Positions 1-43,170 of a DNA stretch of 43,170 nt are shown piece after piece. This DNA comes from a virus. The notes under the pieces were generated by a model, which made no database searches, had not been told where the DNA came from, and saw nothing but the letters and a program-made list of their open reading frames with translations. How positions within the stretch are numbered: the stretch's first letter is position 1; each line of letters opens with the position of its first letter. The stretch is from positions 1 to 43,170 of the IMG/VR virus record IMGVR_UViG_3300037041_002342; one strand, written 5' to 3'. Made by a program: the position numbers and the translations under genes.

Positions 1-253
1 ACCCTGAACACCTTGTGTTCCCTGAACACCTTGGTTTCCTTGATTGCCTTGTAGTCCCTGAAGACCTTGAGTTCCCTGAACTCCCTGGTTGCCTTGTGCA
101 CCCTGCGCTCCTTGTGCACCTTGTGTTCCCTGAACGCCTTGAACGCCTTGATTTCCTTGGTTGCCTTGTGCACCCTGAACACCTTGTGTTCCCTGAACAC
201 CTTGGTTTCCTTGATTGCCTTGTAGTCCCTGAAGACCTTGAGTTCCCTGAACT
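1..253 (-). repeat. Direct repeat of about 82 bp spaced by 171 bp (fibre 1)
   Basis: 1-82 matches 172-253, again with a 171-base offset, in the last collagen stretch of fibre 1. The match meets the left edge. Confidence 0.85.
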
Positions 254-3200
254 CCTTGTGTTCCTTGAACACCTTGATTTCCTTGCAAACCTTGTGTCCC
301 TTGAATCCCCTGAACACCCTCATTACCCTGAGCGCCCTGGACACCCTGACTGCCTTGTACACCTTGAAGCCCTTGCACTCCCTGAACGCCATCAAAGCCT
401 TGCGCTCCCTGTGGGCCTTCGTTTCCTTGCGACCCCTGCATCCCATCAAAGCCTTGAACGCCTTGAACACCATCAAAGCCTTGATCCCCCTGTGTACCCT
501 GCGGTCCATCAAAGCCTTGATCGCCCTGAGGCCCCTGTGACCCTTGCAATCCTTGGATACCCTGCGTTCCAGTTTCACCTTGGTTTCCTTGAAGACCCTG
601 TGTGCCCTGAACTCCTTGTATCCCTTGAGGTCCTTGAAGGCCTTGCAATCCCTGGACATTTAGAGGTGTGCTTGCATACGAATAGTGTATCGTATCTTCT
701 GTGTAGAACGTCAACGTATATGAAGATGAGTCAGCGTTCTTTGCCTGGACCTTTGCAATCAGCCTATCGGTTGGATCTACTGATCCTCCTATGTAGTATG
801 CATCCGTCGTGAACATGACAGGCGTTGTGCTTATGGTACGCACATCTGGATCAGTTGAGAACAGAAGTGTCTCTGTTCCTCCTGTGTCCCTCTTGTAGAC
901 ATCTACCGATATCTCCCAAAGGCTGCTTGAATCTGCTCCTGCATGTATGTTAAATGTCCAAATTCCAGAAGGAATGATGCTTATTCCTGGAACTCCCGTG
1001 TCTGTTGCAAATGATGTGACAGTGACAGTGCTCCCTGAAGAAACGCTTCCTGTGCTTACACTTTGCTGCGGGCCGTTAATCGGAACAGGGCTGAACTGTT
1101 TATATGTAGGAGATCCTATCGCAGACGAAGTATCTAGCGAGTAGTTTAGGTAGTATGTTAAACCACCAGACACGCCATTGTTTCCTGATGCACCCTGGTT
1201 TCCTTGAAGTCCCTGGATGCCTTGAAGTCCCTGAAGTCCCTGAATGCCTTGAAGTCCCTGAAGCCCTTGAAGCCCTTGAATTCCCTGTATGCCCTGTATG
1301 CCCTGTGGTCCAACAGAGAGCCTAGTTATGCTCATCGAAGATCCAGCCTTTATGGTAACGTTCTGGCCTCCTGAATTGAACAGGACATTTATGTACTGAC
1401 CTGCATTGAGACTCGTGTAAAGTGTTATAGGAACAGGTGCAGGTGACACGGTTGACGCGCCATATATCCTAAGGTTGTATGACCAAATGCTTGCACCATC
1501 CTTTTGAACGGTGAATGTTATGACATCTGCAGTTGTTGCAGGATCAACGATGAGCATTGCCTCAATTGCATAGTACCCATTCTCTGCAGCCGTAAATCTT
1601 CCATTAGACGAACTGAAAGACATTCCCAGCTGAGGTATGTTATCAGTATACGTTGAGCCGGTGAATGCATCAGTAGATCCAGAAGATGCAGATGTATCGT
1701 TTGTTCTTGTTATGCTTAAAAGCTGATCTGAGCTTGCTCCGTATGAACCTTGTGCGCCCTGCGTTCCTTGAATCCCTTGGAACCCTTGAAATCCCTGAAA
1801 TCCTGTTGCAATAGGTCCTTGGTTCCCCTGTGTGCCCTGTGTGCCTTGAACTCCTTGGTTGCCCTGATTGCCTTGTGCACCCTGAAGACCCTGAACGCCT
1901 TGAACGCCCTGGTTGCCTTGGTTGCCCTGATTTCCTTGCCTTCCCTGCAGTCCCTGAAGGCCTTGAACTCCTTGTGTGCCTTGTGCACCTTGAACACCCT
2001 GCGTCCCCTGCGCTCCTTGTGCACCTTGAACGCCTTGTGTTCCCTGAAAGCCTTGAACTCCTTGATTTCCTTGGTTGCCTTGGTTGCCCTGATTTCCTTG
2101 GTTGCCTTGTAATCCTTGAAGACCCTGAATTCCTTGTGTGCCTTGAACTCCTTGGGCACCTTGTACGCCTTGAGTTCCCTGTGTGCCTTGCACTCCCTGA
2201 AGACCCTGAACGCCTTGAACGCCTTGAACGCCCTGGTTGCCCTGATTTCCTTGCCTTCCCTGCAGTCCCTGAAGGCCTTGAACTCCTTGTGTGCCTTGTG
2301 CGCCTTGAACACCCTGCGTCCCCTGCGTCCCCTGGTTCCCTTGAAGACCTTGAGCCCCCTGCAATCCCTGAAGACCTTGAGCCCCCTGCAATCCCTGAAG
2401 GCCTTGAGTTCCTTGGTTTCCTTGGTTTCCTTGAAGGCCCTGCATTCCCTGCAATCCCTGAAGGCCTTGGGTTCCTTGTGTCCCCTGAACACCTTGCAAC
2501 CCCTGTGCACCATCTGATCCAGTGCCCTGGAAACCCTGGAATCCTTGGAAGCCCTGTGATCCATCAATTCCTATGCCACCACTCAGGTTCACTATCCAAT
2601 AGTTGTATGAACCGCTTCCTACAGAAAAATCAACAAGGACCTGTAGATCTCCTGTTCCCTGATTATAGGTAACAACATCGCCTAACATGTAGTCTGTTAG
2701 GGAGTTTGCAACCACAACACGTTGAGCAACAGTATATGAAAGTCCATCATCTACTGTTAGGTTTATTGTTGTTCCAGATACTATGGAAAGTGTTGTCCCT
2801 GATGTCGTTTCATAACGATCGCCAGATGCACCTACTTTGCCCTGAAAGCCCTGCGTCCCCTGTCTTCCCTGAAGGCCCTGAATTCCTTGCGTTCCTGATC
2901 CCTGAAGTCCCTGAGCTCCTTGAGGCCCAATGGATCCCTGTCTTCCTTGAAGACCTTGGTTCCCTGCTCCCTGGAGTCCTTGTGTTCCTTGGATGCCTTG
3001 AGTTCCTTGAACTCCTTGATTTCCCTGGTTTCCCTGTCTTCCTTGTAGACCCTGAAGACCCTGATTTCCTTGAACGCCTTGTGGCCCTGATGCAGGCCCC
3101 TGAAATCCCTGAAGGCCTTGAAACCCTCCGCCGCCACCGCCGCCTGGAAGGTTCTCAATTCCCTTGAGGCCGATGTATTTGTAGCATGTGATTGCAGGTG

Positions 3201-3660
3201 GGCTAAAAGGCTCTCCTGTGCTTTGGTAGTTTAGCTCTTGATACTGATTCTTGAAACGAACAACGTACGTCTGCGTGTTGGGGTAGAAGAAGATTTCGTA
3301 ATAGTCTGAGGAAACTGGTATGGTGTAGTTCCCATATGCATCCTTGAACCATAAGGTTATCTCATACTTTTCTACCGCATTGTACGGAAGTATGTATGTA
3401 AGCCTTGGGTCGCTGAAAGATACGGAGCTTCCCTCTACTGTCGATAGGACCTGCTTGTCTATCTTCTCGAGAATGTCCATGCCACTCGCAGAGTAGATGG
3501 ACCCGTCTGGAAACGAAGGACCATACAGCGGGTTGACGGATGGAATCAAGCCGGTGTACAGAAGTATGGTGTTTCCGAAGAGGTTATCGGAGTTAAATGG
3601 GTAGTTAAACCTCATCAACATCCGTTCATCCGGAATGAATTGATCTACTCTAAGCGTCAA
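1..3660 (-). CDS. Collagen-like virion fibre protein 1 (3' end beyond the left edge)
   Basis: Open frame of 1220 codons running off the window. No in-frame ATG precedes residue 14 and a TGA lies just upstream at 3664-3666, so TTG at 3660 is the likely start; ATG at 3621 is the alternative. Residues 1-170 form an N-terminal domain with the motif PSVNPL, then DGSIYS, then GMDILEK, which is homologous to the start of the two fibres at the right end. A run of seven glycines leads into G-x-Q collagen triplets. Globular inserts interrupt the stalk: residues about 281-362 (starts DRYETTS, ends VNLSGG, a module I associate with phage tail fibres), about 639-783 (C1q/TNF-like beta sandwich with FTAAENGYYAIE) and about 830-1000 (starts GGLTYYLNY, ends FYTEDTIHYSY). 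Collagen triplets continue to the edge. Probably a receptor-binding or capsid-decorating fibre. The domain layout is visible; the role is inferred. Confidence 0.85.
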   Translation of the reverse strand, partial: MTLRVDQFIPDERMLMRFNYPFNSDNLFGNTILLYTGLIPSVNPLYGPSFPDGSIYSASGMDILEKIDKQVLSTVEGSSVSFSDPRLTYILPYNAVEKYEITLWFKDAYGNYTIPVSSDYYEIFFYPNTQTYVVRFKNQYQELNYQSTGEPFSPPAITCYKYIGLKGIENLPGGGGGGGFQGLQGFQGPASGPQGVQGNQGLQGLQGRQGNQGNQGVQGTQGIQGTQGLQGAGNQGLQGRQGSIGPQGAQGLQGSGTQGIQGLQGRQGTQGFQGKVGASGDRYETTSGTTLSIVSGTTINLTVDDGLSYTVAQRVVVANSLTDYMLGDVVTYNQGTGDLQVLVDFSVGSGSYNYWIVNLSGGIGIDGSQGFQGFQGFQGTGSDGAQGLQGVQGTQGTQGLQGLQGMQGLQGNQGNQGTQGLQGLQGAQGLQGLQGAQGLQGNQGTQGTQGVQGAQGTQGVQGLQGLQGRQGNQGNQGVQGVQGVQGLQGVQGTQGTQGVQGAQGVQGTQGIQGLQGLQGNQGNQGNQGNQGNQGVQGFQGTQGVQGAQGAQGTQGVQGAQGTQGVQGLQGLQGRQGNQGNQGNQGVQGVQGLQGAQGNQGNQGVQGTQGTQGNQGPIATGFQGFQGFQGIQGTQGAQGSYGASSDQLLSITRTNDTSASSGSTDAFTGSTYTDNIPQLGMSFSSSNGRFTAAENGYYAIEAMLIVDPATTADVITFTVQKDGASIWSYNLRIYGASTVSPAPVPITLYTSLNAGQYINVLFNSGGQNVTIKAGSSMSITRLSVGPQGIQGIQGIQGLQGLQGLQGIQGLQGLQGIQGLQGNQGASGNNGVSGGLTYYLNYSLDTSSAIGSPTYKQFSPVPINGPQQSVSTGSVSSGSTVTVTSFATDTGVPGISIIPSGIWTFNIHAGADSSSLWEISVDVYKRDTGGTETLLFSTDPDVRTISTTPVMFTTDAYYIGGSVDPTDRLIAKVQAKNADSSSYTLTFYTEDTIHYSYASTPLNVQGLQGLQGPQGIQGVQGTQGLQGNQGETGTQGIQGLQGSQGPQGDQGFDGPQGTQGDQGFDGVQGVQGFDGMQGSQGNEGPQGAQGFDGVQGVQGLQGVQGSQGVQGAQGNEGVQGIQGTQGLQGNQGVQGTQGVQGTQGLQGLQGNQGNQGVQGTQGVQGAQGNQGNQGVQGVQGTQGAQGAQGAQGNQGVQGTQGLQGLQGNQGNQGVQGTQGVQG

Positions 3661-3676
3661 GACTCAAGGGTTTTGT

Positions 3677-3685
3677 CTATATATC
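3677..3685 (-). promoter_or_regulatory. Late-promoter-like element before fibre 1
   Basis: The minus strand reads GATATATAG, ending 16 bases before the TTG start of the fibre gene. It matches the recurrent ATATATA element seen before other structural genes here and resembles the T4 late promoter TATAAATA. Inferred from recurrence. Confidence 0.5.
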
Positions 3686-3686
3686 T

Positions 3687-3935
3687 TTATTCACCATACA
3701 TCTGTTCATACCTAGATGTGTGCTTGCTTTTTCTTACCTTTGGCTTTCCCTTCTTATCACCAGGCAGTTCTTTGTAAGCACTTGGGTCATCATCCTTCAT
3801 CGATGACTGCTTTTTCATCTGCCTTTTCTTTGCCTTTATAGTTGCCTTTGAAAGGCCTTTGAAGTAGGGGTGTGTGGAATCAGTCCACTTTTTCTTTGCC
3901 TCATTGATGATGAAGCTCTCAAAATCCATTATCAT
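3687..3935 (-). CDS. Small basic protein with capsid-targeting-like leader
   Basis: 82 residues, rich in lysine. The N-terminus MIMDFESFIINEAKK has an aromatic-x-x-aromatic pair (FESF) followed by INE and then Ala, like the T4 internal-protein leader MKTYQEFIAEA that the prohead protease gp21 removes. The remainder contains a DDDPSAYKELPGDKKGK stretch and ends SKHTSRYEQMYGE, a segment I recognise from many uncharacterised phage proteins. It overlaps the preceding gene by ATGA. ATG at 3929 is a possible alternative start and keeps the same leader. Likely a DNA-associated protein packaged inside the head; the function is inferred. Confidence 0.8.
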   Translation of the reverse strand: MIMDFESFIINEAKKKWTDSTHPYFKGLSKATIKAKKRQMKKQSSMKDDDPSAYKELPGDKKGKPKVRKSKHTSRYEQMYGE

Positions 3936-4294
3936 TTTAGGAACTTCAATTTTTCTTTTGCATTCTTGCTCTTTGCAACCCTCTTTGCAACATCAGAGTC
4001 TGCGCCGCCTTTTGGGTTCTTCTTGGGAGATCCCCAGGTTCCTTTGCCTCCTGTCAGAAATGAGTTCACGCGTGCGTAGCCCCATTGCTCCTGTCCAGCA
4101 CCTGGTCTGTGGCCAGTCTTCCATGCAGCCATTCCACGCCTCATGACGGTCCTGAGAGCTGACATGGAAACTCCAGTCTTCTCGGACTTCTTTTTTAACG
4201 CCTTCTCAATCTTTTGGCTGTCTATCTCCTTTGCCTCATTGACTGGTTCTGCGTCTTTTAGCAGAAATTCCTGGTATTCTAACAAGTTTCTCAT
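3932..4294 (-). CDS. Small basic phage protein with capsid-targeting-like leader
   Basis: 120 residues. The leader LLEYQEFLLKDAEPVNEAKE contains YQEF, identical to residues 4-7 of the T4 internal-protein leader, and a possible cleavage point after VNE at residue 20. The body carries a segment common in phage genomes: SGVSM-like TGVSMSALRTVMRRGMAAW, then TGHRPGAGQEQWGYARVNSF and GGKGTWG. In other phages this segment often occurs near or fused to the one in the next gene, and here the two genes overlap by ATGA. Divergent from the phosphatase gene, with only 19 bases between start codons. Probably an internal head protein; the biochemical role is unknown. Confidence 0.82.
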   Translation of the reverse strand: MRNLLEYQEFLLKDAEPVNEAKEIDSQKIEKALKKKSEKTGVSMSALRTVMRRGMAAWKTGHRPGAGQEQWGYARVNSFLTGGKGTWGSPKKNPKGGADSDVAKRVAKSKNAKEKLKFLK

Positions 4295-4299
4295 GGGAG

Positions 4300-4307
4300 T
4301 ATATAAT
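4300..4307. promoter_or_regulatory. Shared divergent promoter-like TATATAAT
   Basis: The 19 bases between the divergent start codons (4295-4313) contain TATATAAT on the plus strand. Because TATATA is self-complementary, one element could serve both the minus gene starting at 4294 and the plus gene starting at 4314. Transcripts would have almost no 5' leader. Confidence 0.4.
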
Positions 4308-4313
4308 CATAAC

Positions 4314-4739
4314 ATGAAGAAACAAACGGTCATAGTGGATCTTGATGGCACCATCTCAACAAAGGGAGATAGGGGCTGGTATGAGTACAACAAGGTCTCA
4401 GGGGATATACCAATCCAAGAGGTCATAGAGCTGGTAAGGATGCTGCACTCCAACGGAATCAACATTGTGTTCTGCACAGGACGTGAGGACTCATGCATGA
4501 AGCAATCGATTGATTGGATAAGGAGGAAAGTTTTCATGAGCGACATGGCGCATGTTGAGATATACATGAGGCCATCAGGAGATAGAAGGCCGGACTTTGT
4601 TGTCAAGAAGGAGATCTACGTAAACAAGATAGAGCCAAGGCACAACGTGTGGTTCGTGCTTGACGACAGAAGCTCTGTTGTTAAAATGTGGAGGGACATT
4701 GGTCTTGTCTGCCTCCAGGTTGCAGAAGGGGACTACTAG
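4314..4739 (+). CDS. Polynucleotide 3'-phosphatase (HAD family, Pnkp phosphatase domain only)
   Basis: 141 residues from ATG 4314; an in-frame upstream extension would run antisense through the neighbouring gene, so it is rejected. It matches the C-terminal phosphatase half of T4 polynucleotide kinase (PseT): nucleophile motif VDLDGT near residues 8-13, FCTGRED in the middle, then PDFVVKKEI, and WFVLDDRSSVVKMWRDIG followed by the ending CLQVAEGDY. The kinase half with its P-loop is absent. Such enzymes remove 3'-phosphates from broken DNA or RNA ends so that a ligase can act. A kinase or ligase partner is not visible in this window. First gene of a three-gene plus-strand cassette, one base before the next ATG. 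Confidence 0.85.
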   Translation: MKKQTVIVDLDGTISTKGDRGWYEYNKVSGDIPIQEVIELVRMLHSNGINIVFCTGREDSCMKQSIDWIRRKVFMSDMAHVEIYMRPSGDRRPDFVVKKEIYVNKIEPRHNVWFVLDDRSSVVKMWRDIGLVCLQVAEGDY

Positions 4740-4740
4740 G

Positions 4741-5316
4741 ATGAAGTTCACCGGAAATGAGTCAAAGGAGGAACTGCTCTACAAGGGAATAGAGCTCCTT
4801 GAGAGGTTCTCTGAGAAGAACGGCATAAAGATGCCTAAGGTCTTCATAGACTCAAGTACTGTAAGAGCATACGGGCTGTTCTATCCAAACAACATCATAC
4901 ACGTAAACATGAAGCTGTGCAGGCCTCCTGTGAAGGTCCCAGGATACGACTGGACGTTTCCTGGTTACATACAAGACCTTACTCCGTATGGCATACTTGC
5001 CCATGAATTTGGCCACTACATATCAGACATGCTTGGTAAGAAGTTCAGGAAGAACTTCATCAACATAAAGAAGATAGAAGAAAATGTGACGTCAACTGAT
5101 GAGAGAGGGCTAGATGAGAAGATGGCAGAGGCAGCAAGGCTCTTCATAACAAATCCAGACCTTTTGAAGAGGGGCCGACCTCATCGGTATGAGATATTCA
5201 GCAGACACTACGAGCCAATAGTCAGGAACAGGTGGAAGACGGTCCTAACCAATGCACATCCAAAGATAGTTTCTGCTGCAGAAAGATGGATAGAACGAGG
5301 TTATATAAAAAAATAG
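4741..5316 (+). CDS. Zinc-metallopeptidase-like protein (HEFGH motif)
   Basis: 191 residues from the ATG at 4741, directly after the stop of the phosphatase gene. The motif LAHEFGHYISDML near residues 85-97 is a gluzincin/metzincin-type HExxH zinc site. A third ligand may come from the ERGLDEKMAEAARLF helix about 30 residues later. The fold outside this is unassigned. No signal peptide or membrane segment is seen, so it probably acts in the cytoplasm or in the virion. The family of small phage zincin-like proteins is known, but substrates are not. Cotranscribed with the phosphatase and the 58-residue gene that follows. Confidence 0.7.
   Translation: MKFTGNESKEELLYKGIELLERFSEKNGIKMPKVFIDSSTVRAYGLFYPNNIIHVNMKLCRPPVKVPGYDWTFPGYIQDLTPYGILAHEFGHYISDMLGKKFRKNFINIKKIEENVTSTDERGLDEKMAEAARLFITNPDLLKRGRPHRYEIFSRHYEPIVRNRWKTVLTNAHPKIVSAAERWIERGYIKK
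5301..5308 (+). promoter_or_regulatory. TTATATAA element before the 58-residue gene
   Basis: TTATATAA sits inside the last codons of the metallopeptidase-like gene, 15 bases before the ATG at 5324. It resembles the ATATATA late element but could be chance in AT-rich codons (Tyr-Ile-Lys-Lys). Confidence 0.3.
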
Positions 5317-5323
5317 TTAAGCC

Positions 5324-5500
5324 ATGAAGAAGTACTCAGAAGTTGCCCCAATCGTAAAGAGCAACATAAAGAAGATCAATGCAGAGACGGAGAGAAGCTT
5401 TGCGATGAAGGACATTGAAAACGTCCTCAGCAAGCACAACGCTGCATCGATATCAGAGCTTCCACTCAGCGTGAAGGCACAGCTGATGAACGGAAAGTAA
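5324..5500 (+). CDS. 58-residue hypothetical protein
   Basis: ATG at 5324, TAA at 5498-5500. It begins MKKYSEVAPIVKSNIKKIN and ends ELPLSVKAQLMNGK. Charged and predicted helical, with no cysteine or membrane segment. Codon choice matches its neighbours (AGA for Arg, ATA for Ile), it lies 7 bases after the preceding stop and just before a terminator hairpin, which supports it as a real gene. The family is not recognised. Confidence 0.65.
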   Translation: MKKYSEVAPIVKSNIKKINAETERSFAMKDIENVLSKHNAASISELPLSVKAQLMNGK

Positions 5501-5522
5501 CATCCATTGTTTACAACGACAT

Positions 5523-5557
5523 AAAGGGCTCCATTGATTTTTCAGTGGAGCCCTTTT
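5523..5557 (+). terminator. Rho-independent terminator
   Basis: AAAGGGCTCCATTG (5523-5536) pairs with CAGTGGAGCCCTTT (5543-5556) with one G-T wobble around a six-base loop, followed by T. It ends the phosphatase/metallopeptidase/58-residue cassette. The A tract on the left arm could make it work on both strands. Confidence 0.85.
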
Positions 5558-5558
5558 C

Positions 5559-5567
5559 GATATATAG
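5559..5567 (+). promoter_or_regulatory. Late-promoter-like element GATATATAG
   Basis: GATATATAG lies directly after the terminator and 16 bases before the ATG at 5584. The same nine bases occur before fibre 1 (3677-3685) and before the 501-residue tail gene (22343-22351). This terminator-promoter pair makes the membrane protein gene its own unit. Confidence 0.55.
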
Positions 5568-5583
5568 AGAAAATTCCTGATCG

Positions 5584-6360
5584 ATGTCATCTACTGTAAC
5601 AGACACACTTTCTTTCATAGAGAGAGTTGGCCCTATACAAGGATTCGTGGTGCTTTCTCTTCTTTCTGCAATATTCATATTCACAAGATACTTCATGAAG
5701 AAGATGGACACAAACTTCTTTGAAATGAAGAAGATGAATGAAGGTCTAAAGAGAAAGATAGAAGAGCTGGAGAAAAGGAACGAAGAGATAAAGCAGTCCA
5801 TAGAGGATGCAACAAAGAAGAGGATGGACAAGAAGACCAGCTTCATGAGGAACCACCCGTTCTTTTCAACAGTAGACTACCTCATAGACGTTAAGATACC
5901 TGGGATACACTTCAAGTCTGGGTTCAAAAAGACTGCATTCACTGACATACTCACGTTCAAGCTCAGGGCCTCACAGGAGGTTTTCAGAACATTTGTTGCA
6001 AACGAGTCAAACATAAGCGTTGAATCAATTGAATTCAGAAACAACGTCACAAAGGCAATAAAGGATTCATACACAAGGTTCATGACAGACTGTGAGAGGG
6101 CAAACGTCCCTAAAGTTGTGATGGATTCTTTCAATTCATGGGTAAACCCTCTGACAAGGTTCCTGTTCTCTACGGTTGAGAACATCTGCGACAGCAAGAT
6201 GTACGAGCTGAACGTTGACAAGCTCAATGCAATTCTTAGCATAAACCTTGCTGTGTTTGATGAGATGATATCAAACATTGAGCTCTATCTAGATGAGATA
6301 AACGGGGACTTCAATGGCCTAGTATACAGAGGAATAAAGTGCGAGGAAGAAGAGCACTGA
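5584..6360 (+). CDS. Membrane-anchored coiled-coil protein, unknown function
   Basis: 258 residues. A short N-terminus is followed by one hydrophobic helix at about residues 17-37 (IQGFVVLSLLSAIFIFTRYF), then a highly charged coiled coil at about residues 42-85 (repeated KKMNEGLKRKIEELEKRNEEIKQ pattern in part), then a soluble alpha-helical domain of about 170 residues. This topology would fit an inner-membrane protein with a cytoplasmic domain. It is longer than ordinary holins, and no lysis motif is visible. All 13 arginines are coded by AGA or AGG. Its stop codon abuts the stop of the convergent gene, forming TGATCA. Confidence 0.8.
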   Translation: MSSTVTDTLSFIERVGPIQGFVVLSLLSAIFIFTRYFMKKMDTNFFEMKKMNEGLKRKIEELEKRNEEIKQSIEDATKKRMDKKTSFMRNHPFFSTVDYLIDVKIPGIHFKSGFKKTAFTDILTFKLRASQEVFRTFVANESNISVESIEFRNNVTKAIKDSYTRFMTDCERANVPKVVMDSFNSWVNPLTRFLFSTVENICDSKMYELNVDKLNAILSINLAVFDEMISNIELYLDEINGDFNGLVYRGIKCEEEEH

Positions 6361-7815
6361 TCAGACGTTGCCCATTCCGACGAAAGATGTGAGGTCCTCT
6401 GCCTGTATGTTCAGGCCTATCTCCTCAAACGTTGAACCTGTCACAACAGGTGAGTTCTTTGCAGGTATATCATTCTCCTGTGGCTCTCCTGCTTTGACGT
6501 CCTCTCTTGCCTTCAGTATCAAAGAGCTTCCTCCTGTTGTCACATCCTGTGATTCAACCTCATAGTTTGGAGTGTTCTTTGAGTTTGCAAGATAGACCTC
6601 AAGCTCAAGAAGAGATGGAGTCGATATTGACCCATCAGGGAGCTGAAGCGTTATCTGCCTTGTCGGATCTCCTATTGCAACATCGTTTATTCCAAGAGGG
6701 GCAAGAGGTGCAAATTGCCCATCCCTGTCCTTTGCAATGAACTCAGTGGTGGATACCGGTATGAATGTGTACTTTTTATAGTTGTCCCTAAGCCACTTGT
6801 ACCACTCAGAAAGAGGAATGCCCTTTGAATCTCCGTTGTCAAAGTTCACACGAACCTTGTCGCCTGTGTAGTAGAACGGAGACTTTTGGAACTTGCTAGG
6901 GTTCTTCATGTCATTGAGACAAGCTGTCTTTAGGTTGCTCATGAACGTCACGAAGTTTGACTTTATGTCAGGATCAGATTCATAGAACTGCTTGTAGTAC
7001 GCGCTTATGTAGTTATCACCATTCTGCCATGACAGAATTGGGTTTGGGTTGTTTCCATACTTCTCTTGCCCCATGCATAGGTTCCATGAATCATATATTA
7101 TCATCATCATTGTGTTGAACACGCTGACGTATGTTGATATGATCGGATCATCTCCTACGATTCCTTTTATGTCTGGAAGGTACGGCGTTGTCCATGACAT
7201 TAGTATGTCATCCTCCAATGATTCTTTTCCGTATAGAGCATACCTTGTTGTTGCAGATAGAAGTGTTCCAAATATGAACGCACCTGCTGCTGCAAGCACT
7301 GCACCTTCATTGACCCTTGTGTTTGACTCTCTGATGCCAAACAGCTTCGGCACCCACCCAAATATGCCTCTTGATGCACCTTTTGTTGCAACCTTTGCAG
7401 TTGCTTTGAGAGCAGACTTTCCTATTGAACCAAGGCCTGCAAGAAGGCTTGGGTCTGCCTGAAGGACCTTTCCGAATGGTAGACCAAATCCTGCCAGGTT
7501 TGAGAGGTCGTCATCGTTATTTATGTAGCTAAGCAGGACTTTCTTTGTCTCGCTGTCGTCTGGCCACTTGTACCAGTCATTTATCACCGACTCAAGGATC
7601 TCAGCAGACGTCCTTCCTGAAACGCTTCGCATGAACGTTGAAAGAGGCTGTGTTGCCTTTGCATTTGTGAACTGTTGCACATCCCTTGACGGCCTCACGG
7701 CTGGAAGCTTCTCATAGGCCTGTATTATTCCATTGATGTACTTCCCGGTAAGCTTAGGCTCCGTGAGCTCATCAACTTCATTCAACTTTCCCCAATCTGA
7801 GTAGCTCTTTATCAT
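6361..7815 (-). CDS. Putative internal head protein, 484 residues, with membrane segment
   Basis: The start is taken at ATG 7815, which overlaps the upstream stop as TGATG; a GTG one codon earlier is less likely. The leader MIKSYSDWGKLNEVDE has an aromatic-x-x-aromatic pair (YSDW) and LNE at residues 11-13, a plausible prohead protease site. A second such site, RVNE followed by Gly at about residue 168, directly precedes a hydrophobic stretch of about 25 residues (GAVLAAAGAFIFGTLLSA). The family is not recognised. Leader, membrane segment and position downstream of the portal suggest a capsid-internal protein, perhaps ejected with DNA. The role is inferred. Confidence 0.8.
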   Translation of the reverse strand: MIKSYSDWGKLNEVDELTEPKLTGKYINGIIQAYEKLPAVRPSRDVQQFTNAKATQPLSTFMRSVSGRTSAEILESVINDWYKWPDDSETKKVLLSYINNDDDLSNLAGFGLPFGKVLQADPSLLAGLGSIGKSALKATAKVATKGASRGIFGWVPKLFGIRESNTRVNEGAVLAAAGAFIFGTLLSATTRYALYGKESLEDDILMSWTTPYLPDIKGIVGDDPIISTYVSVFNTMMMIIYDSWNLCMGQEKYGNNPNPILSWQNGDNYISAYYKQFYESDPDIKSNFVTFMSNLKTACLNDMKNPSKFQKSPFYYTGDKVRVNFDNGDSKGIPLSEWYKWLRDNYKKYTFIPVSTTEFIAKDRDGQFAPLAPLGINDVAIGDPTRQITLQLPDGSISTPSLLELEVYLANSKNTPNYEVESQDVTTGGSSLILKAREDVKAGEPQENDIPAKNSPVVTGSTFEEIGLNIQAEDLTSFVGMGNV

Positions 7816-8687
7816 CACAGCAATATTTTGAAGTAGTTATACAATGTAAACGTGAACTGGTTCATCTTTAGTATGTGGGACATGCTTGACTCCCTGAAGA
7901 TGTAGAACATGTTGTACGGATCAAGAGGAGCGTTGTACTGCTTCTTCCTGTCCTCTACTTCCTCTATTCCGTAGACGGTTGATATCATGAATGAAGACGT
8001 TGTAGGAAGTATCAGATCCTGATCTGAGCTCAGGTTCTTAAATGCAGGAATGTCAACCGTTCCAGTCATCTTCATGAACCTATCAACATCGCTTAGTATT
8101 TCGTCAAACCATTTTGGTGGAATGTTGTCTGCCTTGTTTATGAACACCTGGCTGTCTATGTTGATGTCGTTGAATAGCCCATTATCATTGACCGATTCAA
8201 ACATCTTTGCAAGCTTTTCCCAATCGTTTAGGTCATCATCAATCTCAGGAAGCTCTGATGCATTGAATGAACGTTCAAGTCTCTGAAGAAAATTCTCAGA
8301 CTTTAACCTGTTGAACCACATGGAATCATACCACTTGACGAACTCATTGGCTGCATTTGCCTGTTCATCCCTGGTCACTTTGTTCTTGCTCGTCTGCGAG
8401 TTTATGACGGAAAGTGTGGACTTCTTTAGGAACAGATCATTTATACCAGTCTCAAACGATGCCTTGTTCTTGTTGAATATGTCTGATGTTCTTGACATTG
8501 GGCACAGAAAGTTGTTTGCATCCATCGTCTGTGCTGCATACTGCTTCAACAAAAGCCTCTGCGCAACGCACGCAAGAAACTGTGGGTACGTTATGTTTGA
8601 GGCTGCAAGGTTCTTTAGGTTTGAGAACGTAAAGGTCACGCCCATGGCCTGAAACAGCTCACCTACCGGTTGTTGGTCCTTTTCCAT
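7815..8687 (-). CDS. Hypothetical protein, 290 residues, in the head-gene block
   Basis: Starts MEKDQQPVGELFQAMG and lacks the leader carried by the genes on both sides. No membrane segment, cysteine cluster or known motif is seen. Hydrophilic with many aromatic and Asn/Asp residues. It starts two bases after the stop of the 444-residue gene and its TGA overlaps the next ATG, so it is translated with them. Possibly a chaperone or partner for the flanking internal proteins, but this is only context. Confidence 0.75.
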   Translation of the reverse strand: MEKDQQPVGELFQAMGVTFTFSNLKNLAASNITYPQFLACVAQRLLLKQYAAQTMDANNFLCPMSRTSDIFNKNKASFETGINDLFLKKSTLSVINSQTSKNKVTRDEQANAANEFVKWYDSMWFNRLKSENFLQRLERSFNASELPEIDDDLNDWEKLAKMFESVNDNGLFNDINIDSQVFINKADNIPPKWFDEILSDVDRFMKMTGTVDIPAFKNLSSDQDLILPTTSSFMISTVYGIEEVEDRKKQYNAPLDPYNMFYIFRESSMSHILKMNQFTFTLYNYFKILL

Positions 8688-8689
8688 TC

Positions 8690-10024
8690 TTATCCGACCA
8701 ATTTTTTGAACATCGTGATAGGGATTATTATCCTAGTTGACCCGTCTGTATAGAGGCCTTTGATATCAGGCCTTTCTGTCCTTCTAAATCCATGTGTGTT
8801 GCCCCATCCAAGAACATCCGCTCTTACTGATCGTATGGTTGACCTTGAGTCCTTTCTTGCATCTATCCTGTTTGTGTACTCCTCAAACTTGTTCTGCCCT
8901 ATCTGCCCATCAGCAAGCAGTGCTTTAATGATGTTCTTGAACTCAGGAGATAGGTAGCTTATCTTGTACACCTTTATTCCATTGTACTCGTCTTCTTCCA
9001 GACCAGAAGAATATGCCGATTGGTCTTCTTCTCTTTCTGCCTGTCTAGGTGTCGGTATCACGCTTCCTGTTGACATGATGTTTGTGTCACCTATGAGGTC
9101 ATACACCCATGCGCAGCAACCTATGATGAGCATCTTCTGATAAAGGCCAAAAAGGTGTGTGTTGTACAGCGCGCCCATCCATGTTTCTCTTCCTTGCTCA
9201 GGAAGTGCATTGCTCTTTTCTATCACCATCTTTACAGCCGACTTTATTGCAGACATTGCACCTTCCATGTCTGGCAGGTTTGCTTCTAGGTCAGCATCTA
9301 CTATGAAAGAATTGAATGCGCTCTTAACATCTGGATTTATTCCTGCTGTTATAGCATTGGGCTCATACACAGTCGTGTCAAGCCACTTTACATATTGCTT
9401 ATTGTTTGCAATGTTGTTCACAAGCCATGCAAGTGCCTTCTGCCAAGATGACTTTGTGAAGAACGACTTTAGGCTCGTGAATATCTTTGTCATCGGCCCA
9501 GCTGTCGGGTCCGCAGACTTCGTGAGGATTATGGATTCAGACTGGGCCTGTATTGATTCTCCAAGCGATCCTCGTATGAGAAATGCCTCAAACGCAGCTA
9601 TGAACTCTGCCAGATTTTCCTTCTCCTGGTTGTAGAGGTCAAGCTTCTTCTTTGTTCCCCAGTATCCTCTGAGCTTCGCCTTGATTTTTTGCCTCTCCTT
9701 TTCCGGTATAGCAGCATTGAAGATCTTCTTTGTCTTTATGCCCTTCCATGCCTCTACCGCAAACGTGTTTACCATCTGTGCAGCAAACACAGATAGGTCC
9801 TGTTCAGGGCTAAGTATTTCATAGAACGCAGATGCCTTTGGGAACGACTTCTTTTCAATGCCAAAATCCCAAAGCCATCCTGAAACCTTGACATCCGACA
9901 GTGCCTTTCCATCAAGGTTTATACCATCTCCTACAGCCTCATTCATCGGAACGAGATCTGATATCTGCCTTCCTTCAAACATCGGCTTGGGGAGGAATGA
10001 TTCTATGTTCTTAATGTTCTTCAT
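8690..10024 (-). CDS. Putative internal head protein, 444 residues
   Basis: The start is taken as ATG 10024. A TTG five codons earlier would translate the promoter-like element as MIYTS. The leader runs MKNIKNIESFLPKPMFEGRQ and reaches VPMNEAV, with a possible cleavage after Glu29; IESF replaces the aromatic pair. A hydrophobic stretch around residues 305-320 (LIIGCCAWVYDLIG) might be membrane-active. The family is not recognised. Between the 739- and 290-residue genes in the block after the portal. Inferred to be packaged in the head. Confidence 0.8.
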   Translation of the reverse strand: MKNIKNIESFLPKPMFEGRQISDLVPMNEAVGDGINLDGKALSDVKVSGWLWDFGIEKKSFPKASAFYEILSPEQDLSVFAAQMVNTFAVEAWKGIKTKKIFNAAIPEKERQKIKAKLRGYWGTKKKLDLYNQEKENLAEFIAAFEAFLIRGSLGESIQAQSESIILTKSADPTAGPMTKIFTSLKSFFTKSSWQKALAWLVNNIANNKQYVKWLDTTVYEPNAITAGINPDVKSAFNSFIVDADLEANLPDMEGAMSAIKSAVKMVIEKSNALPEQGRETWMGALYNTHLFGLYQKMLIIGCCAWVYDLIGDTNIMSTGSVIPTPRQAEREEDQSAYSSGLEEDEYNGIKVYKISYLSPEFKNIIKALLADGQIGQNKFEEYTNRIDARKDSRSTIRSVRADVLGWGNTHGFRRTERPDIKGLYTDGSTRIIIPITMFKKLVG

Positions 10025-10028
10025 GCTT

Positions 10029-10037
10029 GTATATATC
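10029..10037 (-). promoter_or_regulatory. Late-promoter-like element GATATATAC
   Basis: The minus strand reads TGATATATAC, in which TGA is the stop codon of the upstream 739-residue gene. It ends only 4 bases before ATG 10024, so a transcript from it would be nearly leaderless. Confidence 0.45.
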
Positions 10038-12255
10038 AATTCGTCTTTGATGTGATCATGGAGACAAGGTAGTCCTTCAGCTTGACGAGTGACTTGTCTC
10101 CTGGCTTTCCTGTTACCGGAAGACCCAGCTTCTCTTGGTACGCCTTGATTGCATCCTGTGTGTCATCGTCCAATGTTCCAGAGACAACAACGCTAGGAGT
10201 TTGGCCTTCCTTCCTCTGTATCTGGTTGAGGACCTTCTGGTATTCCTCTATCTCCTGTCTTGTGAAAGACTCCTCATACTCGCCTGCCTCTGTTGAGACG
10301 ATCATCTTGCATATCTTTTCAAGGCCATACAGGTTCATCATTGACCTCATTATTATGCCAAAGGTGGAATACTCCATGACGCCGTATAGCGTTCTCAGCT
10401 TGCCCATCTCCTTGTATACGTCTGAGAACTCAGAGTTAAGGGACAGGTACATCCTTGAGAGCTGCTTCTTTGACTCAAGATCAAAGTCCTGTTCGAGAAG
10501 GGAATTTATGGCATCGACGGTTGCATAGAGGCCGTCTGCATCAAACCCGTAAAACGTCTTGAATGGATCCCTGTTTATGTTGTATGAAAGTATGAGGCCT
10601 GTCATTGCAACGAAAGCCTCTTCCTTCTCACTTAGCTGTTCACCAAGGTCCTTCTCTATCTGTCTGGATCTCTCATTGAACTCCTCTTGCGTTATCACAC
10701 CGTTCTCTTTGAGCGCCTCAGTTACGTCTGACTGGACGAAATCATTCATGATCTTACGCTTGAACGTCGAGAACATCTTCAAGAACTCTCTGGATTCTTC
10801 AATGAGCTCTTGTGTGTTGACAGGCTCATTCGATCCCAACAGTATCTTCATGTTTGGGTTTGAGTAGCTGATGTATCCGTATTCATCAAGAGATGTAGGA
10901 GATCCCTCATCAAAGAACGTTTCCTCTATCGCCTCTGCTGCCATTCCATCTGCCTGTGCAACAACGCTTATGAGTTTTGCTATTCCTATCTTCTCATTTA
11001 TCTTATCTGTAAACCCATAGAAAAGTGAGGACTTCTTCAGGGAATCTTCGTTCTCCTTAAAGTACTTTTCTGGGTATTCAAAGCAAAGCTGTGCAGTCTT
11101 TGCAAAGAAGTCAGCAGTTGTGCTTCCTGCCTTTAGCATCGTATCAAGCTCCTTTGCGTCATCTATTGGAAGGTTCTCTGATCCTCCTGCAAAGAAGAGC
11201 TTGAATATCTCTGCAAAGCTTGCGGTGTTTGTATCGATCTTCGTCAGGGAAACACCTTCCTGCATGAACTTTTCTTTAGATTCTTCCAGGCCTCTTTGGA
11301 AGCTATCGACTGCCTTGTTCTGCTGTTCATTCTTTAGGTAGTTCAACACAATGCCGCCTGTGTACACTGTTGTAGCTAGAACGAATGCTCTCTTGAGGTT
11401 TCTCTTGAATCCGTTCCATAGGCCTCCGTTTTTGTCTGATGGCTTTGATCTTGACGGTCTTGAAACGTCATCGAGGTTTGACTTCCCATCATCTGCCATC
11501 TCTCTGGAAAGCCTCTTTACAAAACCTTCCTTTCCTTGTGACTTAAGCCCTGGAACGGCCTCATCAGCAAGGTTTGCGCCCGGCTCCATGCCTCTTCCAA
11601 GTATTCCGTTCCTTGAGTATATCCTGCTTGAGGACTTTGTGTAAACGCTTGTGCCGCTTGCGCCCTTTAGGAAATCATCCGACTTCTGGGCATACTGCCT
11701 TGCTGCAGCAAGCTTATCAAGGTCGCCAGATTTTGCTGCATCATCAACGGAGCTCTGTGCGTTCTTGATGTCATCCATGTACTGGTTTCTTAGCTTCCTT
11801 GTTGGAATGTCATCTATCTTTGATGTAAGATCATCTATTGCCTTCTGCTCTACGCCTATCTTCTTTACCTTTTCGAGGTACTTCTGTGATGACTGTCTTG
11901 CAGCATTGATCATCCCTTCATCTCCGGCATGATAGCCTGCTATGTACTTCTTTGTTATGTCGTCGCCCTCTTTCTGTAACGCCCTTCTAGACTCCTTCGA
12001 AAGCGACTGCCACCAGGGTTGCTTCTGTGTGTTTATGACATCAGCAAGACCCTTTTCCAGCTTTGATACATCATCAGCAGATGCACCAAACATCTTTCTG
12101 ATGATGCTTCCGACTCCTTTGAATCCGCTCTTGACGAGGTCATCAACCGTTCTTCCTGTCTGTCTTGCGACCGTTGATAGCGCAGCAGAACGTGCATCCT
12201 CATTCAAAGGACCAGCGTTGCTCTGTTTGTTCCACTGATTGAAGTTCTTTATCAT
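10036..12255 (-). CDS. Putative ejected internal head protein with peptidoglycan-binding-like C-terminus
   Basis: 739 residues. The leader MIKNFNQWNKQSNAGPLNED has FNQW and LNE at residues 17-19. A long charged helical region follows, then a hydrophobic segment near residues 290-310 (RAFVLATTVYTGGIVLNYL). The last 65 residues resemble a PG_binding_1 domain: VLNQIQ, then SGTLDDDTQDAIKAYQEKLG and LPVTGKPGDKSLVKL. No catalytic cell-wall motif is seen. A leader for head packaging, a membrane segment and a cell-wall-binding tail together suggest a protein delivered with DNA during cell entry. The domain match is by eye and the role is inferred. Confidence 0.82.
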   Translation of the reverse strand: MIKNFNQWNKQSNAGPLNEDARSAALSTVARQTGRTVDDLVKSGFKGVGSIIRKMFGASADDVSKLEKGLADVINTQKQPWWQSLSKESRRALQKEGDDITKKYIAGYHAGDEGMINAARQSSQKYLEKVKKIGVEQKAIDDLTSKIDDIPTRKLRNQYMDDIKNAQSSVDDAAKSGDLDKLAAARQYAQKSDDFLKGASGTSVYTKSSSRIYSRNGILGRGMEPGANLADEAVPGLKSQGKEGFVKRLSREMADDGKSNLDDVSRPSRSKPSDKNGGLWNGFKRNLKRAFVLATTVYTGGIVLNYLKNEQQNKAVDSFQRGLEESKEKFMQEGVSLTKIDTNTASFAEIFKLFFAGGSENLPIDDAKELDTMLKAGSTTADFFAKTAQLCFEYPEKYFKENEDSLKKSSLFYGFTDKINEKIGIAKLISVVAQADGMAAEAIEETFFDEGSPTSLDEYGYISYSNPNMKILLGSNEPVNTQELIEESREFLKMFSTFKRKIMNDFVQSDVTEALKENGVITQEEFNERSRQIEKDLGEQLSEKEEAFVAMTGLILSYNINRDPFKTFYGFDADGLYATVDAINSLLEQDFDLESKKQLSRMYLSLNSEFSDVYKEMGKLRTLYGVMEYSTFGIIMRSMMNLYGLEKICKMIVSTEAGEYEESFTRQEIEEYQKVLNQIQRKEGQTPSVVVSGTLDDDTQDAIKAYQEKLGLPVTGKPGDKSLVKLKDYLVSMITSKTN

Positions 12256-12262
12256 CTGCTGT

Positions 12263-14407
12263 TTACTTTTTCTTTAGGTATTCTTCTATTGCTTCTGTGA
12301 GCTTCTCCACAATTGGCATCCATTCATCGTCCTCCATTGAATCCATCTTGTGACTCTCCTTCACCTGGTCTCTGAGTTCTTTGCTTATTGCACCGTCCTC
12401 AAACAGTACGTCTTCTATCTCATTGACGAAGGTTCTTAGAGAGTACTTTATGACCTCCAACAGGAATGGTGTGACAAGGTACGCAAATGGATACTGTTCG
12501 CCTCCTAATGCCCTTCCTTTATCAGTATCATTAAGTGCCTTTACAAACCATGAAAGAACGTTGAAGTATTCCTGGTACCTTGCGTCCTTTTGGTTGCTAG
12601 GACCACCAAAGGCAACCTTTGAATGGTACATGATGCTACCCATTGAGATGCACATGTTCTTGACATATGTCTTAAAATCTTCGAGGTCTTTGATCTTATA
12701 AACAAGCTCATCATCTATTTCTATCGAGTACCCGGAAGATGTCTTCTTCATGGTGGCAAAATTGAACTGGTCCAAAAATGTTTCATTGAACGCTTTCAGT
12801 AGGTTCTCGCCTTCAATTGCCTTTGTAAAGAACTCCTTTCCTGATGACGCAATGTCCTTCACCGTCTGCCAAGTACTTGTTGGGCTGAATGCGCTTAGCT
12901 TGCTCTTTGTTATTTCATCAAGTATGAAGTCGCCAACGTTTGCCTTTGCAAATGCCACAGAGTCCTCGTTCTTGTCGCTTAGAGTTTTTGCAGTCTCATT
13001 TCCTCCACTGAAGAGAATGAAGTTTATCTCGGCTACCGCATTGCTGAAGTCCCCGCCTCCAAACTGCCCCAATAGATCAGTCAATTCCATTATTGTAATG
13101 AGAGATTCCTTCTCCTTTCCTAATCTTTCAATGTACATTGCAGCTTCATTTGCGTCATACTTGACAAACATGGCTTCAATGAGGGCTCTATCTTTCTTTG
13201 TCTGGAAGTACTGCGTCTTACTTCTTATGTCACCTATTACCTTATCGAGGTCATCTATGATGTTTTTGAACTTTGCGACCCTCTCTGTTGCTGCAACAAA
13301 AGCTTGGTTGTTTATGAAGTAAACACCCTTGTCTGCCTCTCCAACATCAAGGACCCTTTGGTACTGTGATTTTTGCTTTCTCATTGTCTTTGCTGTCGCC
13401 TTGATCTTGTTTGATACCTCCTCAAGGCAAACTATTCCGCAAAGGATCTTTATGTACGGTTCCCACTTTGTGCCCTTTGCCCAGCCCATACCAATCTCAT
13501 CTATGTCATCTATTGATGAAAGCTCTGTTATCACATCGCTGACAATAGGTTCAAGCTTCGATGGAAACTTTATAGGTCCATCAGCAGCAGTAAATGATGG
13601 GTACTCCTTCGTCAACTGTTGGAACCTAACGATGTCAAAGTCTGCATTAGATCCACTGATGAACTCTGATAGCATCCTTATCGTCATCACCTGTCTGTTC
13701 GATGTGTTGTCTGGGCTTATGCTGTTCACTGCATCAAACATTGAATCAACAAAGTCCTTTATCTTCATTGATCCAGTGTCCTTCATGAATCCACTGAGTG
13801 GGTACTCGGTGAACATTCCAACGTTTTGGTTTGCAAAGTTCTCAAAGTATTGCTCTTGCGACGCCTTATCCGTCTTTATCCTGTTTGGATCCACCATGGA
13901 GGATGCAAAGATGGAATAGAATGATCTGTAAAGCTTCACAAGGTTGTCCTCCATGTCTGAGTCCAGTGATTCTGGAACAGATGCCATGAGATCCTTTGCG
14001 TTCTTTATAGACTCCTTGTTCTTTGCAATTATGAGATCCTGCTGTGAGAACAGCTTAACGAACAGCTGGTAGTACAGGTACATGAAGAACGTTTCCACGT
14101 ACTCATCGTACTCGATCTCTACATCGCCGTTTGGCTTCTCTGTCTTTGTTAGTTTAGCAAACTTCCTTATCTTCTTCTGCGCATCTTGAAGGGCTCCAAA
14201 GAGTTTTCCAAATGGAGCTATCAGACCATTGAACTTTTTGTATGTGAATCCATTTTCTGTCTCACCGAAGAACTTTGTTATCTCTGATCCGCGTCTTGAG
14301 ATTGTCTCGTTAGGAGAAAGCACCTTTGAAATTGGAAGAGGATCTGATCCTGGTGCCTCAGACTGTTTGAAAATATTTGGATTAAATTCTTCTGATAGGA
14401 ACTTCAT
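12263..14407 (-). CDS. Hypothetical large protein directly downstream of the portal, 714 residues
   Basis: Starts MKFLSEEFNPNIFKQSE, 13 bases after the portal stop, and is translated with it. Mostly alpha-helical in composition and acidic, with no membrane segment, zinc site or known motif. The start shows FLSEEF and later a VLSPNE tripeptide, which only weakly recall the leader signature of its neighbours. In T4 this position holds the prohead core and protease genes (67, 68, 21, 22), but no protease catalytic pattern was recognised here. It could be a prohead core or internal protein. Function unknown. Confidence 0.8.
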   Translation of the reverse strand: MKFLSEEFNPNIFKQSEAPGSDPLPISKVLSPNETISRRGSEITKFFGETENGFTYKKFNGLIAPFGKLFGALQDAQKKIRKFAKLTKTEKPNGDVEIEYDEYVETFFMYLYYQLFVKLFSQQDLIIAKNKESIKNAKDLMASVPESLDSDMEDNLVKLYRSFYSIFASSMVDPNRIKTDKASQEQYFENFANQNVGMFTEYPLSGFMKDTGSMKIKDFVDSMFDAVNSISPDNTSNRQVMTIRMLSEFISGSNADFDIVRFQQLTKEYPSFTAADGPIKFPSKLEPIVSDVITELSSIDDIDEIGMGWAKGTKWEPYIKILCGIVCLEEVSNKIKATAKTMRKQKSQYQRVLDVGEADKGVYFINNQAFVAATERVAKFKNIIDDLDKVIGDIRSKTQYFQTKKDRALIEAMFVKYDANEAAMYIERLGKEKESLITIMELTDLLGQFGGGDFSNAVAEINFILFSGGNETAKTLSDKNEDSVAFAKANVGDFILDEITKSKLSAFSPTSTWQTVKDIASSGKEFFTKAIEGENLLKAFNETFLDQFNFATMKKTSSGYSIEIDDELVYKIKDLEDFKTYVKNMCISMGSIMYHSKVAFGGPSNQKDARYQEYFNVLSWFVKALNDTDKGRALGGEQYPFAYLVTPFLLEVIKYSLRTFVNEIEDVLFEDGAISKELRDQVKESHKMDSMEDDEWMPIVEKLTEAIEEYLKKK

Positions 14408-14420
14408 TTCATTGGTTAGT

Positions 14421-16061
14421 TTATTCTACTGTCTCTTCTTCGGCTGCCTCTACCTCTGCTGTTGCTTCTTCCTCAGCTGGCGTCTCACCTGCCTCCTCTT
14501 CTGCTGCCGCTGTTTCTGCTCCTGCCTCTGCTTCTTCTGTTTCAATGATGAGCCTCTTCCTGTTCTCTTCGAGCTCACTTGCTGTAAAGTCAAGGAACTG
14601 TTCAACTAGCCAGTTGACGGAGAAGAATGGCTTGTCACCTTCTGCCTTGAAGTCCTTCAGCTTTGTGATGTGGTCTATCTCCTTCTGGAGGATCTCCATC
14701 TTCTTTGACTTCTCAAAGAGGTTGTCGCTGTTGAACCTTATGCCTATGTTGTTCTTGATGAGAAGATCGTCCTTGAACTCAGGGTGCTTGAGCGTGAACG
14801 CAAGCCACACCGGCTTGTATATGATCTCCTGGAAGCTTGACCTCAAACGGTTGATCAGCTTTGCAAACCTGATCTCCTCACGCTCTGCGCCTTCAGCGTT
14901 GAACGTTATGGTTCCTGCTCCGCCTTCTTGGTTGAACCTGTTGAATGGAATGCCAGATTCCATCTTAAGCTTGTCTCTGAAATACTTCAAGGCATCCATG
15001 TTTGAAAGGTCCGGGCCTCCGTTTTCGATGGCCTCGATGCTTACGGTCTCTCCTCCCTTGTTAGGGAAGATGTAGTTCTTGTAGAACGGGATGTTAGGAC
15101 GTCCCTGAACGTTCAGCTCACCGCTGTCGTTGTCAAGGTATAGGTCCTCACGATAGATCGATGCAAACTGAGAAAGAGACTGTACCCACCTCTGTGGCGA
15201 CTTGGATCCAACTGGAACAACCATCTTCATGCGCCACTGCGCGTTCATGATGTTCCATATGATCCTTGAGTTCTCGAGAACACGAAGCAGGTTGAAGCTT
15301 CTTACGAGCGGCTCAATGTATGATATCGGCCCCACGCCAGATCTTGCATAGGATATGTAGATGATCTGTGAATCGTAGAGGATGCGCCTCTTGTTGTAGT
15401 CGTTCTCATACTGGTACCAGACCTTCTTTCTTATGCCGCCCTCAAGGACAACATCGGGCCTAAGGCTCGCAGGATCAAGCTCCTTGAATCCTATTATGTC
15501 TGTTGCCTTCTCGTTGTAGATGACCTCAAACGCAAGAACGCCTTCAATGACAAACTGTCTAAAAAGGGAGAACGCCTGCTGGTCCTCATTAAACCTGAAC
15601 GCAGTGTAGACCCTGTCAAATGTTGCATTGAGATCATCTATGACCTCCTGCTCCTTGTTATCGGTTACAACGCCTGGAATTCCCTTTGTGTCGATGTAGC
15701 AGAAACGGTTCTTGTTGTCGTAAACGATTGACTCGTCTGCGACAATGTTGATCATGAAGTTTATCTCACCGTTTCTGGCGAACTTCCTGAGCATCTCCCT
15801 CTTGCCAACGTAGTCCTTGTCAAAGTACGTGATGTACTTCTTTGGTCCAACGTCCTGTATGGCAAGCGCATACTGGAGTTCGCTCTGCGTCATAGCATCT
15901 GCGCCTGCAATGTGCGCAAACATTGATTCGGTTGATCCAACAGCCATGGACTGCTTGATCACCATGTCATCGTAGTTCATCCCAAGGTTTGCTATCCTTC
16001 GTATCGTGGAAGCAAGCCTTGAGCTCAACGAGTCATCTTTTCTGTCAAAAAAACCTGCCAT
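14421..16061 (-). CDS. 20: Portal vertex protein (T4 gp20-like)
   Basis: 546 residues, close to the 524 of T4 gp20. The portal forms the dodecameric ring through which DNA is packed and ejected and nucleates prohead assembly. Support: the block IEAIENGGPDLSNMDALKYF, then RDKLKMESGIPFNRF, and later AEREEIRFAKLINRLRSSF, which correspond to the conserved middle of gp20 (the eidirYFqnKLykalnvPisR region and the EItRdElkF region). The C-terminal 40 residues are an unusual Glu/Ala-rich tail. It heads a minus-strand run of head genes and has a late-type element 16 bases upstream. Confidence 0.88.
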   Translation of the reverse strand: MAGFFDRKDDSLSSRLASTIRRIANLGMNYDDMVIKQSMAVGSTESMFAHIAGADAMTQSELQYALAIQDVGPKKYITYFDKDYVGKREMLRKFARNGEINFMINIVADESIVYDNKNRFCYIDTKGIPGVVTDNKEQEVIDDLNATFDRVYTAFRFNEDQQAFSLFRQFVIEGVLAFEVIYNEKATDIIGFKELDPASLRPDVVLEGGIRKKVWYQYENDYNKRRILYDSQIIYISYARSGVGPISYIEPLVRSFNLLRVLENSRIIWNIMNAQWRMKMVVPVGSKSPQRWVQSLSQFASIYREDLYLDNDSGELNVQGRPNIPFYKNYIFPNKGGETVSIEAIENGGPDLSNMDALKYFRDKLKMESGIPFNRFNQEGGAGTITFNAEGAEREEIRFAKLINRLRSSFQEIIYKPVWLAFTLKHPEFKDDLLIKNNIGIRFNSDNLFEKSKKMEILQKEIDHITKLKDFKAEGDKPFFSVNWLVEQFLDFTASELEENRKRLIIETEEAEAGAETAAAEEEAGETPAEEEATAEVEAAEEETVE

Positions 16062-16077
16062 AGGGTCTAATGTTGTA

Positions 16078-16087
16078 CTATATATTC
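16078..16087 (-). promoter_or_regulatory. Late-promoter-like element before the portal gene
   Basis: The minus strand reads GAATATATAG, 16 bases before ATG 16061. Same core and spacing as the elements before the genes at 3660 and 5584. The rest of the gap 16062-16143 shows only a weak CCCTC/GAGGG inverted repeat and no gene. Confidence 0.55.
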
Positions 16088-16143
16088 GTTTCTAGCTAGT
16101 TATACCCTCAGATGATGTTATCTATTTTCACCAGAGGGAACAC

Positions 16144-16773
16144 TCATGTGTTTTCCTTATACATCTCAACCGGGTTCTTGTTAACGAATGTTGTAGGAAG
16201 GTAGTATATCAGGAACTTCCAGTCCTCATATCTCACAGCCTTTACTGTGTCTCTCATGATCTTTGTTCTGTCTATCTTCATGAGCCTTGGCTTTAGGTCT
16301 ATGAGGTCAAAGAACTTCTTTCTGTATTCCTGGTGGATGAATGGAAGGTCTGTTTGGTCCCTTGTCCCGTTGCTGATCTTCTTTATATTGTCTTCGATCT
16401 GGTTTGGGAAGGCCTTTACTATTCCGTTGAACAGCTTTACTCTATCCCTAGGGTTCAGGTAGTTTATGTTTATTCCTATCTCAAACAACCTATCGCCTTG
16501 TTCTATGCTGTTTGTGATGCTAAGAAACATTGGATGAAGGTCAGGCCCCTTTCCATCATACCTAAAGCTGTAGATCTTTCCAGAAAATAGCCTGTTTCTG
16601 TTGAATATGAGGTAGTCATCAAGGGTCTGTTCAAAGCCTGAGTAGCTGCTCTTGATGTAGTTCTTGCTCACCCAGTCCTGGAGGCTCTTTATGTCTATGA
16701 TCCCATTCTTCAGAGACGAAGGACCAAAGTTATAGATGTATTCAAAATCTCCAAAGACTTCTTTGAGGTTCAT
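16144..16773 (-). CDS. Conserved T4-like protein of unknown function, 209 residues
   Basis: Overlaps the gp4-like gene upstream by ATGA. The segment GKIYSFRYDGKG, then LFEIGININYLNPRDRVKLF, recalls an uncharacterised family I associate with T4-like cyanophages, whose hallmark is a G(I/L)N(I/L)(N/H)YL-x-P-x-x-R motif. In T4 the gene after gp4 is baseplate gp53, but I do not see a gp53 match. Soluble, no membrane segment. Probably a virion assembly or DNA-packaging accessory by position; the role is not known. Confidence 0.8.
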   Translation of the reverse strand: MNLKEVFGDFEYIYNFGPSSLKNGIIDIKSLQDWVSKNYIKSSYSGFEQTLDDYLIFNRNRLFSGKIYSFRYDGKGPDLHPMFLSITNSIEQGDRLFEIGININYLNPRDRVKLFNGIVKAFPNQIEDNIKKISNGTRDQTDLPFIHQEYRKKFFDLIDLKPRLMKIDRTKIMRDTVKAVRYEDWKFLIYYLPTTFVNKNPVEMYKENT

Positions 16774-17255
16774 AGCATGTTGAGGTTTTCTTCAGTCCAT
16801 ACCTTGAACTCATATCCGAGGTTCAATGCATATTCCGTTGCGGCTGCCCACTTTGCCTTATTTATCACTATCGTCTTCAAGTGGTTCATGTACCTCTCCT
16901 GCGTCTTGAACGTCTTTGGGTTCTTTGCCTCAAAGACCGCCTGCTTCTTTGGCTTTATCTCTATCAGGTACTTCTTGGTCTCTCCATCGTTTGTCTTTAT
17001 GCTGCAGTAGAAGTCGACAAAGTACTTGTGCATCTTCTGGTCTATCGGAGAGAAGTAGTTTATTGCAACAGGCTCGCTTGACCAGTTTGCCACTAGAGGA
17101 GAGTTATCACACAGTGACATGAACTTCTTTTCCCATGAGGATCTGTATATTATCTTAGTCACGTCTCCCATGTACTTTTCAGGATGAGCCGGAACAAAGT
17201 ACCCCTGTCTGAATCCTGACTTTGGGTTTGGTGGTAGATCCTTTATATTTTTCAT
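16770..17255 (-). CDS. 4: Head completion nuclease-fold protein (T4 gp4-like)
   Basis: 161 residues against about 150 in T4. Gp4 acts late in head assembly, after packaging, to prepare the head for tail joining. Seen here: YRSSWEKKFMSLCD near residues 37-50, VANWSSEPVAINYFSPID, HKYFVDFYCSI and KYLIEIKPKKQ. The D in VDF and the E-x-K in LIEIKPK form a PD-(D/E)xK nuclease-like core, as in TnsA-type enzymes. The residues needed for catalysis appear intact. Starts MKNIKDLPPNPKSGF. First of a two-gene unit with the 209-residue protein, divergent from a small DNA-binding-like gene. Confidence 0.8.
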   Translation of the reverse strand: MKNIKDLPPNPKSGFRQGYFVPAHPEKYMGDVTKIIYRSSWEKKFMSLCDNSPLVANWSSEPVAINYFSPIDQKMHKYFVDFYCSIKTNDGETKKYLIEIKPKKQAVFEAKNPKTFKTQERYMNHLKTIVINKAKWAAATEYALNLGYEFKVWTEENLNML

Positions 17256-17260
17256 GACCT

Positions 17261-17272
17261 AATATATATAAT
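17261..17272. promoter_or_regulatory. Divergent TA-rich promoter element
   Basis: AATATATATAAT lies in the 35 bases between divergent starts at 17255 (minus) and 17291 (plus). On the minus strand it reads ATTATATATATT, ending 5 bases before the gp4-like ATG. Likely a late-type element usable in either direction. Confidence 0.45.
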
Positions 17273-17290
17273 CCAAATAACAACCTTAAC

Positions 17291-17539
17291 ATGAAAGAAG
17301 TGCTCAAGCAAATCAATAGCGATAGTGAAGCATTTGGCAACAAGCCAGCAAAGAAGATGTCCACCTACAGGATAGACGATGAAACAAAGAAGATCGCAGA
17401 TCTTGTTGTTGTCACTCGTTCACTCATGAACGGAAGCAGACCTGAATCATACACAAAGCTGATAAAGAACCTCATCAAAGAGGAGTGGCTTAGAATTAAG
17501 CAAGACATACACTTCCATCAGCTTCTAAAGGACTCTTAA
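17291..17539 (+). CDS. Small protein, possibly ribbon-helix-helix DNA binding
   Basis: 82 residues. The segment KMSTYRIDDETKKIADLVVV, followed by two predicted helices (ESYTKLIKNLIKEEWLR), has the beta-helix-helix look of MetJ/Arc-type regulators. It stands alone on the plus strand between the head-completion operon and the late sigma gene, and its stop overlaps the stop of that sigma gene (TTAA). It could regulate the nearby late genes, but the fold call is tentative. Confidence 0.6.
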   Translation: MKEVLKQINSDSEAFGNKPAKKMSTYRIDDETKKIADLVVVTRSLMNGSRPESYTKLIKNLIKEEWLRIKQDIHFHQLLKDS

Positions 17540-17886
17540 ATGTTTGAGAGGCCTTCGGTCTCATTTATGTTTATGATCTTGATGTTCTGTGTTCTTCCTC
17601 TGAGCTTTTTCCAACCCTTTGCAAGTCCATTCTTTGCTATCTGTGTGTAGTACGCAAATGCATTGTTTGACTTCTCAGGGTTGAAGTTCCTCCAGTATCG
17701 TATGAGATCTTCTATGGCAAACGCTATGCAGTCTTGCCGATCTTCTTCGTACTTAAATTTTAGGACTTTTGATAGCTCGTTTGCTATGAGGATAAGCATC
17801 TTTAGTGCTTCTGGTGTGAGCTCATTCTTCTCTTTGGACTTTAATATCTCAGCAAAGAGTTTCTTTTGATCTATGTATTTGGACAT
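17536..17886 (-). CDS. 55: Late-transcription sigma factor (T4 gp55-like), short form
   Basis: 116 residues; T4 gp55 has 185. Gp55 directs host RNA polymerase core to late promoters of the TATAAATA type. Matching order to T4: YIDQKKLFAEI against NKELLQAI, LKMLILIANELSKVLKFKY against IGLAIMLIAEGLSKRFNF, DCIAFAIEDLIRYWRNFNPEKSNN then AFAYYTQIAKNGLAKGWKKL against the T4 [29 protein letters not shown] region. This covers the sigma region 2-like part. The T4 C-terminal clamp-binding tail has no counterpart because the protein ends soon after. It is the likely reader of the ATATATA elements in this window. Confidence 0.78.
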   Translation of the reverse strand: MSKYIDQKKLFAEILKSKEKNELTPEALKMLILIANELSKVLKFKYEEDRQDCIAFAIEDLIRYWRNFNPEKSNNAFAYYTQIAKNGLAKGWKKLRGRTQNIKIININETEGLSNI

Positions 17887-17891
17887 AGTCT

Positions 17892-17897
17892 ATTATA
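17892..17897 (-). promoter_or_regulatory. Host-type -10 box (TATAAT) before the gp55-like gene
   Basis: The minus strand reads GGCTATAATAGACTATG, so an exact TATAAT ends 5 bases before the ATG at 17886. No good -35 box at 17 bases was found. Expression of the late sigma factor by host-type polymerase before late genes would make sense. Confidence 0.4.
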
Positions 17898-17916
17898 GCC
17901 CATCAATCTTTTTTTG

Positions 17917-18216
17917 TTACGACAACGACTTGATGTTTGATGCAAGGCGGTAGTATATCTCTTGAAGCCCGTTTGTGTTGACATCAATGTCATTCAGGTC
18001 ATGTATGACACCGTTCAAGGTCTTCAGCATATCATTTAGCTGATCGATCTTTGTGTATATGCTGAGCTTCTTCTGCTCGCGATCTATTTCTTTCTTTACG
18101 TTTATTATCTGACCATGATAATCCACGTCATCAGCGTTTATGTGGCCTTCAAAAAAAGAAGACTGATCCTGTGAATCAGTCTTCAAGAAAGAATTTACAT
18201 CCTTTATGTTCTTCAT
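17917..18216 (-). CDS. Hypothetical protein, 99 residues
   Basis: Starts MKNIKDVNSFLKTDSQDQSS, similar to the beginnings of the leader-bearing head proteins (MKNIKNIESF), but no hydrophobic-Asn-Glu cleavage point follows; HINADD is the nearest. The rest is a charged helix likely to form a coiled coil (KKEIDREQKKLSIYTKIDQL). Lies 10 bases after the 852-residue gene. Could be a small internal or scaffold protein. Function unknown. Confidence 0.65.
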   Translation of the reverse strand: MKNIKDVNSFLKTDSQDQSSFFEGHINADDVDYHGQIINVKKEIDREQKKLSIYTKIDQLNDMLKTLNGVIHDLNDIDVNTNGLQEIYYRLASNIKSLS

Positions 18217-18226
18217 ATTGGTTTAG

Positions 18227-20785
18227 TTAAGCTTCATCGATTGCGCCGCCGTATGATCCGAGAAGTTCTTCGTCTTCTTCGTTCTCTTCAAACTGGATCT
18301 CAAGCTCTTCTTCCTCTTCTGGGTAATCATCCATTTCGTAGCCATCAATGTCCTCTGGATTTGCCAGAACGACTTGCCTGCTTCCGTATCCTGGATTCAT
18401 TCTTGATTCCTCTTCGTAGTCGTGAAGATCCTCTTCGCCTTCCTTTTCCATTTCAATCTCTGCAGACTCAATGTCTTCATCGATCTCTTCTACTTCTTCC
18501 ATATCTTCATCTTCTTCCATTTCATCGCCTTCTTCCATGCCTTCTTCCATATCTTCTTCCATTTCATCGCCTTCTTCCATGCCTTCTTCCATATCTTCTC
18601 CACCAAAGTCAGGCTGACGATCTACTGGAATTGGAACAACGATATCATCGTCTTCGTCATCCCAGAACTCTGCATCAAAGTCATCATCGTCAAAGTCCTC
18701 TTCATCATCATATCCGTAGTCATCTTCAGAGTCCATCTCGTCATAGTCAGCAAAGTCATATCCATGTCTTGCTTCTTCTACTTCTTCTTCTACTTCTTCC
18801 TCTTCAACGTTCTCGTCAATCTCTGGATTGTAGTCTTCGTGGCCCTTTGCTGCCATCTTTCCAAATGTCTCAACATCTTCTTCGTATGTCTTTCCAAACT
18901 CTGTATGTCTCACAACATTTGAAGGATCAGTTGTCATGCCCTTTACGTCATCTACTGATATGCTAACGACGTCATCAAGGTTATCTACATCCTCATCAAG
19001 ATCTTCTGACTCCTTGACCATCTTCTTTACATCTGTGTGCTTTCCAAGAGGCTTTGCATTTGAACCCTGGATCATCTGAAGGTCAACTTCAGGAGATGAT
19101 GTTGCGCTCTTTTTTACCATTGTTTCGAGAACATCGATGTCCTTATCAATGCATTGGATTGTTTCTCCATTGTTGAGAAGAACGATGAACTTTCTATCAA
19201 CCCCGTCAACAGAAAGAACCGTACCTGTTCCCTTTGCTCTGACCTTTACAGTGTCACCAACAGAAGGAAGTGGAACGTTTGATGATGCCTCATTGAGCTT
19301 CTTTGAAACTGTTGCATACTTTCTCTTGAGATCTCTAAGTTCTTCCTGAAGAGATTCCTCAAGCTGCATGATGGTCTTGCTCTCTCTGATGTCCTCATCG
19401 TTTGCCTTTTCGTGTGCAATCTTCTTGAGTTCCTTCTCAACAAGAACGATCTTGTTGAACAGTCCAGTTGAGATCTTTTGGAGCCTATTGATCTCCTTGT
19501 TCTCTTCTGAAAGCGTCTCAACGAATGACTCAGATATGTCATATGAAAGCGTGTCCCATACGAAGTTCTTGAGCTGTGTTGCTGTTGAGAACTGTGCAGT
19601 CTTGTTTTCATTCATTGAAGGGTTGACGTAGTTAACAAGGTAGTTTTTGCCCTTGAAAACATTTATCTTAACGCCTTCATAGATGTTCGATGTTATCGTC
19701 TTAGAGAAGTCGATCTCCATGAGCTTATCAATGTTCTCATGGATTGTAAGAACATCAACTAGGCCTCTGCTGTATGCAGGATCGATGATTGATGAAACCG
19801 CAGCCTTGTGCTTGAGTTCTTCCCTTGTCAGAGATGTTCCATTGAGTTCAATTGATCCATTCTCATTGATCTTTACCGTATCGCGACCCATGAACATCAC
19901 AACAGTGTCTCCCTGTACAGAGAGGTTCTTTGACTTTGACACTGCGTTGATTGCATAAAGCGATGGTGAATTCTTCTGAGCCTCTGATTCTGTCATTGGA
20001 ACCATTGTTTCACCATTCTTTATATAGAATGCTCCATCAAGAAGGATGAAGTCTGCAGACTCCTTGATGTCAACAAATCCGACAGAAGGCTTGACTGTGC
20101 ACTTTGAAGTGTTTGCAAGCATGTTGAATCCACCGAATGAATTCTCAATAAGCCTGAGGTTGTTTGCAAGCTTGTTGATGTTGGTGTCAAACTTATACCT
20201 GTCAAGTTCCTGGATGATCATCTTCCTTGAACCGCTTGTCCTGTCCATGACATATGCATCAAGCTTTTCGATCAGTGTGCCGTATATGAAGCTGTTCCTT
20301 GATGCCTTTATCACGTCAACAGAAGACTTAACAAGGATGTCCTCGCTGAGCTCATTCTTTTGAGACTCAAGTACTTCATACTCACTCTTAACAACTGGGT
20401 CCCAAAGAAGGGGCTTGAGGTTGTTGAGGTAGTTCTCAATGATGAGGTAATCAGGGTTGACTTCGCTGAGCTTCTTGAACTGGTTGATCGGTCCCTTCAG
20501 ATGAGGGTAGTTAGAAACTCCGCTTTCCGTCAGTATCCTGTCTGCAGACTTCTTGATGCCCATATCTAGGAGCGAAAGAAGCCTCGACTCGTTTGAGACG
20601 AATGATTTTACCGCAATGTCTGATGTGTACGCTGAAAGCTTATCGATAGCAATCTGCGAAAGATTCTGATCAGGTATGCTGTCTGCCATCTCAATGAGAG
20701 ACTCGCATATACGCCTAACGGCGCCCTTTACGGTTTTATTGGACAGTGTAGCCAGACGTGATTTAGCTGTGTTCATTGGAACCAT
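18227..20785 (-). CDS. Large structural-type protein with acidic low-complexity tail, 852 residues
   Basis: Start at ATG 20785 (ATG 20776 is possible). About 500 residues of mixed helical sequence are followed by a short beta-rich stretch (VGDTVKVRAKGTGTVLSVDG, near residues 513-532) that looks like an SH3-like barrel, then about 230 residues very rich in Glu and Asp with MEEGDEMEE-type repeats. A LNE-Ala site near residue 498 matches the presumed prohead protease specificity and would separate the acidic half. Scaffold or prohead-core proteins are often acidic and processed, which is one possibility. No known family recognised. Own late-type element upstream. Confidence 0.8.
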   Translation of the reverse strand: MVPMNTAKSRLATLSNKTVKGAVRRICESLIEMADSIPDQNLSQIAIDKLSAYTSDIAVKSFVSNESRLLSLLDMGIKKSADRILTESGVSNYPHLKGPINQFKKLSEVNPDYLIIENYLNNLKPLLWDPVVKSEYEVLESQKNELSEDILVKSSVDVIKASRNSFIYGTLIEKLDAYVMDRTSGSRKMIIQELDRYKFDTNINKLANNLRLIENSFGGFNMLANTSKCTVKPSVGFVDIKESADFILLDGAFYIKNGETMVPMTESEAQKNSPSLYAINAVSKSKNLSVQGDTVVMFMGRDTVKINENGSIELNGTSLTREELKHKAAVSSIIDPAYSRGLVDVLTIHENIDKLMEIDFSKTITSNIYEGVKINVFKGKNYLVNYVNPSMNENKTAQFSTATQLKNFVWDTLSYDISESFVETLSEENKEINRLQKISTGLFNKIVLVEKELKKIAHEKANDEDIRESKTIMQLEESLQEELRDLKRKYATVSKKLNEASSNVPLPSVGDTVKVRAKGTGTVLSVDGVDRKFIVLLNNGETIQCIDKDIDVLETMVKKSATSSPEVDLQMIQGSNAKPLGKHTDVKKMVKESEDLDEDVDNLDDVVSISVDDVKGMTTDPSNVVRHTEFGKTYEEDVETFGKMAAKGHEDYNPEIDENVEEEEVEEEVEEARHGYDFADYDEMDSEDDYGYDDEEDFDDDDFDAEFWDDEDDDIVVPIPVDRQPDFGGEDMEEGMEEGDEMEEDMEEGMEEGDEMEEDEDMEEVEEIDEDIESAEIEMEKEGEEDLHDYEEESRMNPGYGSRQVVLANPEDIDGYEMDDYPEEEEELEIQFEENEEDEELLGSYGGAIDEA
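18511..18594. repeat. Exact 42-bp tandem duplication in the acidic tail
   Basis: 18511-18552 and 18553-18594 are identical. On the minus strand each copy codes for 14 residues of Met/Glu/Gly/Asp-rich sequence (MEEGMEEGDEMEE). In frame, so likely a recent slippage or recombination event. Confidence 0.9.
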
Positions 20786-20800
20786 ATATTTTTCTCTGAT

Positions 20801-20809
20801 TTATATATC
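20801..20809 (-). promoter_or_regulatory. Late-promoter-like element GATATATAA
   Basis: The minus strand reads TGATATATAAATCAGAG, 15 bases before ATG 20785. This copy contains TATAAAT, closest in the window to the T4 late consensus TATAAATA. Confidence 0.55.
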
Positions 20810-20829
20810 AGTTAGTTTTGAAAAGTTTG

Positions 20830-22335
20830 TTACATCGTGCTCCGGCTGATGTTCGTGGAGCTAACGTCCTTGAACAGCCTTAGGTTTACATTAAGTCCAT
20901 CCGGAAGAGGTATATTGCTCCAGAAGTCCAGAACTATTACGCTGAAGTTATCATCAGATCCGTAGACTATTGTGCACAGATCATTCTCAGTTATTGAACC
21001 CTTTCCTGAAACGTATTGTACTGCCCATACAGAAGATGTTACGTTTCCATTTGAGTCCAACTGGTTGTCTGCGGAAAGTATCTTAAATGTCACAGAAGCC
21101 TCTCCAGTCTTGTTCACTATTGTAGCGAGCCTGCTGAATCTGCTCTCTGTCATATAGACCGACTTCAGCCACTTGGTCAGATTGTTTGAATTGAAGTCTG
21201 TTCCACTTATTGTTATCTCAGTGACCTGCTCAAATAAGTTTGGCTGATCCTCTGGGTCTACAACTCCTGGGACATCAACATTGAACTTTATGTTTCCTGT
21301 AGAAACAGGTGATGTTGATGGAACATACTCAAAGACCTGGAAGTGTGCCTCCGAAGGAAGAACCAACACAGAGTAGTCAGTGATCCTGTTGTATATTATT
21401 GATAGGTCATCACTGTCAACTATGGGAATCGTGATAGTGTTTCCTGATCTTACAGCAGGCCCGTCCGTTGTGATGGTGAACGATTTTCCGTTATCTGGAT
21501 TCTTTACCGTCAGATACTGGCCAGGCATTATCTTGGTTTCATCGATGTAAGAATCAAAGACAATTGTCATCGATCCTGGATCTATTGAAGAGCTTGCACT
21601 AAGCCTTGGATTGTCGTCCTTTGCCTGCTCCCTCTGTCTGTAGATCTCTTGGCTCGAACTGAACGTCTGCATGCTGTTGCCCTTGAAGAACTCTGTCGTT
21701 TGATCGATCACAGGAAGGTACGTCTCTACCTCTATGGTGAAAGACATCTTTATCCTCTGATCGTCTCCGTAGCTGTATGAATACGGCTTCTCTCCAGGAA
21801 GCGGTGCAGGGATCATTGCCCTTGCAGGTATCCTTATCGATTCGTATCTGAAGCTGAACGGTATGGTCTTGAAGAACTCAGAAAACGCAACCTGGGCTAT
21901 TCTAAAGTAGTCCAGAAGTATGTCTACTATCACATCAACCTGGAACTGAACCCTCAATGGAACTGCTATGGCCTGTGCTGAATACGTTTTCATTGCTCCA
22001 TCAACAAGCTTCTGATACTCTATCCTGACGTAGTTGTTCGTGAGTGAATCCTCTGGCATCTCTATGCCTGCAATGCTGACAACTCCTCTTGGTATCGGGT
22101 CATAGTTTCCGTCTGCAAAGTCAAACTTGCAGTTATCCATGTTTATGAAGTTGTCCTGTATGAACCTTCCATCACCAACAAGGCTGAAGTAGAAATCAAG
22201 GCTGAATGGCCTTGACTCGGTAGGGCTCACAACGACGTCGTACCTTATCCTCTCATTGAGTGCATTTATGAATGCAACAACGAGCGCTCTAAAGAACACG
22301 TTGTCCGAGTTTGTTTTGAAGTTGAATGGATTCAT
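20830..22335 (-). CDS. Possible tail sheath stabiliser / tail completion protein (gp15-like N-terminal region)
   Basis: 501 residues. The first 230 or so follow the layout of T4 gp15: SVDFYF-like strand (SLDFYFSLVG), VPLRVQFQVDVIVDILLDYF (in T4 a conserved strand then the bilateral ‘QIVEQILPYF’ helix), then SFRYESIRIPARAMIP and RIKMSFTIEVETYLPVIDQ, like the RRIEWSLTFEVNG-PP segment. The remaining 270 residues are beta-rich and have no clear match, making it nearly twice the T4 length. It would cap the tail tube and sheath. The match is by eye and moderate. The gene starts 14 bases after gp46 and has its own late-type element. Confidence 0.5.
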   Translation of the reverse strand: MNPFNFKTNSDNVFFRALVVAFINALNERIRYDVVVSPTESRPFSLDFYFSLVGDGRFIQDNFINMDNCKFDFADGNYDPIPRGVVSIAGIEMPEDSLTNNYVRIEYQKLVDGAMKTYSAQAIAVPLRVQFQVDVIVDILLDYFRIAQVAFSEFFKTIPFSFRYESIRIPARAMIPAPLPGEKPYSYSYGDDQRIKMSFTIEVETYLPVIDQTTEFFKGNSMQTFSSSQEIYRQREQAKDDNPRLSASSSIDPGSMTIVFDSYIDETKIMPGQYLTVKNPDNGKSFTITTDGPAVRSGNTITIPIVDSDDLSIIYNRITDYSVLVLPSEAHFQVFEYVPSTSPVSTGNIKFNVDVPGVVDPEDQPNLFEQVTEITISGTDFNSNNLTKWLKSVYMTESRFSRLATIVNKTGEASVTFKILSADNQLDSNGNVTSSVWAVQYVSGKGSITENDLCTIVYGSDDNFSVIVLDFWSNIPLPDGLNVNLRLFKDVSSTNISRSTM

Positions 22336-22342
22336 TATTGGT

Positions 22343-22351
22343 CTATATATC
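22343..22351 (-). promoter_or_regulatory. Late-promoter-like element between gp46 and the tail gene
   Basis: The minus strand reads TGATATATAGACC. The TGA is the gp46 stop codon (22352-22350). It ends 7 bases before ATG 22335 and marks the switch from replication to structural genes within the minus-strand run. Confidence 0.55.
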
Positions 22352-24020
22352 AGCTTATCTTCTCTAGTTCAATGGAAGAGAACCCATTGTTCTTGCTTGC
22401 CCTAAGTATGTAGTCAAACTCCTCGTGAGGAAGAGATGAATGGTTCACAACTATAGTGTTGAGCTTCAGCTCCCTTGTTATCTTTCCAAGGCTTCTGATC
22501 ATGTGGTAAACGTTGTTAGTGTCAACGGATGAAAACACTTCATCCAGGAAGAGGATGTTAAGCATCGGAAACTTCATCTTGACAAGCTTTATCAGTGAGA
22601 GAAGGACGACTATGTCAACCTTCTTCGTCTCTCCTGTCGAGAGAGAAACTGGAGATATCTCTTCTCCTAGGTGTGTTAGGACTGCATTGAACTCCTCATC
22701 AAACCTTATGTCATAGTCAACGCTCATCTCAATGCATAGATCCTTGATGTACTTGTTGAACATAGGAAGTATGCTCTGTATCGCAAGCTGCTTTACACCC
22801 TTCTCTCCGAGGAGCTGGTCAACAACCTTGTTGAAGTTTACCATGGATTCTGCCTTTGCCTTCTCCTTGACCTTCTCAGAGAGCATCTGTTCGTTCTCCT
22901 GGATCATGTCTCTGATGGCCTTTGTGTCCTCACTGACATTCTGCTTTCTTGCAAGCTCATCCATCTCCCTCTTCACAGAAGAGAGTGTGGCCTTTATCTC
23001 TGCTTCCTTCTTGTAGAACGACCTCTCAACTGTCTGTACCTGTTCCCACTTCTCAAGCACCTTTTCGTAGTCTGGCATGACCTGATCGACCATCGATCTC
23101 ATAGTCTCCATCTGGGACGAAAGCTCCTGCTTCCTCATCTCACTGAAGCCCTCTTCCAGATCACGCTCACATGTAGGACACGTCTTCTTATCGAAGAACT
23201 TTATCTTCTCCTCAAGGCTCTTCAGTTCATACTTTGATGAACGAATTGTGTCCTCCATCGACGACTTCTTCTTCTGGACGACATCCTTGACAGAATCAAT
23301 CTTCTCCTTCTCTTCCCTTGACGAAACGATGGATTGTTCGAGCTCCTTTGCCCGGTCTTTCAGTTCGTTTACTGTCGTGGTCTTCTGCTCATTGAGCCTT
23401 TTTTCTGTCTCCTTGAGCCTTGCGCTGTTCTTCTCAATCGATGATTCAAGCCAGTCCATCTCTGCCGACACAGAGTCAAGCATCGACTTTACTTCCTTTG
23501 CATCAGACTTTAGAAGCTCTCGCATCTGGTTGATGACATCAAGAGAGAACAGCCTGTCAATTATGCCCCTCTTATCAGAGGGCGACATGTTTATGAAGCT
23601 CTTGAAGTCGTTGATGTTCAAGGATATGAGGTTGTCAAAGACGTAGTATGGCATCCCATACAGCTCATCCTCGAGGTAGTCCTGAACGTTCTTCTTTCCG
23701 GACTCATCGTACCTCTTTCCATCAACGGTGACCTCAAGCGTAGTTGGAGCGACTCCGCGCTCTATGACTATCTGACGCCCCTTTGACTCCAGCTCAACGC
23801 GGACCCAGCCGTTCTTGTTCTTTCTGTTTGCAAGGTCCTTGAGCTTCTTGTTGTTGACCTTTCCATAGAGGCCAAACGTTATGCATGAGAGGAAGCTGGA
23901 CTTGCCTGTTGCATTCTCTCCCATGAGCATGTAGAAGCCTGGGTTGTTCTCAAAGTCTATCGTCTGTACCCGGTTTCCGTAGGATGTTATGTTCCTCCAA
24001 AGGACTCTCTTTATCTTCAT
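22350..24020 (-). CDS. 46: Recombination endonuclease ATPase subunit (gp46, SbcC/Rad50-like)
   Basis: 556 residues, near the 560 of T4 gp46. With gp47 it resects DNA ends for recombination-dependent replication and host DNA breakdown. Walker A GENATGKSS at 34-42, long coiled-coil arms at about 170-440, zinc hook CPTC at 281-284, ABC signature LSTGETKK at about 460-467, and Walker B with D-loop NILFLDEVFSSVD at about 487-499. All key residues are intact. Overlaps gp47 by ATGA, so the subunits are translationally coupled. It is the last replication gene before the tail and head genes. Confidence 0.95.
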   Translation of the reverse strand: MKIKRVLWRNITSYGNRVQTIDFENNPGFYMLMGENATGKSSFLSCITFGLYGKVNNKKLKDLANRKNKNGWVRVELESKGRQIVIERGVAPTTLEVTVDGKRYDESGKKNVQDYLEDELYGMPYYVFDNLISLNINDFKSFINMSPSDKRGIIDRLFSLDVINQMRELLKSDAKEVKSMLDSVSAEMDWLESSIEKNSARLKETEKRLNEQKTTTVNELKDRAKELEQSIVSSREEKEKIDSVKDVVQKKKSSMEDTIRSSKYELKSLEEKIKFFDKKTCPTCERDLEEGFSEMRKQELSSQMETMRSMVDQVMPDYEKVLEKWEQVQTVERSFYKKEAEIKATLSSVKREMDELARKQNVSEDTKAIRDMIQENEQMLSEKVKEKAKAESMVNFNKVVDQLLGEKGVKQLAIQSILPMFNKYIKDLCIEMSVDYDIRFDEEFNAVLTHLGEEISPVSLSTGETKKVDIVVLLSLIKLVKMKFPMLNILFLDEVFSSVDTNNVYHMIRSLGKITRELKLNTIVVNHSSLPHEEFDYILRASKNNGFSSIELEKIS

Positions 24021-25090
24021 TTCTCAAGACCTCGTGTTTCCATGACTCGTTTGTGGAGCGTAGCTGTGTACTTTTTAAGGGCTTCTTTTAGCTTTGTTTC
24101 ATAAGAAAGGGATTCAATGAACCTCTCTGTTATGTGCATGAGGTCAAGATCATAGCCCTCTTCTAGCATGTTCTCGTCTGTGAGAACTATGGATGATGTT
24201 GCCATGTTAGTCTTGAACGACAGCTTCCTGTGAAACCCTTCAAGGTGCGACTCAAGCTCTTGGAAAGGAAACTCAATTGCCTGGTTCTCATCAAGATAGA
24301 TGTCAACAAAGTTGTTATTGCACTTTGACCTGAGATCTTCAAGCGTCATCTCAAGCACCTCATCAACATTGAACCTGACGAACCTAGGAGATATTGGATT
24401 CTCAATGAACTCCTCTGTCCCTGCTTCCGTGTCAAGCACCCAGTATCCCTTGTGGTTTCCTATGTCTGACCTTGTCAGCTCATATGGGCATCCAACGAAG
24501 TTTACGTTCCCTACCTTTTGTCTGTAGTGGATGTGCCCAGTGTAGACCTTCTTAAACGACTTGAACTCCTTGACCTCGTTTCCGTGGTCAATCTTTGTCC
24601 ACTTGTTGAACTCAGCGCCCTTTACGTCTGTGTGGCAGAAGAGGTAGTCAGCCTTCTTGAACTGCAGAAGACACTCCTTCTCCTTCTCTGGATTTGCCCT
24701 CCATGGCATCATGAGCATGGACTTGCCTCCAAGCTGGATCATCTCAGGCTCCTCATACACAGTCACGTTTGGCAGCCAGCCAAGGGGCTTGACAGAGTTG
24801 ACGCTGTTGCTGTTAAGATCATGGCAGTCGTGGTTTCCAAGTATGACCCTGACTGGTGCTATCTTTGACATGGCTTCAAACACCTCCATGCCAAGGTTTA
24901 GGACCTTGAGGTTTATGCTCTGCCTTGAATCAAAAACGTCTCCTAGGTGAAATATCTCATCTCCTGGCTGCATCCTCTTCTTGACGTCGTCGATGAACCA
25001 GTCGAAGAAGAACGACCTCTGTATGTCCAGCCACTCAACAGAATTTGATCTGACACCAAAGTGTGTGTCTGATATGAGAAATATCTTCAT
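24017..25090 (-). CDS. 47: Recombination endonuclease nuclease subunit (gp47, SbcD/Mre11-like)
   Basis: 357 residues (T4 gp47: 339). Calcineurin-type phosphoesterase motifs are all present: DTH at 8-10, GDVFD at 50-54, GNHDCHD at 85-91, H153 in FCHTD and GHIH at 185-188, which bind two metal ions (usually Mn). It acts with gp46 as an end-processing nuclease. Start overlaps the upstream stop as TAATG and its stop overlaps the gp46 start, so the three genes are coupled. Confidence 0.95.
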   Translation of the reverse strand: MKIFLISDTHFGVRSNSVEWLDIQRSFFFDWFIDDVKKRMQPGDEIFHLGDVFDSRQSINLKVLNLGMEVFEAMSKIAPVRVILGNHDCHDLNSNSVNSVKPLGWLPNVTVYEEPEMIQLGGKSMLMMPWRANPEKEKECLLQFKKADYLFCHTDVKGAEFNKWTKIDHGNEVKEFKSFKKVYTGHIHYRQKVGNVNFVGCPYELTRSDIGNHKGYWVLDTEAGTEEFIENPISPRFVRFNVDEVLEMTLEDLRSKCNNNFVDIYLDENQAIEFPFQELESHLEGFHRKLSFKTNMATSSIVLTDENMLEEGYDLDLMHITERFIESLSYETKLKEALKKYTATLHKRVMETRGLEK

Positions 25091-25551
25091 TAAAAAAGCT
25101 TCTTGATGTTCATTCTAGTGAATATGTGGTAGTCTTTATCCAGCTCACTTAGGAGTTGTTCCTTGTAAGATATGTTCATCTCCTTGAACATGTTCTCGTA
25201 GTTGCATCCAAGGTACTCACAGGTTCCAATGACGAACTCTATCATTGAGTACGTCGTGTCTTCCTTTCTGACCTCTTCTACTATGAAGCAGAAGTAGTCG
25301 TTCAGCTTTGCCTTTGGAAGCTTCCTCTTTGGATGGTCATCTAGCTTGAAGTCAGATTCCTTTGTTATCACTTCTATCTTCTCAAGAAGGCCTCTGAATC
25401 TTGCATACTTCTCACTGTTGTAGTACTCATCAAGGTTCTGGTCAGCGTACTCATCGCTTATTCGCATGTCTCTTGCATGGAAGAACTCATGGTCTACCTG
25501 ACCGGTGTTGTATTTGTTGTCTAGGATCTTATCCCCGTGTCTTCTACTCAT
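25090..25551 (-). CDS. Possible late-transcription co-activator (gp33-like), 153 residues
   Basis: The C-terminal half has the helical layout of T4 gp33, which bridges RNA polymerase to the sliding clamp: NDYFCFIVEEVRKEDTTYSM against the T4 FIIEKMVEEFGMSYLEA region, then YENMFKEMNISYKEQLLSEL. It ends NIKKLF; T4 gp33 ends LDFLL, its clamp-binding tip. The N-terminal half is charged and unlike gp33, and the protein is longer (112 in T4). Between gp41 (ATGA overlap) and gp47 (TAATG overlap). It is certainly a gene; the gp33 assignment is tentative. Confidence 0.5.
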   Translation of the reverse strand: MSRRHGDKILDNKYNTGQVDHEFFHARDMRISDEYADQNLDEYYNSEKYARFRGLLEKIEVITKESDFKLDDHPKRKLPKAKLNDYFCFIVEEVRKEDTTYSMIEFVIGTCEYLGCNYENMFKEMNISYKEQLLSELDKDYHIFTRMNIKKLF

Positions 25552-26861
25552 ATGCTTGCACTAAATGGTGGTTCGTTGTTTTCTTTTATCGTCATCCTCT
25601 TGTAGTCGACCGAGAACTTCTTCTTGAGGTTTATCTCTTCGGAGTTTCTCAGAGCCAGGGCCTTTATGATGTACTCGTTCTCTGCCTTCATGATCTCAGT
25701 CTGGATTATGCCAAACAACGTATCGACCGTTGCTGCAAGGCCCATCGACTCAGATATGTCGGTCATGAACATGTCGCTGTTTCCTAAGTTGGTCCTGTTT
25801 ATCTGTGTTGCTGAAAGTATGGCCCATCGGTTCCTCATGGCCATAGCACGTACGTCCTCTGCTATCTGCTTGATCTTCTGGTAGAGGTTCTCAGTGTTTG
25901 GGTTCCTCCAGTTCTTCATGATGTTGATGTAGTCTATCACGATGAGATCAAACTTTAACCCCTTGCCTGTTTCTATCTTTCGTATGAACGTCTCAATGTC
26001 GTTGACGGATGCAGTAGAAGCAGGATAAGACTTGATGAACAGGTGGCCAAAGGGATTGAACCCATCTCCATAGTTTATCGTCTCCTGGATCTTCTTCTTC
26101 ATCCAGACTGGATCATCGATGTTGCTGCTGTACTCTGCTGTTGTAACGCCCATGAGGTTTGCTGAAAGCCTCTGTAGATACTGGTAGTCAAGAAGCTCGA
26201 GCGTGACTATCATCACATTCTTGTTTGACTTGACTGCGTTTGATGCCATGTTCAGAAGCCAAACAGACTTTCCTGATTTTGGGCCTCCTGCAAGAACATT
26301 GAGGGTTCCTGGGATCCACCCGCCGCCCATCGTTGTATCAAAGTATGCATACCCGGTGTTGAACGACTCATAGCTTATTGACTTGTGACACGTCGGATCG
26401 CTGAAGTCAAGGACAGAATCGTTTCCAAGGTCAATGTTTCCTCCGTCTCGTATCATCGAAACGACCTTGTCAACGACATCCTTCACATTCTCTGTGTCTA
26501 CCTTCTGCGTCTTCATGAACGTGAATGCATCAAACAGGGATGTGTTCAGAGACCTCCAGTGTATCCAAGCCTCAACGGTCTCACTAAGCCACTCAGAATC
26601 ATAGTCTGCAAGGTTTATGTTGAACAGGCCATCTACATAATCCAGGGTTATCACCTCATCAAGCTTGTTTGCCTTGATGAGGTGTTTCATCTGTTCCCTA
26701 GAAGGCGACTCCTTGTACTTCAGGAAGAACTGCCTTGATATCTCGTATACCTTCTGTATCTCACCAATCTCAAAGAACTTCGTCTCTACTGTATCAAACA
26801 GCTTTGAATCGCTCAGGATCTTGTTGAATACTATCTTCTCTGTGTATACGTCTGGTGTCAT
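25548..26861 (-). CDS. 41: Replicative DNA helicase (gp41, DnaB family)
   Basis: 437 residues (T4 gp41: 475). Hexameric 5'-3' helicase that unwinds the fork and carries primase. N-terminal helical domain to about 160, then RecA-like domain: AGGPKSGKS Walker A at 191-199, VTLELLDYQYLQRLSANLM (motif 1a region), FDLIVIDYINIM Walker B at 304-314, and LSATQINR (motif 3). Starts MTPDVYTEKIVFNKIL. Overlaps the 99-residue gene before it and the gp33-like gene after it by ATGA. Primase (gp61) and loader (gp59) are not recognised in the window. Confidence 0.93.
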   Translation of the reverse strand: MTPDVYTEKIVFNKILSDSKLFDTVETKFFEIGEIQKVYEISRQFFLKYKESPSREQMKHLIKANKLDEVITLDYVDGLFNINLADYDSEWLSETVEAWIHWRSLNTSLFDAFTFMKTQKVDTENVKDVVDKVVSMIRDGGNIDLGNDSVLDFSDPTCHKSISYESFNTGYAYFDTTMGGGWIPGTLNVLAGGPKSGKSVWLLNMASNAVKSNKNVMIVTLELLDYQYLQRLSANLMGVTTAEYSSNIDDPVWMKKKIQETINYGDGFNPFGHLFIKSYPASTASVNDIETFIRKIETGKGLKFDLIVIDYINIMKNWRNPNTENLYQKIKQIAEDVRAMAMRNRWAILSATQINRTNLGNSDMFMTDISESMGLAATVDTLFGIIQTEIMKAENEYIIKALALRNSEEINLKKKFSVDYKRMTIKENNEPPFSASI

Positions 26862-27157
26862 TTGAATGGCGATTTGACTAGTGTGTAAGTTGTTTTCTTT
26901 CCTGATTCAGATGCATCAAAGTATGAGTTTGATACTGCCCATCTCATGAGAGTCTCTGCATACTCTGCATCGACCTTTAGCTTGAGAGCATAGTGGATGT
27001 TTGATGAGGATATGGTCTGAGAGTCCTTCTCTTCCATGTACTTCAGAACATCGTACATTGCATCCTCATAACAAGAGTATCCGTTGGATTTAAGGTATGT
27101 TCCAAGCAGATGCTTGAGCTTGACCTTTTCTTTAATCAAGTGAATCTTCTTCATCAT
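26858..27157 (-). CDS. Hypothetical small protein between uvsX and the helicase gene, 99 residues
   Basis: Start taken at ATG 27157 (a second ATG follows directly); GAGGG lies about 6 bases upstream. The first 26 bases overlap the end of uvsX in another frame. Begins MMKKIHLIKEKVKLKHLLG. The second half, SSSNIHYALKLKVDAEYAETLMRWAV then ASESGKKTTYTLVKS, looks like a winged-helix fold with a beta hairpin. The place next to the helicase could suit a loading or DNA-binding accessory, but it is too short for gp59 (217). Function unknown. Confidence 0.7.
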   Translation of the reverse strand: MMKKIHLIKEKVKLKHLLGTYLKSNGYSCYEDAMYDVLKYMEEKDSQTISSSNIHYALKLKVDAEYAETLMRWAVSNSYFDASESGKKTTYTLVKSPFK

Positions 27158-28379
27158 CAAAGCCCTCAAAGATTTCTGTCATTGAATCGCCTTCAACGAT
27201 GTTAGGAAGCTCAAACAGTGGACGTATGACGTTGTCATCAATCTGCTTTAGAACCTCATCAGTGAAGACCTCTGCCGTGAACAGCTGGCTGGACTTGATT
27301 GTCTTGCCAAGATGTTTTACCGCAAACGTCTTCGGGTTTGCTGTATCATCTGCAATATAATCAAATTCCCCTGTCGAGGTTCTCTCAACAACTGGCTTTC
27401 CTCTCTTTATGATCGGGTTTCCTTCATCATCGAGCACTGGCCTCTCTTCGATCCTCTCCTCAAGCTTTCCAGGCCCGATGCCAACAGCATCCCATGAAAC
27501 ATACTTCTCAAGGCCCACGTAAGGATTCATTCCGTTGTAGAACGAGATGTGGAACTTCACTGGTATTGGCTTTGCAAACCTGTTCTTGCTTGGCTTTGAT
27601 GTAACAAGAACTCCAGTCTTTGTCATTCCTGCCTTTTCTGCCTGCTTGTTGTTCTCCTTCAGGTTTGCCTTTGAGAGCATGAGGATCATCGATGCTGCAT
27701 AGATTGCACCGCCGCCACCAGACATGATCTGTGTTGGAACGTATGCACCAACGGATGTGTAGCTGTGGTTTGTGAACACAAGAGGAATCTTCAGCTCTGC
27801 AAGGTCAGTCGTGATGATCCTAAACAGGGACCTAATGTCACCTGCCCTGGTCATGTCCTTCTTATCGCTTCCTGCAAGTGCATCGCTTCTCTCCTTCTCT
27901 GTCGCAAGGTTTCCTATCGAGTCAACGATCATCATGATCTTTGGGGTCTCATAGCCCTTGTCCTTCTTCTCCTTCAGCTGGTCATAGAGGTTTGCACAGA
28001 AGTTCTTAAGCGTCTTGATAGTATTGACCGGCTGGTACCTGATCTTCTCTGGATCGAGACCAAACTTGCGGGCGATGTCTTCATCTATTGCAGACTCAGA
28101 GTCGCAGTAGATGATGTAGTACCCCATCTTCTGCGCCTCGCGTGCAATGTTCAGACAGAGGAAGGACTTTCCTACGCCTGATTCACCGCTGAGCGCCACG
28201 CTCCTTGTGTTTGGAATTCCACCAAACAGCGATCCTGAAAGCTGTGCATTTAGCACATAGTTTCCTGTTGGGATGTACTCATCGATCTTTGAGAACTTGT
28301 TCTCTGTGAGTATTGATCCGAGCTCGCTTACCTTTGAAAGGCTCTTATCGAGCTCTCCGAATGAGAACTGCTTTGCCAT
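27132..28379 (-). CDS. uvsX: RecA-like recombinase UvsX
   Basis: 415 residues (T4: 391). Forms filaments on single-stranded DNA and drives strand exchange for recombination-dependent replication. Walker A GESGVGKS at 65-72, YIIYCDSESAIDEDIARKFG (conserved acidic catalytic region), IMMIVDSIGNL Walker B, PLVFTNHSYTSVGAY followed by MSGGGGAIYAASMILML (DNA-binding loop region). The acidic C-terminus EGFDDEEDSLD is typical of RecA-type proteins. Strong Shine-Dalgarno AGAGG 5 bases before ATG 28379. Confidence 0.95.
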   Translation of the reverse strand: MAKQFSFGELDKSLSKVSELGSILTENKFSKIDEYIPTGNYVLNAQLSGSLFGGIPNTRSVALSGESGVGKSFLCLNIAREAQKMGYYIIYCDSESAIDEDIARKFGLDPEKIRYQPVNTIKTLKNFCANLYDQLKEKKDKGYETPKIMMIVDSIGNLATEKERSDALAGSDKKDMTRAGDIRSLFRIITTDLAELKIPLVFTNHSYTSVGAYVPTQIMSGGGGAIYAASMILMLSKANLKENNKQAEKAGMTKTGVLVTSKPSKNRFAKPIPVKFHISFYNGMNPYVGLEKYVSWDAVGIGPGKLEERIEERPVLDDEGNPIIKRGKPVVERTSTGEFDYIADDTANPKTFAVKHLGKTIKSSQLFTAEVFTDEVLKQIDDNVIRPLFELPNIVEGDSMTEIFEGFDDEEDSLD

Positions 28380-28398
28380 TTATTCCTCTCTTTGTTTT

Positions 28399-29589
28399 TT
28401 AGAATAGTCTTTTGCTTGTCACTAGGTTTCCCGGCACAGGAGGAAGTCCTATCACCTCAAGGAAACGGTTTATCGGAGATATCAGAGTCTTCTCAAACTG
28501 AACATCAAAGTTCATCTTTGGCGCAAACTCATAGGGAAAAGAATCTGTGTGGTATGCAAACACCTGGTCGTCGCCTTCTGCATAGTAGTACTTTACCTTG
28601 TCTCCGGACTTTATCATTTCATACTTTGCCTTCCACTTTTTGTTCTGTCCAAGCATGTAGTTGTAGTAACCAGCTGCCCTGACGTGAACTGGACACTTGC
28701 TTCTGACCTCAAAGGGCTTTGTAAGATCCCTGTCGTTTGCGATATACTTCTCGTAGTCGCTAATGCCCTTTGTTATCGATATCTTCTCAATTGGTTGGAT
28801 CTTGAACTCTGCCTTTAGATCCTTAAGTATCTTCACAAAGTCTGCGTACTGTATCGACTTCTTGTGTGTGAAGATGTACTTCATCAGCTCCTTCATCTTC
28901 TCTCTGACGAACGGAGGCGTCGATCCCTGGACGATCTCAACACCTTTTGGCTTGATCTTTGTCAGGCTCTGTATGTCGATGCCTGGATCCTTCCAGACGG
29001 GATTGAGAACGTACTTCTTCTTTGCAATGAATATCGCAGACTCTGATATCATCTCCATCTCAAAGTTCTGGAGGTTATTAGTATTGAACTTGTCTCCATA
29101 CTTGTCAAAGCACTTGTTTAGAAAGGCCTTCAAACGGACATCGTACAGCCTGAGTATCAGCTCCTTCGGATCTCCTTGCCACTTACAGCTTCTTATGATT
29201 GGTTCAAACGTTACGTATGATGAATCAGTGTCGTTGTAGAACGTGACCATATCCGTTATGGGAGAGACCTCACAGTCTATGCCAAGCTGCTCGTGGGTCT
29301 GTGTGTCCTTGTGCCAGAACTCCTTAAAGTACAGGTTTATGTACTTGTCTGCATTCTTGATGATGTCCTGGCCCTGAAGCGTGATAGCCTCAGCGATGTC
29401 AGTGTTGTACATGATGAAGTACTTGCTTCCATATGCCCCATAGACAGAGTTGATGAGGAGCTTGATCGACTGCTCCTCATTCGTCTTCTGCATCTTTATT
29501 ATCTCAAGCCTGTCTATCTCTTTCTGTATCTCATCATGGGACCTTGATGTCCAGTCTCCAAGATCAAAAGATATGGAATCAATCTTCAT
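28399..29589 (-). CDS. 43B: Family B DNA polymerase, C-terminal fragment (gp43B-like)
   Basis: 396 residues; T4 gp43 has 898. Residues 35-70 contain motif B, SIKLLINSVYGAYGSKYF (K43, N47, Y50, G51), and motif C is YNDTDSSYV at 118-126 (D120, D122). The thumb region follows, and the protein ends in TSKRLF, a possible sliding-clamp-binding tip like T4 LDFLFG. The exonuclease domain and motif A (DxxSLYPS) are absent, and the gene upstream is the clamp, so the N-terminal half must be coded elsewhere. The split lies in the fingers, about 40 residues before motif B. Starts inside the end of the clamp gene (11-base overlap). Confidence 0.92.
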   Translation of the reverse strand: MKIDSISFDLGDWTSRSHDEIQKEIDRLEIIKMQKTNEEQSIKLLINSVYGAYGSKYFIMYNTDIAEAITLQGQDIIKNADKYINLYFKEFWHKDTQTHEQLGIDCEVSPITDMVTFYNDTDSSYVTFEPIIRSCKWQGDPKELILRLYDVRLKAFLNKCFDKYGDKFNTNNLQNFEMEMISESAIFIAKKKYVLNPVWKDPGIDIQSLTKIKPKGVEIVQGSTPPFVREKMKELMKYIFTHKKSIQYADFVKILKDLKAEFKIQPIEKISITKGISDYEKYIANDRDLTKPFEVRSKCPVHVRAAGYYNYMLGQNKKWKAKYEMIKSGDKVKYYYAEGDDQVFAYHTDSFPYEFAPKMNFDVQFEKTLISPINRFLEVIGLPPVPGNLVTSKRLF

Positions 29590-30337
29590 TGACGACGCCT
29601 ATTATCGAGGTTGTGTCGGATTCAGTGGAGTATGTTATCACCTTATCTTCCGTGATGTTGAGCTTGAACGTGTCATCGCCAATGTAGGAGAGAAACTCCT
29701 TCTTGACCTTTATTGGCTTTTCAAGAGATCCTGTGACCTCATCAGGAAGCTGGTAGTCATAGAGGCTGTTGAACACATGGATCCTTCCTGACTCCTCATC
29801 CATCCTCAGAGACACAGTCTTCTCTGCTGAGTCGATGTCAAACAGGGATGTGATCTTCTTCATCTGGGCCTTGTGGATCGACGTCTGTGCGCCCTTCTCT
29901 GCAGACTTTATGATTCCATCGTAGACATGGTCGCCCAGTGCAACAACGTAGTCGAGCTCGGTGCATGCATTTATGATGGTGAGCGTGTCTGTGACAAACT
30001 TAACCTGCGAGCAAAGGAGTGAGTCCTTCTGCTTCTCACAGACGAATAATATCTCTATCTCTCCGTCAGGAAGAAGGTCTATGTTCTTCATGACGCGGTC
30101 GATGTTGAAGAACGGAACCTTGATTACACTAGGTGGAGCCTTCTCAAATGAGCCAAAGCCATCAAGTTCCATCTGGCTCCTCTTGATGAATCCCCTGTCC
30201 GGCGTGTACGTTTTTGAGACTATCCGGTCCTCATAGACCTCTATGAGGAGGGATTGGCTGACCTTCTTGAACTTCTCAAGAAAGTCTCTGAATTTTTCTA
30301 TGCTATTTGTTGTAATTGTGAAGTTAGCACTTGCCAT
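29579..30337 (-). CDS. 45: Sliding clamp (gp45-like)
   Basis: 252 residues (T4: 228). A processivity ring for the polymerase and, in T4, an activator of late transcription. The sequence is divergent: two-domain, beta-rich, with IEVYEDRIVSKTYTPDRGF early, FFNIDRVMKNIDLLPDGEIE mid-protein and a final strand ITYSTESDTTSIIGVV that fits the closing strand of clamp folds. No catalytic motif. Support also comes from its place directly before the polymerase fragment, with overlapping ends, as gp45 belongs with the replisome genes. AAGGA sits 7 bases before ATG 30337. Confidence 0.65.
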   Translation of the reverse strand: MASANFTITTNSIEKFRDFLEKFKKVSQSLLIEVYEDRIVSKTYTPDRGFIKRSQMELDGFGSFEKAPPSVIKVPFFNIDRVMKNIDLLPDGEIEILFVCEKQKDSLLCSQVKFVTDTLTIINACTELDYVVALGDHVYDGIIKSAEKGAQTSIHKAQMKKITSLFDIDSAEKTVSLRMDEESGRIHVFNSLYDYQLPDEVTGSLEKPIKVKKEFLSYIGDDTFKLNITEDKVITYSTESDTTSIIGVVNED

Positions 30338-30357
30338 TTTATGATCCTTTTTCTTGG

Positions 30358-31716
30358 TTATACTTCTATTTCTTCTTCAGGTTCTTCTTCAATATCAAAC
30401 ACTTCTATTCCATCTACGCTATCTTGTTCAAAGAGCTGCTCAGCTGGCTTTATCCTCTTTCCTCTGAGCTCAAACTTCATCGATCCGACGATTTTGTCCT
30501 GTTCCTTATGCTGTTTGATGAAGTCCTTCAGCTTCTGTTCCTGGATCTTTATGAGCTCAACGGTCCGTTCAACCTCTTCGTTTGAGAGCTGCCTGAGCTT
30601 TATTGAATCAAGCCTTGATGTTATCGGCTTCTCAAACTTTGTGAGGAATGAATCTATCTCATCATCAGTCCTCTTCTTTACAACCATGAACTTGAGGTAC
30701 TCAAGCTTTGCCTTTAGGTATGCTAACTCACCCGTCTCTCTTGCCACTGTCCAAACAAGGTGGTTAAGTTTGATTCGTTCGATCTCATCTTTGAAGTCAA
30801 GAAGATAGTCCTCAAGACGTTCGTATTCAATCACGGTCTTGTTTCTGACGAAGACAATCGATTCATGCACGATGATCTTTGTTGCCTTGTCTATCTGGTC
30901 TCTGACCTCAACCCATAGATCCCTGTCTTCTTTCAGCGATACAGTTATTGTCAGATCAACCTCATCTGAGCTGTTGTTGATGAAGTCAAAGTCTATTCCG
31001 TTGAGTATTGAGCTGACCTTCTTAAGGAACGACTCAAACTTCACAAGAGGAGGTAGCGCAGAGATCTTTATCTCCCTCTTCTCCTCTGAGATCTTTACGT
31101 CTCCCTCAACGAGCCACGTCTTTCCATCGCCGTGCTTTGAGACCTTTCCTGTGAAGCCCTTGAAGTAAGGGCTCACTGACTTCCTCTTTCCATCGATGAA
31201 GTCCTGTATGTCCTCAATCTTTCTTGGGAGTATCGTTGACTTATAGCCAACAGCGATGCCCATGATGCCACTCGAAAGCCCAAATGGAAGATCAACGACC
31301 AACTGATCGTACAGTCCTTCCTCATTCTTGAGGTTGAGATGGTAGTACTTGTCGACGATAGTCTTCATCTTTGGGTTCATCTTGACCGATGTGTACCTTG
31401 CGCTTGCAGCGTTTGGAGACACTGGGCAGCCAAAGAAACCGTCACCAATCATTATTGACTCAGAGCAGTTGAACGGCCTTGCAAGCCTATTGATCGTTGA
31501 CACAAGAGATGCATCTCCTGAGTGGTAGCCAGCAGATATGGCAGAGCCAACAACGCTCAATGTCTTGTTGAATGATGAAGGACAGTTGTCAATCAGGATT
31601 CTTTGGACGTTCGTCAGGGAGTCGTACCAGTTTGGGATCCCTCTTGACTCGATCACGTACAGGGCGTACCTTCTGTACCTTTCGTCGATCTGCCTTTTTA
31701 TCGTTATGTCTGCCAT
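30358..31716 (-). CDS. 52: Type II DNA topoisomerase, medium subunit (gp52, GyrA/ParC-like)
   Basis: 452 residues (T4: 442). The DNA breakage-reunion subunit. ERYRRYALYVIESRGIPNWYDSL at 12-33 is the GyrA-type start, GYHSGDASLVSTINRLAR at 63-80 the H-x-G-D/E helix, and ASARYTSVKM carries the catalytic tyrosine at Y108. It lacks the GyrA C-terminal DNA-wrapping domain, as phage enzymes do, and ends in an acidic tail (FDIEEEPEEEIEV). The sequence before the ATG holds GAGAGAAG. Works with the gp39-like subunit two genes upstream. Confidence 0.93.
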   Translation of the reverse strand: MADITIKRQIDERYRRYALYVIESRGIPNWYDSLTNVQRILIDNCPSSFNKTLSVVGSAISAGYHSGDASLVSTINRLARPFNCSESIMIGDGFFGCPVSPNAASARYTSVKMNPKMKTIVDKYYHLNLKNEEGLYDQLVVDLPFGLSSGIMGIAVGYKSTILPRKIEDIQDFIDGKRKSVSPYFKGFTGKVSKHGDGKTWLVEGDVKISEEKREIKISALPPLVKFESFLKKVSSILNGIDFDFINNSSDEVDLTITVSLKEDRDLWVEVRDQIDKATKIIVHESIVFVRNKTVIEYERLEDYLLDFKDEIERIKLNHLVWTVARETGELAYLKAKLEYLKFMVVKKRTDDEIDSFLTKFEKPITSRLDSIKLRQLSNEEVERTVELIKIQEQKLKDFIKQHKEQDKIVGSMKFELRGKRIKPAEQLFEQDSVDGIEVFDIEEEPEEEIEV

Positions 31717-32254
31717 TTTTCTTCTCTCTTGGTTGTTTTGGTTGTGAGTTTCCTAGTATTATATCCACAGCTTCTTTTGCTGTTAGAGGCCTTCCAGAAT
31801 CAAAGTCCTTGAACATGAGCCCGTCAGACAATTCTCCGTTGATCCTCACCGTCACCCCTTGATCATTTTCAATCCCATTCAAGGAGAACATCATGAACAT
31901 GGTTGCATCGTCGTCATCATCGTAGTAGTTAAGGTCCTGCAGCATGTATCCCGTTATAATGTGCCACTTTGAATCTCTTCGATTCCCTTCTGTGGACTTG
32001 AGCCTGACCTTTCCTGCGGGCTTCATGATGAAGCTGTTGATCAATTGCTCATCGCTGATCTCATCTCCTACAAGCTTTGTGATGAAAGACCTTAAGTGGT
32101 GCAATGCATCATCAAGGTTATCGGTCCACAATCCGTCTTGAATTGCATGGACAAGGTACCTTGCCTTGTGCCAGTCGCCTTTCTTTGGAGGATCGTATAC
32201 CTCAATGCTGAACATGCCCTTTGGCCATGCCATGTGTTTTCCTTCGTTATTCAT
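31589..32254 (-). CDS. Hypothetical protein between topoisomerase subunits, 221 residues
   Basis: Start taken at ATG 32254 (MNNEGKHMAWPKGMF), overlapping the gp39 stop by 8 bases. A frame 19 codons longer would run through gp39 and is not favoured. It contains FSIEVYDPPKKGDWHKARYL, FIMKPAGKVRLKSTEG and a run of five Asp near residue 120. The last 42 residues, very basic (PREKKNGRHNDKKADRRK), overlap the first 128 bases of gp52 in another frame. No family recognised. The overlap is unusual, so the real stop could differ if there is a frameshift, but no sign of one was seen. Confidence 0.65.
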   Translation of the reverse strand: MNNEGKHMAWPKGMFSIEVYDPPKKGDWHKARYLVHAIQDGLWTDNLDDALHHLRSFITKLVGDEISDEQLINSFIMKPAGKVRLKSTEGNRRDSKWHIITGYMLQDLNYYDDDDDATMFMMFSLNGIENDQGVTVRINGELSDGLMFKDFDSGRPLTAKEAVDIILGNSQPKQPREKKNGRHNDKKADRRKVQKVRPVRDRVKRDPKLVRLPDERPKNPD

Positions 32255-34064
32255 ATGATGGTATCGTCTGCAGCCAGTCCTTCCTCCTTTGGGCAGAAGG
32301 ACCAAATGCAATGTCCAGGTACCTCAGGGCCTGTGAGTCCTCCCTGAATAGCTGTATGTCTATGTTATTGAAGATCCACTCCCAGTCCTGGATGTCGTTA
32401 CTGCCAAGACCTTTGAGGTACCTTACGTTCCTAGTCTTCTTTCCTGATGCAACGATCTTCTTGTACTGGTCTATGCTGTATGCATAATGGCGTCCCTTTC
32501 TTCCATCGGTCTCATAAGAGATGAGTGGCTTCACAAGAATGCCAAGCTTCTTCTGTCTGATGATGTAAGGGAACCAGCGGTAGAAGAGGTTGAGGAGAAG
32601 AGATGCAATGTGCTCTCCATCAACGTCCTGATCTGTTGCAATGATGATCTGTTTGAAGTCGCATGTCTCCTTTTCTATGTCAAGTCCCAAGATGTTTATG
32701 AGGTCCATGATCTCTTGGTTCGATGTCAGGTCAGAGAGCGTCTGCGTGTTCTTGACCTTCCCTCTGAGGGCATAGACCGCATCGCCCTCCTTGTCCCTCT
32801 TCTGTGCAAGCGATCCTGCAGCAGAGAGGCCCTCACAGAGGAAGATCCGGTTCTTCTTCTTTCCTGCAGGGAAGTACTTCTCACTGAACTTTATAGTGTT
32901 GTCCCTCTTCGCAGTCCTGATCTTCTTTAGCTCTCCCTTGTGCTGGTACTCCTCGATTGCCTTCTTGATCTTCAGCTCAAGGTCGCTCTTTGAGAACTCA
33001 CGCTTGAGCTTCTTTATCAGAGGCTCAATGAAAGGCATGAGCTCATCTCTCGTTGTTACAAACCTAGTCTTGTTCTGATCGCCGAACCTCATGATCTTCG
33101 GAGGAACATTGAGCGTTATGACAGTCTCATAGAAGTTGTGTGCCTGTTCGTAGCCGAGGATCTCATTGAGCATCTCATGCATCACAAGCTCATGGACCTG
33201 TCTTTGTCCCGTGCTCGATGCCTGTGTTGCATTAACAAATGATGCCCTGATTGAAGATGGAAACTTTGGATAGACGCAGACGGTACCAACCTTGTGTGAT
33301 ACAACCATTGCATCCTTTGGCATGAATGTCTTTGGAAGGTTTATCTCCTTTCCGTCCCATTTGACAATGAATGGAACATCCTTGAGGACAGGATCAAATG
33401 ATAGGATCCACTTTCTGAATGCCATCTGTGTGATGATGTACTCCTTGTCCCACTTTGCGCCCTTGAAGACGTCCTTCCTTGGGATGAACTTTATCGTCGT
33501 ACCAGTGTCTGTTCCCTTCTTTGTCGGTCTGTGCTCCTTGGTCTTGGAAGAAAAGTTCTCCCAGACCTGTGTGTATGTTATCTGAGGGTTGACCGTCTCT
33601 ATGCTGAACATAGATGAAAGCATGTTGGTCAGGGATATGCCCATGCCGTTTGTGCCGACGATGTTCTCCTCGATTCCATCGTTGTTGAAGTTGCTTCCTG
33701 CTCGAAGCATTGAGACTGCAGTTTCAACCATCGACATGCCGGACTTTGGGTGGACCCTCTCCGCGTTCTTGAACCCGCCACCGGTGTCTATGATCGTGGC
33801 ACTGTTGTCCTTTGAGCTGAACTCAACAGTGATGTGCTTGATCTTTCCTGACTGCCTCTTTGCCTCATCGAACGCATTGTCTATCGCTTCGTTGAGAATC
33901 TTATAGAAACCGACCGAAAGCATCTTTATTTCCTCAACAATGAGGCCAGACTTTATTATAGGGACCCTTTCCTCTGATGGTTCAACTGAGCCAACATATA
34001 TCGTTGGTTTGCGCAAAACGTGCTCAAAATCGGAAAGAACTTCTATCTCTTTGTTGACTGACAT
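32247..34064 (-). CDS. 39: Type II DNA topoisomerase, large ATPase subunit (gp39/gp60 fused, GyrB/ParE-like)
   Basis: 605 residues. GHKL ATPase motifs: LNEAIDNAFDEA at 57-68 (catalytic Glu, Mg-binding Asn), DTGGGF at 93-98 and GTNGMGISLTNML at 137-149. The TOPRIM domain has FLCEGLSAAG near 405 and ATDQDVDGEHIASLLLNLFYRW near 478-499. In T4 the TOPRIM part is separated as gp60; here both parts are in one chain. It supplies the ATP-driven half of the phage topoisomerase that supports origin use and fork progress. First gene of the long minus-strand replication run, divergent from the fibre genes. Confidence 0.94.
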   Translation of the reverse strand: MSVNKEIEVLSDFEHVLRKPTIYVGSVEPSEERVPIIKSGLIVEEIKMLSVGFYKILNEAIDNAFDEAKRQSGKIKHITVEFSSKDNSATIIDTGGGFKNAERVHPKSGMSMVETAVSMLRAGSNFNNDGIEENIVGTNGMGISLTNMLSSMFSIETVNPQITYTQVWENFSSKTKEHRPTKKGTDTGTTIKFIPRKDVFKGAKWDKEYIITQMAFRKWILSFDPVLKDVPFIVKWDGKEINLPKTFMPKDAMVVSHKVGTVCVYPKFPSSIRASFVNATQASSTGQRQVHELVMHEMLNEILGYEQAHNFYETVITLNVPPKIMRFGDQNKTRFVTTRDELMPFIEPLIKKLKREFSKSDLELKIKKAIEEYQHKGELKKIRTAKRDNTIKFSEKYFPAGKKKNRIFLCEGLSAAGSLAQKRDKEGDAVYALRGKVKNTQTLSDLTSNQEIMDLINILGLDIEKETCDFKQIIIATDQDVDGEHIASLLLNLFYRWFPYIIRQKKLGILVKPLISYETDGRKGRHYAYSIDQYKKIVASGKKTRNVRYLKGLGSNDIQDWEWIFNNIDIQLFREDSQALRYLDIAFGPSAQRRKDWLQTIPSYE

Positions 34065-34114
34065 GATGTTTTATCTTTTTAGTTGAAGGTTGAACAAATA
34101 TACTAAAAGAAGGC

Positions 34115-34124
34115 AAATATATAC
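34115..34124 (+). promoter_or_regulatory. Late-promoter-like element before fibre 2
   Basis: AAATATATAC lies 13 bases before ATG 34138 in the divergent gap 34065-34137. The gap must also hold the gp39 promoter on the other strand. No terminator is seen in it. Confidence 0.5.
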
Positions 34125-34137
34125 AAAAAAATTCTGG

Positions 34138-37100
34138 ATGTTAACTACCGAGCAGATCATAAACGCCCTTCAGAAGAAGCTCCTGGGCAGAGTAGCAGAC
34201 ACAGACCCAAACGCTCAAGTATTTGAAGAAACGATATCATCAGCAATACGGGTTGATATTGACCAGGTTTGGGGAAAATCTGATCTCATACCTTCGACAA
34301 ATCCTCTAAGTGGACCATCCTTCGGCGATGGAAGCACCTATTCTGATGACGGTTACGACATCATACAGAAGAAAGAGAAGGCAGCATTAGACTTCATTGA
34401 AGGGTCTGTCTATGCGTTCCAGTCTGCGTCCATCTCAAGGATCATATATCAGCCAGGATACGAAGTTACACTTTGGGCGCTTTCTGACTCGAGCCTTGAT
34501 CCGAACGATCCGAACAACTACACAGTAGAGATCGTTCAAGGCGTCAACACGGACTACATAATAGATCCAGACAGTGGTGTTATCCTGTTCCTCAATGGGC
34601 TTCCTGACAACGTCGACGCAACACACCCTCCTAGGATAGACTGCTATCTCTACATAGGACCTCTTGGATTTGAGATTGCACAAGGACCAACAGGACCTTC
34701 AGGAGGACCAACAGGACCAACTGGATCGACTGGTTCAACTGGACCTGTCGGTGCGACAGGCCCTACGGGCTTTGGCGTAACAGGCCCAACAGGTGCAGGC
34801 GTTCAAGGTGCTCAGGGCCCAACGGGTCCTGCGGCAGGCCCAACAGGCGCATCAGGAACACAGGGTCCACAAGGGGCACAGGGTCTCCAAGGAAGACAAG
34901 GCCTTCAAGGCCTTCAAGGCCTTCAGGGAAGACAAGGAAACCAAGGCGTTCAAGGGCTTCAAGGCACACAAGGAACGCAAGGAACCCAAGGCTTCACTGG
35001 AAACTCAGGAGCACAAGGACTTCAGGGAGTACAAGGACTCCAAGGACCGGAGGGCGATATTGGGCCTACAGGATCTGACGGATACCAGGGAGCACAGGGA
35101 CTACAAGGCCTGCAAGGTGCAACTGGCATTCAAGGGATGCAGGGGCTTCAAGGGCTTCAAGGATCACAGGGCATAACAGGAGACCAGGGGGCGCAAGGCC
35201 TTCAAGGCTTCCAAGGAGACGGAGGACCACAAGGTCTTCAGGGCATAACAGGCGCAGGTAGCGATGGAGCTCAAGGCCTTCAAGGCTTCCAAGGAAGGCA
35301 AGGAACTCAGGGAACTCAGGGTGTTCAGGGCTTCGGAGGAGCAATAGGATACTACGGATACTTCCTGGATCTTAATGATCAACCAAACAACAGTGCGTTG
35401 AGTCCTAATGTCGTGACATATGACACAACGATAGACTCAAGTGGTGTTTCTGTTCAGAACAATTCTGAAGTGACGTTTGCATATCCAGGTGTATACAATG
35501 TTCAGTTCTCTTTCCAGCTTGATAAGACTGATGCTGGAGTGGATTCAATAGACATTTGGCTTTCTCAAAACGGATCTCCTGTTGCAAACTCAAACACTAG
35601 GATAAACCTAACCGAAACAAACGATAAGAAGGTCGCTGCATGGAACTTCATTGTCACAACGACCGTTGCGAATGAATACGTTGAGCTGTACTGGTACTCT
35701 GCTGATGTTGACATGCGTTTGCACTATTTGGGAGCACAGTCAACGCCGACAAGGCCAGCAACACCTTCAGTAATACTTAGTGCGCAACAGGTGATGTACA
35801 CTCAGGTTGGCCCTCAGGGTCTTCAAGGTGCACAAGGAAATCAAGGAAATCAAGGAAATCAAGGTGTTCAGGGTCTACAAGGAAGACAAGGAAACCAGGG
35901 CAACCAAGGTGTTCAAGGCCTCCAGGGAAATCAAGGAACACAGGGCATGCAGGGAGTTCAAGGTGTTCAAGGCCTCCAGGGACTAACTGGTGCAGGCGTT
36001 CAAGGTATGCAAGGCCTTCAAGGAAACCAAGGTGTTCAAGGCCTCCAGGGACTAACTGGTGCAGGCGTTCAGGGCGTCCAAGGAAATCAAGGAATTGATG
36101 GCCCACAAGGACTTCAGGGGCTTCAAGGATTTCAGGGTCGTCAAGGCGCAACAGGTTCAAATGGTCTCACAGGAAACCAAGGCATGCAAGGGGCACAAGG
36201 AGTTCAAGGCATGCAAGGCTTCCAAGGACGACAAGGTGGAGTTGGAGATTTTGGACCGCAGGGATTCCAAGGTCTTCAGGGAATTCAAGGCCTACAAGGC
36301 GTACAAGGCCTGCAAGGAAATCAGGGCAACCAAGGTTTAACTGGCGCCGGAGTTCAAGGCATGCAAGGCTTCCAAGGACTTCAAGGCAACCAAGGTGCAC
36401 AGGGTGCACAGGGAGCTCAAGGCGTACAAGGCCTACAAGGAAATCAAGGGGTTCAGGGCGTTCAAGGCAACCAAGGAAATCAGGGCGTTCAAGGTGCGCA
36501 AGGAGCTCAAGGCGTACAAGGCCTACAAGGAAATCAAGGCAACCAAGGAAACCAGGGCGTTCAGGGAACACAGGGCGTTCAGGGAACACAAGGTCTTCAG
36601 GGCAATCAAGGCAATCAGGGCGTTCAAGGTGCACAGGGAGCTCAAGGCGTACAAGGCCTACAAGGAAATCAGGGCGTTCAAGGGGTTCAGGGAACACAAG
36701 GCGTTCAAGGTGCACAGGGAGCTCAAGGCGTACAAGGCCTACAAGGAAATCAAGGAAACCAGGGTGTTCAGGGTGCACAAGGAGCACAGGGTAATCAGGG
36801 AGTTCAGGGAACACAAGGTGTTCAAGGCCTTCAGGGAAGGCAGGGCAACCAAGGAAATCAAGGAGTTCAAGGTGCACAAGGAGTTCAGGGTGCTCAAGGC
36901 ACACAGGGAACTCAGGGCACACAAGGACTGCAAGGTGCACAAGGTGCACAGGGCAATCAAGGAGTTCAGGGGCTTCAGGGTCTGCAGGGAAGACAAGGAA
37001 ACCAAGGCAACCAAGGAGTTCAGGGTGCACAAGGCACACAGGGAACGCAAGGCACACAGGGGCTGCAAGGCAATCAAGGAGTTCAGGGTGCACAAGGCAC

Positions 37101-37959
37101 ACAGGGAACACAAGGCACACAAGGACTGCAAGGCAATCAAGGAGTTCAGGGTGCACAAGGAGTTCAGGGAACACAAGGCACACAAGGACTGCAAGGAGTT
37201 CAGGGAACACAGGGTCTTCAAGGCAACCAAGGAGTTCAAGGTTTGACAGGTGCTGGAGTTCAAGGTATGCAAGGCCTTCAGGGCAACCAAGGAGTTCAAG
37301 GTTTGACAGGTGCTGGAGTTCAAGGACTACAAGGAAATCAAGGAAACACTGGAATACAAGGGCTTCAAGGGCTTCAAGGAACACAGGGGCTTCAGGGATC
37401 TAATGGAAACATAGGCCCTCAGGGTCTGCAAGGATTCCAGGGACGCCAAGGAACGCAGGGCACACAAGGATTGCAAGGATTGCAAGGCCTTCAAGGTCTA
37501 CAGGGATTCCAAGGAATTCAAGGATACCAGGGGCTTGGAACACAGGGCATTCAAGGACTTCAAGGCTCTCCTGGGACTGTACTAACACTTGCTGCTGGAA
37601 ACTACGTACCTACTTTAGGAGGGCACGGAGCATGGACGCCTGACAGCCTATTAGTAAGATGCTTCCAATACATGAGAGTAGGTAGTGTCGTGACGGTAAG
37701 TGGCCAGCTTCTCATAGATCCTGCAGGAGCAGGACAGGCAACATTTTATGTAACACTTCCTGTTGCGTCAAACATCTCTAATTCTTGTGAGATAGCTGGA
37801 ACAGGTGCGACAGAATATGGAGCGGTTTTAGGTGGAAATGGCTTGACGCCTGCCAGAGTTTTTGGAGATCCTACCAATGACAGGGCATTGGTTGAATTCT
37901 ATGCCCCTTCTGGGTCATCATTTGAAATGTCTATACATTTCACATACTTGATATCCTAA
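34138..37959 (+). CDS. Collagen-like virion fibre protein 2 (complete)
   Basis: 1273 residues from ATG 34138; an in-frame TTG at 34090 would only translate the promoter region. Residues 1-182 are the N-terminal domain shared with the other two fibres (IPSTNPL, DGSTYS, GYDI). A short GPTG-type collagen part (34684-34880) changes to G-x-Q triplets. A C1q/TNF-like domain follows at about 403-557 ([15 protein letters not shown]), then a G-x-Q stalk at 558-1144. The C-terminal 129 residues ([11 protein letters not shown], then [12 protein letters not shown], ending FTYLIS) resemble a tip domain found on other phage fibres. It is likely a long trimeric fibre with a distal receptor-binding head; this is inferred. 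Confidence 0.88.
34684..37570 (+). repeat. Nine-base periodic collagen repeats in fibre 2
   Basis: Glycine every third codon with Gln at nearly every Y position (G-x-Q), apart from the C1q-like island at 35343-35808. DNA words such as GGNNNNCAR recur every nine bases. Stop codons are rare in all frames here, so long antisense open frames are artefacts. Confidence 0.9.
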
Positions 37960-37976
37960 CAAAAAATTAAGAACAC

Positions 37977-40900
37977 TTGTCTGCTGTAGATCTTTTTAGA
38001 TCAGGACCAATAGTAAACCCACAGCCTGTAAAGGTTAGATTGGAGTATCCAAACTTCGGAGATGTTTCCGGAGGTGCAGTACTAGTATACTTTGGATACG
38101 TCCCAGAGAACAACCCTCTGTTTTCTAACACATATCCGGATGGTGCGACATACAGCTACGGCGGACTTGACATAGTAGAGAAGATAGAGTTACAGACTCT
38201 GTCAACTGTTGAGACGAGCCCGTATGCATTCACAAATGCAAGGCTCACGCACGTCATACCAAAGAACTATGGAGTAAACTACGATCCTATCGTATACCTC
38301 CCAGATGAGGATGACAACTATACGATAGTAGCAGATCCTAAGATCTACACACTATTTTATTACCCAGACACAGATAGCTTTGTGCTGTATTTTAGCATGA
38401 AGCCATCTGAGCTTGCATATGACTCTTCTGGAATGCCAACAAAGGAGCCAAAGATCACGTGTTACAAATACGTCTCTATTGTTGGTCTAGAAAACTTCAT
38501 TCCAGCAGGATCAGGACTTCAAGGATTTCAGGGAATTCAAGGCCTTCAAGGTTCTGGAGTCCAAGGTATGCAGGGGCTTCAGGGACTACAGGGAAGACAA
38601 GGAAACCAAGGCAGCCAAGGAACACAGGGCTTAACAGGTGCAGGGTTTCAAGGTATGCAAGGCCTTCAAGGAAACCAAGGCAGCCAAGGAACACAGGGCT
38701 TAACAGGTGCAGGAGTCCAGGGTATGCAAGGCCTTCAAGGAAACCAAGGCGGCCAAGGAACACAGGGCTTAACAGGCGCAGGTTTTCAAGGTATGCAAGG
38801 CCTTCAAGGAAACCAGGGAGCAGAGGGCACACAAGGCACACAGGGCTTAACAGGTGCCGGAGTTCAAGGTATGCAAGGCCTTCAAGGAAACCAAGGAGCA
38901 CAGGGCACACAGGGAACACAGGGGGCAACAGGTGCAGGAGTTCAAGGTGCACAGGGCAACCAAGGAGTTCAAGGTGCACAGGGAGCACAAGGCAACCAGG
39001 GTGTTCAAGGGGCACAAGGAGTTCAAGGAAACCAGGGCAACCAAGGAGTTCAGGGGCTTCAGGGTCTACAGGGAAGACAAGGAAACCAGGGCAACCAAGG
39101 AGTTCAGGGGCTTCAGGGTCTACAGGGAAGACAAGGAAACCAGGGCAACCAAGGAGTTCAGGGAGCTCAAGGAGTACAAGGAACTCAAGGTGCACAAGGA
39201 ACTCAAGGAGTTCAGGGCGCACAGGGGGTTCAAGGAACACAGGGGCTGCAGGGTAATCAAGGAAACCAAGGAGTTCAAGGTGCACAGGGCAATCAAGGTG
39301 TTCAGGGAACACAAGGCAACCAGGGTGTTCAAGGCCCACAAGGGGTTCAGGGTACTCAAGGCACACAGGGAACACAAGGCCCACAAGGATTGCAAGGTAA
39401 TCAAGGGGTTCAGGGTACTCAAGGCACACAGGGAACACAAGGCCCACAAGGACTGCAAGGTAACCAAGGGGTTCAGGGTACTCAAGGCAACCAAGGTGTT
39501 CAAGGGGCACAAGGAGTTCAAGGTGCCCAGGGCAACCAAGGAAACCAAGGGGTTCAGGGGCTTCAGGGTCTACAGGGAAGACAAGGAAACCAAGGGGTTC
39601 AGGGTGTTCAAGGAACCCAAGGTGTTCAAGGTGCACAAGGCAATCAGGGTGTTCAAGGGGCACAAGGAGTTGAAGGAACTCAAGGAGTACAGGGTGTTCA
39701 GGGAACACAAGGAGTTGAAGGAACTCAAGGAGTACAGGGTGTTCAGGGTCTTCAGGGTGCACAAGGCAACCAAGGTGTTCAAGGTACACAGGGCAACCAA
39801 GGTGTGCAGGGAACACAAGGTCTTCAAGGTTCAGGCGTCCAAGGAACCCAAGGCGTTCAAGGAACCCAAGGGGTCCAGGGCAACCAAGGTGTGCAGGGAA
39901 CACAAGGTCTTCAAGGTTCAGGCGTTCAAGGAACCCAAGGGGTCCAGGGCAACCAAGGTGTGCAGGGAACACAAGGTCTTCAAGGTTCAGGCGTTCAAGG
40001 TCTACAGGGAATCCAAGGTTTAGGGAGCCAAGGAAATCAAGGAACAATAGGACCACAAGGATTACAGGGGCCTAACAGTGGAATGCTTACCCCAAGCACA
40101 TATGTTGTACAGGGGAAATTAAATGCAGATCAGTCAATATCAAGCGGCTCAGATGTTGTAATACAATTTATTGATGATTTTGACCCACAGAATTGGTGGG
40201 ATTCTTCAACATATAAATTCACTCCGAACGTTGCTGGTTATTATCTGATAGATGTTGGTGCTTGGTTGGATGATGCAAACAGTACAACGGCACAGGGAAA
40301 TATACAGGCAAGAAAGAACGGAAGCACATTTGCAATAAATCAGTCGCCAACTAATGATGTTACAGGACAAGGTTTTTCTATCACAAAGATTGTGTACTTA
40401 AATGGTACTAGTGACTATGTTGATTTTACGTTCTATCAATCTACCGGTTCAAACGTTAACATTCTAGCTGGAACTGGATCTGGATCTGGCACTTGGTTCT
40501 CTGCAAATCTTTTAGCATATGGCCAACAGGGATCCCAGGGAATGCAAGGGCTTCAAGGCATACAAGGTTTGATCGGTTCACAGGGATTACAAGGTCTTCA
40601 AGGAACTCAAGGGGTTCAAGGAACTCAAGGCAATCAAGGTGTTCAGGGAACTCAAGGAGTTCAAGGAACTCAAGGCGTTCAGGGTTCAGGTGTTCAGGGA
40701 ACTCAAGGAGTTCAAGGTGCACAGGGCAATCAAGGCAACCAAGGAGTTCAAGGTGCACAAGGAAATCAGGGTGTTCAAGGTGTTCAGGGAACTCAAGGAG
40801 TTCAAGGTGCACAAGGAAATCAGGGTGTTCAAGGTGTTCAAGGAGCTCAAGGCAATCAGGGTGTTCAGGGAACTCAAGGAGTTCAAGGTGCACAGGGCAA

Positions 40901-43170
40901 TCAAGGCAACCAAGGGGTTCAAGGAACTCAAGGCGTTCAGGGTTCAGGTGTTCAGGGAACTCAAGGAGTTCAAGGTGCACAAGGAAATCAGGGTGTTCAA
41001 GGTGTTCAAGGAGCTCAAGGCAATCAGGGTGTTCAGGGAACTCAAGGAGTTCAGGGCTTGCAGGGCCTACAAGGCACACAAGGAGCTCAAGGCAACCAAG
41101 GGGTCCAAGGAACTCAAGGCAATCAGGGTGTTCAAGGAACTCAAGGGGTCCAAGGAACTCAAGGCAATCAGGGTGTTCAAGGAACTCAAGGGGTTCAAGG
41201 AACTCAAGGCAACCAAGGGGTACAAGGAACTCAAGGAGTTCAGGGAACACAAGGAGTTCAGGGTCTGCAAGGAACACAGGGCAACCAAGGGGTACAAGGA
41301 ACTCAAGGAGTTCAGGGAACACAAGGAGTTCAGGGTCTGCAAGGAACACAGGGCAACCAAGGAGTTCAGGGAACCCAAGGTGTTCAAGGTGCACAAGGCA
41401 ATCAGGGTGTTCAGGGAACTCAAGGAGTTCAGGGCTTGCAGGGCAATCAAGGAGTTCAGGGAACCCAAGGGGCCCAAGGAGCACAAGGCAATCAGGGTGT
41501 TCAGGGAACTCAAGGAGTTCAGGGTGCACAAGGAGTTCAGGGTGCACAAGGAGTTCAGGGTGCACAAGGAGTTCAGGGTGCACAAGGAGTTCAAGGAACC
41601 CAAGGCAACCAAGGTGTTCAGGGCAACCAAGGAGTTCAGGGTCTGCAAGGAACACAGGGCAATCAAGGAGTTCAGGGAACCCAAGGGGCCCAAGGAGCAC
41701 AAGGCAATCAGGGTGTTCAGGGAACTCAAGGAGTTCAGGGCTTGCAGGGCAATCAAGGAGTTCAGGGAACCCAAGGGGCCCAAGGAGCACAAGGCAATCA
41801 GGGTGTTCAGGGAACTCAAGGAGTTCAGGGCTTGCAGGGCAATCAAGGAGTTCAGGGTGCACAAGGAAATCAGGGTGTTCAAGGTGTTCAAGGAGCTCAA
41901 GGCAATCAGGGTGTTCAGGGAACTCAAGGAGTTCAGGGTGCACAAGGAGTTCAGGGTCTGCAAGGAACACAGGGCAACCAAGGAGTTCAAGGAACACAAG
42001 GAGCTCAAGGGCTCCAAGGTCTGCAGGGATTACAAGGACTTCAGGGTCTACAGGGATTGCAAGGGCCTCAAGGTTATCAAGGCGAGTTCGGAATATCTGG
42101 CGGTGTAAACTACTTCTTTAATTATACGATATCTCAAACCCCTAGTCCTTACAAACAGCTAGGAAGAGTTACAACATCAGTAGGTCCACAGTCCATTCAG
42201 ATCAACCTGACACCAAATCAACAGAATGTTATTGTAGGAACAGGGTTTATAACTGATGTCAATGACCCAAATGCACTTTTGATACCGAATGGAATTTGGC
42301 ATGCATATGCATACTTCACAAAGAATGCAGAGAACGACAATCTAAAATATTATGTTACTGTATCAAAGTATGACGGTGCAACAACAACATTGATTACAAC
42401 AGGAGATTCAGTACAAATAGGTTGGGACACAAATAATACAACACCTGTTGAAGTTAAGTCAAACATAGTAGTGCCAACTAATACTTTGAGCCTTACTGAC
42501 AGAATTATTGTAAACCTCTACGTAAACAATGACGACAACCAAAACAGGACAGTTTATTTCTATACAGAGGATGCCGTATATTCTTACTTGGTAACAACAT
42601 TCGGTGCAACAGGATCACAAGGATTACAAGGCCTTCAAGGGTGGCAGGGAGTCCAAGGAGTTCAGGGCTTACAGGGAGCACAAGGAAATCAGGGTGTTCA
42701 AGGTGTTCAAGGTGCACAAGGCAATCAAGGAGTTCAGGGAACCCAAGGCCTTCAGGGCAATCAAGGAGTTCAGGGTACACAAGGAGCTCAAGGAGTTCAG
42801 GGCTTGCAGGGTCTACAAGGGACACAAGGAGCTCAAGGAAATCAGGGGCCTCAGGGCAACCAGGGTGTTCAGGGAACACAAGGTCTTCAGGGTGCACAGG
42901 GCAACCAAGGAGTTCAGGGAACCCAAGGAGCTCAAGGTGCACAGGGCAACCAGGGAGTTCAGGGAACTCAAGGTCTTCAGGGACTGCAAGGACTGCAAGG
43001 AAGACAGGGCAACCAGGGAAATCAAGGAAATCAGGGTGTTCAGGGAGTTCAAGGTGCACAAGGAAATCAGGGCAACCAAGGAGTTCAGGGAACCCAAGGA
43101 GCTCAAGGTGCACAGGGCAACCAGGGAGTTCAGGGAACTCAAGGTCTTCAGGGACTGCAAGGACTGCAAG
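37977..43170 (+). CDS. Collagen-like virion fibre protein 3 (3' end beyond the right edge)
   Basis: Open for more than 1731 codons. The frame opens after TAA at 37968-37970, and TTG at 37977 is the only plausible start before the homologous domain. Residues 1-180 repeat the shared N-terminal domain ([27 protein letters not shown]). Order after that: G-x-Q stalk (38516-40080), C1q-like domain (40081-40510, [19 protein letters not shown]), second stalk (to about 42085), a domain starting [10 protein letters not shown] and ending [10 protein letters not shown] (about 42091-42605) that matches one in fibre 1, then more stalk. It follows fibre 2 by 17 bases and has no separate late element, so it is probably cotranscribed. 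Confidence 0.87.
41514..41585 (+). repeat. 18-bp unit in four exact tandem copies (fibre 3)
   Basis: GGAGTTCAGGGTGCACAA is repeated exactly four times, followed by a partial fifth copy, coding for (GVQGAQ)n. A likely site of copy-number change. Confidence 0.92.
41661..41840 (+). repeat. 90-bp unit in two exact tandem copies (fibre 3)
   Basis: 41661-41750 and 41751-41840 are identical, and the first 76 bases or so also occur from 41445. Each copy codes for 30 residues (ten G-x-Q triplets). In-frame duplications of stalk segments. Confidence 0.85.
42901..43170 (+). repeat. Direct repeat of about 99 bp spaced by 171 bp (fibre 3)
   Basis: 42901-42999 matches 43072-43170 and the match meets the window edge, so it may be longer. 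The offset is 171 bases, or 19 triplets. Confidence 0.85.

Follow-up and report, generated by a model that had tools for sequence, protein, structure and literature searches.

The window analysed here, a 43,170-base virus record without a host genome (IMGVR_UViG_3300037041_002342), contains a late gene cluster and the gene for a T4-type portal protein, gp20 (Portal_T4 E = 5.6e-59). The nearest named portal matches belong to an uncultured 462-kb phage (42%), Prevotella Lak phages (35-36%) and 634-735-kb phages (33-34%). Near relatives in IMG/VR have portals 88-95% identical to that of the window, and the late cluster of a 260-kb contig (IMGVR_UViG_3300034012_003212, hereafter G012; portal identity 73%) is syntenic with it. 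No relative was found when GTDB genome contigs were scanned with the portal alignment. Judged by its nearest portals and without a tree, the window qualifies as a putative fragment of a T4-like huge phage of the Mahaphage type (460-735-kb phages); the published clade naming takes in the 634-735-kb genomes as well as the Lak genomes (PMC7162821).

Five minus-strand genes, encoding proteins of 82, 120, 484, 444 and 739 aa, start with a leader made of an aromatic residue (or Ile), two residues, a second aromatic and, further on, hydrophobic-Asn-Glu (Table 1). This common leader had been described in a first-pass annotation of the DNA, and we recovered it on all five genes. The bodies behind the leaders carry different domains; each of the three large proteins has a hydrophobic segment, and one has a peptidoglycan-binding domain. 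In the 444-aa protein the first aromatic is replaced by Ile. A sixth gene, encoding a 99-aa protein, is likely to be tagged as well, with a predicted non-NE site (SSFFE/G, with MFLE/G in G012), and the earlier figure of at least five packaged proteins, in which packaging is itself inferred, is a conservative count.

Table 1. Features of the late cluster and portal region (all on the minus strand; a slash marks the predicted cut)
Feature	Position	Leader or site	Leader position	Basis or remark
82-aa basic protein	3687..3935	MIMDFESFIINE/A	3900-3935	body shares a segment with phrog_3041
120-aa DUF5824 protein	3932..4294	MRNLLEYQEFLLKDAEPVNE/A	4235-4294	domain match
484-aa protein	6361..7815	MIKSYSDWGKLNE/V	7777-7815	W8, N12 and E13 invariant in four orthologues
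Possible second cleavage site, 484-aa protein	7306..7314	V-N-E, residues 168-170		precedes hydrophobic segment
290-aa late-cluster protein	7815..8687	no such leader		syntenic 297-aa G012 orthologue
444-aa protein	8690..10024	MKNIKNIESFLPKPMFEGRQISDLVPMNE/A (long leader)	9938-10024	orthologue alignment
739-aa protein	10036..12255	MIKNFNQWNKQSNAGPLNE/D	12199-12255	C-terminal peptidoglycan-binding domain, PG_binding_1 E = 1.7e-9
714-aa late-cluster protein	12263..14407	no such leader		syntenic 777-aa G012 orthologue
T4-type portal protein gp20	14421..16061			Portal_T4 match; marks phage group
99-aa protein, candidate sixth tagged	17917..18216	MKNIKDVNSFLKTDSQDQSSFFE/G	18148-18216	G012 orthologue begins MKNITSIDMFLE/G

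Several other features of the window were recorded. The 82- and 120-aa proteins (3687-4294, minus strand) match separate parts of a single long family, phrog_3041 'cytidyltransferase', and the latter also matches a gene of Pelagibacter phage HTVC008M annotated as a cytidyltransferase. A 3' phosphatase domain of the polynucleotide kinase type stands alone at 4308-4739 on the plus strand (HAD_PNKP E = 1.8e-46). At 28399-29589 (minus strand) a family B DNA polymerase is represented by its C-terminal part alone: the DNA_pol_B match starts at profile position 147, the reading frame begins shortly upstream of the KLLINSVYG motif, and the gene appears split, with no adjoining N-terminal half. Two very long proteins with collagen-like G-x-Q repeats, probably fibres, occupy 34090-37959 and 37977-43169 (plus strand), and the low-complexity start of the window (about 1-3200) resembles these genes.

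Conservation of the leader and its excess at gene starts

Orthologue alignments show which leader residues are kept. I7, F10, L11, P12 and E29 of the 444-aa protein are invariant in four orthologues, as are F5, Q7, W8 and E19 of the 739-aa protein in five (identity down to 23%), among which the W8-E19 spacer varies in length and sequence. Across relatives down to 23-36% identity the leader anchors (F5/W8, W8 and F10) and the closing Glu are kept while the spacer changes, which is the pattern expected of a selected signal. Near relatives carry the short leaders too: the 81-aa orthologue of the 82-aa protein starts with MITFEEFIVNE/A (L065), and the counterpart of the 120-aa protein with MKNLLEYNEFLLKEEESINE/A (L061). 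Since the sites in G012 orthologues read SIDE, VLYE and VNE, the rule is best stated as hydrophobic-x-Glu with Asn favoured. Within the 484-aa protein N169 and E170 are likewise invariant in four orthologues while adjacent residues vary, suggesting that this protein may be cut a second time; the inferred cut is comparable to that of SPN3US gp47, a protein with a transmembrane segment at the N-terminus of its mature form (PMC5694885). An AlphaFold model of the 484-aa protein was of low confidence (pLDDT 57) and had no credible PDB match, and PDB sequence searches with the 739- and 484-aa proteins returned nothing.

To set the leaders against chance, we called genes in the window, in near contigs, in a 27- and a 62-kb contig (portals about 41% identical) and in five complete genomes (462, 636, 735, 642 and 542 kb); start codons were chosen by a simple rule, a caveat on the leader calls. 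A strict leader was defined as Met, up to 8 residues, aromatic-x-x-aromatic, up to 3 residues and [ILVM]NE. In the window and two near relatives, [ILVM]NE[ASVGND] occurs 14 times within residues 2-45 against 2.8 expected from protein interiors, with no enrichment of xKE, xSE, xAE or xEE near N-termini, and there are 5 strict leaders against 0.1-0.4 expected; as the three genomes are related, these leaders are not all independent. The more distant relatives gave larger numbers: 11 strict leaders in the 27- and 62-kb contigs together, and 11, 19, 46 and 24 in LR756500, LR756504, LR756501 and LR756502, where 0.1-1.4 are expected by N-terminal shuffling and 0-2.8 from interior methionines. We estimate roughly ten to seventy predicted tags per related huge virus. 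For validation we used 78 loci fetched solely because they encode the protease-scaffold described below. Among their 744 distinct genes, 82 have a strict leader (1.3 expected), a minority of these being the capsid protein itself, matched at an internal Met through its likely processing site (e.g. MSKYCHYHQLNE).

AT-rich proteomes that are rich in Asn, Glu and aromatics could yield such starts by accident, and with a looser pattern some do: LR756504 has 24 starts with the core motif where interior methionines predict 5.7, about a quarter. We nevertheless give practically no credence to chance or composition bias as the source of the leaders, given that the validation loci have 82 where 1.3 are expected. 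Moreover, when x-N-E, x-D-E, x-S-E, x-T-E, x-A-E and x-E-E were compared, x-N-E alone was enriched near N-termini in all four sets tested, with no consistent excess of xDE, xSE, xTE or xAE, and a Prevotella Lak phage used as a control shows no clear excess (3 strict leaders, 0.7-1.3 expected). A conserved tag with an excess specific to gene starts is a demonstrated property of these genomes.

Tagged proteins and candidate cargo

When 189 tagged proteins were stripped of their leaders, BLAST sorted them into 155 clusters, 137 of which were singletons; with most of them unlike any other in the set, the leader is demonstrably a tag shared by unrelated proteins. In an alignment of tagged proteins the consensus is confined to the leader, with almost nothing beyond it. 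Most have no domain match. The domains that could be recognized include PPK2 and a 2H phosphoesterase with an Acb1 match (two phages each), leucine-rich repeats (five paralogues), methyltransferases, radical SAM, OmpA and peptidoglycan-binding domains.

The PPK2 polyphosphate kinases start with MISNYDNFMNE/S (L113:15222-16436) and MINNFIKFINE/E (L175:679-1845). The two phosphoesterases, which are homologous and match Acb1 (anti-CBASS), have leader-like starts, MNFYSNFDDFLLE/K (L080:3145-3699) and MIKKYLEFMKE/S (L189:6773-7312). A tagged 557-aa protein of LR756504 (L087:7456-9129) has a peptidoglycan-binding domain, like the 739-aa protein of the window. SbcD-like and DnaB-like proteins that matched loosely look like start-calling errors and were excluded as examples of cargo. 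A basic charge, as in T4 internal proteins, was also rejected as a common property, the tagged proteins being no more basic than average.

Prohead protease, cleavage sites and scaffold repeats

The first-pass annotation had called for a gp21-type protease. None is present on the 43-kb fragment: neither an S77 protease nor a capsid gene was found in the window or on its nearest contigs. Relatives do supply the protease. In G012, which also has a capsid gene, an S77 protease scores 46.6 bits, above the Pfam cut-off, and all five complete relatives searched gave an S77 match, two of them above the curated cut-off. The protease of G012 lies about 150 kb from the portal, and that distance in a syntenic contig would account for its absence from the window. 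Two contigs (L219 and L220; GC 0.43-0.44) with a protease 67% and a capsid protein 78% identical to those of G012 may, we infer, come from the window's own clade.

Sites resembling those of the leaders are found on the structural proteins. Capsid proteins mostly have LNE or LYE near the position matching the processed site of T4 (matched by eye), and the junction between protease domain and scaffold is mostly VNE or VYE, with N more often than Y as the middle residue at both. Capsid-protein and junction residues showed no matching pattern of covariation; N and Y are both accepted. In the leaders of every tagged genome N comes first at the middle position, with K, L, F, Y, V and S also used, so that the preference for x-Asn-Glu proposed earlier stands as a preference and not as an exclusive rule. 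About twenty leaders of the 735-kb LR756501 (loci L023 and L108-L142) end in hydrophobic-Lys-Glu, for example MIKNYSKYIKE/S, a sign that the site preference of that phage may be broader or that it may have a second one.

Mutagenesis of the T4 IPIII leader assigned targeting to residues 4 and 7 (Y4, F7) and processing to residues 8 and 10 (I8, E10) (PMC9026906). The T4 leader reads MKTYQEFIAE/A, and the pattern aromatic-x-x-aromatic-hydrophobic-x-Glu falls on these four residues, in support of the earlier reading of the window's leaders as T4-like. Very probably, then, the leaders serve as T4-type capsid-targeting propeptides. Incorporation into the head, trimming and injection are inferences, and we found no virion proteomics for the group. 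The N-terminal aromatic-x-x-aromatic segment would dock the protein into the internal scaffold during prohead assembly; the S77 prohead protease would then cut after hydrophobic-x-Glu, with Asn favoured as x, and the mature protein, now free inside the head, would be delivered along with the DNA. The three large proteins of the window would then serve in ejection or DNA entry.

A short amphipathic segment at the N-terminus can also direct a protein elsewhere, and since the function of most tagged proteins is unknown, the leader might sort them to the host membrane, a replication compartment or the tail, with Asn-Glu an uncut part of a docking helix. We consider this improbable: it leaves unexplained why the same hydrophobic-x-Glu recurs both where protease and scaffold join and, in the capsid protein, close to the site processed in T4, why the layout of the leader matches the targeting and processing residues of T4, and why the scaffold units share its core.

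These scaffold units bear on how a capsid-targeting leader could dock. In ten relatives the protease continues into a scaffold, which in nine consists of about 8-14 tandem copies of a 14-residue repeat, YSEYIAENLDKNIA; in LR756500 the repeats are degenerate, with two strict copies. The protease-scaffolds of G005, G007, LR756504, LR756501 and LR756502 contain 11-14 copies of the core motif, and no other called gene has more than 7. The repeat core, YSEYIAE, resembles both the leader and YQEFIAE of the T4 leader. The relatives' genomes thus establish a protease, matching sites in the capsid protein and a scaffold of tag-like repeats, at the level of sequence. An AlphaFold model of the protease-scaffold, of low confidence (pLDDT 54), renders the repeat region as one long helix (residues 253-417).

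That the tag works by imitating a scaffold repeat is an inference that we rate as evenly balanced. In that case it would be a portable copy of one repeat from the protease-scaffold polyprotein (up to about fifteen 14-residue repeats), and one repeat-like unit followed by a hydrophobic-Asn-Glu site would load any protein into the head; taken together, these two statements could equally well prove right or wrong. The tag could instead dock on a partner that also binds the scaffold repeats, such as the capsid protein, the protease or another core protein, and the likeness would then reflect shared recognition. We lean slightly against this reading and still regard it as a serious possibility. Leaders and repeats differ systematically, leaders favouring F and N at the positions of Y and A in the repeats, and LR756500 has 21 leaders despite its degenerate repeats; a profile built from repeats alone is enriched just 1.5- to 3.6-fold at N-termini, weakly so in LR756504. 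On the other hand, the third motif position, which played no part in leader selection, is D, E, Q or N in 184 of 234 leaders and in most repeats (83% in the validation set), compared with 46 of 177 interior matches. The Prevotella Lak megaphages point the same way. They share with the tagged phages a T4-type portal, an S77 protease-scaffold and a capsid site, KLNE/D, and differ in that their scaffold has no tandem repeats and their genes no clear excess of leaders.

Known systems and what the tag may reveal

The known kind to which the tagged proteins belong is that of the T4 internal proteins and Alt (IPI-III and Alt, with gp21 as protease). Both systems have an N-terminal stretch of 10-20 residues with aromatics at the Y4 and F7 positions (PMC9026906, PMC3012670), a cut after hydrophobic-x-Glu and unrelated bodies, and the genomes of the window's relatives encode an S77 protease. 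They differ in number, our strict scan finding two MKTYQEFIAE leaders in T4 and 11-46 per complete huge-phage genome; in the middle position, Ala in T4 and Asn in the huge phages; and in the fusion of the huge-phage protease to a repeat scaffold and the often large tagged bodies, which are not especially basic. The phiKZ-like giant phage SPN3US likewise removes many head and ejection propeptides with a gp21-related protease (gp245), and has an ejection protein with an N-terminal transmembrane segment in its mature form. Its propeptides, however, are mostly longer than 100 residues, with the motif A/S-x-E, and it has no short common tag and no confirmed scaffold counterpart (PMC5694885).

The Rak2-like jumbo phages GAP32 and CBB share the T4-type portal and an S77 protease, annotated 'prohead core scaffold and protease'. 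In GAP32, by contrast, the presumed scaffold, an adjoining protein of 375 aa, has a gene of its own and lacks the tandem repeats, and the 90 kb of GAP32 and CBB that we examined showed no apparent leader excess. We considered the CBB proteome (PMC5259590) as an experimental test and rejected it: because the stretches examined have no leader excess and the two mass-spectrometry-detected proteins that we checked have no leader, it does not apply.

What is new here is the number of tagged proteins, the preference for Asn, the scaffold of tag-like repeats and the listing of candidate head proteins by means of the tag. In the papers searched, neither tags of this kind in huge phages nor docking through repeats had been described, which is weak evidence as only open papers were covered. 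How the capsid-targeting sequence of T4 finds the core may have a testable answer, namely that it looks like a piece of the scaffold. It takes virions to see which proteins a huge, uncultured phage brings into its host. With a tag that is short, specific and ends in a cut site, the head proteome becomes predictable from any contig of the group, and sequence alone may be enough to read the head cargo of these phages, which is probably delivered into the host. The tagged PPK2 kinases and Acb1-type phosphoesterases point to enzymes, some of them possibly for counter-defence, delivered at infection. If imitation of the scaffold is true, the genomes of these phages bear a readable address code for tens of injected proteins, and the cargo it lists apparently includes PPK2 kinases and Acb1-type (anti-CBASS) 2H phosphoesterases.

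What the first reader, a model, noticed from the sequence alone, without database searches (positions are those of the whole stretch)
28399..29589. DNA polymerase gene is split in the fingers: only the C-terminal part is here
The 396-residue protein has motifs B and C but lacks the exonuclease domain and motif A. It starts with its own ATG, overlapping the clamp gene, about 40 residues before motif B. From memory, T4-like Aeromonas phages have split gp43A/gp43B genes and Rhodothermus phage RM378 has polymerase parts in separate genes. Here the missing part is not adjacent, so the active site must be assembled from two distant genes.
Basis: partly seen in the sequence, partly recalled or inferred. 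Interest (0 to 1): 0.75.

Follow-up and report, generated by a model that had tools for sequence, protein, structure and literature searches.

The report
DNA polymerase split into two genes
This phage encodes only the back half of its DNA-copying enzyme here; relatives, including complete giant-phage genomes, carry the front half as a separate gene up to hundreds of kilobases away and no whole copy, so the enzyme is very probably built from two separately made proteins, an old and widespread arrangement in giant phages.

Summary
Window 28399-29589(-) is the C-terminal part of a T4-type family B polymerase: motifs B and C, thumb and C-terminal tail, no exonuclease, no motif A. It starts in the fingers. 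The window is a 43-kb fragment without the N-terminal part, but relatives supply it: a separate 461-474-aa gene (exonuclease + motif A). Modelled halves align to RB69 gp43 residues 5-506 and 519-893, so almost nothing is missing. Of 58 relatives carrying both halves, 52 have N upstream of C on the same strand (0.8-17 kb); six have them on opposite strands, about 99 to 618 kb apart. The latter include the window's nearest long relative (107 kb) and the complete circular Lak-A2 megaphage. No full-length PolB was found in any searched genome of this clade, so this is not a relic. The huge-phage halves form one clade (100/100), separate from the known gp43A/43B splits of Aeromonas and Acinetobacter phages, which break at the same fingers tip but stay adjacent. 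No intein or intron was found at this break. Non-covalent assembly is inferred, not shown. New variant of a known kind.

The parts
28399..29589 (-). PolB C-half gene (396 aa): fingers helix P, palm motifs B and C, thumb, C-terminal tail
29587..29589 (-). Start codon = break point of the polymerase (fingers tip, about RB69 gp43 residue 515-520)
   Evidence: relatives also start here or up to about 20 residues later
29437..29463 (-). Motif B, KLLINSVYG (K43-G51)
   Evidence: K43, N47, S48, Y50, G51 invariant in the 23 aligned C halves
29221..29238 (-). Motif C, YNDTDS (118-123), carrying the palm DTD aspartates
   Evidence: Y118, D120, T121, D122, S123 invariant
29011..29022 (-). KKKY (190-193), counterpart of RB69 KKRY
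   Evidence: invariant in the 23 aligned C halves; aligned to RB69 KKRY
28402..28422 (-). C-terminal tail ending in F; probable clamp-binding peptide (inference from T4 gp43)
   Evidence: L389 and F396 invariant
29579..30337 (-). Clamp-like gene (252 aa), overlapping the C-half start by 11 nt; immediately upstream of the C half in many relatives
   Evidence: weak PCNA match

Best explanation
The gene is one of two genes that together encode a T4-type (gp43-like) family B replicative DNA polymerase. The N half (about 461-474 aa) holds the N-terminal domain, the 3'-5' exonuclease, palm motif A and fingers helix N. The C half (this gene) holds fingers helix P with motif B, palm motif C, the thumb and the tail. 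The chain is cut at the solvent-exposed tip of the fingers. The two proteins are expected to assemble without covalent joining, through the antiparallel N/P helix pair and the shared palm sheet, so that motif A (N half) and motif C (C half) together bind the catalytic metals. The C half is co-encoded, often with overlapping codons, with a clamp-like protein; the N half stays next to ribonucleotide reductase and often dUTPase genes. Shown by sequence: the two complementary halves, their conservation, their co-occurrence, the absence of a full-length copy, and the separate loci in relatives. Inferred: that the window's own genome has the N half, that the halves associate, and that the complex is the replicase.
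For: Complementarity: modelled N half aligns to RB69 gp43 5-506 (Z about 29) and modelled C half to 519-893 (Z about 17). Co-occurrence: 58 relatives carry both halves, and 29 of 31 records chosen for their N half also hold a C half. No full-length PolB in any searched record of the clade, including complete circular Lak-A2. Catalytic residues conserved in both halves: D98/E100, D197, D293 and D378 of motif A (N); K43, D120, D122 (C). dN/dS 0.01-0.11 for both halves. Trees of N alone, C alone and joined each give one split clade (100; 100; 100/100). Literature: phage 25 gp43A and gp43B co-purify and have polymerase activity (PMC2988022); a phage of the same genus has the same break point.
Against: The window is a linear fragment and its own N half is unseen. 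No complex was modelled; the C half alone models poorly in the palm (pLDDT below 50 at 39-75 and 170-219), which fits a missing partner but also a shallow alignment of 23 rows. G004 is a single metagenomic contig and could be misassembled, although five other large genomes with widely separated halves, and the contig G057, agree. The clamp identity is weak.
Confidence: 0.88

Rival explanations
1. Relic: this is a decaying fragment and another polymerase replicates the genome.
For: It lacks half of the active site and the window is incomplete.
Against: dN/dS 0.05, motifs invariant across 23 aligned C halves, start and stop conserved, one N half always the only other PolB piece, no full-length PolB in complete Lak-A2 or five other genomes of 462-735 kb.
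Confidence: 0.03
2. The halves are rejoined into one chain by a split intein or by trans-splicing of split introns.
For: Split inteins do join PolB pieces in some phages (MIJ3, PMC6892783), and in LR756500 and Lak-A2 a second break at motif C carries intein halves.
Against: At the fingers break neither half carries extra residues: N tail plus C head is 108-148 residues against 145 in RB69 and 112 in a full-length relative. No intein match in the window C half. No Rfam match in the window or four relatives' loci. Each half has its own conserved stop and start.
Confidence: 0.05
3. Independent roles: the N half acts as a free exonuclease and the C half as a clamp-associated DNA-binding protein, with replication done by a host or other phage enzyme.
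For: Standalone PolB-like exonucleases exist, for example the PF10108 protein in G004.
Against: Motif A and helix N would be useless to an exonuclease, yet DF[AS]SLYP is retained in every N half aligned; motif C aspartates and motif B lysine are invariant in every C half aligned.
Confidence: 0.04

Closest known systems
Split gp43A/gp43B of Straboviridae (Aeromonas 25, 44RR, 50AhydR13PP; Acinetobacter Abraxas)
   Same: T4-type PolB broken at the same fingers tip (RB69 about 504-514, tested on Abraxas and 50AhydR13PP); two ORFs with separate stop and start; for phage 25 the products co-purify and are active (PMC2988022).
   Different: There the halves are neighbours (within about 3 kb) with a homing endonuclease or short spacer between them (PMC2988022), and on the tree they sit with unsplit RB69, away from this clade. 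Here the gap is 0.8 to 618 kb, six genomes have the halves on opposite strands, and the five close arrangements read have ordinary metabolic and clamp-like genes between the halves.
Huge-phage and Lak megaphage PolB (LR756500-504, LR745206, MK250019)
   Same: Same clade and same break; halves separate.
   Different: No mention of a split family B polymerase found in the main texts searched (PMC6784885, PMC7162821, PMC7824862); Lak-A2 and LR756500 have an extra split-intein break at motif C.
Rhodothermus phage RM378 polymerase
   Same: Polymerase parts in genes 57 kb apart.
   Different: Break lies between exonuclease and polymerase domains; the polymerase gene there covers most of the DNA_pol_B profile (41-378 of 453).
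PHROG families 1918 (382 aa) and 2062 (502 aa)
   Same: Existing families that match the C and N halves (E 8.5e-66 and 2.5e-80).
   Different: Database clusters named only 'DNA polymerase'; no statement of split or location.

Membership tests
T4-type family B DNA polymerase (gp43) | Palm motif C (DTD) and motif B (KxxxNSxYG) | tested here: met
   Invariant in the window and 22 relatives
T4-type family B DNA polymerase (gp43) | Palm motif A and 3'-5' exonuclease in the same genome | tested here: inconclusive
   Present as a separate gene in relatives; the window is a fragment and lacks it
T4-type family B DNA polymerase (gp43) | Closest fold and sequence is RB69/T4 gp43 | tested here: met
T4-type family B DNA polymerase (gp43) | DNA synthesis activity | not testable with these tools
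   Needs expression of both halves
Split gp43A/43B of Straboviridae | Break at the fingers tip between helices N and P | tested here: met
Split gp43A/43B of Straboviridae | Halves adjacent, separated by endonuclease or spacer | tested here: not met
   Window has no N half in 43 kb; G004 107 kb apart, opposite strands
Split gp43A/43B of Straboviridae | Shared descent of the split | tested here: not met
   Strabo splits group with unsplit RB69 (99/99); huge-phage splits form another clade (100/100)
Split-intein polymerases | Intein halves at the break | tested here: not met
   No extra residues at the fingers break, no intein Pfam match in the window C half; intein halves are detected at motif C in LR756500 and Lak-A2, so the test can see them
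Rhodothermus phage RM378-type split | Break between exonuclease and polymerase domains | tested here: not met
   Here the break is inside the fingers; RM378 separates exonuclease from polymerase

The most novel reading that the evidence does not exclude
In this huge-phage lineage the unlinked split is adaptive rather than a tolerated accident: the C half is made together with the clamp and loaded first, and the separately regulated N half, made with nucleotide-synthesis genes, completes the active site, so replication starts only when both modules are expressed.
Probability: 0.12. Interest if true: 0.8.

Novelty: new variant of a known kind. Interest (0 to 1): 0.6.

Why it matters
A replicative polymerase whose catalytic metal site is divided between two genes, in six genomes on opposite strands and about 100 kb or more apart, appears to be the only PolB of a widespread giant-phage clade that includes Lak megaphages. 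The same fingers-tip break arose independently in Straboviridae, which marks that loop as a naturally permissive cut site. It gives a direct test of how far an essential enzyme can be divided and scattered. It also matters for annotation: such phages may be reported as having a truncated polymerase, and marker-gene trees that use only one half may mislead.

Tried and rejected
Relic gene (rejected: constraint, no full-length copy). Split intein at the fingers (rejected: no extra residues; the motif-C intein in two relatives serves as positive control). Split intron (no Rfam match at gathering threshold in the window, L042, L144, L006, L057). Frameshift or misassembly producing a false stop (rejected: same break in relatives from many independent samples; N half elsewhere). 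Recovering the window's own N half: viral-contig scans with the G004 N half and with an alignment of N halves gave no contig that could be assigned to the window's species; nearest N halves are G004 and G057 (62% identical to each other). Vibrio phage PVA8: I first took the wrong ORF (L214 7703-8848) as its C half in the joined tree; Pfam places the C half at record 196377-197018, and PVA8 was left out of the separate N and C trees. Pfam and PHROG gave no name to the clamp-like protein. Literature searches for 'split DNA polymerase' with gp43, and for gp43A with gp43B, found no paper.

Full report
What is in the window. ORF 28399-29589 on the minus strand encodes 396 aa with its own ATG. It matches Pfam DNA_pol_B only from profile position 147 to 422 of 453, and RB69 gp43 from residue 540 to 883 by sequence. 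Motifs B and C, KKKY, the thumb and the C-terminal tail are present; the exonuclease and motif A are not. That name has only weak support: a profile of 18 relatives has PCNA-type clamps as its four best PDB matches, at E 0.03-0.12, with no Pfam or PHROG name. Around it are topoisomerase subunits, a RecA-like protein, a DnaB-like helicase, an SbcCD-like pair and a T4-type portal protein, so this is a T4-like replication region. The record is a 43-kb viral contig, probably a fragment.

The missing half exists in relatives. All 26 viral contigs found with the C half have the same short gene with a stop just upstream. Twelve of them also carry a separate N half with the exonuclease domain and motif A. 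Starting from the N half gave further loci; the closest again end at the fingers, and 29 of 31 records checked carry a separate C half. In total 56 records were placed with both halves, plus LR756504 and LR745206, making 58 (some are near-copies of each other). Fifty-two have N upstream of C on the same strand, 0.8-17 kb away. Six have them on opposite strands: LR745206 about 99 kb, G004 107 kb, LR756502 132 kb, Lak-A2 221 kb, LR756504 about 281 kb, LR756501 618 kb on a linear record. G004 is the long relative closest to the window (C halves 69% identical).

No full-length copy. Searches of whole records with DNA_pol_B found one N piece and one C piece (C sometimes in two stretches) and no full-length gene in the records of this clade, including the complete circular Lak-A2 genome and five others of 462-735 kb. 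One extra sub-threshold match in a 49-aa frame of LR756502 is probably noise.

The halves are complementary. In the alignment to full-length polymerases, N halves end and C halves start at the fingers tip between helix N and helix P; the exact first residues are loosely aligned there. AlphaFold models of each half, compared with solved structures, align to RB69 gp43 5-506 (Z about 29) and 519-893 (Z about 17). Several of the C-half alignments have large rmsd because the palm is poorly modelled alone. The combined spacing from motif A to motif B, 108-148 residues, is like that of uncut enzymes (145 in RB69, 112 in L073). Catalytic residues are invariant in both halves and dN/dS is 0.01-0.11.

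History. A tree of joined halves with unsplit relatives puts the huge-phage split sequences on one side of a branch (100/100), as do N alone (100) and C alone (100). The Aeromonas and Acinetobacter split polymerases group with unsplit RB69 (99/99). The same break therefore arose at least twice, unless refusion occurred. The joined tree contained one wrong C sequence (PVA8); the separate trees, without it, agree on the main point. Long branches meet in these trees, so finer placement, such as the window clade beside Lak, is uncertain and differs between the N and C trees. In the close arrangements read, the order is N, ribonucleotide reductase (absent in L057), clamp-like gene, C. In G004 and G057 the N half still sits between dUTPase and ribonucleotide reductase, while C stays with the clamp-like gene in the window, its near copies and G004. 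A simple reading, which is inference, is that the cluster broke between reductase and clamp in the window's lineage. G057 has no C half anywhere in its 133 kb.

How it probably works. Two chains fold together through the antiparallel fingers helices and the shared palm sheet; motif A comes from one chain and motif C from the other. Phage 25 gp43A and gp43B co-purify and have polymerase activity (PMC2988022, citing Petrov 2010), so such assembly is possible. Intein joining is unlikely here. In LR756500 and Lak-A2 a second break, inside motif C, does carry intein halves (N half with TGDHS, C half ending HN before Ser), while the fingers break carries nothing of the kind.

Compared with what is known. 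Split gp43 is known; Abraxas is annotated 43A/MobE/43B. RM378 has exonuclease and polymerase 57 kb apart. A review of jumbo phages describes a split Pol III-like enzyme in the group that includes Lak, but the passages read do not mention a split PolB (PMC7824862); the main texts of the Lak and huge-phage papers have no match for it either. Jug phages are reported with polymerase genes split by endonucleases (PMC12363816). What I did not find described is a fingers-split PolB whose halves lie far apart on opposite strands, fixed across a large clade. The library holds open-licence papers only, so an earlier description may exist.

Limits. The window's own N half is not seen. Assembly and activity are inferred. 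Most distances come from metagenomic contigs; Lak-A2 is a circular complete genome.

Noticed in passing
L133 (LR756500) 901-4316; L135 (Lak-A2) 3372-5523: The C half is broken a second time inside motif C (DTD/S) by split-intein halves, with an endonuclease-like ORF between in LR756500: a three-gene polymerase. G065 and G084 show the same two-piece pattern.
   Followed up: partly
window 1-3660(-), 34090-37959(+), 37977-43169(+): Three very long ORFs made of collagen-like Gly-x-Gln repeats (Pfam Collagen E 7e-112 for the middle one); two lie in tandem next to the topoisomerase gene.
   Followed up: no
L042 and L144, about 9500-13875: N half sits between dUTPase and a ribonucleotide reductase large subunit; reductase genes also follow N in most of the close arrangements read.
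   Followed up: yes
L066-L072, L098: A different PolB split: N part ends near RB69 residue 451, before fingers helix N, with the other part just downstream.
   Followed up: no
L099 (IMGVR 2595698455), about 9300-14400: PolB apparently in three pieces: 491 aa, a short middle piece and 379 aa.
   Followed up: no
L214 Vibrio phage PVA8 (record 193750-197417): Both gp43 halves are annotated as hypothetical proteins, about 1.1 kb apart.
   Followed up: partly
window 29579-30337 and its relatives (alignment A3): A clamp-like family without any convincing Pfam or PHROG match, next to the C half in most relatives read; only weak PCNA similarity.
   Followed up: partly
L041:1150-1917(-) in G004: A standalone PolB-like 3'-5' exonuclease (PF10108) besides the polymerase N half.
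   Followed up: no
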